Positions 1 through 54,467 of a stretch of 54,467 nucleotides of DNA are shown here, one piece after another. Below the pieces are notes generated by a model, which made no database searches, had not been told where the DNA came from, and was given only the letters and a program-made list of their open reading frames with translations. The DNA is from a virus. Where the stretch lies: the IMG/VR virus record IMGVR_UViG_3300031721_000009, positions 1-54,467 of that record; one strand, 5' to 3'. The stretch's first letter is position 1; each line of letters starts with the position of its first letter. The position numbers were made by a program, and so were the translations under genes.

Positions 1-520
1 TCAGCAGATGCAACTACTAAAGCTAACGCAGCCCAATCAGCAGCAGCAGCAGACGCAACTAGTAAAGCAAACGCAGCAAGAGCAGGTGCAGTTGCAGACG
101 TAACTAATGGCGCAGGGGCGGCATTTAATACGCTTAAAGAAATCCAAGATGCAATGGCAACTGATTCAGAACTAAGTTCAGCGATCGCAAGTGTTACATC
201 ATCAGCGGCTTCTACAGCATCAGCAGACGCTACTTCAAAGGCTAACGCAGCACAATCAGCAGCAGCAACAGATGCAACTACTAAAGCAAACGCAGCATTA
301 GTATCAGCAAAAGCATATGCAGATCAAGCAGAAGCAGATGCAGAATCAGCAGCAGCGAGTGATGCAACTACTAAAGCAAACGCAGCATTAGTATCAGCAA
401 AAGCATATGCAGATCAAGCAGAAGCAGATGCAGAATCAGCAGCAGCGAGTGATGCAACTACTAAAGCAAACGCAGCACAAGCAGGCGCAATTGCACAACT
501 TAGTCACTTCCACAGTGCAG
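1..520 (+). repeat. in-frame coiled-coil repeats, fibre 1
   Basis: GCA-rich units encoding DATTKANAALVSAKAYADQAEADAESAA-type segments repeat in tandem; two units near 280-480 are almost identical at the DNA level. Confidence 0.8.
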
Positions 521-735
521 TTCAGAATGTTACAGCATCACAAGAAACTAATAACACGACTTCGACAACTAACTTTACGTTTAGTGAATTGTCAAGTGCG
601 AAGCATTATGTTGTTTTAGTTAACAGATTGTTTCTACGTGCAAGCGAGTATTCAGTATCAGGCACAACTGTAACTATCTCACAAGGTATTATTGCAGAAG
701 ACGACGAAATTGAAGTAACAGGATTAAGTTCATAA
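1..735 (+). CDS. tail fibre protein, C-terminal part (5' end outside window)
   Basis: The frame is open from base 1, so the true start lies upstream; the internal ATG at 154 is not a credible start. The first ~160 residues are alanine-rich coiled-coil-like repeats (DATTKANAA, AYADQAEADAESAA) shared with the next three fibre genes. The last ~75 residues form a Thr/Ser-rich beta-type tail ending in EVTGLSS. Unlike its neighbours it has no S74 self-cleaving chaperone, so it may be a short adaptor or adhesin-supporting fibre. The role as a fibre is inferred from the repeats and the fibre cluster. A conserved hairpin element follows it. Confidence 0.75.
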   Translation, partial: SADATTKANAAQSAAAADATSKANAARAGAVADVTNGAGAAFNTLKEIQDAMATDSELSSAIASVTSSAASTASADATSKANAAQSAAATDATTKANAALVSAKAYADQAEADAESAAASDATTKANAALVSAKAYADQAEADAESAAASDATTKANAAQAGAIAQLSHFHSAVQNVTASQETNNTTSTTNFTFSELSSAKHYVVLVNRLFLRASEYSVSGTTVTISQGIIAEDDEIEVTGLSS

Positions 736-736
736 T

Positions 737-866
737 ATAGACTGATCAAACGTAGATAGTTGTCATAACTCTCTACTTAGTTTATGATAATCATAAACAC
801 TGGGATATACTGAGTTATATCCTTCGTATCAATCGATACCGTCAATGATTCATTGACGGTATTTTC
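737..866 (+). promoter_or_regulatory. structured intergenic element, copy A (hairpins plus terminator-like stem)
   Basis: Four stems lie between two fibre genes: 752-761 with 767-776 (one mismatch), the palindrome TTTATGATAATCATAAA at 781-797, 803-809 with 816-822, and a perfect 12-bp stem 836-847 with 851-862 followed by TTTT. The first three recur at 5041-5124 with compensating base changes. CATAAACA at 792-799 resembles a late-promoter box with one change. The last stem looks like an intrinsic terminator, yet it ends only about ten bases before the Shine-Dalgarno of the next gene. Confidence 0.65.
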
Positions 867-883
867 ATTTAGGAGATGTAAAA

Positions 884-1130
884 ATGTCAAGAAAAATTAA
901 AAAGAATGGTGTAATGACAAGTGTGTCATTAGACAAAAACAAAAAATATAAGTACAGCCCAACAGGTGATTTAGTTGAATCAACTGGTGAATTAGGTGAT
1001 AACGAGATTTCTATATCTGGTTCTAAGTCATCGCTTCGTAGAGCAGCAGATATGGAACGTAACATTTCTATCTTAGCAACTACCATGTTGACAACCGATA
1101 ATGGCGCAGGTATAGATTCGCCAGCAGAAG
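884..1130 (+). repeat. conserved fibre N-terminus cassette, copy 1 of 3
   Basis: The first ~80 codons are almost identical in DNA to 3174-3420 and 5160-5406. The conservation at the base level suggests gene conversion or recent duplication of the docking domain. Confidence 0.85.
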
Positions 1131-3001
1131 TAAAAGCAGCAGCAGCAACAGATGCAACGACTAAAGCAAACAATGCAAAGTCACAAGCAATCTCGGCAGC
1201 AGCAAGTGATGCGACTACTAAAGCAAACGCAGCATTGGTATCAGCAAAAGCATATGCAGATCAAGCAGAAGCAGATGCAGAATCAGCAGCAAGTTCAGAT
1301 GCGACTACTAAAGCAAACAATGCAAAGTCACAGGCGATCTCAGCAGCAGCAAGTGATGCGACTACAAAAGCAAACGCAGCATTGGCATCAGCAAAGTCAT
1401 ATGCAGATCAAGCAGAAGCAGATGCAGAATCAGCAGCAGCATCAGATGCGACTACTAAAGCAAATAATGCAAAATCACAGGCGATCTCAGCAGCAGCAAG
1501 TGATGCGACTACCAAAGCAAATGCAGCACAAGCAGCAGCAATTGCAGCAGTAACTAATGGCGCAGGCGCAGCATTTGATACTTTAGTTGAAATCCAAAAT
1601 GCAATGGCAACTGATTCAGAACTAAGTTCAGCAATCTCAAGTGTTACTTCGTCAGCAGCAGCAACTGCATCAGCAGACGCGACTACTAAAGCAAACGCAG
1701 CATTAGCAGCAGCAAAAGTTTATGCAGACGCAAATGATGCCAATACTAATACATGGCGCGGTATTTCAAATAGCACGTCATCGACTAGCACATCTGTATC
1801 AGCATCATCAGCAGCAGTAAAGGCTGCTTACGATAGATCTTGGCCTAACACAACCTATTCTGTAGGTGATGGTGGTCTTTCACAGATTAACTTTACTTCG
1901 GCTGATCACAGCAAGTTAAACGGCATTGAATCAGGAGCAACAGCAGATCAATCAGCAGCTCAACTATTAGCGTCTATTAAGACAGTAGATGTTGACGGCT
2001 CTGGTGGTATTAACGCTGGTAGATTAGATGGTCATGCTCTTACTTCAGCAGCAACCGCTAATACAGTAGCAGAGCGAGATAGCGCAGCGGATATAACTGC
2101 CAGACTATTTCGATCAAACTATGCGGAGCAAAGTACTGCACCAGCAACAACTGCGGATATTGCGTTCAGAAACAACTCCACTTCTGATAACTACACAAGG
2201 TTTATGACTAGCGGTGCATTTAAGTCGTACTGTGATTCTGTTGGCGTTAGTGTTGATGGACACACTCATAGCTACTTAGGTTTAACTGCCAAGGCTGCCG
2301 ATGCAAACTTATTAGACGGTGTCAATGGTGCTAGTTATATGCGTAGTGACGCAACTGACTATCAGAACAACACTATCTACCAACGTGGTTACTTAGTAAA
2401 CGAAACTGCTTATCGTGACAGAGGTGTTTACGGACATTATGACTCAACCAAAACTAACCACATCTGGTCTATGGGAACTGCTTATAAATCTAGCGCAACT
2501 GGAGTTAACTTCGGAAACCTTTATGGTCTAGCCTATAAGCATACTAACAATGCTACTGGTGGTGCGTTGGCTAGTGGACATCAGATGGTTTGGTGTCAGA
2601 ATGGTGGCCCAACATCAGCTATGGGTTCTAATGTTTGGACTTCTGGCGATGTGATTGCATATTCAGATGCAAGGGTTAAAGACAACCTAGAAGTAATACC
2701 TAACGCTATTGATAAAGTCAAGCAGTTAAATGGTTACACATACGACAGAACTGATAAGCAACCAGCAACTCCAGAGGAAGAAGGTACTATTTACGCTCAT
2801 AATCCTAAAAATAGATATGTTGGCGTTATAGCACAAGAAGTTCTTGCTGTACTACCAGAAGCAGTTTCTGGCGGTCCTAACAGCAATGAAGGATCAGAAG
2901 ATGATCATTACTCTGTAGCATACGGTAATCTAGTTGCATTGCTTATTGAAGCAATCAAAGAACAACAAGTTCAAATTGATGAGTTAAAAGCAAATCGCTA
3001 G
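884..3001 (+). CDS. tail fibre with C-terminal S74 intramolecular chaperone
   Basis: This 705-residue fibre begins MSRKIKKNGVMTSVSLDKNK, an N-terminus shared almost exactly with the genes at 3174 and 5160, so all three probably dock to the same partner. Residues ~85-290 are alanine-rich coiled-coil repeats. The middle has the phage-fibre motif TTYSVGDGGLSQINFTSADH and an HTHSY metal-site-like motif. The C-terminus is a Peptidase_S74 chaperone beginning at YSDARVK, with the self-cleavage Ser at residue ~594; known family members trimerise the fibre and then release themselves. The Shine-Dalgarno AGGAG precedes the ATG. Receptor binding is inferred; the ligand is unknown. Confidence 0.88.
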   Translation: MSRKIKKNGVMTSVSLDKNKKYKYSPTGDLVESTGELGDNEISISGSKSSLRRAADMERNISILATTMLTTDNGAGIDSPAEVKAAAATDATTKANNAKSQAISAAASDATTKANAALVSAKAYADQAEADAESAASSDATTKANNAKSQAISAAASDATTKANAALASAKSYADQAEADAESAAASDATTKANNAKSQAISAAASDATTKANAAQAAAIAAVTNGAGAAFDTLVEIQNAMATDSELSSAISSVTSSAAATASADATTKANAALAAAKVYADANDANTNTWRGISNSTSSTSTSVSASSAAVKAAYDRSWPNTTYSVGDGGLSQINFTSADHSKLNGIESGATADQSAAQLLASIKTVDVDGSGGINAGRLDGHALTSAATANTVAERDSAADITARLFRSNYAEQSTAPATTADIAFRNNSTSDNYTRFMTSGAFKSYCDSVGVSVDGHTHSYLGLTAKAADANLLDGVNGASYMRSDATDYQNNTIYQRGYLVNETAYRDRGVYGHYDSTKTNHIWSMGTAYKSSATGVNFGNLYGLAYKHTNNATGGALASGHQMVWCQNGGPTSAMGSNVWTSGDVIAYSDARVKDNLEVIPNAIDKVKQLNGYTYDRTDKQPATPEEEGTIYAHNPKNRYVGVIAQEVLAVLPEAVSGGPNSNEGSEDDHYSVAYGNLVALLIEAIKEQQVQIDELKANR
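1128..1560 (+). repeat. in-frame coiled-coil repeats, fibre 2
   Basis: Tandem units encode DATTKANNAKSQAISAA and DATTKANAALVSAKAYADQA. The DNA units match those in the 1-520, 3421-3750 and 5410-5830 blocks closely enough to allow recombination between fibre genes. Confidence 0.8.
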
Positions 3002-3030
3002 TCTATAAAGTACTTAGTACTATAAGAAGA

Positions 3031-3060
3031 AAAAACGCCCACGTTATGCGGGCGTTTTTA
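3031..3060 (+). terminator. intrinsic terminator after fibre gene
   Basis: AAAACGCCC pairs with GGGCGTTTT around a 9-base loop and runs into a T tract, 30 bases after the stop of the upstream fibre gene. Confidence 0.9.
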
Positions 3061-3096
3061 TTTGGATTTTATTTATGAATATAGGTTGTTAACTTT

Positions 3097-3115
3097 CATA
3101 AATATGGCATAAATA
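3097..3115 (+). promoter_or_regulatory. tandem T4-type late promoter boxes
   Basis: CATAAATA occurs at 3097-3104 and again at 3108-3115, 59-77 bases upstream of the fibre gene at 3174. T4 late promoters are TATAAATA, read by gp55/gp33-modified RNA polymerase. Confidence 0.65.
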
Positions 3116-3173
3116 CCAATAAGCACTGCGTTAGTAAGATCTGACGAGATGTTAAATAAAGGAATTCCAAACC

Positions 3174-5024
3174 ATGTCAAGAAAAATTAAAAAGAATGGT
3201 GTAATGACAAGTGTGTCATTAGACAAAAACAAAAAATATAAGTATGATGCAACAGGTGATTTAGTTGAATCAACTGGAACATTAGGCGATAACGAGATTT
3301 CTATGTCTGGTTCCAAGTCATCGCTTCGTAGAGCAGCAGATATGGAACGTAATATTTCCATATTAGCAACTACCATGTTGACAACCGATAACGGCGCAGG
3401 TGTTGATTCGCCAGCAGAAGTAAAAGCAGCAGCAGCAAGTGATGCAACTACTAAAGCAAACGCAGCATTAGTATCAGCAAAAGCATATGCAGATCAAGCA
3501 GAAGCAGATGCAGAATCAGCAGCAAGTTCAGATGCAACTAGTAAAGCAAATAATGCAAAATCACAAGCAATTTCATCAGCAGCAAGTGATGCGACTACCA
3601 AAGCAAATAATGCAAAGTCACAAGCAATTTCATCAGCAGCAAGTGATGCGACTACCAAAGCAAATAATGCAAAGTCACAAGCAATTTCAGCAGCAGCAAG
3701 TGATGCGACTACAAAAGCAAACGCAGCAAAGACAGCAGCAATTGCAGCAGTAACTAATGGCGCAGGGGCGGCATTTGATACTTTAGTTGAAATCCAAAAT
3801 GCAATGGCAACCGATTCGGAACTAAGTTCAGCGATCTCAAGTGTTACATCATCAGCAGCGGCGACAGCATCAGCAGATGCAACTACTAAAGCAAACGCAG
3901 CATTGGCAGCAGCAAAGGTTTATGCAGATGCAAATGACACAGATACTAATACATGGCGTGGTATTTCAAATAGTGTAACATCAACTAGCACGTCTATATC
4001 TGCATCATCAGCGGCAGTTAAAGCAGCATATGATAGATCATGGCCTAACACGACTTATAACTTTGCGGGGTCTACGTTTACATCTCGCAACACTGGCAAT
4101 GCTTTAGCAATTGACTCCGCCACCGCAAACACAATTGGTTATTGCAACGCTGCAAGCGCAGCAGGTTTCTCAGATGGCGGTATGTTTGTAGCAGCTCATA
4201 GCACATCATGGGTATCTCAGATATTCAGTAACTTTAGAACAGGCGAATTATCGTCACGTGGCATGAATAGCGGTACTTGGGGTTCATGGCGCAAGATTTG
4301 GGATAACCAAAACGACGGTTCTGGCTCTGGCTTAGATGCTGATTTATTAGATGGAGTTCAAGGTTCGCAATTCCTACGATCAGATGCTACTGATACTGCA
4401 TCGGGTCATTTAAGTTTGCGAGCAGGTGGTAATCATTTAGGAAACCATGAGTTTGCATCAGCATCACAAACATCTACTGGATACGGTGACGCGGGAATTG
4501 AGGTTAGAGAAGGTGGATATGGATCGGGTGTTGGAATGTCAGCTCCTAGAATCGGTATGCATTGGGGCGGCGTTGTCGCATCAAATATCTCTATGGAGAC
4601 GGACGGTACGATAACAATACGAAACAATCCAGGCACTGGCTATGAAAATTTTAGAGCTGCCAATATATCTGCAACTGGTGAAGTAACAGCATACTACTCA
4701 GATGAGCGTCTAAAGAACTTTAGTGGTAAGATCGAGAATGCATTAGACAAGGTATCGCAACTAAATGGCTATCATTACACTGGTAATGATGTAGCAGGCG
4801 AACTTGGGTATGATACTGATGTTCAGCAAGTTGGTGTATCAGCACAAGAAGTTGAAGCAGTAATGCCAGAGGTTGTTAAATCAGCACCGATTAATAGCGA
4901 CAATGGTACAGATTATAAAACTGTACAATATGAGCGTATGGTTCCGTTATTGATTGAGTCTATAAAAGAACTAAAATCAATGGTAGAAAGTCAAGCAGCG
5001 GAAATTGCTAAATTAAAAAAGTAG
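3174..5024 (+). CDS. tail fibre with C-terminal S74 intramolecular chaperone
   Basis: This 616-residue fibre shares the MSRKIKKNGVMTSV N-terminus and the ATKANNAKSQAISAA coiled-coil repeats with its neighbours. Its distal domain is different: residues ~300-500 include GTWGSWRKIWDNQNDGSGS and SGLDADLLDGVQGSQFL, typical of phage fibre tips. The S74 chaperone begins at YYSDERLK with the cleavage Ser at residue ~509, leaving a C-terminal part of ~108 residues ending in a coiled coil. A terminator and two late-promoter boxes precede it, so it can be transcribed independently. Confidence 0.88.
   Translation: MSRKIKKNGVMTSVSLDKNKKYKYDATGDLVESTGTLGDNEISMSGSKSSLRRAADMERNISILATTMLTTDNGAGVDSPAEVKAAAASDATTKANAALVSAKAYADQAEADAESAASSDATSKANNAKSQAISSAASDATTKANNAKSQAISSAASDATTKANNAKSQAISAAASDATTKANAAKTAAIAAVTNGAGAAFDTLVEIQNAMATDSELSSAISSVTSSAAATASADATTKANAALAAAKVYADANDTDTNTWRGISNSVTSTSTSISASSAAVKAAYDRSWPNTTYNFAGSTFTSRNTGNALAIDSATANTIGYCNAASAAGFSDGGMFVAAHSTSWVSQIFSNFRTGELSSRGMNSGTWGSWRKIWDNQNDGSGSGLDADLLDGVQGSQFLRSDATDTASGHLSLRAGGNHLGNHEFASASQTSTGYGDAGIEVREGGYGSGVGMSAPRIGMHWGGVVASNISMETDGTITIRNNPGTGYENFRAANISATGEVTAYYSDERLKNFSGKIENALDKVSQLNGYHYTGNDVAGELGYDTDVQQVGVSAQEVEAVMPEVVKSAPINSDNGTDYKTVQYERMVPLLIESIKELKSMVESQAAEIAKLKK
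3421..3750 (+). repeat. in-frame coiled-coil repeats, fibre 3
   Basis: Three consecutive units encoding DATTKANNAKSQAIS repeat nearly identically, with a 51-base period around 3580-3710. Confidence 0.8.
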
Positions 5025-5032
5025 TATAAATT

Positions 5033-5150
5033 GATCAAACGTAGGGAGTTTAACTCCCTGCTTAGTTTATGATTATCATAAAAGTTATGATTATCATAAA
5101 CACTGGAATATACAGAGTATATTCTTCGTATCAATCAATATCTTTAAGGA
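5033..5150 (+). promoter_or_regulatory. structured intergenic element, copy B
   Basis: This is a second copy of the element at 737-866. Stem 1 (5041-5050 with 5052-5061, core GGGAGT/ACTCCC) is stronger than in copy A. The palindrome TTTATGATTATCATAAA (5066-5082) is duplicated in tandem at 5085-5100. Stem 3 is GAATATAC/GTATATTC (5106-5113 with 5117-5124). The terminator-like fourth stem of copy A is absent. CATAAACA lies at 5095-5102, about 58 bases before the next ATG. Confidence 0.6.
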
Positions 5151-5159
5151 GATAAAATA

Positions 5160-7169
5160 ATGTCAAGAAAAATTAAAAAGAATGGTGTAATGACAAGTGT
5201 GTCATTAGACAAAAACAAAAAATATAAGTACAGTCCAACAGGTGATTTAGTTGAATCAACTGGAACATTAGGTGATAACGAGATTTCTATGTCTGGTTCC
5301 AAGTCATCGCTTCGTAGAGCAGCAGATATGGAACGTAACATTTCTATCTTAGCAACTACCATGTTGACAACCGATAATGGCTCAGGTGTTGATTCGCCAG
5401 CAGAAGTAAAAGCAGCAGCAGCAAGTGATGCAACTAGTAAAGCGAACGCAGCATTGGTATCAGCAAAGGCATATGCAGATCAAGCAGAAGCAGATGCAGA
5501 ATCAGCAGCAAGTTCTGATGCAACTACTAAAGCAAATAATGCAAAGTCACAAGCAATCTCAGCAGCAAGTTCTGATGCAACTACTAAAGCAAATAATGCA
5601 AAGTCACAAGCAATCTCAGCAGCAGCAAGTGATGCGACTACCAAAGCGAACGCAGCATTGGTATCAGCAAAGGCATATGCAGATCAAGCAGAAGCAGATG
5701 CAGAATCAGCAGCAAGTTCTGATGCAACTACTAAAGCAAATAATGCAAAGTCACAAGCAATCTCAGCAGCAGCAGCAGACGCAACTAGTAAAGCAAACGC
5801 AGCAAGAGCAGGTGCAGTTGCAGACGTAACTAATGGCGCAGGCGCAGCATTTAATACGCTTAAAGAAATCCAAGATGCAATGGCAACTGATTCAGAACTA
5901 AGTTCAGCAATCGCAAGTGTTACATCATCAGCGGCTTCTACGGCAGCAGCAGATGCGACTACTAAAGCAAACGCAGCATTGGCATCAGCAAAGGTTTATG
6001 CAGATGCACAGGACACCAATACTCATCGCGCAATTTCAAATAGCGTAACATCAACAAGCACATCTGTATCTGCATCATCAGCAGCAGTTAAAGCGGCTTA
6101 TGACAGGTCTTGGCCTAACACTACTTATTCAGTAGGCGATGGTGGTCTTTCACAGATCAACTTTACATCAACAGATCATACTAAGTTAAACGGCATTGAG
6201 TCAGGTGCAACAGCAGATCAAACTTCGGCACAATTATTAGCATCTCTTAAAACAGTTGATAGTAACGGTACTGCTGGATTGAACGCTGGAACAGTAGATG
6301 GATTGACATTGAATGGTACAACTAACAATGCTGCCAACAAAGTCGTTCGCACAGATGCCAATGGTTACGCTAACTTCGGTTGGATTAACACTGCATCGGG
6401 CGCAAGTACATCAGCACCAGCTCGTATATATGCATCAAATGATTCTTATTTGAGATATATGACGCCAGCTTCATTGGCTCCTTATATCTTGAATCAAGGA
6501 TCAACTAAGAACTCACATACTCACGCATATTTGCCAACGAGTGGTGGTAATGTATCTAACAATATCACATTCGGTTCAAACTACGGACACGGTGTAACTG
6601 GATTATATTCAGCTACTAAATTCCAACAAGTTTATAGTATGGGCGCAGCGTATACATTAGATGATAATGGTGTAGCGCCAGGCAATTTCTACGGAATAGC
6701 ATGGACTCATTCTAATAACACAAACGCAAACGGACGCAAGATCGCAGGTCATCACGCAGCATATATGTCTGCTGGTACTACTCGTTCTGCAATTGGTGAT
6801 AGTATCTGGACTTCAGGTAACGTTACTGCATACTCAGACGAACGTGTTAAGGAAAATCTTGAGATAATTCCAGATGCATTGGACAAAGTATGTCAACTAA
6901 ATGGTTATACGTATGATAGAACAGACCTTACTCCGGCAACACCGGAAGAAGTGCCTACTGTATACGCACATAATCCTACTGACAGACATGTCGGTGTTAT
7001 TGCACAGGAAGTACTAAAAGTATTACCTGAAGCAGTTACTGGTGGACCAAATAGCACACCTGGATCAGAAGATGATCATTACTCGGTGGCTTACGGAAAT
7101 ATCGTAGCACTATTAATTGAAGCAGTCAAGGAATTGAAAGCAGAAATTGATGTATTGAAAAGTAAGTAA
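5160..7169 (+). CDS. tail fibre with C-terminal S74 intramolecular chaperone
   Basis: This 669-residue fibre has the same N-terminus as the 884 and 3174 genes, followed by coiled-coil repeats to residue ~285. The distal region contains TTYSVGDGGLSQINFTSTDH, HTHAYLP and YLRYMTPASLAPYI. The S74 chaperone begins at AYSDERVK (Ser ~559). Its last 110 residues closely match those of the 884 gene (YTYDRTD, VGVIAQEVL, GGPNS, EDDHYSVAYGN), so 884 and 5160 share both ends and differ mainly in the middle. The Shine-Dalgarno AAGGAG precedes the ATG. Confidence 0.88.
   Translation: MSRKIKKNGVMTSVSLDKNKKYKYSPTGDLVESTGTLGDNEISMSGSKSSLRRAADMERNISILATTMLTTDNGSGVDSPAEVKAAAASDATSKANAALVSAKAYADQAEADAESAASSDATTKANNAKSQAISAASSDATTKANNAKSQAISAAASDATTKANAALVSAKAYADQAEADAESAASSDATTKANNAKSQAISAAAADATSKANAARAGAVADVTNGAGAAFNTLKEIQDAMATDSELSSAIASVTSSAASTAAADATTKANAALASAKVYADAQDTNTHRAISNSVTSTSTSVSASSAAVKAAYDRSWPNTTYSVGDGGLSQINFTSTDHTKLNGIESGATADQTSAQLLASLKTVDSNGTAGLNAGTVDGLTLNGTTNNAANKVVRTDANGYANFGWINTASGASTSAPARIYASNDSYLRYMTPASLAPYILNQGSTKNSHTHAYLPTSGGNVSNNITFGSNYGHGVTGLYSATKFQQVYSMGAAYTLDDNGVAPGNFYGIAWTHSNNTNANGRKIAGHHAAYMSAGTTRSAIGDSIWTSGNVTAYSDERVKENLEIIPDALDKVCQLNGYTYDRTDLTPATPEEVPTVYAHNPTDRHVGVIAQEVLKVLPEAVTGGPNSTPGSEDDHYSVAYGNIVALLIEAVKELKAEIDVLKSK
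5410..5830 (+). repeat. in-frame coiled-coil repeats, fibre 4
   Basis: Alternating units of the same alanine-rich repeat. The end of this block (5770-5940) closely matches 40-220 of the first fibre, including the ARAGAVADVTNGAGAAFNTL segment. Confidence 0.8.
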
Positions 7170-7198
7170 ATTATAAAACACTTATAAAACACTTATAA

Positions 7199-7224
7199 AA
7201 GACTCCTTCGGGGGTCTTTTTTTT
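7199..7224 (+). terminator. intrinsic terminator with UUCG loop
   Basis: GACTCC and GGGGTC form a stem (one G-U pair) closed by TTCG and followed by eight Ts, 30 bases after the fibre gene at 5160-7169. Confidence 0.92.
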
Positions 7225-7270
7225 GCTCTAAATAAAGGTAACATATTAACTATGTATATAATTTAAAAAA

Positions 7271-7278
7271 GATAAATA
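7271..7278 (+). promoter_or_regulatory. T4-type late promoter box
   Basis: GATAAATA lies 72 bases upstream of the GTG start of the large fibre gene at 7350. Confidence 0.55.
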
Positions 7279-7349
7279 CTAACAGTAAACAACATTCATA
7301 TAGGGACAGACTAGATGTCCCATGGTAGTAAATATAAGGGAGATATAAA

Positions 7350-10300
7350 GTGGCTTTTAAAGTAGGTAATCAAACAGTAATAGATATAGACATAGGTGGT
7401 GGAACAAGAGTTGAATCTGCACTAGATAAGGATCTTGTATTATATCCAGGCGATGGTGGAGAAATATATATTCCTGCTAACACCTCTCTTACATTTGAAG
7501 GTTCATCTCCTCCTGATGATTTTGAGGGGAGATTAAAAGCGACTACATTGACTGCCGATAGAGAGTATACGTTACCAGATCATTTGTACGAAGTATCAGG
7601 TGGTGGTGAATCGCAGGGTATGATAGCAGTACTTGATGTCACTTTATTCCCAAGAGGTGATATTGCAACGTATGTAGATGATCTCATCGCGGCAACAACA
7701 ACTGCATATATCGATGCAGATGAACTACAAACTACAGAACTACAAGGTTATACAGATCAAGCAGAACTTGATGCAATCGCATCATCAAACTTGTATACAG
7801 ATGGTCGTGAAACAGCAATAACCACGGCGTACCAATCGTATACAGATCAAGCAGAACTTGATGCAATCGCATCATCAAACTTGTATACAGATGGTCGTGA
7901 AACAGCAATAACCACGGCGTACCAATTGTACGCAGACGACGCAGACGTGGTTGTCACAGATGCATATGTCGCAGCAGACGTGGTTGTCACAGATGCATAT
8001 ATCGCAGCAGATACCGTTGTCACAGATGCATATATCGCAGCAGATACCGTTGTCACAGATGCATATATCGCAGCAGATGAACTACAAACTACAGCACTAC
8101 AAGGTTATACGGATGTTGCAGAAGCAGATGCAATCAATGCATCAAACTCATATACAGATGGTCGTGAGACAGCAATAACAACCGCGTACCAATCATATGC
8201 AGATACCGCAGAAGCAGATGCAATCAATGCATCAAACTCATATACAGATGGTCGTGAGACAGCAATAACAACCGCGTACCAATCATATGCAGATACCGCA
8301 GAAGCAGATGCAATCACATCATCAAATTCATATACAGATGGTCGTGAAACAGCAATAACAACAGCGTACCAATCATATACAGATACAGCAGAAGCAGATG
8401 CAATCACATCATCAAATTCATATACAGATGGTCGTGAAACAGCAATAACAACAGCGTACCAATCATATGCAGATCAAGCAGAAGCAGATGCAATCACATC
8501 ATCAAATTCATATACAGATGGTCGTGAAACGGCAATAACAACTGCTTATCAATCATATGCAGATATCTCAGAAGCAGATGCAATCAATGCATCAACCGCA
8601 TACACTGATGGAAAGACAACAAAGGCATATATAGATTCATTAAATATACAATCAGCAAGTGTTGATGCAAACAGTGTTGCATTAGGAACAGATACCACTG
8701 GTAATTATATTGCTACCGTAGCAGGAACAGTTAATGAAATAGTCGTAACGGGAAGTGGCAGTGAAACTTCAGCAGTTACAGTAGGTCTCGCTACCGATGT
8801 AAATATAACAAACGATTTGACGGTTGGTGGAGATTTATTTGTTACCGGATCTACTGTCAGTGTTGGTTCAGCAAACTTGAGTGTTGATGATAGTTTTATT
8901 TACTTGAATCAAGGTGATGCAATTGGTGCAGCAAACACTATATTCACTGGTGCTGGATTAGACGATGGTGTTCTTGGGGGGTACTTTGAAGGTACCACCT
9001 CAGTCACTTATTACGTACGAATAGATGCCAATAGTACTCCAGATACATTTGAATGGTCAAAGGATAACTTTGCAACAACAGTAGCAACGGGTATTGCGAT
9101 CGACGGAACAGATCAAGCACTGGACAATAACATTACAATTAAGTTCTCTGCTACCACTGGTCACACAATTGGCGATGTTTGGAGTGGACTCGCTGCTCCG
9201 ATAGCCATTGACAGTGGTATTTTTAGTAACATTAACACTGGCACATCAGCGCCGGGATACACTCACATTGGTGTATTTTATGATGCAAGTGCATTGACAT
9301 GGAAAGTGTTTAGTGAATATGATCCAGAACCAAATGGTGATATTAACACGGGAGATGCAAGTTTTGTATTAGGAAAAATGGAAGCAGATTGCTTCATTGC
9401 AAATGATGTTGATATCAACGGTCCTATAACAAATGCTAATCATGCAACACATAAAGCATATGTAGATGCAGCAGAAGCAGTTGCAATTGCAACAGCAGCA
9501 TTGGATGCGACCACTAAAGCAAACACAGCAGAATCTAATGCGAACTCGTATACAGATGGTCGTGAAACAGCAATTACAACAGCGTACCAATCATATGCAG
9601 ATACCGCAGAAGCAGATGCAATTGCAACTGCAAGTTTAGATGCGACTACAAAGGCAAACACAGCAGAATCTAATGCGAACTCGTATACAGATGGTCGTGA
9701 AACAGCAATAACAACAGCGTACCAATCATATGCAGACACCGCAGAAGCAGATGCAATTTCGGCAGCAGCATTAGATGCAACTAGTAAAGCAGATGCAGCG
9801 TTGTCTTCGGCATTGGCAGCAGACACTGATACGACTTATTTGGTAGGTGATGGTGGTTTAACTGAAAAGAACTTCACTACAGCAGATAATACTAAGTTAG
9901 ATGGCATCGCAACGAGTGCCAATAATTATGTTCACCCGTCAAGTCACGCTATCTCGTTTATCACGGGATTGCAAACAGCATTAAATGCCAAAGTAGACGA
10001 CAGTCAAGTATTGACTAATGTACCATCTGGCGCTTTATTCACTGACACTACCTACTCAGTAGGTAATGGTGGTTTAACTCAAGTAAACTTCACTACAGCA
10101 GATAATACTAAGTTAGATGGCATCGCAACGAGTGCCAACAATTATGTTCACCCTTCAAGTCACCCTATCTCGTTTATCACGGGATTGCAAACATCGTTAA
10201 ATGGCAAGGTAGATGATAGTCAGGTATTGACTAATGTACCAGCGGCAGCAGTATTTACTGATACGACTTATTCTGTAGGTGATGGTGGTCTTTCGCAGAT

Positions 10301-11297
10301 TAACTTTACTTCAGCAGATCACAGCAAGTTAAACGGCATTGAAACTGGTGCAACCGCAGATCAATCTGCGTCACAGATACTTGCTGCTATTAAGACTGTT
10401 GACATAAATGGCACAGGAGGTATCAATGCTGGTACTTTAGGAGGTGCGTTACCTAGTCAGGATCAATCTAATAGTACCATCGTAGAGAGAAGTGCCAGTG
10501 GTTACATATACGCTAACTTCTATAACGGCACAGGTACGTTTAGTACTAGTGGTACATCTAGTGGAATGGGTCTGTTCACTGGAACAAACGGAACTGATAC
10601 TTTTGGTAGAAGTTACACAGCAGCAGGAGCAAGAACTCTATTAAACGTAGAGAACGGTGCTACAGCAGACCAATCAGCAGCACAGATATTGACAGCAGTT
10701 AAAACAGTAGATGGTTCAGGTTCAGGCTTAGATGCTGACTTACTTGATGGTTTACAAGGTTCACAGTATTTAAGAAGTGATACGGCTGATAGTATTTCAG
10801 GAAACTTGACGGTAGGAGCAGGTACTTCTTCTTATATATTCATGGTCGACACCGATCACGGTAATAGGGCAATACACTGTAATTCTAACAACATTGGGTT
10901 TTTAAACTCTGCTAATGCCTGGTCGGCATATAGTACTGACGCTGGTTTGTGGCATTGTGCCAATGGTTTAACGGTTACTGGAAGTATTGTGGCATCGGGC
11001 GATGTGACTGCATATTCCGATATTAGATTTAAGCATAATGTGGAAACAATCACTAACGCAGTAGACACTGTTAATAATCTCAGAGGTGTTATGTTTGAGA
11101 AGGACAATAGACAAAGTACTGGTGTTATTGCACAAGAAGTTGAATCAGTGTTCCCAGAAGTAGTTCATACAAATGACGAAGGATTGAAGTCAGTAGCATA
11201 TGGCAACATGGTTGGATTATTAATTGAAGCAGTTAAAGAGCAACAATTACAAATAAACTCACTACAAGAAGAGATAAATATATTAAAGAAAGGATAA
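7350..11297 (+). CDS. large tail fibre (1315 aa) with C-terminal S74 chaperone
   Basis: The gene starts with GTG behind AAGGGAG. Its N-terminus (MAFKVGNQTVIDIDIGGG) differs from the other fibres, so it probably attaches elsewhere. Residues ~110-430 are near-perfect repeats of the type SYADTAEADAI..SNSYTDGRETAITTAYQ, predicted coiled coil. Residues ~430-690 form a globular-looking insert. A second repeat block (~700-830) is followed by two copies of an ~80-residue unit (TTYSVG, NYVHPSSH, FITGLQT). The S74 chaperone begins at AYSDIRFK (Ser ~1223). It is the longest protein in the window and a candidate long-tail-fibre subunit; the exact T4 counterpart is not clear. Confidence 0.87.
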   Translation: MAFKVGNQTVIDIDIGGGTRVESALDKDLVLYPGDGGEIYIPANTSLTFEGSSPPDDFEGRLKATTLTADREYTLPDHLYEVSGGGESQGMIAVLDVTLFPRGDIATYVDDLIAATTTAYIDADELQTTELQGYTDQAELDAIASSNLYTDGRETAITTAYQSYTDQAELDAIASSNLYTDGRETAITTAYQLYADDADVVVTDAYVAADVVVTDAYIAADTVVTDAYIAADTVVTDAYIAADELQTTALQGYTDVAEADAINASNSYTDGRETAITTAYQSYADTAEADAINASNSYTDGRETAITTAYQSYADTAEADAITSSNSYTDGRETAITTAYQSYTDTAEADAITSSNSYTDGRETAITTAYQSYADQAEADAITSSNSYTDGRETAITTAYQSYADISEADAINASTAYTDGKTTKAYIDSLNIQSASVDANSVALGTDTTGNYIATVAGTVNEIVVTGSGSETSAVTVGLATDVNITNDLTVGGDLFVTGSTVSVGSANLSVDDSFIYLNQGDAIGAANTIFTGAGLDDGVLGGYFEGTTSVTYYVRIDANSTPDTFEWSKDNFATTVATGIAIDGTDQALDNNITIKFSATTGHTIGDVWSGLAAPIAIDSGIFSNINTGTSAPGYTHIGVFYDASALTWKVFSEYDPEPNGDINTGDASFVLGKMEADCFIANDVDINGPITNANHATHKAYVDAAEAVAIATAALDATTKANTAESNANSYTDGRETAITTAYQSYADTAEADAIATASLDATTKANTAESNANSYTDGRETAITTAYQSYADTAEADAISAAALDATSKADAALSSALAADTDTTYLVGDGGLTEKNFTTADNTKLDGIATSANNYVHPSSHAISFITGLQTALNAKVDDSQVLTNVPSGALFTDTTYSVGNGGLTQVNFTTADNTKLDGIATSANNYVHPSSHPISFITGLQTSLNGKVDDSQVLTNVPAAAVFTDTTYSVGDGGLSQINFTSADHSKLNGIETGATADQSASQILAAIKTVDINGTGGINAGTLGGALPSQDQSNSTIVERSASGYIYANFYNGTGTFSTSGTSSGMGLFTGTNGTDTFGRSYTAAGARTLLNVENGATADQSAAQILTAVKTVDGSGSGLDADLLDGLQGSQYLRSDTADSISGNLTVGAGTSSYIFMVDTDHGNRAIHCNSNNIGFLNSANAWSAYSTDAGLWHCANGLTVTGSIVASGDVTAYSDIRFKHNVETITNAVDTVNNLRGVMFEKDNRQSTGVIAQEVESVFPEVVHTNDEGLKSVAYGNMVGLLIEAVKEQQLQINSLQEEINILKKG
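7740..8620 (+). repeat. tandem repeats in large fibre
   Basis: About seven units of ~120 bases encode SYTDGRETAITTAYQSYADTAEADAI, with an embedded run of four short VVTDAYIAADT units at 7930-8080. A related pair lies at 9460-9790. Confidence 0.85.
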
Positions 11298-11305
11298 TAT
11301 GGTTA

Positions 11306-11334
11306 TTGACATAGTATTAAAACTATGTTAAACT
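11306..11334 (+). promoter_or_regulatory. possible sigma-70-type promoter with inverted repeat
   Basis: TTGACA (11306-11311) lies 17 bases from TAAACT (11329-11334). The spacer carries ACATAGT and ACTATGT as an inverted repeat with a 6-base loop, the same half-sites found in the helicase promoter at 44748. Confidence 0.4.
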
Positions 11335-11346
11335 ATATTATATAAA

Positions 11347-11354
11347 GATAAATA
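11347..11354 (+). promoter_or_regulatory. T4-type late promoter box
   Basis: GATAAATA lies 45 bases before the start of the small gene at 11399. Confidence 0.6.
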
Positions 11355-11398
11355 TATAAAGCAGATACTAGTTATCAGCAAAAAAAGGAGAATAACTC

Positions 11399-11584
11399 AT
11401 GGCATTACCAGCAACAGGTGTAACCATTACAATGGGCACAGTACGTAACTATTTCGGATTATCTGGAACAGTATCATTGTCACAACTAGGTGCATTTATT
11501 TCGCCAAGTGTAACATCAAATATATCATTGTCAGCAACCTTCGGTGGTTGGCAGAACCCTAATGCGGGTGGTACGTCACCGTAA
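11399..11584 (+). CDS. small late protein, unrecognised (61 aa)
   Basis: The gene has a strong Shine-Dalgarno (AAGGAG) and a late-type promoter box 45 bases upstream, so it is probably real and late. The protein is short, uncharged and rich in Thr, Ser and Gly (LSGTVSLSQLGAFISPSVTS, then FGGW). There is no signal peptide or clear membrane segment. Its position behind the fibre cluster suggests a structural or tail-associated peptide, but I do not recognise a family. A 10-bp hairpin follows the stop. Confidence 0.7.
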   Translation: MALPATGVTITMGTVRNYFGLSGTVSLSQLGAFISPSVTSNISLSATFGGWQNPNAGGTSP

Positions 11585-11596
11585 CCATCTAGCATC

Positions 11597-11623
11597 AGCA
11601 TGAGGATTAATAGTCCTCATGCT
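11597..11623 (+). other. 10-bp hairpin without T tract
   Basis: AGCATGAGGA pairs with TCCTCATGCT around a 7-base loop, directly after the 61-aa gene. No T run follows, so it is more likely an mRNA 3'-end stabiliser or processing structure than a terminator. Confidence 0.6.
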
Positions 11624-11632
11624 ACTTATCAC

Positions 11633-11640
11633 ACATAAAT
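11633..11640 (+). promoter_or_regulatory. possible degenerate late promoter box
   Basis: CATAAATT differs by one base from the CATAAATA boxes elsewhere in the window and lies about 40 bases upstream of the gene at 11680. Confidence 0.35.
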
Positions 11641-11679
11641 TTACTAAAATTTTGTAAACTCAACATGGAGAAAACAACT

Positions 11680-12099
11680 ATGAGTACAGGCATCCGCACC
11701 AGATTTGAAGTGGAAACATTTCTATTAGGATCACACCCTACCCCAGCACGCCAAGCACAGGCATTGACAGTAGAATTATCAGCAGCAACGCAAAGTGGTC
11801 ATCCTGATCAAGCAGTATTGCAAGCGGTATATGATGATTTTTCTGCAAAGCACGATGTTACTGCATTACTTGAAAACATTGAAGATTCCGAAGAGGAATA
11901 TTGGATTCAACGTCTTGCTAAATTAGCAGCAATTGATATCCTTACTATCGGTAAAGTACAACCAGAGCATATGAATTATATGGTATCATTAAATGATACC
12001 GCATTTGCTGCATGTGTAAAGACAACAGCAACATTGGCAAAGACTTTGAATGAAGAATTCAAGACTGTTGAAGCCGAACTTGATGCTGGTATGATCTAA
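11680..12099 (+). CDS. conserved-type phage protein, unrecognised (139 aa)
   Basis: The open frame extends to an ATG at 11665, but GGAG at 11667-11670 is correctly spaced for the ATG at 11680, so the protein probably begins MSTGIRTRFEVETFL. It is largely helical and acidic (EDSEEEYWIQRLAKLAAIDI) with no recognised motif. It sits just upstream of two glycosyltransferase-like genes and may be read with them. No function is assigned. Confidence 0.7.
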   Translation: MSTGIRTRFEVETFLLGSHPTPARQAQALTVELSAATQSGHPDQAVLQAVYDDFSAKHDVTALLENIEDSEEEYWIQRLAKLAAIDILTIGKVQPEHMNYMVSLNDTAFAACVKTTATLAKTLNEEFKTVEAELDAGMI

Positions 12100-12104
12100 C
12101 AACT

Positions 12105-12755
12105 ATGGTAAGTATACCCAAATTTTACTACAAAGAAAATCTTAACGCAAAAGTAGCAATTTGTATTCCAGTTCGTGATTTAGTCACTTCCGCATTTACA
12201 CATAGTCTTGCTATGTTAACTAATAAATGCGGGCGAGATAATAAGTCAATTACGATTCATATGAATATAGGAAGCGAAGTTGCAATGCAACGACAAGAAC
12301 TTGTTAACACTGCATTAGATACAGATTGTACACATATTTTATGGCTTGACAGCGATATGATATTCCCTACAGTTATTATTGAAGCACTAATGTCGCATGA
12401 TAAAGATATTATGGCGTGTAATTATAGCACACGTGTACCACCACATCGCCCAGTCGCATTTAAGACATTTGGTGATTTAGATAAGAGAGTATTCAGTCAA
12501 ACGGGCATAGAAACCGTAGATGCTGTCGGAATGGGTGCAATGTTAGTAAAAAGATCGGTATACGAAACTATACAAAAACCTCATTTCGGAGTAGAATGGA
12601 ATAATGATTATACTAGCCTAATAGGCGAAGATATGTTTTTCTGTAAAAAAGCAGCAGATAATGGCTACGAAGTGTGGGTTGACAATGATATCAGTATGCA
12701 AATAAGTCATGTTGGTACAACCGCATTTACAATAAAAGGCAATTGCAATGATTAA
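12105..12755 (+). CDS. glycosyltransferase-like protein (GT-A fold)
   Basis: The 216-residue protein begins with a nucleotide-sugar-binding-like strand (VAICIPVRD, residues 17-25). It carries ILWLDSDMIFP (~78-88), the D-x-D motif that binds the metal-sugar nucleotide in GT-A/family 2 enzymes. CNYSTRVPPHRP follows, and a later GEDMFFCKKAADNGYEVWVD segment resembles the acceptor/catalytic ED region. It overlaps the next gene by 8 bases. Possible targets are the fibres, host surface sugars or DNA; nothing here decides between them. Confidence 0.75.
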   Translation: MVSIPKFYYKENLNAKVAICIPVRDLVTSAFTHSLAMLTNKCGRDNKSITIHMNIGSEVAMQRQELVNTALDTDCTHILWLDSDMIFPTVIIEALMSHDKDIMACNYSTRVPPHRPVAFKTFGDLDKRVFSQTGIETVDAVGMGAMLVKRSVYETIQKPHFGVEWNNDYTSLIGEDMFFCKKAADNGYEVWVDNDISMQISHVGTTAFTIKGNCND

Positions 12756-13842
12756 TTTAACACAATCAACATTGTTTGATTTTAAAGGTCAGACAATTAT
12801 TTCGCCTTGGGACAGATTAAAAAAACATGTATTCCAATCATATCCAGTTCACGTAACACCTAGCACCAATGACACCGAAGATTTGTTATTAATTGCACGT
12901 GAATATGAAAACATCAGTGATATGATTTGGATAGTAGATGATTCTAAAAATATTAATCCAGACTTCCCTTGGCACTATAAACCGAGTGACATCGCACACG
13001 ATTTCATTCACTTTTTCCCTAGAATAGTAAGACGAACAGGTCGTGATACTACTTGGGGTGATATAAAATTAGTACCCACTTCTGGCATTGCACATGGTGT
13101 ATTGAACAATAAAATTGTTTGTTCATATCATGATGCTGATTTTGCAGTAGTTATGATTAGTTTCCATGAAGCAGAAGCAGACCAGAATTATCAGAAATTG
13201 AAGCAAGTATTCCCAGATGCACTACATGTAAAAAATGTAGAAGGTATTGCGAATGCACATAAAGAAGCAGCATCTATATGTAACACTGAAATGGTCTATA
13301 TTGTAGACGCAGACGCAGATATACATTCAACTTTCAAATTTGATTATATACCACCTATGAGCAAGCGTAAGAATACTACGTATGTATGGTCGGCACTTAA
13401 TCCTATCAATGATTTGGAGTATGGTTATGGTGCAGTTAAGTTATTCCCTCGTGAACAACTAATAGAGATGGGTCATGATTTGCCAGATTTCTCACAAGGT
13501 GTATCATTTTATCAACCAGTATCAGATGTATCTAATACTACAATGTTTAATAAAGATCCGTTCAGAACTTGGCGTTCAGCATTTCGTGAATGTGTTAAAT
13601 TGGCATCTAATGTTAGTGAAAACCCACGAGTTAATGAAGAGGCAAGTAGTCGCTTAGAGACTTGGTGTACAGTAGATAATGGCGCACGTTTTGGACGTTA
13701 TTGTGTTAAAGGTGCATTAGAAGGAAAGGCGTACGGTATCGAACATAAAGATAACGTAGAATTGTTACACAAAATCAATGATTTTGAATGGTTGCGTGAG
13801 CAATTTATCGCAAGTATGAAAAAACGAATCAGCGCAGATTAA
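12748..13842 (+). CDS. glycosyltransferase-like phage protein (364 aa)
   Basis: The protein overlaps the upstream glycosyltransferase-like gene and contains MVYIVDADADI (Asp 187, 189 and 191), a D-x-D-like metal site after a Rossmann-type region. YVWSALNPINDLEYGYGAVKLF follows. The N-terminal ~130 residues (IWIVDDSKNINPDFPWHYKP) are a separate, perhaps duplicated, domain of similar style. Similar proteins occur in T4-like phages of aquatic bacteria as uncharacterised or glycosyltransferase-like proteins (from memory). Activity is inferred from the motif only. Confidence 0.65.
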   Translation: MINLTQSTLFDFKGQTIISPWDRLKKHVFQSYPVHVTPSTNDTEDLLLIAREYENISDMIWIVDDSKNINPDFPWHYKPSDIAHDFIHFFPRIVRRTGRDTTWGDIKLVPTSGIAHGVLNNKIVCSYHDADFAVVMISFHEAEADQNYQKLKQVFPDALHVKNVEGIANAHKEAASICNTEMVYIVDADADIHSTFKFDYIPPMSKRKNTTYVWSALNPINDLEYGYGAVKLFPREQLIEMGHDLPDFSQGVSFYQPVSDVSNTTMFNKDPFRTWRSAFRECVKLASNVSENPRVNEEASSRLETWCTVDNGARFGRYCVKGALEGKAYGIEHKDNVELLHKINDFEWLREQFIASMKKRISAD

Positions 13843-14297
13843 AGCGTATCTAACCAATTAGAACCATTCATTGAACTAGTTTCGTGTATGGTTCTAATTT
13901 TCTTTACAATCTCTTTATTATATAATTGTGCTTTAGTTCCTGGATGCAAAGGACGTGGCCAGTTACCTATCTTAACCCAGCAAAACCCATCACTTTCATT
14001 ATTGAGTTGTGGAATAAATTCTTCAAATACTGCAACTGCGAATGTATTATATTCAAACCTATTGTCAGGTGATATAAATTTATGCAGTGGGTATATCTTT
14101 TCAACATCGGGTAACATTCCGACCTCTTCTTCAAGTTCGCGAAGTAATGTTTCCAATGGACGCTCACCTACCTCTCCCTTGCCTCCGAAGAAACCCCAAG
14201 TACGAGGATGACTAGATTTCTCACTACGCTGTTGTAGTAATACTCTACCAGTATCGATACTTAAAAATATACAGCCACTCGCGTTCAATTTATCCAC
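13839..14297 (-). CDS. Nudix hydrolase
   Basis: The 152-residue protein contains a complete Nudix box at residues ~39-61 (GKGEVGERPLETLL then RELEEEVGM), matching G-x5-E-x7-R-E-U-x-E-E-x-G-U with all metal-binding Glu residues present. Nudix enzymes hydrolyse nucleoside diphosphates linked to another group; T4 NudE is a phage precedent. The substrate cannot be told from sequence. It is the last gene of the minus-strand gp14-gp15 operon and overlaps the gene upstream by 8 bases, so it is probably expressed late. Its stop overlaps the end of the convergent gene at 12748. Confidence 0.9.
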   Translation of the reverse strand: MDKLNASGCIFLSIDTGRVLLQQRSEKSSHPRTWGFFGGKGEVGERPLETLLRELEEEVGMLPDVEKIYPLHKFISPDNRFEYNTFAVAVFEEFIPQLNNESDGFCWVKIGNWPRPLHPGTKAQLYNKEIVKKIRTIHETSSMNGSNWLDTL

Positions 14298-14889
14298 GTT
14301 TCAAATGTTCGATTGATATTAATGTATTACTAAAATATTTAATACAATTATTCTGTGGTTTTAAATTGGTCGTTACTATGTACTTAAAGTCATTCCATGT
14401 AAATCCTTCATGATATTCATTCAACGGACTCCATAATGCGTTATATTCTTCTCCATTATATTCTAGATACATATCACGATCTTTGTCCCGCCATGCAAAT
14501 TTTGCAAATTGTGTTAAGTAATTATTAAAAACACTTTTCGGCATTTTTTTGTGTTTAACTAGGGATAAAACGGTATTGTCATACTTAAAGTATATTTTAT
14601 CTTTATAGTGATCAATATACTCGTAAAACTCATCAATTGTTTGTTGATTGGAATATCTAGGATCTAGTCTAGTGCTAACATATATGTGTACTACTTTTAT
14701 ATTAGGATATTCATTAAGCAAGCATTCGATATGATTTGCAAACGTATAAATTGATAATAGGGTAAGTTCCATTGTGATAGAGTACTGCATTGGCAGCATG
14801 TGTTCTAGCCAATTTTGAGAATGTATCGGAGTCTCACCCACATGATTTGACGTTTCATGGTGGCACATATGTGCATCATATTTTATCAT
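14290..14889 (-). CDS. unrecognised phage protein (199 aa)
   Basis: The ATG overlaps the stop of gp15 by 4 bases (ATGA-type junction), implying translational coupling in the late minus-strand operon. The protein is mixed alpha/beta, rich in Tyr, His and Asn, with a hydrophobic segment NIKVVHIYVSTRLD. No domain is recognised. The N-terminus contains a cluster HMCHHETSNH that could bind a metal. The function is unknown. Confidence 0.7.
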   Translation of the reverse strand: MIKYDAHMCHHETSNHVGETPIHSQNWLEHMLPMQYSITMELTLLSIYTFANHIECLLNEYPNIKVVHIYVSTRLDPRYSNQQTIDEFYEYIDHYKDKIYFKYDNTVLSLVKHKKMPKSVFNNYLTQFAKFAWRDKDRDMYLEYNGEEYNALWSPLNEYHEGFTWNDFKYIVTTNLKPQNNCIKYFSNTLISIEHLKRG

Positions 14890-16241
14890 ATATAAAGCCG
14901 CCAGAACCCAGCGTTATATATCCCTTCATGGCTATTAATCCATTCTGATCCTGTCCATTCTAATTGGTCATCGGATAAGATATTTTCTACATATTGTTGA
15001 GTAGTCACCGCACTATGGTCAAATGATACTGTCCATATTGAGCCATTGTATTCAATGATGTCATTGGTATACGCATTTAACCCAGCCCATTCGCCACCAT
15101 TCGGGATATCATTCGTAATAATATATCTAGTGCCGATAACGGCAGCATCTACCGAACCATCGCCTGGATAATTCTGTAATGGGTTTAAAACACCATTAAC
15201 CGCAGTCAATGTATTCGTGGGCAGAGTGCTAGTGTCTACATCTACATTTAACGCATTTACATTGCCTGTATTAAAACTAAGTCTACCAATAATATCATTA
15301 TCTGTGTCGTTAGGTGCATTTGATTTTCTTATACGCATCTGACTAATACCTTCTCGTAATTCACCGAAGGGAGTCAAGAATTTAGACCAATCAAGTTGAG
15401 CGCCATTTTCATCTAGATTAGTACCAGAATCATTAAACAAGTATGCTATGTCATTTTCAAATTTAATTTTCATATCATCCAATGTAACAGTTATATATTG
15501 CAGCGATGATGTGTCAAATGGTTCCTTTGCATCAAATGCATCTAAATTGACATCATCTAAATTATATAATTGGTTGATTACGGTATAAATCAATTTTTGC
15601 TGTTTTAATTTGGCAGGGGGATTAATAAATATCGGCATTTCAAACGTGAGTGTACTAACATCAATAATATCATCGACACTTGCGCCTACACTACGACTCG
15701 ACCATTGCGAACTTTTCATTTCTACATAAGCAAGACTTGACCAATCAAGTGGATTGTCCGTTGTGTGGATATTTAATGTAGGATTGAATAATACCATAAT
15801 TTGCTCAAGCAATTGCAATTTCTGATCTGTGTTTGAAGTCCAGATGTCGCAATTCATAGTTAAGTTATATGGAACTGGCATATGACGTTCAACCGTATAT
15901 CGATTTCCGACCTCGTTCGTGTATTCGCCAGTTGTATCATCTATTGCTTTTTCATAAACTTGTACTTTGTCTACATGTCCTTGGTGCATCCTACGTTCTG
16001 GAGCCATTTCAAGTGCCGTAACATAACAAGATATGAATGGAACAGTGTTTATTATATTTTCACTGTTTTCGCGAGTAATATGCGCAGCCATGCGATTTGT
16101 GTCGCCATAGCGAACTGGTACAGTTTGGTAGATGGGCATCTTTTGGTCATTGACTCCCATTTGTACATCAAATCCACCAAACAATCTGATGAACTGTTGT
16201 ATATATCGACGAACTTGTCTATCATAAAAATATTGTGCCAT
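14886..16241 (-). CDS. 15: tail sheath stabiliser / tail completion protein gp15
   Basis: The N-terminus (YFYDRQVRRYIQQFIRLFGG, then TVPVRYGD) matches T4 gp15 (YFYNSSFRRYATLMGDLF, RVPITYAS), and the region LQLLEQIMVLFNPTLN matches T4 QIVEQILPYFQPHFN. In T4, gp15 forms the hexamer at the head-proximal end of the tail. The protein is 451 residues against 272 in T4; the extra C-terminus (~235-451) contains Trp-rich modules (DIIEYNGSIWTVSF, QLEWTGSEWI, GFWRLYI). It follows gp14 with a 2-base gap. Confidence 0.88.
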   Translation of the reverse strand: MAQYFYDRQVRRYIQQFIRLFGGFDVQMGVNDQKMPIYQTVPVRYGDTNRMAAHITRENSENIINTVPFISCYVTALEMAPERRMHQGHVDKVQVYEKAIDDTTGEYTNEVGNRYTVERHMPVPYNLTMNCDIWTSNTDQKLQLLEQIMVLFNPTLNIHTTDNPLDWSSLAYVEMKSSQWSSRSVGASVDDIIDVSTLTFEMPIFINPPAKLKQQKLIYTVINQLYNLDDVNLDAFDAKEPFDTSSLQYITVTLDDMKIKFENDIAYLFNDSGTNLDENGAQLDWSKFLTPFGELREGISQMRIRKSNAPNDTDNDIIGRLSFNTGNVNALNVDVDTSTLPTNTLTAVNGVLNPLQNYPGDGSVDAAVIGTRYIITNDIPNGGEWAGLNAYTNDIIEYNGSIWTVSFDHSAVTTQQYVENILSDDQLEWTGSEWINSHEGIYNAGFWRLYI

Positions 16242-16243
16242 AA

Positions 16244-17308
16244 TTAAAAATCACTCTTTGGTTTGATTACATCTGATAATGCCTGTCTTTCGGGCACTTC
16301 TTTATTGTCTACAACAGTTGTTGCTAGGTTTTCTATGAAGCCGCTTGCGTTGAATGTTCTATCAGTCCAAGTGGTGTCATTGACATTGTCATACAATCTT
16401 TGCCAGCGACTACCTCGATAAACGAATAAACGATTAGGAGAGAAATCTTCTCTTACGAAATAATCACCATCGTTTGGCATTTGCGGGAATTGATCACCTT
16501 TGTCTAGTACTTCGCCATGATCGTATTCATCATCTGTTGTTGGTTGACCAAATAAATGATCTACCAATGGTATTCCTAGCGGATCGTCAAGTTCAGCACT
16601 TTGTATGATAGCATTAGAAATATTAATCTCTGTTTTATATGAACTTAGATCTTGTTTCAAACTATTTGGATCATCGGCTGTTCCTAGTATGTCTGCGTAT
16701 TCTTGTGTATCGGTTAGCGGTGTTACTTTAACACGCCAGATATGACTATACCATGTCTGACTATATCCTTCACTACCACGGTTAGCATCTTGAACGACAT
16801 AAAATTTATTAATAGCAGTTCTGTCATGATTTAGTAAAAGATCATCGCGTAAATGGGGTAATTCTAGTACATCGCCCGGCATTAGTTTTCTTCCGACCTT
16901 TGCTACCATATCGTTTGTGTGAAATGTGATGAACATTGTATCATTAGTTAAGAATAGACCAAATTGTGTTAAATCAAAGTCATTGTCTGTTACGTTGTAT
17001 ACACCACGTAATTCAAAAATGTCTGGATCATACTTACGATCACGGTTTTCCATAAACAACAAGTCTTGTATCTTAGTTTCATTAATAAATCCTTCAGGAT
17101 TGATCTCAATGCCTAAAGTGGGATCAAGTTCAAGACCAGAACCATAATTTGGTTCAGTGGGGTCATCACTATTGATAGTTTCTTTGGGTCCAAGATATTT
17201 ATGAACATGTATGGCAGTACCACCGATATCAAACTGTTCTCTGATGGTTCTGTCATGAAAGTTAAAGTCATTGGTTTTTGTCGCACGATAGAGACTTAAA
17301 CGAGGCAT
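16244..17308 (-). CDS. 14: neck protein gp14
   Basis: This is the first gene of the minus-strand operon, behind a late promoter box at 17331-17338. The 354-residue protein has DIGGTAIHVHKYLG, FELRGVYNVTDNDFDLTQFG and MPGDVLELPHLRDD, corresponding to the T4 gp14 segments around IQMRGVECYYVPREY and EPKEGDLIYFP. Pairing with gp15 supports the call. T4 gp14 (256 aa) seals the neck after packaging. A C-terminal extension includes NDGDYFVREDF and FVYRGSRWQRLYD, a Trp-rich module similar to ones in gp15 and gp18. Confidence 0.82.
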   Translation of the reverse strand: MPRLSLYRATKTNDFNFHDRTIREQFDIGGTAIHVHKYLGPKETINSDDPTEPNYGSGLELDPTLGIEINPEGFINETKIQDLLFMENRDRKYDPDIFELRGVYNVTDNDFDLTQFGLFLTNDTMFITFHTNDMVAKVGRKLMPGDVLELPHLRDDLLLNHDRTAINKFYVVQDANRGSEGYSQTWYSHIWRVKVTPLTDTQEYADILGTADDPNSLKQDLSSYKTEINISNAIIQSAELDDPLGIPLVDHLFGQPTTDDEYDHGEVLDKGDQFPQMPNDGDYFVREDFSPNRLFVYRGSRWQRLYDNVNDTTWTDRTFNASGFIENLATTVVDNKEVPERQALSDVIKPKSDF

Positions 17309-17330
17309 AGATTACTCCTTATATATAGAG

Positions 17331-17338
17331 TATTTATG
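17331..17338 (-). promoter_or_regulatory. T4-type late promoter box, minus strand
   Basis: TATTTATG on the plus strand reads CATAAATA on the minus strand, about 23 bases upstream of the gp14 start. AAGGAG precedes the gp14 ATG. Confidence 0.75.
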
Positions 17339-17358
17339 CAAAAAGATTTGAAAAACTC

Positions 17359-17387
17359 TTGACAATAGTAAGACATGTTGCTATAAT
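17359..17387 (+). promoter_or_regulatory. consensus sigma-70-type promoter (twin of 35237)
   Basis: TTGACA (17359-17364), 17-base spacer, TATAAT (17382-17387). The downstream bases to the start codon are nearly the same as at 35260-35303. It points away from the gp14 late promoter, so a late and an early promoter lie back to back. Confidence 0.92.
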
Positions 17388-17423
17388 AGTTAAGTAAGTT
17401 AATTAATCAAAGCGAGAAAAATT

Positions 17424-17711
17424 ATGTCACAAGTTGCTACTATTATCAAGAACCAAATCGGTAACAAAGCATTGTATATGATGGGTGCAAAGAATTTAGC
17501 CACTGGTGGCGACGATCTTTCTTTTCGTGTTCGTGGTAGCAAGCGTGTCAACCACGTTAAGATTGCTCTTAATGCGAGCGACACATATGACATCACATTC
17601 GGTAAGATTTGGGGTATGAAATTCAATGTAGTTGCATCGCATGATGGCATTTACTGTGATATGATGCACGATTTAATTGAAAAAGAAACTGGTTTATATT
17701 TGTCACTGTAG
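17424..17711 (+). CDS. probable early protein, unrecognised (95 aa)
   Basis: The gene lies 36 bases behind a perfect -35/-10 promoter, so it should be transcribed by unmodified host polymerase soon after infection. The 95-residue protein is basic in the middle (SFRVRGSKRVNHVKIAL) and has a beta-rich segment DTYDITFGKIWGMKFNVV. No known motif was found. The leader and promoter are shared with the 72-aa gene at 35302, which suggests co-regulation. A host-takeover role is possible but is only inferred. Confidence 0.75.
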   Translation: MSQVATIIKNQIGNKALYMMGAKNLATGGDDLSFRVRGSKRVNHVKIALNASDTYDITFGKIWGMKFNVVASHDGIYCDMMHDLIEKETGLYLSL

Positions 17712-17795
17712 TAGGGCTTATATAGTCGCTACAGTACGCTAAATGTCTCCTCTAAGCGTCGATGAAGAGGCATACAATACAATGGGAGTATAATT

Positions 17796-18107
17796 ATGGC
17801 ATTTGCCGATTCGTCTGTTTATTTCAACACTGGTGACAGTTCTATTCTTGGTTCATTTTTTGAAAAGTCAGAAGGTGGGATATTTGAATTTTCTAAGAAT
17901 TTAAATGATACCCCATTTGTCGATGTTTCTGAGTATCCGCATTTAGTATGGGTTACGAGTCCGTCTGCGTTTGATAGTGGTTATCGCTATGCGAATGTCA
18001 AGAAAGGTATTGCGTACATTGTAGTTGACGAAGATGACGAGGGCAATCCTGTCATTGAGAAGTGGGATATCAAGCAAAAACGATTATATGAAGCGATTCC
18101 ACTATAA
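17796..18107 (+). CDS. unrecognised phage protein (103 aa)
   Basis: The gene has a GGGAG Shine-Dalgarno and follows the 17424 gene after 84 bases. The protein is acidic with aromatic residues (FVDVSEYPHLVWVTSPSAF, VVDEDDEGNPVIEKWDIK). It has no membrane segment or motif. It probably lies on the same early transcript as 17424. No function is assigned. Confidence 0.7.
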   Translation: MAFADSSVYFNTGDSSILGSFFEKSEGGIFEFSKNLNDTPFVDVSEYPHLVWVTSPSAFDSGYRYANVKKGIAYIVVDEDDEGNPVIEKWDIKQKRLYEAIPL

Positions 18108-18110
18108 TAT

Positions 18111-18139
18111 TTGACAAAAAACTATAAGTAGTGTATAGT
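18111..18139 (+). promoter_or_regulatory. sigma-70-type promoter with inverted repeat
   Basis: TTGACA (18111-18116), 17-base spacer, TATAGT (18134-18139). ACTATA (18121-18126) and TATAGT (18134-18139) form an inverted repeat that includes the -10 box. Confidence 0.82.
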
Positions 18140-18164
18140 ATATTTAAATCAAAGGAAATACAAC

Positions 18165-19424
18165 ATGGCTATTAGCATAAAAGTCCCTCGCAAGAAGCCT
18201 AGGGCAAAAATTAATCGTAAAACTGGATTTACTGATCCAGATTGGTCTTCGGCAGAAACTTGGTCTGGTGATAAATTTCATAAAGAGCGAACTGCATTTG
18301 CACGATTGTATTATCAGAATGTAAAGACGGCAGATTTGCGTGGTTATGTGTATGACTATATGAAGCAACACAAATACAGTTCAGCAGATATTAAAGCAGC
18401 AAAGGCAGTGTCGCATATTCCAGTACAAGTTGGAATTTATGCAAAATTGTTGACTACGGGTATGCCTGATTTGCAGCAAAATCATGCAGACATGTGGCGC
18501 AATCTTAAAGGCACTTCATCTGAACTAAAACCTGTTAGTGAGTTTGTAACTGGTGGTATTGCAGATGTTATTGCAATTGGTTCACGCATTGTTGGAGCAG
18601 ATGATACAATCGAAGAAGCGAAACCAGTAATTAGTGTCGTTCCTAGCATTCAAGATATCATGCGTAAAGCAGCCACTGCGATGTGCGAACCGATTGATGA
18701 TGGAATTGAAGAATTTGTAGTATCGCGTGATATTAAGTTGGTAGCGAATTTTGAACCCCATACAATTTTGATTGTAGCAGAAGCAAAGGCAAATCATGCT
18801 CGTATCATCAAAGGTTTTTATAATGATGTATATGAAGAATTGTTAGAAGTTGCTGCAATCCCAAAACCAGCAGCATTTAAGAAATTAAGCGAAGAAGAGC
18901 AAGATGCATGTGAACAATTAGCAGAAGCATATTCGCATTTCAATGCAAAGCAGTTAGTGGCTATAATTGCGATGCATAAGAAGATAATTGATGCATGTGA
19001 TATTGTTATCATTGAACAGAAAGCAACAAAGGCTCCTCGTAAAGTAAAGCAGAAGTCGGCAGATCAGTTAGTATCTAAATTGAAATTTAAATCAAATGAT
19101 TCTTCGTATGGTATTGCGAGTGTAGCACCAAGTGGATTAATTGGAGCAGTAGCAGCAGTAGTATTTAATTGTAAGAACCGAAAACTAGGATTATATGTAG
19201 CAATTGATGCAGATGGTTTCAAAGTTAAGGGAACTACGTTATTAAACTTTAACGAAGAGGTTAGTACACAGAAGACATTACGAAAGCCAGGCGATGTGTT
19301 ACCAGAATTCAAGAAGATTACAAAGCCTAAGGCATTGAAGACATTTAATGCATTGACTACGACTGATACTAAGATGAACGGTAGATTCAATTCTGAGATT
19401 ATTATTCTTGCAGTGTTCAAGTAG
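18165..19424 (+). CDS. unrecognised phage protein (419 aa), probably early
   Basis: The gene is 25 bases behind a good -10 box and has an AAAGGA Shine-Dalgarno. The N-terminus is basic (ISIKVPRKKPRAKINRKTG), followed by a mainly helical body with YARLYYQ-like and DYMKQHKYSSADIKAAKA segments. The central part is a likely coiled coil (residues ~190-290). The C-terminus is beta-rich (LGLYVAIDADGFKVKGTTLL). The basic start suggests nucleic-acid contact; this is inference. No family was recognised, and it is unusually large for an unnamed early gene. Confidence 0.7.
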   Translation: MAISIKVPRKKPRAKINRKTGFTDPDWSSAETWSGDKFHKERTAFARLYYQNVKTADLRGYVYDYMKQHKYSSADIKAAKAVSHIPVQVGIYAKLLTTGMPDLQQNHADMWRNLKGTSSELKPVSEFVTGGIADVIAIGSRIVGADDTIEEAKPVISVVPSIQDIMRKAATAMCEPIDDGIEEFVVSRDIKLVANFEPHTILIVAEAKANHARIIKGFYNDVYEELLEVAAIPKPAAFKKLSEEEQDACEQLAEAYSHFNAKQLVAIIAMHKKIIDACDIVIIEQKATKAPRKVKQKSADQLVSKLKFKSNDSSYGIASVAPSGLIGAVAAVVFNCKNRKLGLYVAIDADGFKVKGTTLLNFNEEVSTQKTLRKPGDVLPEFKKITKPKALKTFNALTTTDTKMNGRFNSEIIILAVFK

Positions 19425-19455
19425 TTTTTGAACACAGACTTGCGTGCAGTAAAAG

Positions 19456-19463
19456 CATAAATA
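19456..19463 (+). promoter_or_regulatory. T4-type late promoter box
   Basis: CATAAATA lies 23 bases upstream of the gp13 start. Confidence 0.75.
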
Positions 19464-19485
19464 TACCTAATAGGAGAATATAATT

Positions 19486-20223
19486 ATGTCAGCACAATCT
19501 GAATTAATCAAAGAAATAGAACTACGCTTAGGTGGTCAAATGGTGGATGTGGAATTAGATCCAGAACACTATGAATTAGCGATCAAGAAGGCAGTAGAAA
19601 AATATCGTCAACGCTCAGAAAATTCTGTAGAAGAAAGTTTTGTTTCACTGGATTTGGTAAAAGATGTTGCAGAATATACATTACCTAGTGAAATAGATGA
19701 AGTAACTGATATATATCGCCGCACAACTGGTGTATCATCTGGAACGGGTAATGATTTTGAACCATTTCAAGCAAATTACTTGAATACTTATTTATTAGGT
19801 TCGAGTCGTAGTGGTGGTTTAGCAAGTTTCGATTTCCTACAACAGAATAGAGAAACAATGGGTCGTTTATTTGGCGCAGAGATCATGTTCACTTGGCGCA
19901 AATCTGACAACAAATTAATTTTGCATCGTATGATGAAAGCAGATGATTTATGTATTCTCCATGTGTATAATCATCGTCCATTGGAATTATTATTAAAAGA
20001 TATATATGCAGGACCTTGGATTAAGGATTTTGCATTATGTCATGCTAAATTAATGCTTGCACAAGCGCGTGGTAAGTTTGCACAAATTGCGGGTCCACAG
20101 GGTGGCACTACAATGAACGCTGGTGAACTACAAGCCTCAGCAGAAGCAGAAATTGATAAACTAGAAACAGAACTTACACTTTACAATGACGGCTCTTCGG
20201 GATTAGGTTTCGTTATTGGATAA
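19486..20223 (+). CDS. 13: neck protein gp13
   Basis: The N-terminal segment LIKEIELRLGGQMVDVEL then AIKKAVEKY matches T4 gp13 (LKDVILRRLGAPIINVEL, CIQRALELY). Near the C-terminus WIKDFALCHAKLMLAQ matches T4 WVKDYATALAKELNGQ, and both proteins end in a GF/GI-V-I/V-G tail. In T4, gp13 and gp14 form the neck that closes the packaged head and joins it to the tail. At 245 residues it is shorter than T4 (309). It has a late box, AGGAG, and is on the opposite strand from gp14 and gp15, unlike T4. Confidence 0.9.
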   Translation: MSAQSELIKEIELRLGGQMVDVELDPEHYELAIKKAVEKYRQRSENSVEESFVSLDLVKDVAEYTLPSEIDEVTDIYRRTTGVSSGTGNDFEPFQANYLNTYLLGSSRSGGLASFDFLQQNRETMGRLFGAEIMFTWRKSDNKLILHRMMKADDLCILHVYNHRPLELLLKDIYAGPWIKDFALCHAKLMLAQARGKFAQIAGPQGGTTMNAGELQASAEAEIDKLETELTLYNDGSSGLGFVIG

Positions 20224-20240
20224 CATAATAAACGAAGGTA

Positions 20241-20891
20241 ATGATGACAAAGAAAGTAATAGGTATATGTGGATTAATCGGTCATGGTAAAGACACAGCA
20301 GCAGGGTTTTTAATTGAAGAGGGATTTCAGAGAGTTAGTTTCGCAGGAGTATTGAAAGATGCTGTTGCGAATATTTTTAGTTGGGATCGTACTCTATTAG
20401 AAGGTAATACGTCTGAGAGTAGGGTTTGGAGAGAGCGAGTAGACACATGGTGGTCTAATAGATTAGGAATACCTAATTTTACACCTAGATATGCATTACA
20501 GTATATCGGCACAGATGTCATGCGAACACATTTTAATCCAGATATATGGGTAGCAGCAGCAGAACGCAAGATTCTACAAATTGATAATAATATTGTTATT
20601 TCTGATTGTCGGTTCTTCAACGAGTTAGCCGTAATCAAGCGATTGGGTGGAACTACTGCATCTGTGTGGCGATATGATGTACCAGAATGGTGGGATGTCG
20701 CCGTTACCACGAACACTACATCAGAAGAAGAACAATATCAAATATATGATGAAGGCAATCATATGGAAGTGAAATTCCCAGATATTCATACAAGTGAATC
20801 TAGTTGGGCGGGATGGGAATTTGACCATGCTATTGATAATAAATCGACATTAGAAGAATTCAGAAATATCACTATTAAACTGCTATGTTAA
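20241..20891 (+). CDS. 1: deoxynucleoside monophosphate kinase (T4 gp1-like)
   Basis: The protein has a P-loop at residues 11-18 (GLIGHGKDTA, compare T4 GVKRSGKDT). QYIGTDVMRTHFNPDIWV matches T4 QALGTDLIVNNFDRMYWV. The family phosphorylates dNMPs to dNDPs, feeding phage DNA synthesis. The later segment IVISDCRFFNE (~114-124) fits the substrate-binding region. Two consecutive ATGs are available; the first was taken. It follows gp13 after 17 bases, so this metabolic gene may be transcribed with late genes. Confidence 0.88.
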   Translation: MMTKKVIGICGLIGHGKDTAAGFLIEEGFQRVSFAGVLKDAVANIFSWDRTLLEGNTSESRVWRERVDTWWSNRLGIPNFTPRYALQYIGTDVMRTHFNPDIWVAAAERKILQIDNNIVISDCRFFNELAVIKRLGGTTASVWRYDVPEWWDVAVTTNTTSEEEQYQIYDEGNHMEVKFPDIHTSESSWAGWEFDHAIDNKSTLEEFRNITIKLLC

Positions 20892-20921
20892 CGCTGTAAT
20901 CAGGTCTTTTCTTTAACTTAC

Positions 20922-20929
20922 GCTAAATA
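20922..20929 (+). promoter_or_regulatory. possible variant late promoter box
   Basis: GCTAAATA is one base from the NATAAATA pattern and lies 67 bases upstream of the sheath gene. Confidence 0.4.
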
Positions 20930-20995
20930 CTAACAATGATATAGATTCATAAACTAGTAATTACATGTAAAATAAAATAAAGGAGAACTCCAAAA

Positions 20996-23392
20996 ATGGC
21001 AAATCTTGTATCGCCTGGAACACAGGTACAAATAACAGACGAGTCGGTATACGGACCAGCGGGAGCAGGTACTGTACCAATGATTTTTATCGCGACAGGT
21101 CAAGACAAAGTTGACCCGACCGGAACAGAAGTAGATGGTATTGCAAAATATACCAAATCAGCAGCATCGGGAAGTCCGATCTTAGTAACATCACAACGTG
21201 AACTAACTCAATACTTCGGAAACGTAGATTTCCGTTCAGTAAGTGGAACAGTACAACAAGGTGATGAAACTAATGATTACGGTCTATTAGCAGCATATTC
21301 ATTCTTAGGTCAAGCATCAGCAGCATATGTTGTTCGTGCAGACGTAGATTTAACAGCACTTCGCCCACAGACAGTTGAGCCAGTTGGCTTACCAGCAAAT
21401 AATACTTACTGGGTAAACCCAACATCATCAGCGTATGGTATCTTTGAATTCACAGCAAGTGGATGGACAGCAGTAACACCTAGTGTTGAAATTGTAGCCA
21501 CTCACGTTGGCGTTCCTACGACTGTAGTTGTAGACGGAACCTATCTAGTTACTATCGAAGAGACAGTAACATCAACACACGTTCATTATTGGATTGGTGA
21601 AGGTGGTGCATGGGTTGCATTAGATCAACTATGGATAACTGGTACATCAACATTAGCACCACATTACTCAGCACCAGTTGGCGCAGAAGTAGGTGATGTT
21701 TGGATTAAGACAACAACTCCTGGCGCAGGTATTGATTATGATATTTCATTGTTCACTAGCACAGCGGGTTCATTCGTAGCACAGACAGCAATTTACGCAC
21801 AGACAACAGCACCTACTGGTGTAGTTGGTGATACTTTCCAAGATGGCACAGCAGCAACAGCGCGTACATTAACAGAAGGCGATCTTTGGTTTGATATAGA
21901 TGATGGTTTTGTATCTATTCATCGTTACAATTCAACTACTCTAGCATTCGTAGACATGATTTCATCAGTACAAACAACTGCACCAACTGGCGCACCACTT
22001 ACTGATACTATTTGGTTTGATACCGCAGTAAATGATTTGGCTATTTTTGAAGTAGCAATCGACGGTGGTGTACAGAAATGGCAGAAAGCAACTAATGTAA
22101 CTTATACTTCAGCAGCACCAACAGTTGGAGCAGACGGTGATTATTGGATTGATACAGACGCAGATAACTATCCAGTTATCTATCGTAGCAATGGAACAGC
22201 ATGGGTTGTTAAAGATAACACAGATCAAAGCACATCTAACGGTGTAGTATTTGGTGATATCACTGATTTAGACTCAGCAGCAGGCGATTACGTATTAGCA
22301 GCAAACGTATTAGCAGATGGTCCTAACCCATTATTATATGCAGTTGGTACATCAGCAGTTAACATGTGTCGTTCAACTAATACAGTACGTAAGTATGACG
22401 CATCATTGACAACTACTTGGAAATGGCGTAACCTTGCTGGTAATGCAGCAACAGGCGCAGGATCATTTGGTCGTAAGGCACAGCGTAAAGTTGTAGCAGC
22501 AGCAATGCAAGCAAGTGCATCAGGATCAGCACTTCGTGAAGAAACTATTCAGTTCCGTTTAATTACAGCACCGGGATATCCAGAGTTGATGGATGAAATG
22601 GTAACATTGAATACAGATCGCAATGAAACTGCATTTGTTATTGCAGATACCCCATTACGATTGGCTCCAGCAGATGCAGTATCTTGGGTTCAAGGAACTG
22701 GCGCAGTAGAAAATGGTGAAGATGGACTAGTAAGCAAGAGTTCTTATGCAGCAGCATATTATCCTAGTGTATTGACGACTGATCCAGTATCAGGTGCAAG
22801 TGTAGTTGCTCCAGCATCACACAGTGCACTTTACACATATGCATATAGTGATAGTGTTAGTTACCAGTGGTTTGCACCAGCAGGTTTGACTCGTGGTGTT
22901 GTAAGAAACGCATCAAATGTTGGTTATATCAATTCAGAAAACGAATTTGTAGCAGTAGCATTGACACAGGGACATCGCGATGCAATGTATGAAAATAAAT
23001 TGAATCCGATTGTTAATTTCCCATCAGAAGGTATTATTGTATTTGGTCAGAAGACTTTGGCAGCAGGCGCAAGCGCATTAGATCGTGTTAACGTTGCTCG
23101 TTTAGTTGCATATTTACGTGAGCGTTTTGCAGTTATTTCGCGCCCATATTTGTTTGAGCCAAATGATAATTCAATTCGTGATAATGTTAAGCAAACGTTT
23201 GATGGTTTTTGTGCTAATATTCAGGCAAATCGTGGTGTGTATGACTTCAGTGTAGTATGTGATACTACTAACAATACACCAGCACGTATAGATCGTAATG
23301 AAATTTACGTTGATATTGCAATTGAACCTACCAAATCGGCAGAATTTATTTATATTCCTGTTCGTATTGTTAATACAGGTGATTTAAGTTAA
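20996..23392 (+). CDS. 18: tail sheath protein gp18
   Basis: MANLVSPGTQVQITDES at the N-terminus and the C-terminal region VARLVAYLRERFAVISRPYL with VYVDIAIEPTKSAEFIYI-like sequence are characteristic of contractile sheath subunits. At 798 residues it exceeds T4 gp18 (659). The extra length is residues ~130-410, which hold about five Trp-rich repeats of the form APTG..GDxWxDT (e.g. GDYWIDTDADNYPVIY, NGTAWVV). These replace or extend the outward-facing domain of the sheath. AAGGAG precedes the ATG and a terminator follows the gene. Confidence 0.95.
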   Translation: MANLVSPGTQVQITDESVYGPAGAGTVPMIFIATGQDKVDPTGTEVDGIAKYTKSAASGSPILVTSQRELTQYFGNVDFRSVSGTVQQGDETNDYGLLAAYSFLGQASAAYVVRADVDLTALRPQTVEPVGLPANNTYWVNPTSSAYGIFEFTASGWTAVTPSVEIVATHVGVPTTVVVDGTYLVTIEETVTSTHVHYWIGEGGAWVALDQLWITGTSTLAPHYSAPVGAEVGDVWIKTTTPGAGIDYDISLFTSTAGSFVAQTAIYAQTTAPTGVVGDTFQDGTAATARTLTEGDLWFDIDDGFVSIHRYNSTTLAFVDMISSVQTTAPTGAPLTDTIWFDTAVNDLAIFEVAIDGGVQKWQKATNVTYTSAAPTVGADGDYWIDTDADNYPVIYRSNGTAWVVKDNTDQSTSNGVVFGDITDLDSAAGDYVLAANVLADGPNPLLYAVGTSAVNMCRSTNTVRKYDASLTTTWKWRNLAGNAATGAGSFGRKAQRKVVAAAMQASASGSALREETIQFRLITAPGYPELMDEMVTLNTDRNETAFVIADTPLRLAPADAVSWVQGTGAVENGEDGLVSKSSYAAAYYPSVLTTDPVSGASVVAPASHSALYTYAYSDSVSYQWFAPAGLTRGVVRNASNVGYINSENEFVAVALTQGHRDAMYENKLNPIVNFPSEGIIVFGQKTLAAGASALDRVNVARLVAYLRERFAVISRPYLFEPNDNSIRDNVKQTFDGFCANIQANRGVYDFSVVCDTTNNTPARIDRNEIYVDIAIEPTKSAEFIYIPVRIVNTGDLS

Positions 23393-23412
23393 AAAATATT
23401 AAATTTAATATT

Positions 23413-23443
23413 TAAAAAAAACCCACTTCGTGTGGGTTTTTTA
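23413..23443 (+). terminator. intrinsic terminator after gp18
   Basis: ACCCAC pairs with GTGGGT (loop TTCGT), extended by an A tract and a T tract. Confidence 0.92.
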
Positions 23444-23480
23444 TTGCAAAATATTTGCTGCAAAATAAAAATGCAAAAAG

Positions 23481-23488
23481 CATAAATA
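23481..23488 (+). promoter_or_regulatory. T4-type late promoter box
   Basis: CATAAATA lies 62 bases upstream of the gp19 start and after the gp18 terminator, giving the tube gene its own late promoter. Confidence 0.75.
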
Positions 23489-23549
23489 CATTTATATATA
23501 TAATAGTCTATCATTAGGATAGCCTATTTAAATTTTAAGGAGAGAACAA

Positions 23550-24122
23550 ATGGCTATTTTAACAAATTTCGGTATTCCAGCAGGAGATACTACCACTGCA
23601 CAGACACTGATGCCAAAACTACAATACAGATTTCGTGTAACATTTACAGGATTAGGTGACTCAAAGGGATCGTTAATTACACAGAATGTAATTAGTGCAA
23701 CCAGACCTGGAGTTGATCATGACGATATTACCATTGATGCATACAACTCAAAGATACGACTTGCAGGAAAGCACATGTGGCAAGATGTTACAGTAGCATT
23801 ACGAGATGATACTAACAATGATGTTATAAAAGCAATTCGTTCACAACTGAACAAGCAAGTAAATCATACTTCTCAAGTAAGCGCAGAAGCAGGTGAAAAT
23901 TATAAATTCAATGTAAAAATCGAAACACTTGATGGAACACATGGCACATCTAGTCTAGATGGTGTTATTGACTATTGGGAACTTGAAGGCGCATTTATCC
24001 CAAGTGCTACATTCGGTGATTTGAACTATGCGACATCCGATGTTGTGCAGGTATCAATGACTATTCGTTTTGATAATGCGATATTGCGTACAATGGCTAA
24101 TACTGGTTCAAGTGCTAACTAA
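23550..24122 (+). CDS. 19: tail tube protein gp19
   Basis: At 190 residues it is close to T4 gp19 (163). Sequence LQYRFRVTFTGLG, SATRPGVDHDDITIDAYNS and AGKHMWQDVTVALRDD follow the tube-protein pattern (RF.V.F.g, then mPg...t...ns..y.ag...w..i...frDD). It sits directly after the sheath gene, as in T4-like phages generally. It builds the inner tube through which DNA passes. AAGGAG precedes the ATG. Confidence 0.95.
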   Translation: MAILTNFGIPAGDTTTAQTLMPKLQYRFRVTFTGLGDSKGSLITQNVISATRPGVDHDDITIDAYNSKIRLAGKHMWQDVTVALRDDTNNDVIKAIRSQLNKQVNHTSQVSAEAGENYKFNVKIETLDGTHGTSSLDGVIDYWELEGAFIPSATFGDLNYATSDVVQVSMTIRFDNAILRTMANTGSSAN

Positions 24123-24136
24123 TTTATTAGTAACTC

Positions 24137-25108
24137 ATGAGTAATATTATAAATTCGGCATCAAAAATTTACGGACAAGATCAATATGATCGGTCCGTGA
24201 ATTTACTTGTTCCTAGAAATAAGTTTCAATTCCGTGTTGTTGTCTATCACATTGGTAGCAATAAGGCACTGGAGTTGACACGTATATCCGAAATACAAAT
24301 GCCTAGTCATTCTATGAAGACTCAGACATTAAATCAATATAACAAGAAGCGTACAATTCAAACTGGAATTGATTACACTCCTATATCATTGTCTGCGTAT
24401 GATACCCGTGATGCAGAGATAGAAAAATTTCTAGTAGGATATAACAATCATTATTATTCAAGTCCTATGTCAGATAACTCTGATGTTATGATTGATGATG
24501 TTATTAATCAAAATTTTGCAGTTTCTGGTCAGAGTGCTAAGGGTTTTAATTTAACCAATGATCGTTATTATATTACTAAGATAGAGATAATTAGAACTTC
24601 TTCAGACGGCGATAAAAACATTATAGAAATTTATAATCCGATAATTACCAACATACAGGGCGATACACTGAATTATTCAGAATCAGCACCAGTACAATAT
24701 CGTATAGATTTCACATATGAAGGTTATAAAACAACTACCAATGGTGTAGAAGTAGAAGTGACACCAACGATAACACCAGAGCCTACTATAGTCACAGTGT
24801 CTACGCCTGTCCCCGCAGCAATTGTTGTTCCTGGATTGAGTGCAGAAGAGACACTAGCAGCAGATGAAGCAGAAGTATATAATCTAGCAGCAGGTATGTA
24901 TGGCAACCTTGGAATAAAGTTTGTGCCAGTAGGACCAACTGTGGAATATGATGCAATCAGAAACATTCACACAGTGCAGGTTTATAATCCTGATACTAAT
25001 CTCAATGAAAAAATGACGAATAATCCACCAACAGGTGTGCTTTCAGCATTATACCATACAAAAGAGCAATTTGAAAAAATCGTCAGTGACTACAATAAAG
25101 GTCAGTAA
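24137..25108 (+). CDS. tail-tube-fold protein (second gp19-like or gp54-like)
   Basis: The first ~200 residues repeat the tube pattern: NKFQFRVVVYHIG, ISEIQMPSHSMKTQTLNQYN, GIDYTPISLSAYDTRD and a closing VQYRIDFTYEGYK. The length (323 aa) is close to T4 gp54 (320), the tube-initiation protein, but sequence similarity to gp54 itself is not evident. Residues ~200-240 are a Thr/Pro/Val-rich linker before a C-terminal domain. A baseplate-tube junction or tube-terminating role is plausible. The start lies 14 bases after the gp19 stop. Confidence 0.65.
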   Translation: MSNIINSASKIYGQDQYDRSVNLLVPRNKFQFRVVVYHIGSNKALELTRISEIQMPSHSMKTQTLNQYNKKRTIQTGIDYTPISLSAYDTRDAEIEKFLVGYNNHYYSSPMSDNSDVMIDDVINQNFAVSGQSAKGFNLTNDRYYITKIEIIRTSSDGDKNIIEIYNPIITNIQGDTLNYSESAPVQYRIDFTYEGYKTTTNGVEVEVTPTITPEPTIVTVSTPVPAAIVVPGLSAEETLAADEAEVYNLAAGMYGNLGIKFVPVGPTVEYDAIRNIHTVQVYNPDTNLNEKMTNNPPTGVLSALYHTKEQFEKIVSDYNKGQ

Positions 25109-25110
25109 AA

Positions 25111-25566
25111 ATGGCAAAATTTCACCAAGGCTTATACACGCCAAAAAATCCAGATAAATACTTAGGTAAGGGCTTACCACGATATCGTTCAAGTTGGGAA
25201 CTAGTTGTTTTCAGAATGTGTGACAATCATCCATCCGTATTAGGTTGGGGCTCAGAAACACATCGTATCCCATACAAAAACCCACTTACTGGAAAAAATT
25301 CTAATTATGTGCCAGATTTATTGATGGTATATCAAGATGCAAACGGTAAGCAACACGCAGAGATGGTAGAAATAAAACCAGCGGGACAAACACTCGGTGA
25401 AGCAAAAAGTCAATCACAAAAAGCAGCCGCAGTAGTTAATCACGCAAAATGGGAAGCAGCAAGACATTGGTGCAGATCAAAAGGCTTAGGTTTTCGCGTC
25501 ATCACTGAGCATGAGATATTCAATAAGCCAAAGAAGCGAACAAAAGCGCAAAGGAAAAAGAAATGA
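25111..25566 (+). CDS. 4: head completion nuclease gp4
   Basis: The N-terminus MAKFHQGLYTPKNPDKYLGK matches T4 gp4 (MGKYRQGRFRPTNPEKYVGD). Restriction-type nuclease residues are in place: E30 in SSWE, D69 in VPDL, and E87-x-K89 in EIKP. T4 gp4 (also gp50/65) is needed for head completion and is thought to trim packaged DNA ends. It overlaps the small terminase gene by 4 bases and starts 2 bases after the tube-like gene. Confidence 0.92.
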   Translation: MAKFHQGLYTPKNPDKYLGKGLPRYRSSWELVVFRMCDNHPSVLGWGSETHRIPYKNPLTGKNSNYVPDLLMVYQDANGKQHAEMVEIKPAGQTLGEAKSQSQKAAAVVNHAKWEAARHWCRSKGLGFRVITEHEIFNKPKKRTKAQRKKK

Positions 25567-26120
25567 CACAGAAATTAAGCGATACATTTAATTTACCGCC
25601 TATAGACGATATATCATTTAACTTTGATGATGATGAAAATGAAATAGAACCATCATCGGAAGAAGTGATAAAGCAACTCACAGAACAAATATCAACACAA
25701 ACAGAAACTATGGATATGTCTATGAAAGTAGACGCAGCACTACCTATGGTGTTGGGATTAGACGCGATAGATGCAGAGATGGATGAATATGCAAAAAGAG
25801 CAATTACTGCGTTTGATGATATAGTAGATTTGGCAAAGAATGTAGACGATAGAAATGCCGCTGCATTGCTTGATAGTGCTAGTAAAATGCTATCAGCCGC
25901 GATAACCGCAAAGCAAACAAAGATGGATAAAAAAATAAAAATGATTGAGTTGCAGATGCGCAAAGAACGACTTGATATGGATAATCGAAAAGTAAACCAT
26001 GTTATCAATAAAGGTTTACCAGATGACGACCCAGAATCAATTGATGGTAGATTAATAGGAAATCGTTCAGAGATGCTAGCAGAAATAATGAAAAACATGA
26101 AAGCGGAAGAAGACAAATGA
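25563..26120 (+). CDS. 16: terminase small subunit gp16
   Basis: The central helical region AKNVDDRNAAALLDSASKM, then AKQTKMDKKIKMIE, corresponds to T4 gp16 [20 protein letters not shown] and ILKLHKDMKDI. Near the end LIGNRSEMLAEIM matches T4 FMGSPTELMDEI. It is 185 residues against 164 in T4. gp16 rings recognise DNA ends and stimulate the gp17 packaging motor. In T4, 16 and 17 are adjacent; here four genes lie between them. It overlaps both neighbours by 4 bases. Confidence 0.85.
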   Translation: MTQKLSDTFNLPPIDDISFNFDDDENEIEPSSEEVIKQLTEQISTQTETMDMSMKVDAALPMVLGLDAIDAEMDEYAKRAITAFDDIVDLAKNVDDRNAAALLDSASKMLSAAITAKQTKMDKKIKMIELQMRKERLDMDNRKVNHVINKGLPDDDPESIDGRLIGNRSEMLAEIMKNMKAEEDK

Positions 26121-26737
26121 TAGAAGATAGATTTATTGAATTAACTGATGTCACATTCGACAGAAATAGATTAGAGCAATTGTATGAATCAGTAAAGCAT
26201 GCAGCACAAGATTATTCAAACATACGAAATAACGCCACGAAAGGGTTGTTTAGTTCAATTCGGGTAGAAGATCTAGAAGGTAAAGAATATCTAGATTATC
26301 CAGAGATATCAGAAATTGTGAAATTATTCAATCCAGAAGTAAAACAGATAAAAAGTGGAAACATAGCAATAACAGTGTATAGGCCTGGTTTTCAATTCCA
26401 CCCACATGTTGACTTTTCAAGAAAGTGTGTGATAATGATACCTATATTGCCATCAGATGGTGGCGTAGGGGTTGATTATTATGACTATGCTATACTGGGC
26501 GATAATCCGATAATAACAGGTTATTCAGCGGGCGCTGAGGCTCATGATGAAGAATTTTATTTAGGAACACATATGTATTCAACTGTTCATCCTACATTAA
26601 TGGATGCCACACAGGTACATGGCGTTAGAAATGATTCTGATTGTGATAGAGTATATCTACAACTCAGTTTGTATGATGAATTTGAGAGATGTAAAGAACT
26701 GATTAAGTCGGGCGCTTTTTACAATAAAGATAAATAG
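26117..26737 (+). CDS. 2-oxoglutarate/Fe(II) oxygenase-like protein
   Basis: The 206-residue protein carries the iron triad of this superfamily: H97-x-D99 in FHPHVDFSRK and H168 in QVHGVRND, with Arg residues downstream (DRVYLQLS) that could hold 2-oxoglutarate. The spacing and flanking beta strands (VIMIPILPS) fit a jelly-roll. Phage relatives hydroxylate proteins or nucleobases; the substrate here is unknown. It overlaps gp16 by 4 bases, so it is co-translated with packaging genes. Confidence 0.68.
   Translation: MIEDRFIELTDVTFDRNRLEQLYESVKHAAQDYSNIRNNATKGLFSSIRVEDLEGKEYLDYPEISEIVKLFNPEVKQIKSGNIAITVYRPGFQFHPHVDFSRKCVIMIPILPSDGGVGVDYYDYAILGDNPIITGYSAGAEAHDEEFYLGTHMYSTVHPTLMDATQVHGVRNDSDCDRVYLQLSLYDEFERCKELIKSGAFYNKDK
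26729..26736 (+). promoter_or_regulatory. T4-type late promoter box
   Basis: GATAAATA overlaps the end of the oxygenase-like gene, 26 bases upstream of the gene at 26763. Confidence 0.65.
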
Positions 26738-26762
26738 TTATAATATTAGGAGAATTAAACCA

Positions 26763-27275
26763 ATGAAGTCCTTTACAGAATATTTGACAGAATCAAAAAA
26801 AACATACACATTCCGCATTAAGTTAGCAAAGGAATTATCTGGCGATGATTTAACTCGCATTGAGAATCACTTAGCTAAGTACGATGTGCAGAAAGTAAGT
26901 GCACCAACTAAGTTGATGCTACAAAGCACACCTTATGATTTCCCACAACTACGTGGATACGAGATATATGTTGTTGAATTTGAGACAAATTTACCAGCAA
27001 GTGCATATCAGATACAAACAGAAATACAAGCCCTTATCGGAATTAGCGACGGATACATGAAAGTTCGTTCAGACCAAGAGCCGTTAGAGCAACGAGAGCA
27101 ATCATTAATGGATTCAGAATCTGATGATGAAGGAGTTTCAAGTTTGTTGGCTGATAGTACCTATTCAGAAGCAGAAGATATAAATCCAGAAGATTTTTTT
27201 GGTGACAAGTATAATACTTCTTTTGTTCAAGATTTATTGAAATTAAAAAAAGATCAGGAGAAGAAAGATGCATGA
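26763..27275 (+). CDS. probable prohead/virion-internal protein (170 aa)
   Basis: The N-terminus MKSFTEYLTES resembles the T4 capsid-targeting peptide (MKTYQEFIAEA type) that sends internal proteins into the prohead and is cut by gp21 after L/I-x-E. Here the cut would be LTE|S at residue 10. The body is mixed alpha/beta to residue ~105, followed by an acidic tail (SDDEGVSSLLADS, EDINPEDFFGD). A late box and AGGAG precede it. The packaging role is inferred. Confidence 0.65.
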   Translation: MKSFTEYLTESKKTYTFRIKLAKELSGDDLTRIENHLAKYDVQKVSAPTKLMLQSTPYDFPQLRGYEIYVVEFETNLPASAYQIQTEIQALIGISDGYMKVRSDQEPLEQREQSLMDSESDDEGVSSLLADSTYSEAEDINPEDFFGDKYNTSFVQDLLKLKKDQEKKDA

Positions 27276-28608
27276 AATGAGAACATTAATGGAATCATTA
27301 ACTACTAATACTGAGGTATTGGTAGAAACAACCGTATTAGTAGATGGCAATGTTACATTGGACAATTTCGAAAGAACAGATGACAGTGAAGTATTCACTG
27401 CAACTGCAAATGGCTTTGGTTCAACCGAAGGATCAGAAGATTATAATGCTGATATCAAAGACATGAATGTTACCATTCAAATAGACGCATTTGGTGATAT
27501 AAGCGAAGGCGAATTCAAAGTTGTTAGTATTACTAGTGATGGTGTTAAATTCGCTCCAATGGACGGATTTACGATGGGCGAAGCAATGGGCGTAGACGCA
27601 GACGATTTAGTAAGTGCATCACAAACTGAATCAGTTGAAGAAGCAATGGGTCCGATGGCAAACATTAATGATGCTGGTGAAATAGAAATGACCAAAGCAG
27701 ATTATGCTAAGATACATCGTGATTATAAGACAAAAATAGATGACACTTATATGGCATTGCGTCTTGATCATAAAACTGGTGGCACAGTATTGACACCAGT
27801 GAAATTCATTGAGTCAATGTACGAAGCAGACGTAAAGAAAGTATGCAGAGATTGTGGCGATGAAATGCACAAGCCTACCACAGATTGCAGTCATGATTGT
27901 AATGATATGACAGGTGAAAACTGGGTAACAGAAGAAGCAAAACCAGACTTTGCAGATATAGACAAAGATGGCGATAAAGAAGAAGACATGAAAAAGGCGG
28001 CAAACGATATGGAAGATAAAAATTTAGAAGAGTCTCCAACAATGGATACTACTCAATTAGTAAGTATGTTACATAGCGCAGGTCTATCGGAAGAAGCGAT
28101 AGAAAAGAAGATTACCGAATGGGCAAATTCACCAGCAAATGCGGGCGAAACTGAACCTACATCACATGGCGATCCATATGAGTTTGCACAGCCTGTAAAC
28201 TTGTCATTGAAGCGTTATATGGATGCAGAAGACATGAAGGTTAGCGTAACTGAGCATACTGTAGACAACATGAAATCATTATACGAAGCATCTAAGAACA
28301 AGCCAGACTTTCTGGACATTGACAAAGATGGCGATACTGATGAAGATATGAAAGATGCAGCAGAAGATGTAAAAGAAGCAGTTGCTTGTAATGAATGTGA
28401 ATGTGATCCATGTGAATGTGATACATTAGAAGAATCACAGAGTCCAGCACAAAAAGCCGCTTTTGCGAAGATGTTAGCATCTAAGAAGAAAGAGCCTACA
28501 ATGGACGATGAGCCTGAGTACGATGGAGATAAGAAAGAGCCATCAGTGGAAGAATCATTGGAAGAATCCAAAGAATTGGCAATCTTGCTTAAAAACGCAG
28601 GACTATAA
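27268..28608 (+). CDS. acidic virion-internal or scaffold-like protein with two DxDxDG motifs
   Basis: The 446-residue protein overlaps the upstream gene by 8 bases and starts MHEMRTLMES, with a gp21-like site LME|S at residue 9. It is strongly acidic. PDFADIDKDGDKEEDM (~228-243) and PDFLDIDKDGDTDEDM (~348-363) are EF-hand-like calcium loops exactly 120 codons apart. Cys clusters CRDCGDEMHKPTTDCSHDC (~194-212) and CNECECDPCEC (~375-385) could bind zinc. The ends of both halves carry Glu-rich ES motifs. A prohead core or packaged protein is likely; no exact T4 homologue is clear. Confidence 0.65.
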   Translation: MHEMRTLMESLTTNTEVLVETTVLVDGNVTLDNFERTDDSEVFTATANGFGSTEGSEDYNADIKDMNVTIQIDAFGDISEGEFKVVSITSDGVKFAPMDGFTMGEAMGVDADDLVSASQTESVEEAMGPMANINDAGEIEMTKADYAKIHRDYKTKIDDTYMALRLDHKTGGTVLTPVKFIESMYEADVKKVCRDCGDEMHKPTTDCSHDCNDMTGENWVTEEAKPDFADIDKDGDKEEDMKKAANDMEDKNLEESPTMDTTQLVSMLHSAGLSEEAIEKKITEWANSPANAGETEPTSHGDPYEFAQPVNLSLKRYMDAEDMKVSVTEHTVDNMKSLYEASKNKPDFLDIDKDGDTDEDMKDAAEDVKEAVACNECECDPCECDTLEESQSPAQKAAFAKMLASKKKEPTMDDEPEYDGDKKEPSVEESLEESKELAILLKNAGL

Positions 28609-28643
28609 AGAACTTAGACCTTAGGACCGTTATAATTACAGGC

Positions 28644-28725
28644 TTGCCCGTTTTTATTATCTAAGGAGAGAGGATGCCGTTATCCATTATATGTAATTCG
28701 CTACTATATATATAAAAAACGGCAA
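28644..28725 (+). other. long inverted repeat enclosing a 13-codon ORF
   Basis: TTGCCCGTTTTTAT (28644-28657) is nearly complementary to ATAAAAAACGGCAA (28712-28725). Between them AAGGAGAG leads to ATG at 28674 and a 13-codon frame (MPLSIICNSLLYI) ending at 28715. The Shine-Dalgarno is stronger than that of the next gene. It could be a leader peptide, a regulatory RNA fold or chance in AT-rich DNA. Confidence 0.4.
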
Positions 28726-28743
28726 TTATTTAAGGAAGAAATT

Positions 28744-29064
28744 ATGAACGATATGAGAAAATTAATAGAAGCAGTATTACAAGAATCACCTACACAAGTG
28801 GGCGATGTTATTACATATAAGAATAAATCTTATAAAGTAGTTGGTATCAATCCTAATGACTTCAATGATGTTATGATTCGTTCACAATCCGGCGATGAAA
28901 GATGGGTTAATGTTAATAAATTAAGTACTAATGAATCAGATGTTATAGAATCATTAGACGATGATGTAGATGTTAGTGCTGACGAACTAGTAAACGAAGT
29001 AATTGACATTGATACATTTCTAGAAAATTTAGAAATATCAGTGCGCAATATAATTTCAAAATAG
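28744..29064 (+). CDS. small probable virion-internal protein (106 aa)
   Basis: MNDMRKLIEAVLQESPTQ at the N-terminus resembles the targeting peptides of its neighbours (LIE|A). Residues ~20-60 have a KOW/SH3-like pattern (VGDVITYKNKSYKVVGINP, RWVNVNKL), common in small beta barrels. The acidic C-terminus is VIESLDDDVDVSADELVNE. It lies between the acidic virion protein and the terminase. No family is assigned. Confidence 0.6.
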   Translation: MNDMRKLIEAVLQESPTQVGDVITYKNKSYKVVGINPNDFNDVMIRSQSGDERWVNVNKLSTNESDVIESLDDDVDVSADELVNEVIDIDTFLENLEISVRNIISK

Positions 29065-29082
29065 AGAAAATAGTTAACCTAT

Positions 29083-30639
29083 ATGGCAGCAGATACTAAA
29101 TTAGTAAAAACCCCACATCAACAAGAAAATTACACACACGAACAATTAGTAGAATTGGCAAAATGTTCTAATGATCCCAAATATTTCATGAAGACTCATT
29201 GTTGGATACAGCATCCTACCAAGGGTAGAATGAAGTTTGAGTTGTTTGACTTCCAAGAAGAATTGGTTGATGTATATCACAATTATAGAAACTCAGTAGC
29301 ATTGATCTCCCGCCAAATGGGAAAATCAACGTGTGCTGCTGGCTATCTATTATGGTATGCAATGTTTGTACCAGATCAGACAATCTTAATTGCAGCACAC
29401 AAATATAGTGGTGCACAAGAGATAATGCAGCGTATTCGCTTTGCATATGAAACATTGCCTGATTATCTGAGAGCGGGCGCTACATCATACAACAAAGGTT
29501 CATTGGAATTTGATAATGGCAGTCGTATTATTGCACAAGCAACTACTGATAACACTGGTCGTGGTATGTCTATATCACTAGCATACTTAGACGAGTTTGC
29601 GTTCGTGCGCCCAAATATCGCAAGAGATTTCTGGACAGCATTGTCACCTACATTAGCAACGGGTGGTAAATGTATTATAACATCTACCCCCAACCAAGAT
29701 GATGACCAATTTGCACAGATTTGGAGAGATTCACAAAAGAAGACAGATGAGTACGGTAACGAAACTGATCTAGGTATTAATAGTTTTGCCTCTTATGATG
29801 CGATATGGGATAGACATCCTGATAGAGATGAAGAGTGGGCAAGAATAGAGCAAGGTAAGATTGGCGAAGAGAAATTCAGACGTGAGCATAAAAATGAATT
29901 CATCGCATTTGATGAGACATTGGTAAGCAGTTTGAAATTAGCCATGATGGAACCAAAAGAAGCATGGGCAATGCAAGGACAAGTACGCTGGTATAAGCCC
30001 TTGAAATCGGGTAATTTATATCTTATTGCATTAGATCCTAGTTTAGGAACTGGTGGAGATAACGCAGCGATACAAGTGTACGAATTGCCGGGTATGAAGC
30101 AAGTTGCTGAATGGCAACATAACAAAACAACTATACAGCAACAAGTAAGAATTTTACAGAAGATAGCGATTTACATAGATGAAGAGACAAAGCAGCAATC
30201 GGAAATATATTATAGCCTAGAAAACAATTCAATGGGCGAAGCGGGATTGGTATGTGTAGAAGAGATAGGCGAAGAATTCTTCCCAGGAACATTCTTGAGT
30301 GAGCGTAAGAAGCATGGAAATACAAAAGCGTATCGTAAGGGATTCACTACGACACATAAATCAAAGATAGCAGCATGTGCTAAATTGAAATATTGGGTAG
30401 AGACTGATAAGTTGGAAATAGCAAGTAATAATCTACTACGTGAATTGAAAGTATTTATTTCTCGTGGTAATAGTTACGGCGCAAAAGAAGGCGAGAACGA
30501 TGATTTGGTTATGGCACTAGTATTGATCATACGAATGGCACAAGAAGTAACCAACTACGAAGATACTGCATATGAATACCTGATGGAAGAAGGTTTGGAT
30601 AATGACTACGATGATCCAATGCCAATGTCATTTTTATAA
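29083..30639 (+). CDS. 17: terminase large subunit gp17
   Basis: This 518-residue packaging motor has Walker A SRQMGKST (76-83), Walker B with catalytic Glu in LAYLDEFAF (D170, E171), and coupling motif TSTPN (~200-204). The RNase H-like nuclease domain begins at LIALDPSLGTGGDNAAIQ (D318) and has a late acidic pair in GENDDLVMAL. These match T4 gp17 (610 aa) in order and spacing. It cuts concatemeric DNA and pumps it into the prohead. There is no strong Shine-Dalgarno; the start lies 18 bases after the upstream stop. Confidence 0.97.
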   Translation: MAADTKLVKTPHQQENYTHEQLVELAKCSNDPKYFMKTHCWIQHPTKGRMKFELFDFQEELVDVYHNYRNSVALISRQMGKSTCAAGYLLWYAMFVPDQTILIAAHKYSGAQEIMQRIRFAYETLPDYLRAGATSYNKGSLEFDNGSRIIAQATTDNTGRGMSISLAYLDEFAFVRPNIARDFWTALSPTLATGGKCIITSTPNQDDDQFAQIWRDSQKKTDEYGNETDLGINSFASYDAIWDRHPDRDEEWARIEQGKIGEEKFRREHKNEFIAFDETLVSSLKLAMMEPKEAWAMQGQVRWYKPLKSGNLYLIALDPSLGTGGDNAAIQVYELPGMKQVAEWQHNKTTIQQQVRILQKIAIYIDEETKQQSEIYYSLENNSMGEAGLVCVEEIGEEFFPGTFLSERKKHGNTKAYRKGFTTTHKSKIAACAKLKYWVETDKLEIASNNLLRELKVFISRGNSYGAKEGENDDLVMALVLIIRMAQEVTNYEDTAYEYLMEEGLDNDYDDPMPMSFL

Positions 30640-30647
30640 CACAAAAA

Positions 30648-30655
30648 GATAAATA
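30648..30655 (+). promoter_or_regulatory. T4-type late promoter box
   Basis: GATAAATA lies 28 bases upstream of the gene at 30683 and after the gp17 stop. Confidence 0.7.
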
Positions 30656-30682
30656 CATATATAATTAAAAAGGAATAACCCG

Positions 30683-31954
30683 ATGAATGACATTTCAACA
30701 GAAATCTTTAACATATTAAAAGGCGCAGGCTACAAGATGCGTTTGTATACAATTGATGGTGTAGAGACACTTAATGTAGAAGAAGCAACACGACTATATG
30801 CAGTAGATCAAAACTTGATTGTTACGATAAAACAAGAAGATAATAAATTTGAAGTTATTGTAAAGATTGGGGAAAGTTACGACATACAGAGAAATAAAGA
30901 TATTTTAGATGCAATCAAATCAATTGCACATGGAAAATTAGGCGAGTTCACAATGAGAAAGTTTGACAAAAAAATACAACCAAAGACAGATGCACAAGTA
31001 ACAGAAGGTTTTACGAAGGCAGGCGGTTCAACAAAAACAAGTTATATCAGATTGCCAGAAGCAACTCTTATCATCAAGCACAACAAGCGTGTTAATGAAG
31101 AAATTCGTGGTTCTCGCAGTAGAAATATTCATAGTTTGTTTATTGAAAATGCATCAGGTGAAAAGTTTGCATTCCCACATAAGTACATGGCAGGTGCGAG
31201 AGCAATGACTATGCATGTTAATGAGCAGGGAAATCCTTACGATGTTAAGGGACAAGCGATTTTGGCAATGTGTGAAGAGATTTCAGATTTGAACAAATTC
31301 ACGAAATACACAAAGCAGAACAAATTAGTTAACGAAGATAATCAAGAAATCGTAGAAACTATTAAATCAAAGATTGCTCAACTAAAAGAGTCAGTTAAGC
31401 GTATGGCTACCAAGCGTGGTTATGATAATTTTAAAGTTGAAGTAACTGAAGATTTAATTGAAGAAACCCTTGACATCTCTGAAAAATTCAAGTATAATGC
31501 ATTATCAACTGAGAGCATGCAACAAGCACTTGCTACAGTAAATCGTGTAGTATCTGAAACTAAATTGAAAGAGGCGAAAACCGTGAGCGCAATTGAAAAC
31601 TTAGAAAAATTGATCAACATCGTTAAATCTGGTGTTAAAATTCCTATTGATGCAACTGATCCAGAGCATCCTGAAAATGCAATTACTGATTTCTCAGGCG
31701 ATGGTGGCGAGATTGCAGCACTAGGACATAAAGCATCATACATTGGTATGAAGGCGATTAAAGTAAAGCAATTTGAATTGTCTAACTTACTTGATATGCT
31801 TAGCGTAGATGTTCATAAAATGAACAAGACATTCCGCACTGCACTTGATCATTTACTTGATAAGGTAACAGAAGAAATAGTTCCAGAAGTGGCACAAGCA
31901 GCGCCATCAATGGATAGCGAAGCAGTTTCTAATTTGCGTAAGATGGTAGGTTAA
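30683..31954 (+). CDS. unrecognised late protein (423 aa)
   Basis: The gene has its own late box and AAGGA. It begins MNDISTEIFNILKGAGYKMR. The first 100 residues look globular alpha/beta; SRSRNIHSLFIENASGEKFAFPHKY (~142-166) is basic then beta; and residues ~200-300 are mostly helical and charged. It probably belongs to the virion or its assembly because of the late promoter and its neighbour gp17. I do not recognise a T4 counterpart. Confidence 0.72.
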   Translation: MNDISTEIFNILKGAGYKMRLYTIDGVETLNVEEATRLYAVDQNLIVTIKQEDNKFEVIVKIGESYDIQRNKDILDAIKSIAHGKLGEFTMRKFDKKIQPKTDAQVTEGFTKAGGSTKTSYIRLPEATLIIKHNKRVNEEIRGSRSRNIHSLFIENASGEKFAFPHKYMAGARAMTMHVNEQGNPYDVKGQAILAMCEEISDLNKFTKYTKQNKLVNEDNQEIVETIKSKIAQLKESVKRMATKRGYDNFKVEVTEDLIEETLDISEKFKYNALSTESMQQALATVNRVVSETKLKEAKTVSAIENLEKLINIVKSGVKIPIDATDPEHPENAITDFSGDGGEIAALGHKASYIGMKAIKVKQFELSNLLDMLSVDVHKMNKTFRTALDHLLDKVTEEIVPEVAQAAPSMDSEAVSNLRKMVG

Positions 31955-31956
31955 CT

Positions 31957-32121
31957 ATGTTTACTAAATGGATGAAAGATCGCTTAACAGAACGCACATC
32001 GTTAGATGGAGCAGTATTAATCGGCACTGGACTAGCAATTTTATTGCTAGGTCCATTGGCAAAAGTAGCAGCATGGATTGCCCTTGTATATGGTATCTGG
32101 TCTGTTATTAAAGAAGAATAA
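31957..32121 (+). CDS. small single-pass membrane protein (54 aa)
   Basis: The ATG lies 2 bases after the upstream stop. The N-terminus is charged (MFTKWMKDRLTERTS), followed by hydrophobic segment(s) AVLIGTGLAILLLGPLAKVA and AWIALVYGIW, and the end is charged (SVIKEE). The size and topology fit a small inner-membrane protein such as a holin-like or virion-associated peptide. Membrane location is seen; function is not. Confidence 0.7.
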   Translation: MFTKWMKDRLTERTSLDGAVLIGTGLAILLLGPLAKVAAWIALVYGIWSVIKEE

Positions 32122-32218
32122 ATTTAAATGAAGCAGCGCCAGTTGAGAGCCTGCATTATCAATGTAATATCTTCAATTAAAGACTAAAAAATTAAATCAA
32201 ATTAAAACGAAAAAGTGC

Positions 32219-32247
32219 TTGACAGTAGGCATGAAAAGAAGTATACT
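32219..32247 (+). promoter_or_regulatory. sigma-70-type promoter for gp32
   Basis: TTGACA (32219-32224), 17-base spacer, TATACT (32242-32247). The predicted transcript starts near 32254 and leaves an ~85-base leader. Confidence 0.9.
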
Positions 32248-32253
32248 GTATAG

Positions 32254-32338
32254 GCTAAGTAATAAAACTAAGGCAAACTTGTATTAGGTAGATACTCTAC
32301 TTAATATCTAAAAAACACTAAGGCAAAAGGAAAACATC
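32254..32338 (+). promoter_or_regulatory. structured gp32 mRNA leader, possible translational operator
   Basis: ACTAAGGCAAA occurs twice (32267-32277 and 32317-32327) on either side of a 9-bp hairpin (32284-32292 with 32296-32304, one G-U pair, loop TAC). T4 gp32 represses its own translation by binding cooperatively from a leader pseudoknot; this unusually long leader could serve the same purpose. The rest of 32122-32218 is AT-rich with nothing recognised. Confidence 0.5.
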
Positions 32339-33340
32339 ATGGCTTCATTAGCAGAAATCCGAGCAAAATTACTCGAACAAGACTCTCGTTCATCTGGAAC
32401 GAAATCAACAACCAAATCAGACAATACTGTCTTCCCTCACTGGAGTATTCCAGACAACACATCAGCAACACTACGATTTTTACCTGACGGTGATACGAAC
32501 AACCCATTCTTTTGGTTGAAGCGTGAAATGATTCGTTTAGAATTCCCAGGCGTAAAAGGTGGTGATGAATCACGTCCTGTAACAATTCAAGTACCATGTA
32601 TTGAAATGTATGACGACGAAAAGACAACATGTCCTATTCACGCGGAATTGCGTCAATGGTTCAAAGATCCTTCATTGGAAGATGTTGCACGTAAATATTG
32701 GAAGAAAAAATCTTACTTGTTTCAAGGCTTCGTCACTGAAAGTGAACTAGTTGAAGAAGCACCTGCAAACCCAATTCGTCGTTTCATGATTTCACCTCAA
32801 ATCTTTAAGGTAATCAGCGCAGCGTTGATGGATGTAGATTTCACTTCATTACCTACTGATTATGATCAAGGTACAGATTTCAAAGTAGTGAAAGGTCAGA
32901 ATGGTAAGTGGGCAGATTATAGTACTTCTAACTGGGCTCGTCGCGAGCGTAGTTTAAATCAAGAAGAACTAGATGCAGTCGACACAAATGGATTATTTAA
33001 TCTATCAGACTTCCTTCCTAAAAAGCCAGATCAGGCGCACTTAGATGCGATGGTTGAGATGTTTGAAGCATCTGTAGATGGTCAGTTATACGACACCGAG
33101 AAGTGGGGTAATTATTACCGTCCTTGGGGTGTAGATGCACCGACATCTAAGCCTGCTGCATCTGTTGTTCAATCAGCACCTGTTGCTGAGAAGGAGATCA
33201 CGTCAGACGATATCCCTTTTAAAGCAGATCCTGCTCCTGTAGCCGCAGCGCCTGTCGCAGCAGCACCAGCGGGATCAGAGGCAAAGCCTACTGCGCAAGA
33301 TATTCTTGCAGCAATTCGCAATCGTAAAGCAGAAGCATAA
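32339..33340 (+). CDS. 32: single-stranded DNA-binding protein gp32
   Basis: The 333-residue protein shows the gp32 layout: a basic N-terminus with SLAEIRAKLLEQ, an OB-type core with zinc ligands in VPCIEMYDD (C87) and TTCPIHAEL (C98, H101), aromatic DNA-contact residues (NPFFWLKRE, YWKKKSYLFQGFV), and a flexible Ala/Pro linker (~270-318) before a short tail DILAAIRNRKAEA. It coats ssDNA and organises replication and recombination with UvsX and UvsY, which follow. AAAGGA precedes the ATG. Confidence 0.95.
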   Translation: MASLAEIRAKLLEQDSRSSGTKSTTKSDNTVFPHWSIPDNTSATLRFLPDGDTNNPFFWLKREMIRLEFPGVKGGDESRPVTIQVPCIEMYDDEKTTCPIHAELRQWFKDPSLEDVARKYWKKKSYLFQGFVTESELVEEAPANPIRRFMISPQIFKVISAALMDVDFTSLPTDYDQGTDFKVVKGQNGKWADYSTSNWARRERSLNQEELDAVDTNGLFNLSDFLPKKPDQAHLDAMVEMFEASVDGQLYDTEKWGNYYRPWGVDAPTSKPAASVVQSAPVAEKEITSDDIPFKADPAPVAAAPVAAAPAGSEAKPTAQDILAAIRNRKAEA

Positions 33341-33389
33341 GTAACCAATAGGGAGCAAGTTCTTTGCTCCCATTTTCAAGGAGAATAAA

Positions 33390-34490
33390 ATGGCAAGACC
33401 ATTTGATGTGTCTAAGTTCCGTCGTAGTATTACCAAGGCGGTTCCTGGTCTAAGCACTGGATTTCACGATCCTGATACTTGGATTTCAACAGGTAATTTT
33501 ACATTAAACAAACTTATTAGCGGAGACTTTGAAAAAGGCATTCCGCTAGGTAAAGTAACAGTATTAGCGGGCGAATCTGGAGCAGGAAAATCATACATTG
33601 CTTCGGGAAATATTATTCGTCATGCACAAGAGCAAGATATTTATGTTGTTCTAATTGACTCGGAAAATGCACTAGACGAAGCATGGTTACATGCGTTAGG
33701 TGTAGATACGAGTGAAGATAAATTGATGAAGTTAAACGTAGCAATGATCGACGATGTTGCAAAAATCATGTCTGACTTGATGAAAGATTACAAGACTGAG
33801 CATGGTGATAAAGAGCCAGCAGATCGTCCTAAAATCTTATTTGTAGTAGACAGTCTAGGTATGTTATTAACACCTACAGATGTCAAGCAGTTTGAAGCAG
33901 GTGACATGAAGGGCGACTTGGGTCGTAAGCCTAAAGCACTAACATCACTTGTGCGTAACACTGTAAATATGTTGGGTGAATACAACGTAGGTTTACTTGC
34001 GACGAATCATACTTATGCATCACAAGATATGTTCGATCCAGATGATAAAATCTCTGGTGGTCAAGGATTTATCTATGCAAGTTCAATTGTAATCGCAATG
34101 CGTAAATTGAAGTTGAAAGTTGACGAAGATGGCAATAAAACGACTACTGTAAATGGTATTCGTGCAGCGTGTAAGATTATGAAGACACGTTATGCTAAAC
34201 CATTTGAAAGCGTACAAGTAGAAATTCCGTATGATACTGGTATGAGTCCTTACAGTGGATTGACTGAATTTTTTGAAGCGAAAGGTGCATTGAAAAAGTC
34301 TGGTAACAGTCTTGAGTACATTAGCCCAGTAACTGGTGAAATCATCAAGAAATTCCGTAAAGCATGGTCAAAGAATACAGACGATTGTCTAGATATTATG
34401 ATGCGCGAATGGGATCAACAGCCTGAAGAGGTGATGGATTCTAGTGGTGATGAGGCAGTTATCGGGGAGATGATCAATGAGTCTGAGTGA
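33390..34490 (+). CDS. uvsX: RecA-like recombinase UvsX
   Basis: Walker A is GESGAGKS (61-68) and Walker B KILFVVDSLG (D154); LLATNHTYAS and ISGGQGFIYASS match the DNA-binding loop region of UvsX. It is 366 residues against 391 in T4. It forms filaments on gp32-coated DNA for strand invasion and recombination-dependent replication. AAGGAG precedes the ATG; the last 14 bases overlap the next gene. It forms a cluster with gp32 and uvsY. Confidence 0.97.
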   Translation: MARPFDVSKFRRSITKAVPGLSTGFHDPDTWISTGNFTLNKLISGDFEKGIPLGKVTVLAGESGAGKSYIASGNIIRHAQEQDIYVVLIDSENALDEAWLHALGVDTSEDKLMKLNVAMIDDVAKIMSDLMKDYKTEHGDKEPADRPKILFVVDSLGMLLTPTDVKQFEAGDMKGDLGRKPKALTSLVRNTVNMLGEYNVGLLATNHTYASQDMFDPDDKISGGQGFIYASSIVIAMRKLKLKVDEDGNKTTTVNGIRAACKIMKTRYAKPFESVQVEIPYDTGMSPYSGLTEFFEAKGALKKSGNSLEYISPVTGEIIKKFRKAWSKNTDDCLDIMMREWDQQPEEVMDSSGDEAVIGEMINESE

Positions 34491-34725
34491 TAATGATTTA
34501 GAATTTATCATTGCTATGTACGATGCTGCTAGGTCTAGTGTTGTAGAAAAGGAACGTAGTAATTTTGCAGAACATTTTTTACAAGTATTAGATCAGTATG
34601 GTTTTGACATTGCTGGAAATGCAGAACAGATCAGTGAGCATGATAAATATCTTGAAACGAGTGTCGATGAATACATTGAACATGAAGAAGTAGATGACAC
34701 TGACGAAGAAGAAGAGTGGGATTAA
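34477..34725 (+). CDS. small acidic protein between uvsX and uvsY (82 aa)
   Basis: It starts inside uvsX and its stop directly abuts the uvsY ATG, so it is co-translated with both. The protein is helical at the start (DNDLEFIIAMYDAARSSVVE) and ends in an acidic tail (EVDDTDEEEEWD). Acidic tails in phage recombination proteins can mimic DNA or bind gp32-type partners; this is inference. No homologue was recognised. Confidence 0.72.
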   Translation: MSLSDNDLEFIIAMYDAARSSVVEKERSNFAEHFLQVLDQYGFDIAGNAEQISEHDKYLETSVDEYIEHEEVDDTDEEEEWD

Positions 34726-35184
34726 ATGAGTAAATGGTATCGTAAGGTCACTGGAAACATGGCAGAAATAGTTAACGCTATTTCACACTATGAAATACAA
34801 GTTTCAGAGGCTAAGTTTGAATGTGGTATGAAAGGTAGTTTGGAAAAGCACAGTCGTGATATTCCGGGCATCGTTGAACATCGTTTCAATCAACTACAAG
34901 AAACAGAAGCGATACTTGAATATTTAAATACCGAAATGCGCAAATTGCGTAGTCAGAAGTTCAGACACTTCACTGAGCATTACCAACGCGCACTAACATC
35001 AGCAGATGCGAAAGCATTTGTAGATGGTGAGCCTGATGTAGTTGATTTGCAGCATCTTATTGTTGAATTTTCAATGGTGAGAAATAAGTTCATGGGTGTT
35101 ATCAAAGCACTTGAAGTTAAGCAATGGCAACTTACCAACGTAATTAAGTTACGATGTGCAGGTTTAGAAGACGCAACACTATAA
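34726..35184 (+). CDS. uvsY: recombination mediator UvsY
   Basis: The 152-residue, mostly helical protein has ILEYLNTEMRKLRSQKFRHF and a C-terminal half resembling UvsY of aquatic T4-like phages (FMGVIKALEVKQWQL, then IKLRCAGLED). T4 UvsY is 137 aa and loads UvsX on gp32-coated ssDNA. The order gp32-uvsX-x-uvsY supports the call. Similarity to T4 UvsY itself is weak. A terminator follows. Confidence 0.82.
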   Translation: MSKWYRKVTGNMAEIVNAISHYEIQVSEAKFECGMKGSLEKHSRDIPGIVEHRFNQLQETEAILEYLNTEMRKLRSQKFRHFTEHYQRALTSADAKAFVDGEPDVVDLQHLIVEFSMVRNKFMGVIKALEVKQWQLTNVIKLRCAGLEDATL

Positions 35185-35198
35185 TAACAATAAAAAAT

Positions 35199-35224
35199 AA
35201 AAACCCACATTTGTGGGTTTTTTT
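35199..35224 (+). terminator. intrinsic terminator after uvsY
   Basis: ACCCAC pairs with GTGGGT (loop ATTT), flanked by an A tract and a run of Ts. It closes the gp32-uvsX-uvsY unit. Confidence 0.92.
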
Positions 35225-35236
35225 ATGGATGATCGC

Positions 35237-35265
35237 TTGACAAAAGTAATGATCCTTGCTATAAT
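35237..35265 (+). promoter_or_regulatory. consensus sigma-70-type promoter (twin of 17359)
   Basis: TTGACA (35237-35242), 17-base spacer, TATAAT (35260-35265). From TTGCTATAATAG onward the sequence is the same as at 17379 for 26 bases, and AGCGAGAAA before the start codon is also shared. Confidence 0.92.
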
Positions 35266-35301
35266 AGTTAAGTAAGTTAATAAAGAAGAGCGAGAAAGAT
35301 T

Positions 35302-35520
35302 ATGACACAACTTGATTCAATATTGCAGATGTTTGAAACATCACCTAATGAGAGCAGTTTTGCAAAGGGCATCCCAATGATGTATGTAGATGATGTACAG
35401 CGTCAATATCCTGGGAAGTTTCGTTATAAGTACCGTGGTCCTTCAAATGCAGAATATACTCGACCACAGTCGTACATCGTTAAGCAGTATGCAACATCAT
35501 TTGCATTATATTTTAAATAA
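35302..35520 (+). CDS. probable early small protein (72 aa)
   Basis: The gene lies 36 bases behind a perfect promoter. The protein begins MTQLDSILQMFETSPNESSF and ends in a basic, Tyr-rich part (GKFRYKYRGPSNAEYTRPQS). It shares its leader, but not its protein sequence, with the 95-aa early gene at 17424. A role in early host takeover is only inferred. Confidence 0.7.
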   Translation: MTQLDSILQMFETSPNESSFAKGIPMMYVDDVQRQYPGKFRYKYRGPSNAEYTRPQSYIVKQYATSFALYFK

Positions 35521-35523
35521 CCC

Positions 35524-35553
35524 TTGACACACCAATGTATATTACTGTATAAT
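35524..35553 (+). promoter_or_regulatory. sigma-70-type promoter for AAA ATPase gene
   Basis: TTGACA (35524-35529), 18-base spacer, TATAAT (35548-35553), starting 3 bases after the upstream stop. Confidence 0.85.
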
Positions 35554-35589
35554 AAAACTTCATTAATTAATTAGATAGGAATCTAAGCC

Positions 35590-36477
35590 ATGACTACTCA
35601 AACTATTCAACTAACTACTACTACTAAACGCAAAGCGGGTCGCCCACGTAAGAGTACAGCAGCATCTATCATCGAAATAGATACTACTGAAACTGTGACT
35701 ACTGAAACTGATGAACAGATTGTTGAGCGTTTGCGCGAACGGTTTGGTATCTTAGATGAAATGACACAGATGTCAGTTGATGGCGATATTCGTGGTATGG
35801 TAGTGACAGGTCCTCCAGGAGTGGGCAAGTCATTCGGTGTTGAGAATATTATTGAAAAGAATTCATTGTTTGATAAGTTGCGCGGTGCGGTATCACGATT
35901 TGGTATTGAGAAGGGCGCAGCTTCTGCAATTGGTCTATATAAGTTATTATATCGTTATGCAGACTCTAACAATGTACTTGTATTAGATGATTGTGATTCG
36001 GTGCTGTATGATGAATTATCATTAAACCTATTAAAAGCAGCGTTAGATAGTTCAAAGAAGCGTAGGATTTCTTGGAACACTGAAAGTTCAGCATTACGTC
36101 GTGAAGGAATTCCAGAGTCATTTGAATTTAAAGGATCTGTAATTTTCATCACTAACTTAAAATTTGATAAAGTTCGCGGGAAGATCAAAGATCACTTAGA
36201 TGCAATTATGTCTCGTTGTCACTACCTTGATTTGACTATGAATAGCACTCGTGAGCGTCTACTACGCTGTCGTCAGGTCGTCAAGGATGGCATGCTAGAA
36301 GAGTATGGATTCACAACAGCAGAGCAAAACGAAATCGTTGATTTTGTAGATGCCAATCAATTACGTATGCGCGAGATTAGTTTGCGTATGGTTGGTAAAA
36401 TTGCAGACTTGCGTAAAACAAAGAGTGATAAATGGCAGCGTATGGCAGAAATCACTTGTATGAAATCAGAGGTATAA
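35590..36477 (+). CDS. AAA+ ATPase with N-terminal AT-hook-like motif
   Basis: Walker A GPPGVGKS (74-81), Walker B VLVLDDCD (129-136) and a sensor-1-like VIFITN make this an active-looking AAA+ ATPase of 295 residues. Residues 13-22 (KRKAGRPRKS) match the AT-hook core GRP flanked by basic residues, which binds the minor groove of AT-rich DNA. A Thr-rich linker follows. It is not the gp44 clamp loader, as it lacks the expected arginine-finger SRC motif. It sits between uvsY and uvsW, so a role in recombination or replication is likely. It has its own promoter. Confidence 0.8.
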   Translation: MTTQTIQLTTTTKRKAGRPRKSTAASIIEIDTTETVTTETDEQIVERLRERFGILDEMTQMSVDGDIRGMVVTGPPGVGKSFGVENIIEKNSLFDKLRGAVSRFGIEKGAASAIGLYKLLYRYADSNNVLVLDDCDSVLYDELSLNLLKAALDSSKKRRISWNTESSALRREGIPESFEFKGSVIFITNLKFDKVRGKIKDHLDAIMSRCHYLDLTMNSTRERLLRCRQVVKDGMLEEYGFTTAEQNEIVDFVDANQLRMREISLRMVGKIADLRKTKSDKWQRMAEITCMKSEV

Positions 36478-36503
36478 TATATTATTGACTGTTGTATATA
36501 ACG

Positions 36504-36557
36504 CAGTTATGTTATACGATTTAATCGATTGACATAACTGTAGTTTAATGCTATAAT
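36504..36557 (+). promoter_or_regulatory. uvsW promoter with nested palindromes
   Basis: TTGACA (36529-36534), 17-base spacer, TATAAT (36552-36557). CAGTTATGT (36504-36512) and ACATAACTG (36532-36540) form a 9-bp inverted repeat enclosing a second palindrome CGATTTAATCG (36517-36527); the arms overlap the -35 box, as an operator would. Confidence 0.85.
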
Positions 36558-36582
36558 AAGTAAATCACATTGGAGAACAACA

Positions 36583-38040
36583 ATTAAAACTGCAACAATC
36601 ATATTGAAAGACGAAGTCAATGCAAAGATAGAGGGTCTTGAACTTACTACTAGGAAAAAACTAGAAGCAAAGTTTAAGTTTTTCTTACCATATGCACGAC
36701 ACGTTCCTTCCTATAAATTAGGAAGATGGGATGGATGTGAGCGATATTTCACTATCGGTGGTATTACATTTGTCAGTCTATTAGAAACAGCGATTCCTAT
36801 TATCATTGAAGATGGTTATCAGATTGAACTTGATGATCTTCGAACTCATAACAAACTTGAGTTTGATTTGGTAGATGAATCTACATTTCAACATAAAGCA
36901 TGGCCCGCAAAGCATCGATTTGAAGGTAAGCCCGTAACATTGCGCGATTATCAAATCGATATCGTAAACAAGTTTATAGAAACACCCCAATGTATACAAG
37001 AGATTGCAACAGGCGCTGGTAAGACATTGATCACAGCAGCATTGAGTTACAAAGCAGAAAAGTACGGTCGCTCTATTGTTATTGTACCAAACAAAGATTT
37101 GGTGAATCAGACATATGCAGATTATGTTAACTTAGGATTAGATGTTGGCGTATATTTTGGTGATAAGAAAGATTTCGGTCGTACTCATACTATTTGTACA
37201 TGGCAGAGTCTTAACGTTATTCGTAAACGATTCAAGAATGGCGAACAAGATTGGGGACTACAAGATTTTGCAGAAGATGTAGTTTGTATCATAGTTGACG
37301 AAGTTCACCAAGCGAAAGCAGATGTTCTAAAAGATATGCTCACTAAAGAATTTGCAAATGTGCCTCTACGATGGGGACTAACTGGTACAATACCAAAAGC
37401 AGAACATGAACAGATGACATTGCAGGTTAGTTTGGGCAATGTGGTAAATCGTCTAGCAGCATCCGAATTGCAAGACATGGGCGTACTGAGTAATTGTCAT
37501 GTAAATATTGTACAAATGAAAGAAATTACAGACTATACTAATTATCAAAGTGAATTGACGTTCTTAACAACGAATTCACATAGAATCGGTTACATGGGTG
37601 ATTTGATAAAGAAGATTTCGCAATCGGGTAATACTCTAGTATTGGTTGATCGTATCAAAGCAGGTGAAATGTTAGTAGAGCATATTGGTGGTGACACTAC
37701 TTTCGTAAAAGGTGCAATGAAATCATCTGATCGTAAAGACGCATATGATGAAATTAATGAAGCGACTAATAGTATTACTATTGCGACATATGGTGTTGCA
37801 GCAGTAGGACTTAACATACCGCGTATATTTAACATGGTGTTAATTGAGCCTGGGAAGAGTTTCGTACGAGTAATACAATCAATTGGTCGTGGTGTGCGTA
37901 AGGCAGATGACAAGGATCATGTTGAGATATATGATTTCACTAGTACAGCAAAATTCAGTAAGCGACATTTAACTGAACGTAAAAAGTTCTATCGTGAGGC
38001 AAACTATCCATTCTCAATAGAGAAAGTAGATTACAAGTAA
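36583..38040 (+). CDS. uvsW: recombination helicase UvsW (probable ATT start)
   Basis: This superfamily 2 helicase has Walker A ATGAGKT, DEVH (IIVDEVHQAKAD), GLTGT and motif VI QSIGRGVRK, and the UvsW N-terminal domain YKLGRWDGCERYF (T4 YGNWDGRIRL). No ATG lies upstream of the domain. The usual fallback, TTG at 36604, has no Shine-Dalgarno; ATT at 36583 is 7 bases after GGAG and restores the first strand (KTATIIL) matching T4 KVHFHDF. UvsW unwinds R-loops and remodels forks and Holliday junctions. A strong promoter leaves a ~20-base leader. Confidence 0.93.
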   Translation: MKTATIILKDEVNAKIEGLELTTRKKLEAKFKFFLPYARHVPSYKLGRWDGCERYFTIGGITFVSLLETAIPIIIEDGYQIELDDLRTHNKLEFDLVDESTFQHKAWPAKHRFEGKPVTLRDYQIDIVNKFIETPQCIQEIATGAGKTLITAALSYKAEKYGRSIVIVPNKDLVNQTYADYVNLGLDVGVYFGDKKDFGRTHTICTWQSLNVIRKRFKNGEQDWGLQDFAEDVVCIIVDEVHQAKADVLKDMLTKEFANVPLRWGLTGTIPKAEHEQMTLQVSLGNVVNRLAASELQDMGVLSNCHVNIVQMKEITDYTNYQSELTFLTTNSHRIGYMGDLIKKISQSGNTLVLVDRIKAGEMLVEHIGGDTTFVKGAMKSSDRKDAYDEINEATNSITIATYGVAAVGLNIPRIFNMVLIEPGKSFVRVIQSIGRGVRKADDKDHVEIYDFTSTAKFSKRHLTERKKFYREANYPFSIEKVDYK

Positions 38041-38065
38041 AACAGAGTAAAACAGAGAACAAAAT

Positions 38066-38566
38066 ATGAAAATTTTAACAGTAGAGAACAAAACATATGA
38101 ATTGGATGATGTACCAGAATTGGTAGATGATCTACGATATGGCGTATTAGATTACAGCGACCCAAAGAACGTGGATTACTTTTTTATTCCATTGATCTTT
38201 TTGGAAAGTTTTTATAGTCCAGCGGCAGTGCTACAAGTGGGTGAATATACAATCAATGTTCCATTAGATTGGAGTATTGTTATTTGTGATCCGGAAGTGG
38301 GCAATCCAGAAGTGATTAGTTTAATGGGATTAAACGACAGAGGTTTCACTACGCTCGCAATGAATCCAATGACTGGTTACAGTCCAAAGTATCTTGATGT
38401 TAACATTGTCAATGTATTCACAGATGTAAAATGGCACGCACCGAAACTAAAATTTGGTCATATCCTGTCAGTGCCGTTGACTGATGGAGACAATCCAGAG
38501 TGTATCTATCTGATTAAAGAAGTAAACAAGATCCCAGAAGTGTTGGACATTAGTGAATTGATCTAG
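38066..38566 (+). CDS. unrecognised phage protein (166 aa)
   Basis: The protein has a beta-rich middle and no known motif: MKILTVENKTYELDDVPELV, YFFIPLIFLESFY, NVPLDWSIVICDPEVGNPEV. Its position, 25 bases after uvsW, makes it part of the replication transcript. An aquatic T4-like phage family with the same W-S-I-x-I-x-D style exists from memory but without function. Confidence 0.7.
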   Translation: MKILTVENKTYELDDVPELVDDLRYGVLDYSDPKNVDYFFIPLIFLESFYSPAAVLQVGEYTINVPLDWSIVICDPEVGNPEVISLMGLNDRGFTTLAMNPMTGYSPKYLDVNIVNVFTDVKWHAPKLKFGHILSVPLTDGDNPECIYLIKEVNKIPEVLDISELI

Positions 38567-38574
38567 GAGTAGGT

Positions 38575-39249
38575 ATGAACAAAGAATTTTTAAAACATCG
38601 TACATGGAAGATGCAGACTAAATTATGTTATGGTTTTGATTCAGTTGCTTTTATTTCTACAACTAAATCATCTGATCGTAGCACTGCGGCATCAGTGTAT
38701 GGTAGATGTCAAGCATTGAAATCTGTACTTAATAAAACTATGAAAAACGTCAAAGTAGTTAACCAGCACAGTTATCATGAAGGTAGTAGTTTGCGTGTAT
38801 ATTTCAATGTATCTGATAAAGAATCATGTGATGCATTATTAAACATCACTTCTAAGAATACGCATAACTTTGAATTGCTTGAAGTAAAGACTCCTAAAAA
38901 TCAAGCTCATTTAGATATGATTAAAAATAAAGAAATTACACAGGTAATTAGAAAAAAAATTTACTATAACAAGTATGTATATAGTGTGAAGATTATTTTG
39001 GATGATGCAGTTTCACGTATTACCGAAAGAATGGATCTGGTTTGGGATATGCAATCATGGATTGATAATGCAATACCAGATAATTCATCAAGTGTGTGGT
39101 GGGATGAAATTCAATTATTCACTAATGATGTAACTGCGTTGATGATGTTTAGGTTGACATTTGATGTTAAGTCGTGTACTATTAAAGAAGCAATTCTTCT
39201 TGAAAACGAAGACAGCGATCCAGAACATGAAATGGGAATTTTGATTTGA
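38575..39249 (+). CDS. unrecognised phage protein (224 aa)
   Basis: TAGGAG precedes the ATG. The protein is mixed alpha/beta with a basic central part (KNKEITQVIRKKIYYNKYVY) and an acidic C-terminus (LLENEDSDPEHEMG). The last codons overlap the TTG start of the next gene, implying translational coupling to the gp62-like subunit. No domain was recognised. Confidence 0.7.
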   Translation: MNKEFLKHRTWKMQTKLCYGFDSVAFISTTKSSDRSTAASVYGRCQALKSVLNKTMKNVKVVNQHSYHEGSSLRVYFNVSDKESCDALLNITSKNTHNFELLEVKTPKNQAHLDMIKNKEITQVIRKKIYYNKYVYSVKIILDDAVSRITERMDLVWDMQSWIDNAIPDNSSSVWWDEIQLFTNDVTALMMFRLTFDVKSCTIKEAILLENEDSDPEHEMGILI

Positions 39250-39704
39250 GTAAGTTAAATATTAAAAGTGAAATGCGTGCAATAGACACACGTGATCGTA
39301 ATTGGTACGATAGTCTAACTGATGAAGAGACTGTAAAATACAATAAGAATATGTGGACACAGCAACGTTTCATAAGTTCATGCGAGGGACAATTCGCAGA
39401 GCATTATTTAGAATGGACAAATGAATTAGTCAATGTTCACTTTAATACTCTGCGACATCATCCTAAGTTGCAGTTTCAGTTATTGCAAGCACTGTCATTA
39501 GGGTCTAGTCAATATCACGAGTGGATTTCTCCGGGCAAGAAAGGAACGGATACAAAGATATTTAAATTTATTAAAGAACACTATCTTAACTTAAACGACG
39601 ATGAAGTAGAATTGTTTATCGGAATGCATGATAAGACTGATCTAAGAGAACTGTTAGGTGATTTTGGATTAAGTAAAAAAGAAGCAACGGCTCTTCTAAA
39701 ATAA
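39246..39704 (+). CDS. 62: clamp loader small subunit, gp62-like
   Basis: The frame starts at TTG, overlapping the upstream TGA (TTGA). The 152-residue helical protein has IDTRDRNWYDSLTDEE, then HPKLQFQLLQALSLG and HEWISPGKKG, a pattern I associate with the small clamp-loader subunit of T4-like phages of aquatic bacteria. Similarity to T4 gp62 (187 aa) is low. With gp44 it would load the gp45 sliding clamp; gp44 and gp45 are not in this window. Confidence 0.7.
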   Translation: MSKLNIKSEMRAIDTRDRNWYDSLTDEETVKYNKNMWTQQRFISSCEGQFAEHYLEWTNELVNVHFNTLRHHPKLQFQLLQALSLGSSQYHEWISPGKKGTDTKIFKFIKEHYLNLNDDEVELFIGMHDKTDLRELLGDFGLSKKEATALLK

Positions 39705-39731
39705 AGACTATGCAAGTCATTTGATATAGTG

Positions 39732-39737
39732 TATAAT
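39732..39737 (+). promoter_or_regulatory. possible -10 box for Zn-finger gene
   Basis: TATAAT lies 36 bases before the ATG at 39774, but there is no good -35 box at the right distance. Confidence 0.35.
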
Positions 39738-39773
39738 AGTACACCGACAGAAGAAAATAAAAGTATATAGATT

Positions 39774-40466
39774 ATGCAACAAATATTGTACAAGTGCGAA
39801 TACTGTAATAAAGACTTTAAGCGTGAGAATACGCTTATTGTGCATTTATGTGTGCAAAAGAAGCGACATATGCAAGAGACTGATAAAGATGTTCAATTGG
39901 GATATCGTGCATATCAGTTATTTTACCGTATTGGAACAAATTCAAAGAAAGATAAATCTTACACTGAATTTGCAAAAAGTTCATATTATGCTGCGTTCAT
40001 AAAGTTTGGTAAATATTGTATTGAAGTTAAGATAGACGATGTTACTGGATTCACCACATGGTTATTAAAAAATCAAGTAAAATTAGATCATTGGACACAT
40101 GATGCAAGATTTAGTGGTTGGGTAAAAGAGCGATTGAAAGTAGAAAGTGTTGATCGTGCAGTTGAGCGCACGATATTATCAATGCAAGACTGGGCAGAAG
40201 ATAGAGAAAATGATTGGAATACATATTTCAAAACGGTAGCACCTAGTCTAGCGGTATTTCATATATGTTCTGGTAGAATTAGTCCATGGGTTATATATGC
40301 TAGTAATGATGCACAGAGTTTGTTGGATATGTTGAATAACAAGCAGATTGAAATGATCGTAGATTATATTGATCCGCAATATTGGCAGATACGATTAAAG
40401 CGTAAGAACGAAGTTAAAGATTTACAATGGGTGGAAACTATTTTGAAACAAGCGAGTATAGGATAA
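39774..40466 (+). CDS. C2H2-type zinc-finger protein (230 aa)
   Basis: The N-terminus is a C2H2-like finger: YKCEYCNKDFKRENTLIVH with C8, C11, H24 and H32. The rest is mainly helical with Trp and Tyr residues (GFTTWLLKNQVKLDHWTHDA, WAEDRENDWNTYFK). The finger suggests DNA or protein binding; placement between clamp-loader and QueC-like genes points to replication or modification. The stop overlaps the next ATG (TAATG). Confidence 0.75.
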   Translation: MQQILYKCEYCNKDFKRENTLIVHLCVQKKRHMQETDKDVQLGYRAYQLFYRIGTNSKKDKSYTEFAKSSYYAAFIKFGKYCIEVKIDDVTGFTTWLLKNQVKLDHWTHDARFSGWVKERLKVESVDRAVERTILSMQDWAEDRENDWNTYFKTVAPSLAVFHICSGRISPWVIYASNDAQSLLDMLNNKQIEMIVDYIDPQYWQIRLKRKNEVKDLQWVETILKQASIG

Positions 40467-41095
40467 TGAAAATCAATTTATGTGGGGTGGATATCCCTTT
40501 ACCAGATGGAAAATATGCAATCAATGTCAGTGGTGGAGCAGATAGTGCATTATTGCTTTATATATTAATGACGTATACGCAACATGATGTTATTGTAACA
40601 ACTATGGCGGATGATGAACTCGCTTTGATCAATTCAATTTCAGCATCGCGAGTTGTTAATAAAGTAATAAAATTAACTGGTAACTTTAATGTAGAGCATA
40701 GTATAACATATGTACAGCAATATAGACATCTCGATCAATCACTTATTGACGATGAAACTATTAAAGTATATTATACTGGTGTCACTAGCAATCCGCCAGA
40801 TGATATATCTATTGGATTTGGTGATGAAGATGTTGGTTCAGGCGAGACTCTTGGACTAGGTCTGCCTGATAGATCTCCTAATGTAGTGCGAGATATATGG
40901 GCGGCTGAAGGCGCTATATGTTTACCATTCTTCAATGTTGATAAGACGAAAATTGCTGAAATATATGATTATTTAGGAATAACTGAAACACTATTTCCAA
41001 TGACAGTTAGTTGCACAGTTAATACAGATGATACACACTGTGGTGAGTGTTGGTGGTGTGAAGAGCGTAAATGGGCATTTGGTAGATTGGTATGA
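40466..41095 (+). CDS. QueC-like PP-loop ATPase
   Basis: The ATG at 40466 overlaps the upstream stop and is preferred over a longer frame from 40427. The PP-loop INVSGGADSALL (residues 19-30) is the ATP-pyrophosphatase motif SGGxDS. The C-terminal C183, C192, C195 and C198 with HCGECWWCEERKWAF match the zinc site of QueC (HCG.C..C..R..AF). FNVDKTKIAEIYDYLGI fits the QueC TKAE segment. QueC makes 7-cyano-7-deazaguanine, used in queuosine and phage DNA modification. Other pathway genes are not in this window, and the middle has diverged. It overlaps the next gene by 4 bases. Confidence 0.72.
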   Translation: MKINLCGVDIPLPDGKYAINVSGGADSALLLYILMTYTQHDVIVTTMADDELALINSISASRVVNKVIKLTGNFNVEHSITYVQQYRHLDQSLIDDETIKVYYTGVTSNPPDDISIGFGDEDVGSGETLGLGLPDRSPNVVRDIWAAEGAICLPFFNVDKTKIAEIYDYLGITETLFPMTVSCTVNTDDTHCGECWWCEERKWAFGRLV

Positions 41096-41670
41096 TAGTT
41101 AATACAGATATTGATATAGATATTGCAAACAGAGATAAATTGCTTGCTTTAATCAAAAACACACCTGCAATGATCAAGCGAGACACCACTGAAAAAAAGC
41201 ACAACACAGGTGTATATTTTCACGAGATGCCGACTAATCCATATAATGGCATGGCAACCATAGATCATAAAGAAGCCGAGAAGATGGGTTACTTTAAAAT
41301 GGATTTGTTGAATGTGTCAGTTTATAATGATATTAATAATAAAGCAGAACTGGATGAATTACTTGAGATGGAACCTATGTGGGATCTATTGGAACATAGA
41401 GAGATTGTAGAGCAGTGTTTCCATATCCATTCGCATTATGGAATTGTTCAGCAGATGAAGCCCAAAAGTGTTGAACAATTGGCAGCAGTGTTAGCAATGA
41501 TACGACCAGCAAAGAGTTATCTAATAGGAAAAGATTGGGATACTGTGATGAATGATATTTGGGTAAAGCCAGAAGACGGTGGTTATTTCTTTAAAAAGTC
41601 GCATTCGTATAGTTACGCGATGGTAATTGTAATGCAATTGAATAAGATTGTTAAAGAGTCTTTTTCATAA
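41092..41670 (+). CDS. miniature DnaE-like (C-family polymerase core) protein
   Basis: In 192 residues this protein follows, in order, the core motifs of bacterial DNA polymerase III alpha. TDIDIDIANRDKLLAL (5-20) corresponds to E. coli PDFDVDFCMEKRDQVI with catalytic D401/D403; KKHNTGVYFHEMP to KHAGGVVIAP; GYFKMDLLNV (66-75) to GLVKFDFLGL with D555; PKSVEQLAAVLAMIRPAKS to the LIALVALFRPGP segment; and FFKKSHSYSYAMVI to GFNKSHSAAYALVS. The PHP, thumb and C-terminal domains are absent. Its ATG overlaps the QueC-like stop. Activity is unproven. Confidence 0.75.
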   Translation: MIVNTDIDIDIANRDKLLALIKNTPAMIKRDTTEKKHNTGVYFHEMPTNPYNGMATIDHKEAEKMGYFKMDLLNVSVYNDINNKAELDELLEMEPMWDLLEHREIVEQCFHIHSHYGIVQQMKPKSVEQLAAVLAMIRPAKSYLIGKDWDTVMNDIWVKPEDGGYFFKKSHSYSYAMVIVMQLNKIVKESFS

Positions 41671-42022
41671 GATTAATACTTCGACGTTTTATTCGTTTTG
41701 TAATAGAATTGCTGAGTCTAACTTCTGGTCCAGCAATTATGGTCATCTGTTTTACATTAAAACTTTGTACACAATGTTGAAAATGCCACCTATTTATCAA
41801 TGCAATATTGATTGGTAACTGTCTATTAGTTTCCCACCACCATTCCTCTCCTAACATGAGAAATAAATGTTTTTCATCTACATTGTCCAGTCGTTCAAAC
41901 ATGTACATACTTGCGATTTGAGTGTCTATGTTTTGCATGACACCGACGTATTCGTTTCCAGCGTAAGATAGCACTGTTAGGAATGGATATTGGTCGAGTA
42001 ATTCTTCATATTGTTTTTGCAT
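41651..42022 (-). CDS. unrecognised late protein (123 aa)
   Basis: It is preceded on its strand by a perfect TATAAATA late box and converges on the DnaE-like gene, overlapping its end by 20 bases. The protein begins MQKQYEELLDQYPFLTVLSY and contains GEEWWWETNRQLPINI and a basic C-terminus (SITKRIKRRSINLMKK). The pattern recurs in T4-like phages of aquatic bacteria as an unnamed protein (from memory). A structural or assembly role fits the promoter. Confidence 0.75.
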   Translation of the reverse strand: MQKQYEELLDQYPFLTVLSYAGNEYVGVMQNIDTQIASMYMFERLDNVDEKHLFLMLGEEWWWETNRQLPINIALINRWHFQHCVQSFNVKQMTIIAGPEVRLSNSITKRIKRRSINLMKKTL

Positions 42023-42028
42023 TACTAT

Positions 42029-42036
42029 TATTTATA
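42029..42036 (-). promoter_or_regulatory. perfect T4 late promoter, minus strand
   Basis: The minus strand reads TATAAATA, identical to the T4 late consensus, 6 bases upstream of the gene ending at 42022. A plus-strand late box lies 24 bases away, so the two are divergent. Confidence 0.8.
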
Positions 42037-42059
42037 CTAAAATATTTTGATCATTTCTG

Positions 42060-42067
42060 CATAAATA
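42060..42067 (+). promoter_or_regulatory. T4-type late promoter box
   Basis: CATAAATA lies 26 bases upstream of the gene at 42093. Confidence 0.75.
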
Positions 42068-42092
42068 TAAGTATAATCAGGGACTTATAAAA

Positions 42093-42914
42093 ATGAGCAA
42101 TTACAGCACAAGTTACAATATAAACCAAACTGGCGATCTATACATCTTACAGGATCACGGCACATCAACAGGCGCATCACAGTACAATAGTACACGTGGC
42201 ACAACGGTCAATGCACCCGTTAATTTCAATCGTCTTAAATTATTTAAGGGACTTGATAACGAGTTGCATTTCTTTATAAAGAATCAAGATCGTAAGCCTA
42301 TTAAATTATTTAATATGGAAATTAATGCATCATTGGTGTACAGAGAGACTAACAGTACTATATTAAGTACAAAATGTTCTATCACCGATTACGAATTAGG
42401 AAGCGTGAAATTAGTAGTTCGTGCATCCCATTTGTCGAATATAGACATGGGGCTATGTGATTTAGTATTAACATATACTAATGATCTGGGTCTTGTATTG
42501 CCTATGTTCGTAGATCAGAATATGCGTCCAAATTTCACAGTAGAGATATCAGATGAAGCACATGCAATACCGTTGACTTCGCAGTCTGTGACAGCATTCG
42601 CATCAGATGGTGCATTTGATTATAGTTCAATTATTGCGGGACCGTCGTATTACAACAAGCCAAATGGATTGATTACATTTGGTGTATATTGTACTGACTA
42701 CACGGGTGATTTTTATATGCAGGGAACAACTGCACAATCGCCAGGACCGGGAGATTGGTTTGATTTAGATTTGACACCATTCTACGATTACCATGAGTTT
42801 AATAATTTTACTGGTATTGAGCCATTTTCGATCGTATCTAATTTATCATATCTACGAGCAAAAATTGATAATACATTATCTGGAACTGTAGATAGAATCG
42901 TAATAAGAGTATAA
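42093..42914 (+). CDS. probable virion structural protein (273 aa)
   Basis: The gene has a late box, in the middle of replication genes. The protein starts MSNYSTSYNINQTGDLYILQ and is beta-rich, with NFNRLKLFKGLDNELHFFIK, DLVLTYTNDLGLVLPMFVDQ and FSIVSNLSYLRAKID. There are no Cys-rich or enzymatic motifs. A tail or baseplate component is likely from the composition and promoter. No T4 counterpart is assigned. Confidence 0.68.
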   Translation: MSNYSTSYNINQTGDLYILQDHGTSTGASQYNSTRGTTVNAPVNFNRLKLFKGLDNELHFFIKNQDRKPIKLFNMEINASLVYRETNSTILSTKCSITDYELGSVKLVVRASHLSNIDMGLCDLVLTYTNDLGLVLPMFVDQNMRPNFTVEISDEAHAIPLTSQSVTAFASDGAFDYSSIIAGPSYYNKPNGLITFGVYCTDYTGDFYMQGTTAQSPGPGDWFDLDLTPFYDYHEFNNFTGIEPFSIVSNLSYLRAKIDNTLSGTVDRIVIRV

Positions 42915-42921
42915 AAATCTA

Positions 42922-42950
42922 TTGACAAGATCGTATTAATCGTGTAGAAT
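42922..42950 (+). promoter_or_regulatory. sigma-70-type promoter giving a leaderless primase mRNA
   Basis: TTGACA (42922-42927), 17-base spacer, TAGAAT (42945-42950). Only six bases separate the -10 box from the ATG, which puts +1 on or beside the A of the start codon. Confidence 0.85.
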
Positions 42951-42956
42951 GTATAC

Positions 42957-43964
42957 ATGAGATTAATAATAGATTTTACAAGAACGTTAGTGCCTTCCAA
43001 TTGGAAGTCTTCGCCGGGCGGTTGGGTTTCTGGTAATTGTCCTGTGTGTGTTCTTAACGGACATTCGCATGACACCAAAGGTCGCGGTGGTTTTCTTATC
43101 ACTGATGAAAAATTCCAATACAATTGTTTCAATTGTAATTACGCTACTGGCTGGTCTGTCGACAAGCGCATAGATGATCGATTAAGGAAGTTATATAAAG
43201 CATTCGGTGCCGATGATAGTGACATTCAACGATTGCAACTACAGTTGCTTGAAGATCGTGATATTGATGCTATTCTTATCAAGCAACGAGATAAAGATGC
43301 TCCTATAAATATCACATGGAAAGCGCAAGAATTACCAGAAGGTGCAAAGCCTATATCTGAGTATACTGAAGTAACCCCCGAACTTGAAAGAGTATTAGAA
43401 TACATGGTATCAAGAGGATTAGATCCTACTGATCCGCGTTTCTATTATTCACCATCTATGTCACCAGCCCGAATGAAGAATAGATTTATTCATGTATTCA
43501 CTTATCAAGGTGTGATAGTAGGATATACTGCTAGATGGGTAGGTACTCCTTCAAAAGAAATTCCAAAATACTTTACTAAGCAACCTAAAGTCGACTTCGT
43601 ATATGGATTAGATAGACAAACTAATAAAAAGATTGTTATCGTGACAGAGGGACAACTGGATGCATACTTTACAGATGGAATAGCAGTTGGTTCGAATAAC
43701 ATAAACATGCAACAAGGTAACATAATCGATAATTTGAATAAGAAAATTATATTGTTGCCTGATGCAGATGCTGCAAGTAAATCATTGGTATCTACCGCAA
43801 TTGAACGAGGCTGGTATGTGGCATTCCCAGAATGGGATGACTGTAAAGATGCAGCAGACGCAGCATTGAAGTATGGTGAATTATTCACTATACAAACTAT
43901 ATTAGATAGTGCGATACACGGCAATTTAAAAATACAAGTAATGATGAAAAATTACTGCAAATAA
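42957..43964 (+). CDS. 61: DNA primase gp61
   Basis: The N-terminal zinc ribbon has C28, C31, C57 and C60 (NCPVCVLNG, YNCFNCNYATGW). The TOPRIM domain shows IVIVTEGQLDAYFTD (E231) and IILLPDADAA (D269, D271). It is 335 residues against 342 in T4 gp61. It makes RNA primers on the lagging strand with helicase gp41, encoded two genes downstream. The ATG is the only start before the zinc ribbon and has no Shine-Dalgarno, consistent with a leaderless transcript. Confidence 0.93.
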   Translation: MRLIIDFTRTLVPSNWKSSPGGWVSGNCPVCVLNGHSHDTKGRGGFLITDEKFQYNCFNCNYATGWSVDKRIDDRLRKLYKAFGADDSDIQRLQLQLLEDRDIDAILIKQRDKDAPINITWKAQELPEGAKPISEYTEVTPELERVLEYMVSRGLDPTDPRFYYSPSMSPARMKNRFIHVFTYQGVIVGYTARWVGTPSKEIPKYFTKQPKVDFVYGLDRQTNKKIVIVTEGQLDAYFTDGIAVGSNNINMQQGNIIDNLNKKIILLPDADAASKSLVSTAIERGWYVAFPEWDDCKDAADAALKYGELFTIQTILDSAIHGNLKIQVMMKNYCK

Positions 43965-43976
43965 ACGGAATATAAT

Positions 43977-44729
43977 ATGTTAGATGTAATCAAATATAAA
44001 CAAACAGCAGTCGATGAATCACTAAGATGTGAGTTACGGGGCTTCACGATTTTTGTGTCAGACGTACTAGAAGCAGCACAGCAACAGCAGCCTATAAAGA
44101 GTTTATGTGAAATAGGAGTATCGCAGGGATCTAAGCATCGTATGTGGTGTGAAGTTACAACAGATGATTGCGACATTGTGGGAGTTGACGTATATGATCC
44201 AGACAGGGCTGAGCATTATGCACTACGACACGAAATAATTCATATTGATAATTTAATACGTGCTAGAGAAGTACTCGAAGATTATCCAAAATTGTCGTAT
44301 GTTTTAGGCGAAGACGGATATCTTGTAGAAACAGTAGATAGAGCATTATCAGCAATATCATCTGACAAATTTGATATTGTACTGGATGACGGTGCAACAT
44401 GCTGGCCAGATATGCGTAACTCTCTGCCATCGTGGAGTCGTGCAATAACTGCTACAGGATGTTATATTACAGAAACTCCAACAGGTAATGGTGACACACA
44501 GAAAGAAGTTGATCTAGAACAGAACAAAATTTGGTTTGAAGAATTAGTCGTTCATGGAATGGTAATATTTGATTTATCTGAATTTAATCAGGATGGAGAT
44601 GAGCATGATAATTATGGAAATTTTGTGGGCATCTGGGCACCCAATATTGATTTGTATGTAACAGTTGTTAAAAAATACGAAGAGTACATTGTGGCAGGCA
44701 AGCAACACATAGATCATCTGTTACAGTAG
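43977..44729 (+). CDS. class I SAM-dependent methyltransferase-like protein
   Basis: SLCEIGVSQGSKHRMWCE (42-59) with DIVGVDVYDPD fits motifs I and II of the Rossmann methyltransferase fold; D71 would hold the SAM ribose. FDIVLDDGATCWPDMR (132-147) resembles the motif IV region, as in sugar O-methyltransferases (DDG). No DPPY/NPPY motif typical of N6-adenine DNA methylases is present, so small-molecule, sugar or protein methylation is more likely. It lies between primase and helicase. Confidence 0.68.
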   Translation: MLDVIKYKQTAVDESLRCELRGFTIFVSDVLEAAQQQQPIKSLCEIGVSQGSKHRMWCEVTTDDCDIVGVDVYDPDRAEHYALRHEIIHIDNLIRAREVLEDYPKLSYVLGEDGYLVETVDRALSAISSDKFDIVLDDGATCWPDMRNSLPSWSRAITATGCYITETPTGNGDTQKEVDLEQNKIWFEELVVHGMVIFDLSEFNQDGDEHDNYGNFVGIWAPNIDLYVTVVKKYEEYIVAGKQHIDHLLQ

Positions 44730-44747
44730 AATCACTGCAAATAGGTA

Positions 44748-44776
44748 GTGACAACATAGTATAACTATGTTATAAT
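44748..44776 (+). promoter_or_regulatory. helicase promoter with perfect inverted repeat in the spacer
   Basis: GTGACA (44748-44753), 17-base spacer, TATAAT (44771-44776). AACATAGT (44753-44760) and ACTATGTT (44764-44771) are perfect arms around ATA, filling the spacer exactly; this is operator-like. Confidence 0.75.
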
Positions 44777-44804
44777 ACATCATGTTAATCAAGTAGGAAA
44801 CCAA

Positions 44805-46199
44805 ATGAGCGAAACAAAAGAATATACAGTGGAACTACAGCAACTTTTTATTGAGTTCCTGGCACAAGATAAAGATCTATTCCTACGAGTGAATAATATT
44901 TTAGAAGCAAGTTACTTCGATAGAACACTCAGGAAGACAGTGCAGTTTCTTCAAGATCATGTATCATCGTATGGTGCATTGCCCACGACAGATCAGATCA
45001 AAGCACTCACTAGCATTAAACTGGCTGGAATTGGCGATACTGTCGATGATAGGCATAAGAGTTGGTTTATTGATGAATTTGAAACATTCTGCAAGCATAA
45101 AGCATTGGAAGCAGCAATTCTTCAAAGTGCAGATCTTGTAGAAAAAGGTGAATTTGGCGAAGTAGAGCGCATCATTAAAGAAGCAGTGCAAGTAGGTCTT
45201 GCGAAGCATATGGGTATCAACTATTGGGATGATCCTAAAGAGCGTATTGAAGCAGCAAGGCATTCGCGAGCAGGTACAAGCACTGGTTGGAAGTCGGTTG
45301 ATTATAAATTGTTTGGTGGATTTAACCCAGGCGAGTTGAATATCTTCGCAGCAGCATCAGGTGGTGGTAAAAGTTTATTCTTACAAAACTTGGCACTTAA
45401 TTGGTCATTGATGGGTAAGAATGTTTTATATGTTTCACTAGAATTAAGTGAGTCATTGTCAGGTTTACGACTTGATGGTATGTTAACTGGTATGAATACA
45501 AAAGCGATCTTCAACGATGTAGAAGGTACAGCGTTGAAAGTAGGTATGCAAGGCAAGTCTGCGGGCAAACTACAGATAATTCAAGTACCCAACGGTATCA
45601 CTACAAATGATTTGACAAGTTACATGAGAGAATTTGAAGTTCAGAATGGTGTACGCATCGATGCTATGTTGGTTGACTACTTAGATCTAATGACTCCCGC
45701 AGGACGAAAGATCAATGCGAGTGACTTGTTTATTAAAGATAAGTATGTTTCTGAAGAATTGCGTAACTTCGCAGTAGAGAATAATGTATTGTTTGCAACT
45801 GCGTCACAGTTGAATAGATCGGCAGTTGAAGAAGTAGAATTCGATCATAGTCATATCTCTGGTGGTTTAAGTAAGATTCAAACAGCAGATAACGTAATTG
45901 GTATCTTTACAAGTCAAGCGATGAGAGAGCGTGGTAGGTATCAAATTCAATTTATGAAGACACGTAGTTCATCTGGTGTAGGACAGAAAGTTGATTTAGC
46001 GTTTGATATAGAAGGGTTGCGAATTACCGACTTGCCTGATGATGAGCAAGATACTATAACGAATCAATCTAGTACAATATATGATAAATTAAAGAAGAAA
46101 AACACGATAGTTCAAAGTCCCAATGAGGCAGCGCCTGAGCCTACTAGTACAGAAGACCAATCAGCGCGTCTACGTAGTATTTTAAGAAAACAAGATTAA
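44805..46199 (+). CDS. 41: replicative DNA helicase gp41
   Basis: This DnaB-family hexameric helicase has an N-terminal helical domain (residues ~1-130) and a RecA-type core. Walker A is AAASGGGKSLF (182-192), then VLYVSLELSE (motif 1a), MLVDYLDLM (Walker B) and an arginine-finger-like region after TASQLNR. It is 464 residues against 475 in T4. It unwinds DNA at the fork and couples to primase gp61. TAGGA precedes the ATG. A 5-codon ATG frame (MLIK) in the leader is ignored. Confidence 0.96.
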   Translation: MSETKEYTVELQQLFIEFLAQDKDLFLRVNNILEASYFDRTLRKTVQFLQDHVSSYGALPTTDQIKALTSIKLAGIGDTVDDRHKSWFIDEFETFCKHKALEAAILQSADLVEKGEFGEVERIIKEAVQVGLAKHMGINYWDDPKERIEAARHSRAGTSTGWKSVDYKLFGGFNPGELNIFAAASGGGKSLFLQNLALNWSLMGKNVLYVSLELSESLSGLRLDGMLTGMNTKAIFNDVEGTALKVGMQGKSAGKLQIIQVPNGITTNDLTSYMREFEVQNGVRIDAMLVDYLDLMTPAGRKINASDLFIKDKYVSEELRNFAVENNVLFATASQLNRSAVEEVEFDHSHISGGLSKIQTADNVIGIFTSQAMRERGRYQIQFMKTRSSSGVGQKVDLAFDIEGLRITDLPDDEQDTITNQSSTIYDKLKKKNTIVQSPNEAAPEPTSTEDQSARLRSILRKQD

Positions 46200-46202
46200 A
46201 TG

Positions 46203-46210
46203 CATAAATA
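46203..46210 (+). promoter_or_regulatory. T4-type late promoter box
   Basis: CATAAATA lies 23 bases upstream of the GTG start at 46234 and begins the late block 46234-51263. Confidence 0.75.
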
Positions 46211-46233
46211 CACATAAGCATGGAGACATTGAC

Positions 46234-46482
46234 GTGAAGAAACGAACTACATCATTATTAGAAGAAATTAATAATATTGCACCAGCCAGAGATACCGCAC
46301 AATTAATAGAAAGCCGTGGTATTAATGTATTGAGTAGTATGATCAATCTTCTTGAAATGATAGAACAGAATTATGATGCTGATATCGCGCAAGATTTACA
46401 AAAGCGTATGATATTAGATCTTAAAAATAGAGAACCAAGTCGTTTTGTGCGCGGTGTAAAAAAACTACGAGACAAAAAATGA
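46234..46482 (+). CDS. small conserved-type phage protein (82 aa)
   Basis: The gene starts with GTG 8 bases after GGAG. The helical protein has a basic start and end (MKKRTTSLLEEINNIAPARD, REPSRFVRGVKKLRDKK) and ESRGINVLSSMINLLEMIEQ in the middle. QLIE|S would be a gp21-like cleavage site. Similar small proteins precede the ligase-like gene in related phages (from memory). It overlaps the next ATG by 4 bases. Confidence 0.72.
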   Translation: MKKRTTSLLEEINNIAPARDTAQLIESRGINVLSSMINLLEMIEQNYDADIAQDLQKRMILDLKNREPSRFVRGVKKLRDKK

Positions 46483-47711
46483 AAATTTCAGAAATTATTA
46501 ATATTACAGGCAAGAAGAAGCGTGAAGCAAGAGATGCAAGAAATCGCAGATTGAAGTCTGGATCAGATTTATACGATGTTGATGTATCCGAGTTGGGAGA
46601 ATCAGTACTATCAGAAAGTCGCATACAGCACGTAGAAGACTTGATATTTTTCCAAGGCAGCAATGGTGCTATGAGAGCAGTTGAAGCACTTCGCAGTATG
46701 TCAGGAGATGATCATAAAGCAGTAACACTTAAATGGGATGGAAGTCCTGCAATGGTATTTGGTCGCGATCAAGACGGTGAGTTTATATTCACAGACAAGT
46801 CAGGATTTTCAGCAGTTAAAACAGATGGTAAGGCAAAGAGTCCAGAACAACTACAAGATATTATGCTTAGTCGTAGTGGTGGTAAGTTCCGTGAAGACCC
46901 AAAGCGCATGGCATTTGCAAAACAGTTATCAAATTTGTTTACTATATATGAAAAAGCAGTACCGACTGACTATAGAGGATTCTTTAAAGGCGATCTATTA
47001 TATCAATCAACGCCTCAAGTTGTCGAAAAGAACTATGTGTTCAAGCCAAACGTAGTTGAGTATGCAGTAGATGTAGAAAGCGATTTAGGTAAGCGCATTG
47101 GTGCAAGTACATCTGGTATTGTGATACATAGAGAAGAAGATGCCAATGGTAACGAAGGACCTTTGAGTAACATCGACTTGTTTAACAACCAAAAAGATGT
47201 ATTGGTAGTACCAAGTGTAACCACAGAACAACCTGTCGAAGTTGATACAGGTGCAATTGACCAACTTGAACAAATAATTAAAAAGAATGCAGCAGGCGTT
47301 GATGAACTATTAAATGACAACACGCTAACCACACAGAAAATGAAAGTATTGCCCGAATTACTATACGCATATATGAATAGTAAGGTAGACACGGGTCTAA
47401 CTAAGTTAGGTGCAGATTTCCCAACTTGGTTAGAGAATAGAAAACAAGTTTCAGATAAAATGAAAGTCAAAGTATTAGAATATATTGGTCAACATAAAGT
47501 TGCATTCGTTGCATTATGGAATGTAGTAGCAGCAGTTATGGCTACTAAAGACGATATCATTGGTAAATTTGATAGTCAAGGTGGACAAGTGAAGCAAAGC
47601 ATTAACGGTCAGCCAGGCGGAGAAGGTTACGTACTCGCTCATCCCAAAGGTGATATGAAGTTAGTTCCAAGAGCAACGTTTAGTGCAGCAAATAGAGGAG
47701 TGGTAAGATAA
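46479..47711 (+). CDS. ligase/nucleotidyltransferase-like protein, probably virion-packaged
   Basis: TLKWDGSPAMVFGR (83-96) matches motif I (K-x-D-G) of covalent nucleotidyltransferases such as DNA/RNA ligases, with K85 as candidate for the AMP adduct. YRGFFKGDLLY (165-175) resembles motif III and GGEGYVLAHP with MKLVPR (380-398) resembles motifs IV and V. The N-terminus is basic and contains ELGE|S and LSE|S sites suggesting prohead-protease processing. It is 410 residues and has no OB domain. Family assignment is by motif only; activity and substrate are unknown. Confidence 0.65.
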   Translation: MKISEIINITGKKKREARDARNRRLKSGSDLYDVDVSELGESVLSESRIQHVEDLIFFQGSNGAMRAVEALRSMSGDDHKAVTLKWDGSPAMVFGRDQDGEFIFTDKSGFSAVKTDGKAKSPEQLQDIMLSRSGGKFREDPKRMAFAKQLSNLFTIYEKAVPTDYRGFFKGDLLYQSTPQVVEKNYVFKPNVVEYAVDVESDLGKRIGASTSGIVIHREEDANGNEGPLSNIDLFNNQKDVLVVPSVTTEQPVEVDTGAIDQLEQIIKKNAAGVDELLNDNTLTTQKMKVLPELLYAYMNSKVDTGLTKLGADFPTWLENRKQVSDKMKVKVLEYIGQHKVAFVALWNVVAAVMATKDDIIGKFDSQGGQVKQSINGQPGGEGYVLAHPKGDMKLVPRATFSAANRGVVR

Positions 47712-48403
47712 TGTCAGATGAATTAGAATTTATGCAAACTCTGGGCGAAGCAAGAATGTTCAGAACAAGAAATCAAATTGCTAGTGCAGGAGCGAGGGGT
47801 TTAACTGATCATTTGTTCGTTAGTCTTATGAGTCTATATGCAATGAGCAATGATTACAATTATGCACCTGTTGCAAAGGCATATGCACAACGAACCACTG
47901 CGATGGGCAATTTCAATCGTCCAAGTCCAAGCAGTCCAGATTTATATCAAACAATTTTTAGTATTCAGCGTCCAAGTGAAATGTTTAGTGACGAGAAAGA
48001 CACTATGTTGATGGGCAAAGTAAAGATTGATACTCCGAAGATAAAGCAATTCTTACAAAAGATCAAAACTGGTAATATGAGTCCAGCAGTGGCTCAGCAG
48101 TTCTTTTTTAAGTTAGAAAAAGATTTAAAGATTCAAGATCCTAAGTTGCGTGCAGCACGTCGACTAACACAAGATTGGACTAAATTGTCAACACAGCAAC
48201 AGCAATTGGTTACAACTCAATTAATGAGATATTTCAGAATGAATGCTCGTCGTAGTGACTTGATGCCATTATATTCAAAGTTTGCAAAAGACAAAGGTCT
48301 TGAGATTAACGATGCTAAGAAATCAAGCATTGGTAACACATTGGCAAAGGGCGCCGCTGCATTTGCAGTTGGTTACGCCGCTGGTAAAGCGTTAGAACTT
48401 TAA
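47711..48403 (+). CDS. probable virion-internal protein (230 aa)
   Basis: The start overlaps the preceding stop by one base. The N-terminus MSDELEFMQTLGEARMF has a gp21-like site LGE|A at residue 13. The body is basic and helical (LRAARRLTQDWTKLS, RYFRMNARRSDLM) and the C-terminus ends in a small hydrophobic Ala/Gly segment (AKGAAAFAVGYAAGKALEL). A DNA-associated internal head protein is plausible. Confidence 0.62.
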   Translation: MSDELEFMQTLGEARMFRTRNQIASAGARGLTDHLFVSLMSLYAMSNDYNYAPVAKAYAQRTTAMGNFNRPSPSSPDLYQTIFSIQRPSEMFSDEKDTMLMGKVKIDTPKIKQFLQKIKTGNMSPAVAQQFFFKLEKDLKIQDPKLRAARRLTQDWTKLSTQQQQLVTTQLMRYFRMNARRSDLMPLYSKFAKDKGLEINDAKKSSIGNTLAKGAAAFAVGYAAGKALEL

Positions 48404-48404
48404 C

Positions 48405-48812
48405 ATGCGCATTGAGCATGTATTATACACGCTGGTTGATATTACTGATACTGGCGTTAATAATCCTAAAGGTTCCACTATGGAATTCCGTCAAGCCCAA
48501 AATTTAAATTCATTGATACAGGTGTTGAGTATGCGTACCCAGCCATTAAACCTAATTGTGACGAAACTTGAAAATGCGTCAATGAGTGAATATAAATTTG
48601 GTTCAAAATTCAAAGATACTCATTCTGTATGGAAATTAATATTCACGACAGATTCACAAGATGCATATCGTTCAGGTGATGGTAAATACACACATTTAAT
48701 AAATGACTGCAATAATGTTCCTATGCACACTGAATTAACTGAAACCATTAAATTCAATCCGAGTAGTATGTCCACACAGAATAAAAAAATCAAAAACATC
48801 TATTTTATATAA
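48405..48812 (+). CDS. unrecognised late protein (135 aa)
   Basis: It begins one base after the upstream stop: MRIEHVLYTLVDITDTGVNN, then EFRQAQNLNSLIQVLSMRTQ and KDTHSVWKLIFTTDSQDAY. The protein is alpha/beta with no Cys pairs or catalytic motif. Similar sequence patterns occur in T4-like phages of aquatic bacteria without a function. It lies in the late block, so a structural role is likely. Confidence 0.7.
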   Translation: MRIEHVLYTLVDITDTGVNNPKGSTMEFRQAQNLNSLIQVLSMRTQPLNLIVTKLENASMSEYKFGSKFKDTHSVWKLIFTTDSQDAYRSGDGKYTHLINDCNNVPMHTELTETIKFNPSSMSTQNKKIKNIYFI

Positions 48813-48824
48813 TAAGCGTCTTTG

Positions 48825-48832
48825 CATAAATA
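48825..48832 (+). promoter_or_regulatory. T4-type late promoter box
   Basis: CATAAATA lies 28 bases before the ATG at 48861; its position argues against the TTG at 48822 as the start. Confidence 0.65.
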
Positions 48833-48860
48833 CTTAGAAGAGACGCAGAGCGTCCCAAGA

Positions 48861-49259
48861 ATGAAAATCAGCTCTTTTGAAGACGCAGATAGTATGGAAT
48901 CAATTATGTCAATACGTCAGTCAAGATTAGAGCGTGAAAATCTCGAAGCCCATGTGGATTTATGTGCAGAGAGGTATCGCGTGTTAGAAGAAAAATTTAC
49001 TAATTTGGAAGCGAAAGTTAACGATTCCAATAAACGAATAGAAGAAAAGTTAGATGATAGTACTGAACGATTAGAAAAGAAAGTCGATCAAATATCAGAT
49101 AATATGTCTGATATGATTGAGAGAAATCGTTTAGGCAAAGATAGCAATATGAGATTGATTGTAGCAGCAGCAGGAACGGTTATTGTAGGTTTAATATCAG
49201 TTGTTGGTATGTTGATGATAAATTTACAGTCAATGACTCCAATAGCAGGGATCGGATAG
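48861..49259 (+). CDS. coiled-coil protein with C-terminal membrane segment
   Basis: The frame extends to TTG at 48822, but a late promoter box lies inside that extension, so the ATG at 48861 (MKISSFEDADSMES) is preferred. Residues ~30-95 are a charged coiled coil (LEEKFTNLEAKVNDSNKRIE, STERLEKKVDQISDNMSD). A hydrophobic segment LIVAAAGTVIVGLISVVGML follows near the C-terminus. The topology resembles signal-anchored or tail-anchored phage lysis or virion proteins; function is not known. Confidence 0.72.
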   Translation: MKISSFEDADSMESIMSIRQSRLERENLEAHVDLCAERYRVLEEKFTNLEAKVNDSNKRIEEKLDDSTERLEKKVDQISDNMSDMIERNRLGKDSNMRLIVAAAGTVIVGLISVVGMLMINLQSMTPIAGIG

Positions 49260-49262
49260 AAG

Positions 49263-49550
49263 ATGATACTTAATGAAGCATACAATACAGTTATTTCCGA
49301 ATCAAAGGTAGTCTTTGCTAAGAGAGGAAATAAGGTTGTTAAGAAATTTAGATGTACCGTAGGGAAGCGTAAAGGTAGAGTTGTATCAAGTCCTCAGCAA
49401 TGTGCCGCACCAATTGATATTAAAAAACGATTCTTAATGAAAAAGACAAAAGCATCTAAGGGTGCTAGGATGACGAAAAAAGCGCAAAAGACAAAGCGCG
49501 TCAATCCAACGAGTAAAATCGTAAAACAATTAAACAAATCGAGACGATAA
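49263..49550 (+). CDS. very basic small late protein (95 aa)
   Basis: The N-terminus MILNEAYNTVISESK looks like a capsid-targeting peptide (ISE|S). The rest is strongly basic (FRCTVGKRKGRVVSSPQQC, KKTKASKGARMTKKAQKTKR) with two Cys residues bracketing the first basic part. It would bind DNA. A packaged DNA-binding internal protein is the simplest reading. Its stop overlaps the next ATG by one base. Confidence 0.72.
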   Translation: MILNEAYNTVISESKVVFAKRGNKVVKKFRCTVGKRKGRVVSSPQQCAAPIDIKKRFLMKKTKASKGARMTKKAQKTKRVNPTSKIVKQLNKSRR

Positions 49551-50470
49551 TGGAAATCAAGAACAATAGTATTATACATACAGTGCGCGATTATGCACTA
49601 GAGCAGTTTGGTGTAGAATTAACTGATGAACAGATCAGTGCAGATCTAAGAGACTTGAATTTCTCTGGTACATTGCAATTAACTACAGCACTAAAGACAA
49701 ATGACAATGATCTATTTACTAAGTATATCACTCTAGATCTCGATGAAGGGTATACAGTGCTTCCATCAATGGATAAAGAGCGTTATCAAGAGCGCAATGG
49801 TTTAGAAGGTCCGTTTATGTTGCGATCTGGTAAAGTAGTATATTATGATGCAACAGAAGGTCTATACTATGATCCAGATACTGATTACTATATGTCGTAT
49901 GAAGAGTACGCACAGCATGACAAAGATAGCAGAATGCAAGAGATGCAATCTCCTGGCGTTGTAGCAAATTTAAAAAATGAGCGCGACGATGAAGAACAAT
50001 TAGACGAAATGTTACCGATTATCGGAGCAATTGGCAGAGTCGCGCTAGGTTTGACTGTAAGAAGTTTGGCGGGCAAATCAACTCCTGCAACAACAACTAC
50101 GTCACCAAAGGCGGGTCATCCCAGCGCACTGTCAAAGACTTCATCAGATAGGTATGACGAATCAAAGAAGTTCGTATCTCAAATGACTCCTGCTGAAAAG
50201 AAAGAACATGATGCTCGTCGTAAAGAGTATAATGCTCATCAGAAATCTCAGCGCAACGAAGAGACTATTGAAGAGCGTAAGGTAGCAGGTGCACCCGGCG
50301 GAAACGCAGCATACGGCAGTGACACGGTATCTACTGGTCGTACGACATCTACTGATCCTGATGATGTACAGCAAGACGCAAACTCAGATGCATCAGCAAG
50401 CAATGCAGGCGCAGTTGGTGATAATGCAAGTGCTATTGAAAAATTAAAGAAACTCGCAGGTCTAAAGTAA
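49550..50470 (+). CDS. probable structural/assembly protein with OCRE-like Tyr repeats
   Basis: The 306-residue protein has GKVVYYDATEGLYYDPDTDY (94-113), a run of YYD units like those of eukaryotic OCRE domains. Around it are an N-terminal helical part (HTVRDYALEQFGVELTDEQI) and a Ser/Thr/Lys/Ala-rich, low-complexity C-terminus with a hydrophobic stretch GAIGRVALGLTVRSLAG. It lies in the late block. A scaffold or virion part is inferred. Confidence 0.65.
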   Translation: MEIKNNSIIHTVRDYALEQFGVELTDEQISADLRDLNFSGTLQLTTALKTNDNDLFTKYITLDLDEGYTVLPSMDKERYQERNGLEGPFMLRSGKVVYYDATEGLYYDPDTDYYMSYEEYAQHDKDSRMQEMQSPGVVANLKNERDDEEQLDEMLPIIGAIGRVALGLTVRSLAGKSTPATTTTSPKAGHPSALSKTSSDRYDESKKFVSQMTPAEKKEHDARRKEYNAHQKSQRNEETIEERKVAGAPGGNAAYGSDTVSTGRTTSTDPDDVQQDANSDASASNAGAVGDNASAIEKLKKLAGLK

Positions 50471-50679
50471 TGAAACTTGTCGAGTGTCCTGGAGGAATCT
50501 CAATCATATTATCAAATACTGAATATAAAGTATATGATAAGATTGTTGAAGAAACATGTAAATCAGATTTTACTGAGCGTGAAGCATTTGTTGCTAAATC
50601 ATTAGTATCGAAAGGCGTTCTTACTAGAGTAGTAAGAGAAGGTAAGGTATATTTTAAGAGACTTAGAGGCAGTTTATAA
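50470..50679 (+). CDS. small protein, winged-helix-like (69 aa)
   Basis: It overlaps both neighbours by one base. The protein has LVECPGGISIILSNTEYKVY, then EREAFVAKSLVSKGVLTRVV and GKVYFKRLRG, a helix-turn-strand pattern like small winged-helix domains. Whether it binds DNA is unknown. Confidence 0.65.
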   Translation: MKLVECPGGISIILSNTEYKVYDKIVEETCKSDFTEREAFVAKSLVSKGVLTRVVREGKVYFKRLRGSL

Positions 50680-51263
50680 TGAATCAAGAATCGCAGGACA
50701 TGCTTAAAATATTGCAAAATTTAGAGAATGCTACGAATAACAAATCAGCACCTGTAATTGATGCAACTGGCAATTCAGTACCAACTAATATTAGTCAAGA
50801 TGCTACAGAGATGTATAATATTTTGGCTAAGTTACATAAAGTACAAGATGCAACTGAATCAGCAGCAAGTAATATTGTAACTGAATCGGTTAAGAAAGTA
50901 TCACCAGAGAGTGTGGGCATTGATAAGTTCAATGTTGTATTAGAGAAGCACAATATATCTGGTTATGCAAAGACTTATTATACGGTTACAGAGAATGGTA
51001 TTCGTAAATATGAAAATTTAGCATTATTTGAGTCAGCAATGGCAATCATCAAGAATGAATTATTCAAGAATGATACAAGCAAATCTAAATCCATTATTGA
51101 TTATGATGCACGATATGCATCTGCACTAGAAGAAGCAGCATTGCAAAAAAGACGACAGAAAACATTGACTGAAAGTATTGAATCAGACATAGCAGCCGCA
51201 AAGCATAGTGTTGCAACTGATAAGATGCATAAGATGAAGATTGCAATCAAAAAATTATTATAA
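50679..51263 (+). CDS. unrecognised late protein (194 aa)
   Basis: MNQESQDMLKILQNLENATN begins a low-complexity, helical N-terminal half with repeated MxxILxxL motifs (MLKILQNLEN, MYNILAKLHK). The C-terminal half (FNVVLEKHNISGYAKTYYTV, then a basic helical end) looks globular. LTE|S and VTE|S sites resemble prohead protease sites. A TATAAATA sequence lies across its stop codon at 51259-51266. Confidence 0.68.
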   Translation: MNQESQDMLKILQNLENATNNKSAPVIDATGNSVPTNISQDATEMYNILAKLHKVQDATESAASNIVTESVKKVSPESVGIDKFNVVLEKHNISGYAKTYYTVTENGIRKYENLALFESAMAIIKNELFKNDTSKSKSIIDYDARYASALEEAALQKRRQKTLTESIESDIAAAKHSVATDKMHKMKIAIKKLL

Positions 51264-51311
51264 ATAACAACTGCAACACCAATATATCGCCCAAGGGCAC
51301 ACCTCAATTCA

Positions 51312-51319
51312 CATAAATA
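51312..51319 (+). promoter_or_regulatory. late-promoter-like box
   Basis: CATAAATA lies 31 bases before a terminator stem, so it may be spurious or may yield a short transcript. Confidence 0.35.
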
Positions 51320-51342
51320 TATTTTAATTCAATTATACTGAG

Positions 51343-51380
51343 TTACAACTTAACTTAATTAAGTTGTAATTTAGTTTTTG
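51343..51380 (+). terminator. hairpin terminator before the scaffold-like gene
   Basis: TTACAACTTAA (51343-51353) and TTAAGTTGTAA (51359-51369) form a perfect 11-bp stem with loop CTTAA, followed by a T-rich tract. Confidence 0.7.
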
Positions 51381-51388
51381 TATAAATA
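51381..51388 (+). promoter_or_regulatory. perfect T4 late promoter
   Basis: TATAAATA matches the T4 late consensus exactly, 33 bases upstream of the ATG at 51422 and just behind a terminator. Confidence 0.8.
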
Positions 51389-51421
51389 CATTATAATATA
51401 TAATTTTAATGGAGCACTAAA

Positions 51422-52219
51422 ATGATTTTACACGATTTGCAAGAAGACAAATTTTCCAAGTTAACTAAAGCCTTGAACGAAGTTTTTGATATTAAATTCA
51501 ATTTCGGAATGCAGCCAGCAAAACTGGTTAAGATTCAAGAAACAACTAATACTCGTATCACATTATTACGCGAATCTGGCGTAGATGTTAGTGCGAAAGA
51601 TTTTCAAAAGTTACTTCTAATATCAGAAGGTATCAATATGGTACTAAGCGAAGTAGCAAAAACAACCCAAGGTACTAAAATGAAATTACAAGAATCACAA
51701 GATTTAGATCAAGCAGAAGTATTACTTGCTGCTAAGCAAATGGCAGATGACTTACAAAAAATGGCTGAAAACTTAGCAAGTATGCAAGTTGAAGACCTTA
51801 TGTCCATCACCAATGCTATGAAAGAAGAAGTAGGCACAGCAGAAGCAGAAGCATTCACTATGGCATCAGAAGCAGCAATTGGTGCAGCACTAGAAGCGGT
51901 TAAATCTGCTAACAGTGAAGTTACTAACGCATTACTAGTTGCACAGGGACAGCCAGTTGAATCTGGTGGATCAATGGATACACTTGATACTGATTTCGGT
52001 GACGAGTTAGACATGGGCGACGAGTTCGCTGATGATGAATTAGAAATTGGCGATGACTTTGAAGGCGTTGATGCAGCATCTGGTGCAGAGAATCCAATTG
52101 GTCGCGAAATGAAAGAAGATAAGTATATTTCTGCAATGCGCATGGTTAAAGAAGCACAACAAGATGGACAAGTCAGCAAAGAATTGCTAAAGCAAGCATT
52201 TGCTACGTTGAGAAACTAA
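51422..52219 (+). CDS. acidic scaffold-like/prohead core protein (265 aa)
   Basis: The gene has a perfect late promoter and GGAG. The start MILHDLQEDK has a possible protease site LQE|D. The body is helical and Ala/Glu-rich (AEVLLAAKQMADDLQKMAEN), and residues ~185-220 are extremely acidic (DTDFGDELDMGDEFADDELE). The C-terminus ends KELLKQAFATLRN. The composition resembles phage prohead core or scaffold proteins such as T4 gp22, but no direct homology is seen. A downstream basic late gene set supports a head role. Confidence 0.62.
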   Translation: MILHDLQEDKFSKLTKALNEVFDIKFNFGMQPAKLVKIQETTNTRITLLRESGVDVSAKDFQKLLLISEGINMVLSEVAKTTQGTKMKLQESQDLDQAEVLLAAKQMADDLQKMAENLASMQVEDLMSITNAMKEEVGTAEAEAFTMASEAAIGAALEAVKSANSEVTNALLVAQGQPVESGGSMDTLDTDFGDELDMGDEFADDELEIGDDFEGVDAASGAENPIGREMKEDKYISAMRMVKEAQQDGQVSKELLKQAFATLRN

Positions 52220-52220
52220 A

Positions 52221-52538
52221 ATGCGTTTTTCTGAAATCGTAGTTGAAGATACCAGTGATGTTAAATCAATTATCATTGATATTATTTCAGTTGCAGCAGC
52301 AGAAGGTATGTCTAGTTTGAGTATCGACACATTGGCAAAATCTCTTGCCAATATGGGGAATGAGATCGATCATTCAGTATTGTTTGATTTATTGGATACC
52401 ATTCCTATAATTGATAATATCAAAGATGATGTTGTATTCTTTGGCAGAGATGGTAAAACATCATCCGAACCAAGTAAAGATCAACAAGACAAGCACATAG
52501 ATAAAATGGCAAGAAAGCAAGTTAAAAAGGACATATAA
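52221..52538 (+). CDS. small late protein (105 aa)
   Basis: It begins one base after the scaffold-like gene: MRFSEIVVEDTSDVKSIIID resembles the targeting peptides of nearby genes, although VVE|D lacks the preferred L/I. The middle is a helical, winged-helix-like domain (EGMSSLSIDTLAKSLANMGN, HSVLFDLLDTIPII) and the C-terminus is Lys-rich (HIDKMARKQVKKDI). No family is assigned. Confidence 0.65.
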   Translation: MRFSEIVVEDTSDVKSIIIDIISVAAAEGMSSLSIDTLAKSLANMGNEIDHSVLFDLLDTIPIIDNIKDDVVFFGRDGKTSSEPSKDQQDKHIDKMARKQVKKDI

Positions 52539-52539
52539 C

Positions 52540-53157
52540 ATGAGTGTAGGATTAAATGCATCCCAGGCAAGAGCAAACAGCAATCAAGATTTAACTATCT
52601 TCAATGAGACTGAATCAATAATGAAAGCAATTATTGCAGATTCGGTTTCTGGGCTATATGAAACAACTGTGTCTGATGGGACAGTTATGACAGAATCTAC
52701 ACCAGATGTAGTTGTGTCGGGAACAGTTACGACTCCCACAATTGTTAATTCTACTACTGTCATCATTGAGGGAGTAACTGTTGTATTAGGTACAACTGGT
52801 ACAAGTCTGAATGCGGTAATTGCAGACATAAATGATGCAGCAATTCCAAATGTTCTTGCATATAAAGAAAGCGATCAACTGCGATTAAAGATAACTGTTT
52901 CTGGTACTACCGATTGGCAATATACAATTGGTGCAGGTACTGCCAATACTAGTTTGGGATTAGCAGCAGGTACGTCAACAGCAACTAATCCATCAAGTGT
53001 TAGTTACTTTAATGTATGGCAAGGTACTGAAACGAATCGCGCAACATACTCAGATATGGATTCAGTCATCAAGCATTTCAGCAACCTCGGTTATAAGATC
53101 GAGCGTATCACAAATACGGTAACAAGTAACACATTTTCGTGGTATATTTACTGGTAA
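52540..53157 (+). CDS. probable virion structural protein (205 aa)
   Basis: It follows with a 1-base gap. It starts MSVGLNASQARANSNQDLTI, a helical N-terminus, then a Thr/Val-rich beta domain (VVVSGTVTTPTIVNSTTVII, LGTTGTSLNAVIADI) and a C-terminus with DMDSVIKHFSNLGYKIERIT and an aromatic end FSWYIYW. The N-terminal ASQAR..., I-F-N-E pattern occurs in structural proteins of related phages (from memory). Confidence 0.65.
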   Translation: MSVGLNASQARANSNQDLTIFNETESIMKAIIADSVSGLYETTVSDGTVMTESTPDVVVSGTVTTPTIVNSTTVIIEGVTVVLGTTGTSLNAVIADINDAAIPNVLAYKESDQLRLKITVSGTTDWQYTIGAGTANTSLGLAAGTSTATNPSSVSYFNVWQGTETNRATYSDMDSVIKHFSNLGYKIERITNTVTSNTFSWYIYW

Positions 53158-53171
53158 TCAGTAAATAACAC

Positions 53172-53200
53172 TTGACATAGGGGTATTATGATAGTATAAT
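53172..53200 (+). promoter_or_regulatory. consensus sigma-70-type promoter giving a leaderless nuclease mRNA
   Basis: TTGACA (53172-53177), 17-base spacer, TATAAT (53195-53200). The ATG lies exactly six bases after the -10 box, the same spacing as at primase. Confidence 0.9.
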
Positions 53201-53206
53201 ATCTCT

Positions 53207-53896
53207 ATGGTAAATATTAAAACCCCTTACGCTTATAGCGAATTAATCCGAACTTCTGTAAACGGTCAACGTTTATATAAGAACCCCTATGGTGAACCTG
53301 TCCCCAGTGTCACTACAGTCTTGTCTGCAACAAAACCAGCACGCGATCGAAAGATGTTATCTGATTGGAAAAAACGTGTAGGTGATGAAGCCGCCCAACA
53401 AATAGTGACTGAAGCATCAATGGTGGGCACTCAGATGCACGCTATGCTAGAATCATATGTTAAAAATGAAGAATACGTGGGTAATGAAGAAACTGGTAAA
53501 ACATTACTTCAATCTCGTATGATGGCTGATGTTGTAATCAAGAATATTGATGCTGAACTGGATGAAGTATGGGGAGCAGAAGTTAGTCTATGCTATCCCC
53601 AATTATATGCAGGATCAGCAGATTTATTAGGCGTGTGGAAAGGTAAGCCTACTGTAATGGATTTTAAGCAGACTAATAAGCCTAAGAGACGTGAATGGAT
53701 TGGTGATTATTTTCTACAATGTACTGCGTATGCGTTGGCACACAATGAAATGTATGGAACTGACATAAAAGACGTTGCTATCTTCATGTGTAGCAGAGAA
53801 GGTCAATGGCAATTGTTTGAAATGCAGATTGGTGAGTTCGCAGAATGGGAACTCAAATGGGCAAAAAGATTGGAAGAATACTACAATTTCTTATGA
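53207..53896 (+). CDS. PD-(D/E)XK nuclease, RecB/Cas4-like
   Basis: The 229-residue protein has the family set in order: GTQMHAML (H78), WGAEVSL (E125), AGSADLLG (D139), VMDFKQTNK (D152, K154) and QCTAYALAH (Q171, Y175). This matches RecB-type nucleases acting on DNA ends. T4 processes recombination ends with gp46/47; this may be an additional exonuclease. It has its own consensus promoter between late genes and no Shine-Dalgarno, so a leaderless early mRNA is predicted. Confidence 0.88.
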   Translation: MVNIKTPYAYSELIRTSVNGQRLYKNPYGEPVPSVTTVLSATKPARDRKMLSDWKKRVGDEAAQQIVTEASMVGTQMHAMLESYVKNEEYVGNEETGKTLLQSRMMADVVIKNIDAELDEVWGAEVSLCYPQLYAGSADLLGVWKGKPTVMDFKQTNKPKRREWIGDYFLQCTAYALAHNEMYGTDIKDVAIFMCSREGQWQLFEMQIGEFAEWELKWAKRLEEYYNFL

Positions 53897-53913
53897 TTTG
53901 GCGATCGTATTTT

Positions 53914-53921
53914 AATAAATA
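53914..53921 (+). promoter_or_regulatory. T4-type late promoter box
   Basis: AATAAATA lies 24 bases upstream of the fibre-like gene at 53946. Confidence 0.55.
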
Positions 53922-53945
53922 CATATACTAAAAAAGGTTAATACA

Positions 53946-54467
53946 ATGACAACTGAAACAAAATTACAGCAACAACGAAAAGGAAATCTAGCAGATCTTC
54001 CTATATTACTGGCTGGTGAATTAGGATATGCATTAGATGCAAAACGATTATTCATTGGTAATACAGTATCATCTCTTAATGGTGACGGCTCGACAGTCGG
54101 ACACGATTTTGGTGTTGATTTAGATGAGGCGCATGGTACTTCATACAAAATATATGTAGATGGTGTGGAGACAACTAATTACACCACAAATAATTTTCTA
54201 GTTACGTTTACAGTTGCACCACCTGTCGGAACAGGTAATATTCAATTATATCATAATTCAGAAATCTTTCTATTTGAACCAGACGTAGGCTTAGATATTC
54301 CTGGTCTTGTGGGCATTACTGGTCCAGCAACCGATGCGAAAATTGCTACTATCTCATTTGATGTAACTAGATATGATAACGTAGACATACGATATTCATT
54401 GCGGAATGCCGTAGGACATATTCGTAAAGGTGTATTGAGTATTGCAGTTAATGCAGCAAACAACGCA
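53946..54467 (+). CDS. fibre-like protein, N-terminal part (3' end outside window)
   Basis: The frame is open to the last base (174 codons seen). MTTETKLQQQRKGNLADLPI then LAGELGYALDAKRLFIGN is the typical start of phage tail-fibre and minor structural proteins (GE.G.a.d..rlfiG). A beta-rich domain follows (YKIYVDGVETTNYTTNNFLV). A late box precedes it. It could open a second fibre or baseplate cluster. Confidence 0.7.
   Translation, partial: MTTETKLQQQRKGNLADLPILLAGELGYALDAKRLFIGNTVSSLNGDGSTVGHDFGVDLDEAHGTSYKIYVDGVETTNYTTNNFLVTFTVAPPVGTGNIQLYHNSEIFLFEPDVGLDIPGLVGITGPATDAKIATISFDVTRYDNVDIRYSLRNAVGHIRKGVLSIAVNAANNA

What the first reader, a model, noticed from the sequence alone, without database searches (positions are those of the whole stretch)
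41092..41670. Miniature DnaE-like protein keeping the three catalytic aspartates
A 192-residue protein matches, in order, five core motifs of bacterial Pol III alpha: the DxDxD palm site (D6-D10 against E. coli D401/D403), the HxGGV-like segment, K-M-D71 (against D555), the RPG-like fingers segment (RPAKS) and KSHS-x-x-YA. PHP, thumb, clamp-binding and OB domains are missing. T4-like phages replicate with a B-family polymerase, so a stripped C-family core is unexpected. It could be a minimal polymerase, a terminal transferase-like enzyme, or a DnaE mimic that poisons or hijacks the host replisome.
Basis: partly seen in the sequence, partly recalled or inferred. Interest (0 to 1): 0.78.

Follow-up and report, generated by a model that had tools for sequence, protein, structure and literature searches.

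The report
Half of a split phage polymerase
The small protein is one half of the catalytic core of a bacterial-type DNA polymerase that large phages encode as two separate genes; this arrangement was predicted in 2021, and no laboratory test of it was found.

Summary
The 192-residue ORF at 41092-41670 carries the C-family (DnaE) metal-binding aspartates and later core motifs in order. D6, D8, D10 and D71 are kept in every distinct relative that covers them (137, 137, 137 and 138). Its AlphaFold model (pLDDT 91) aligns end to end with the Pol III alpha core. It is not a complete miniature polymerase: it starts at the place of E. coli DnaE residue 397. The preceding GxGRGS half of the palm is a second, distant gene in 14 of 14 phage relatives; the model of one relative's copy ends at DnaE residue 393. 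The same 14 phages encode a B-family polymerase. Best reading: a two-subunit, PHP-less, nearly thumbless C-family core assembled in trans, working beside the B-family replicase. Assembly and activity are inferred. Iyer et al. 2021 (PMC7824862) already described this split enzyme in group 2.2 jumbo phages; the window is a new, uncultivated member. Its own N-half was not found in about 218 kb of this virus; a related contig overlapping its end carries one.

The parts
41092..41670 (+). C-terminal half of the split C-family polymerase core (192 aa; palm strand with DxDxD, truncated thumb/fingers, K-x-D, RPxK, KSHS)
41107..41121 (+). D6-x-D8-x-D10 codons, equivalent to E. coli DnaE D401/D403/D405
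41197..41211 (+). K36-H37-x-x-G40 codons (E. coli K510, H511, G514); K36 itself is not invariant
41296..41304 (+). K69-M-D71 codons, equivalent to E. coli K553/D555
41503..41514 (+). R138-P139-A-K141 codons (R138, P139 = E. coli R639, P640)
41596..41616 (+). K169-S-H171-x-x-x-Y175 codons (E. coli K758, H760, Y764)
40427..41095 (+). QueC/PP-loop-like ORF whose stop overlaps the start of the polymerase half (ATGA); possible translational coupling (inference)
41651..42022 (-). Tail-to-tail neighbour (phrog_11637, function unknown), conserved beside the C-half in 27 of 29 loci tested
32339..33340 (+). Single-strand DNA-binding protein (phrog_1192)
33390..34490 (+). UvsX-like recombinase
34726..35184 (+). 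UvsY-like recombination mediator
36604..38040 (+). DNA helicase (phrog_16), UvsW-like by its position compared with RaK2
42957..43964 (+). DNA primase (phrog_47)
44805..46199 (+). DnaB-like replicative helicase (phrog_19)

Best explanation
The ORF encodes the C-terminal subunit of a two-subunit, minimal C-family DNA polymerase. The N-terminal subunit (about 170 aa, encoded far away, in RaK2 and Paride close to a clamp-loader gene) supplies the GxGRGS nucleotide-binding part of the palm. The C subunit supplies the metal-binding strand (D6/D8), the second metal-binding position (K69-x-D71) and a reduced fingers region (RPxK, KSHS). The break lies just before the DxDxD strand, so the two chains would have to meet at the active site. 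The assembled core lacks PHP, almost all of the thumb, and everything beyond E. coli residue 781. It should therefore be a short-patch or accessory polymerase that works within the phage's own T4-like replisome beside the B-family replicase, for example in repair, gap filling or extension during recombination-dependent replication. Shown: homology, conserved catalytic residues, complementary structural coverage, co-occurrence in relatives, coexistence with family B polymerase. Inferred: association of the halves, polymerase activity, the role, and the presence of the N half in the window's own virus.
For: The model of the C half aligns over residues 1-192 with E. coli DnaE 397-781 (2hnh Z 8.8; Taq 3e0d Z 10.3, rmsd 3.4, 191 aligned). 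All 15 entries with Z 6.7 or more are Pol III alpha or PolC, two of them (9qrn, 9qpc) labelled only 'DNA polymerase' with PolC-like residue numbers; the next row is Z 3.5. The model of a relative's N half aligns residues 69-168 (4jom, Z 10.9) or 72-168 (2hnh, Z 10.5) with E. coli 278-393 or 279-393; the top 14 entries are again Pol III alpha, PolC or 'DNA polymerase' (9qrn, 9qpc, 9qrl), and the next row is Z 2.8. The two coverages abut without overlap. Profile searches of solved-structure sequences hit only Pol III alpha: 6 of 6 hits for the C half (best E 0.02) and 9 of 9 for the N half (best E 0.0019). The N half is found by PF07733 in 14 of 14 phage relatives, over the curated cut-off. Of 60 listed phage records with the C half, 59 are also listed with the N half (compared by eye). 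Catalytic residues: C half D6/D8/D10 137 of 137 covered and D71, K69, H37, G40 138 of 138; N half G134/G136/R137/G138/S139 113 of 113 covered. Both halves lie on one contig in G006, G029, G033 and G038. B-family polymerase in 14 of 14 relatives and in contigs G001 and G002 of the window's own virus. dN/dS 0.063-0.077.
Against: No complex was modelled and no activity is known. For the window's own virus the N half was not found: about 218 kb from two contigs 99.9% identical to the window gave a best E of only 0.6. Of 20 records of this clade searched (window included) 1 had it; of 13 further contigs with the C half 1 had a true N half; all these are fragments. The nearest support is a contig that meets the end of this virus's contig at 88.8% and 93.3% nucleotide identity and carries an N half about 19 kb beyond the overlap. 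Foldseek alone gives only 3 matches at E 0.001 or better for the C half and none for the N half, and the aligner's own note warns that mostly helical models, as the N half is, can reach Z about 14 without being relatives. The E. coli R390 position is acidic in the N half (E165 in 108, D in 5 of 113 covered), so the nucleotide-binding site is not identical to DnaE. Residues 1-64 of the N half have no DnaE match.
Confidence: 0.65

Rival explanations
1. The pair forms a catalytically competent nucleotidyltransferase of the pol-beta/C-family fold that is not a templated DNA polymerase (for example terminal transferase, or nucleotide transfer to another substrate).
For: The thumb is nearly gone, and the basic residue at E. 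coli R390 is replaced by an acidic one. The catalytic residues stay invariant.
Against: The finger motifs of Pol III (RPxK, KSHS) are kept, and the gene sits between a helicase gene and primase/helicase genes, which suits DNA synthesis. The fold matches that stand out are all Pol III alpha, PolC or 'DNA polymerase'; one putative nucleotidyltransferase (4ok0) appears only at chance level (E 0.6).
Confidence: 0.12
2. The protein no longer catalyses but serves as a structural or regulatory subunit of the phage replisome.
For: It is extremely reduced, and Pfam recognises it only below threshold (7 of 68 family members at E 0.01).
Against: D6, D8, D10, D71, K69 and H171 are kept in every distinct sequence that covers them; scaffold use alone would not be expected to keep them all.
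Confidence: 0.12
3. DnaE mimic that poisons or hijacks the host replisome.
For: Homology to host DnaE only.
Against: The alignment ends at E. coli residue 781, before the clamp- and tau-binding regions (location recalled); a second half of the same enzyme is found in the same phages; relatives infect very different hosts (Pseudomonas, Klebsiella, Salmonella, Erwinia, Agrobacterium and others), so no single host replisome is matched.
Confidence: 0.04
4. Complete single-chain miniature polymerase that works without a partner.
For: It holds all three metal-binding aspartates on one chain. No N half was seen in about 218 kb of this virus.
Against: It lacks the GxGRGS palm segment that belongs to the same active site, and that segment is a separate gene in 14 of 14 relatives.
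Confidence: 0.05
5. Decaying remnant or annotation artefact.
For: None found beyond the small size.
Confidence: 0.02

Closest known systems
[quoted passage not shown] 2021, Viruses 13:63, PMC7824862)
   Same: Two standalone proteins from distant genes, C half with the Mg- and template-binding part, no other Pol III domains, accompanied by a family B polymerase; relatives of the window protein include Atu_ph07, which that paper names in group 2.2.
   Different: The window comes from an uncultivated virus (habitat not told by the tools) whose protein is 35-49% identical to those of the 14 named phages aligned here; its own N half is not yet located in it.
phrog_11778 and phrog_11127 (PHROGs families 'DNA polymerase', 197 and 171 positions)
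   Same: The window protein matches phrog_11778 over 4-190 (E 5e-65); the partner half of a relative (66% identical at the C half) matches phrog_11127 (E 1e-43).
   Different: They are separate families; the tables seen do not say that they are halves of one enzyme.
Bacterial DnaE (DNA polymerase III alpha), E. coli DnaE
   Same: Fold and catalytic residues D401/D403/D405/K553/D555. D405 is conserved in DnaE groups but is Asn in PolC (PMC3919608, passages), and D10 matches it in 137 of 137 covered, so the protein is DnaE-like rather than PolC-like at that position.
   Different: Split in two, no PHP found, hardly any thumb (61 residues separate D8 from K69 against 150 in E. coli), shortened fingers, nothing beyond E. 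coli residue 781.
Cyanobacterial split DnaE joined by trans-splicing inteins (recalled)
   Same: One Pol III alpha encoded by two distant genes.
   Different: There the halves are spliced into one chain; here the N half stops and the C half starts within a few residues of the homology border in most sequences printed, with no room for an intein at the junction (read by eye).

Membership tests
Split minimal Pol III alpha of group 2.2 jumbo phages (Iyer et al. 2021) | Standalone C-terminal half with the DxDxD and K-x-D metal-binding motifs and no other Pol III domain | tested here: met
Split minimal Pol III alpha of group 2.2 jumbo phages (Iyer et al. 2021) | Standalone N-terminal NTP-binding half encoded at a distant place in the same genome | tested here: inconclusive
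   Not found in about 218 kb of the window's virus, which is not a complete genome; present in 14 of 14 named relatives and in a contig overlapping the end of this virus's contig at 88.8-93.3% identity
Split minimal Pol III alpha of group 2.2 jumbo phages (Iyer et al. 2021) | Family B DNA polymerase in the same virus | tested here: met
   PF00136 over cut-off in G001 and G002 (6 of 19 fragments in all), whose 20.6-kb stretches around the gene are over 99.98% identical to the window
Split minimal Pol III alpha of group 2.2 jumbo phages (Iyer et al. 2021) | T4-like replication set (SSB, UvsW-type helicase, DnaB-type helicase) | tested here: met
C-family DNA polymerase (DnaE) | Catalytic Asp residues equivalent to E. 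coli D401, D403, D555 (absolutely conserved in the C family, PMC3919608, passages) | tested here: met
C-family DNA polymerase (DnaE) | Palm/fingers fold of Pol III alpha | tested here: met
   All 15 entries with Z 6.7 or more are Pol III alpha or PolC (two labelled only 'DNA polymerase'); the next is Z 3.5. Predicted model only
C-family DNA polymerase (DnaE) | GxGRGS palm segment on the same chain as DxDxD | tested here: not met
   Absent from P0001; it lies in a separate gene in 14 of 14 relatives
C-family DNA polymerase (DnaE) | PHP domain | tested here: not met
   None in P0001 and no match at E 0.01 in 15 of 15 records, window included; the control found it in 14 of 14 genomes
C-family DNA polymerase (DnaE) | (HhH)2 / HHH_6 domain | tested here: not met
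   0 of 15 records at E 0.01; control found in 11 of 14 genomes
C-family DNA polymerase (DnaE) | Templated DNA synthesis | not testable with these tools
   needs purified proteins

The most novel reading that the evidence does not exclude
The two halves reconstitute a working two-chain C-family polymerase that retains an ancestral, pre-fusion form of Pol III (as Iyer et al. suggested) and serves as a dedicated second polymerase for one strand or for recombination-primed synthesis in jumbo phages that already own a family B replicase. It would be an exceptionally small C-family polymerase, working without PHP and with almost no thumb.
Probability: 0.15. Interest if true: 0.8.

Novelty: new member of a known kind. 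Interest (0 to 1): 0.42.

Why it matters
If the halves assemble, C-family catalysis needs only about 360 residues on two chains, without PHP and almost without a thumb. That would narrow down the minimum of the bacterial replicase. It would also show phages running family B and family C polymerases together, and it would bear on whether Pol III arose by fusion of small pieces or was cut down by phages. The system is directly testable: the halves are small, the catalytic residues are known, and one relative is recorded on E. coli K-12.

Tried and rejected
Sequence comparison of the single protein with solved structures found nothing relevant (one hit, E 0.71, an unrelated enzyme). Pfam alone is sub-threshold for P0001, and 7 of 68 family members match DNA_pol3_finger at E 0.01. 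Profile against the single E. coli DnaE sequence with hhalign gave a low probability for the C half (4%, E 0.0096, although the aligned residues are the right ones) and 94% for the N half. Profiles against solved-structure sequences gave only weak E-values (0.02 and 0.0019), although every hit was Pol III alpha. So the case for the C half rests on the PHROG matches, the structure model and the colinear conserved residues together.

An A-family polymerase was looked for: no record of 15 had one over the cut-off. PHP and HHH_6 were looked for in the same 15 records and not found. Fused N+C versions were looked for in the loci held (L001-L325, with overlapping re-fetches): 5 held both profiles, and in all 5 the 'N' match was a separate ORF of 566-576 aa. 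Family searches of 4 of these 5 (L221, L223, L237, L249; L213 was not searched) show a contiguous C-family polymerase, not a fusion of the halves. Foldseek for the N half gave no match at E 0.001 or better, but its first 10 rows are all DnaE.

In genome contigs, 10 of 89 pattern matches were confirmed, all in MAGs. Eight of those assemblies were searched for the N half: 5 have a short N-half ORF, a sixth only a long DnaE, two nothing. Misbinned phage is the likely reading. Whether the split form is ancestral or derived was not tested by a tree: I judged that the short alignable core without a root would not decide it.

Literature: the searches were 'jumbo phage' + 'DNA polymerase III alpha' + 'split', 'RaK2' + 'DNA polymerase III alpha', five terms from 2021 on, 'minimal DNA polymerase III' + 'phage', 'split DNA polymerase III', 'PA5oct' + 'DNA polymerase III', 'DNA replicases' + 'double-stranded DNA viruses' + 'DnaE', 'phage Paride' + 'DNA polymerase'. 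Six papers were opened, passages or sections only: PMC7824862, PMC6102473, PMC5259590, PMC3919608, PMC11079468, PMC10761892. Of these only PMC7824862 describes the split, and none of the passages reports a test of it. Listed but not opened: PMC9703825, PMC11179266, PMC5167688, PMC7412058, PMC8504454, PMC11728774. This is a statement about this open-access library only.

Full report
What is there. The ORF at 41092-41670 encodes 192 residues. Its ATG overlaps the stop of the upstream ORF, and its 3' end overlaps by 20 bases a gene on the other strand. It lies in a T4-like replication cluster: SSB, UvsX, UvsY, a helicase in the place of UvsW, then primase and DnaB-type helicase. The window itself is a 54-kb virus record, with tail fibre, sheath and terminase genes in its first 31 kb.

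Family. The protein matches phrog_11778 'DNA polymerase' at E 5e-65 over almost its full length and phage DnaE (phrog_405) at E 6e-10. tblastn finds it in 63 phage records, all under 60% identity; of the 60 listed, all but three (85.7, 94.0 and 109.5 kb) are over 280 kb.

Catalytic residues. In the alignment of 52 sequences, down to 35% identity to the window, the invariant columns include D6, D8, D10, H37, G40, K69, D71, R138, P139, K141, H171 and Y175. In the larger set of 138 distinct sequences (from 190 loci, some of them overlapping) D6, D8 and D10 are kept in 137 of 137 that cover them, and K69 and D71 in 138 of 138; the one uncovered sequence begins at a contig end. Adding E. coli DnaE to the alignment places D6, D8, D10, K69 and D71 on D401, D403, D405, K553 and D555. 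Timinskas et al. (PMC3919608, passages seen) state that D401, D403 and D555 are absolutely conserved in the C family and that D405 is conserved in DnaE but Asn in PolC. The window protein is thus DnaE-like there.

The missing half. PF07733 and phrog_405 find a second short ORF in 14 of 14 phage relatives. Translated, it ends with GxGRGS...EF(L/F) and a few residues more, just before the position where the window protein starts. By the coordinates the two genes lie between about 14 kb (XacN1, CM1) and 224 kb (Phosso) apart. In RaK2 and Paride two or three genes separate the N half from a clamp-loader gene. Of 60 listed phage records with the C half, 59 are also listed with the N half (compared by eye; GenBank and RefSeq copies of one genome count twice). 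The exception is a 109.5-kb record; three C-half records and 46 N-half records were not listed, so it may be among those. Four further contigs hold both halves: G006, G029, G033:C2 and G038:C57.

Structure. AlphaFold models from alignments of 68 and 70 sequences have mean pLDDT 91.4 and 91.2 and pTM 0.73 and 0.71; the N-half model is of a relative's protein (G006). VIA alignment puts the C half (residues 1-192) on E. coli DnaE 397-781, and the N half (residues 69-168, or 72-168 in 2hnh) on E. coli 278-393. All entries with Z over 6 are Pol III alpha or PolC; 9qrn, 9qpc and 9qrl are labelled only 'DNA polymerase' and are taken as PolC from their residue numbers. The next rows are Z 3.5 and 2.8. 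The aligner's note warns that helical models can reach high Z without kinship, so the N half's match is trusted because one family fills the list and the sequence profile agrees. The two coverages abut with three residues between them. This is the strongest evidence that they are the two pieces of one core. Interface and complex were not modelled.

What is absent. No PHP and no HHH_6 match at E 0.01 was found in 15 of 15 records, while controls were found in 14 of 14 and 11 of 14 genomes. The stretch between D8 and K69 is 61 residues against 150 in E. coli, so most of the thumb (its boundaries are recalled) is gone. Residues 1-64 of the N half match nothing in DnaE.

Other polymerases. All 14 phage relatives encode a B-family polymerase over the Pfam cut-off, and none an A-family one over it. 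Of 19 contigs of the close clade 6 have a B-family polymerase. Two of these, G001 and G002, are the window's own virus: their 20.6-kb stretches around the gene are over 99.98% identical to the window, and the main alignments of G002 and G003 pieces to the window are 99.93% identical or more.

The negative result. For the window's virus the N half was not found. G002 and G003 together cover about 218 kb; an hmmsearch without filters gave a best E of 0.6 for the N profile, while the C half was found at 1.5e-98 in both. Of 20 records of the close clade, including the window, 1 had the N half, and that one (G006) is 66% identical at the C half. Of 13 other contigs with the C half, 1 had a true N half and 5 had only the long polymerase described below. 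A 40-base pattern from the end of G002 occurs in a 192-kb contig that meets that end at 88.8% and 93.3% identity over two pieces and carries an N half about 19 kb beyond the overlap. This contig is a related virus, not the same one, so the presence of the N half in the window's virus stays an inference.

A further polymerase in some relatives. Five IMG/VR contigs with the C half carry, 4.5-6 kb downstream, a contiguous 566-576-aa C-family polymerase without PHP. It is a separate protein that matches phage DnaE far better than the split halves (phrog_405 E 1e-69).

Prior description. Iyer et al. 2021 (PMC7824862; passages, section 3.4.1 and part 1 of section 3.5 seen) describe this: a phage-specific minimal Pol III alpha in group 2.2 jumbo phages, split into two proteins from distant genes, beside a family B polymerase, with a suggested role in one strand or repair, and a possible ancestral status. 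Genome papers mention parts: CBB_328 as a 172-aa truncated alpha (PMC5259590, passages), gp316 in Atu_ph07 (PMC6102473, passages), ORF111 and ORF394 in Callisto (PMC11079468, passages; which half each is was not checked). The Paride paper (PMC10761892, passages) uses Iyer's group 2.2. No experimental test was found in the searches named under Tried and rejected.

Mechanism. The most likely mechanism is reassembly in trans: the N half binds the triphosphate through GxGRGS, the C half binds two metals through D6/D8/D71, and the reduced fingers hold the template (family knowledge; Iyer et al. call the N part NTP-binding and the C part Mg- and template-binding). Lacking thumb and clamp-binding regions, the enzyme should be distributive unless a phage protein holds it, so an accessory role near the UvsX/UvsY and primase-helicase machinery fits best. 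Conserved residues and predicted fold are shown; assembly, activity and role are inferred.

Verdict. Observation confirmed, interpretation partly supported, novelty low because the system was described in 2021. Interest remains moderate, since no test was found and the split is now placed to within a few residues.

Noticed in passing
L213, L221 (13115-14815 +), L223, L237, L249: Five IMG/VR contigs with the C half carry, 4.5-6 kb downstream, a contiguous PHP-less C-family polymerase of 566-576 aa, apparently a further polymerase (4 of 5 checked by family search: PF07733 E 2e-40 or better and PF17657 E 1.5e-14 or better in three, phrog_405 E 1e-69 in two; catalytic motifs read by eye). The best relative among phage records is 38% identical, in a 484-kb uncultured phage LR756508.1.
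   Followed up: partly
window 41651-42022 (-): phrog_11637 gene of unknown function lies tail to tail with the polymerase half; a homologue on the opposite strand lies shortly downstream of the C half in 27 of 29 loci tested (not found in XacN1 L089 and CM1 L092 by this search).
   Followed up: partly
window 40427-41095 (+): QueC/PP-loop-like ORF (Pfam QueC E 4.5e-9) overlaps the start of the polymerase half; RaK2, PBECO4 and GAP32 have a shorter gene labelled virion structural protein there.
   Followed up: no
L337 / L342 (contig PBPT01000016.1, 335,231 bp): A contig filed under a Neomarinimicrobiota MAG holds both polymerase halves and looks like a large phage genome binned with a bacterium; nine other MAG contigs also hold the C half.
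   Followed up: partly
L355 (end of G002): The window's virus seems to encode a cysteine desulfurase-like protein at the end of contig G002 (recognised by eye from the DNA, no search done).
   Followed up: no
window 884-7169 (+): Three successive ORFs of 616-705 aa match the same distal tail-fibre families, and two stretches of contig G003 from this region also align at 84.5% DNA identity to another place in the window, suggesting repeated fibre modules.
   Followed up: no
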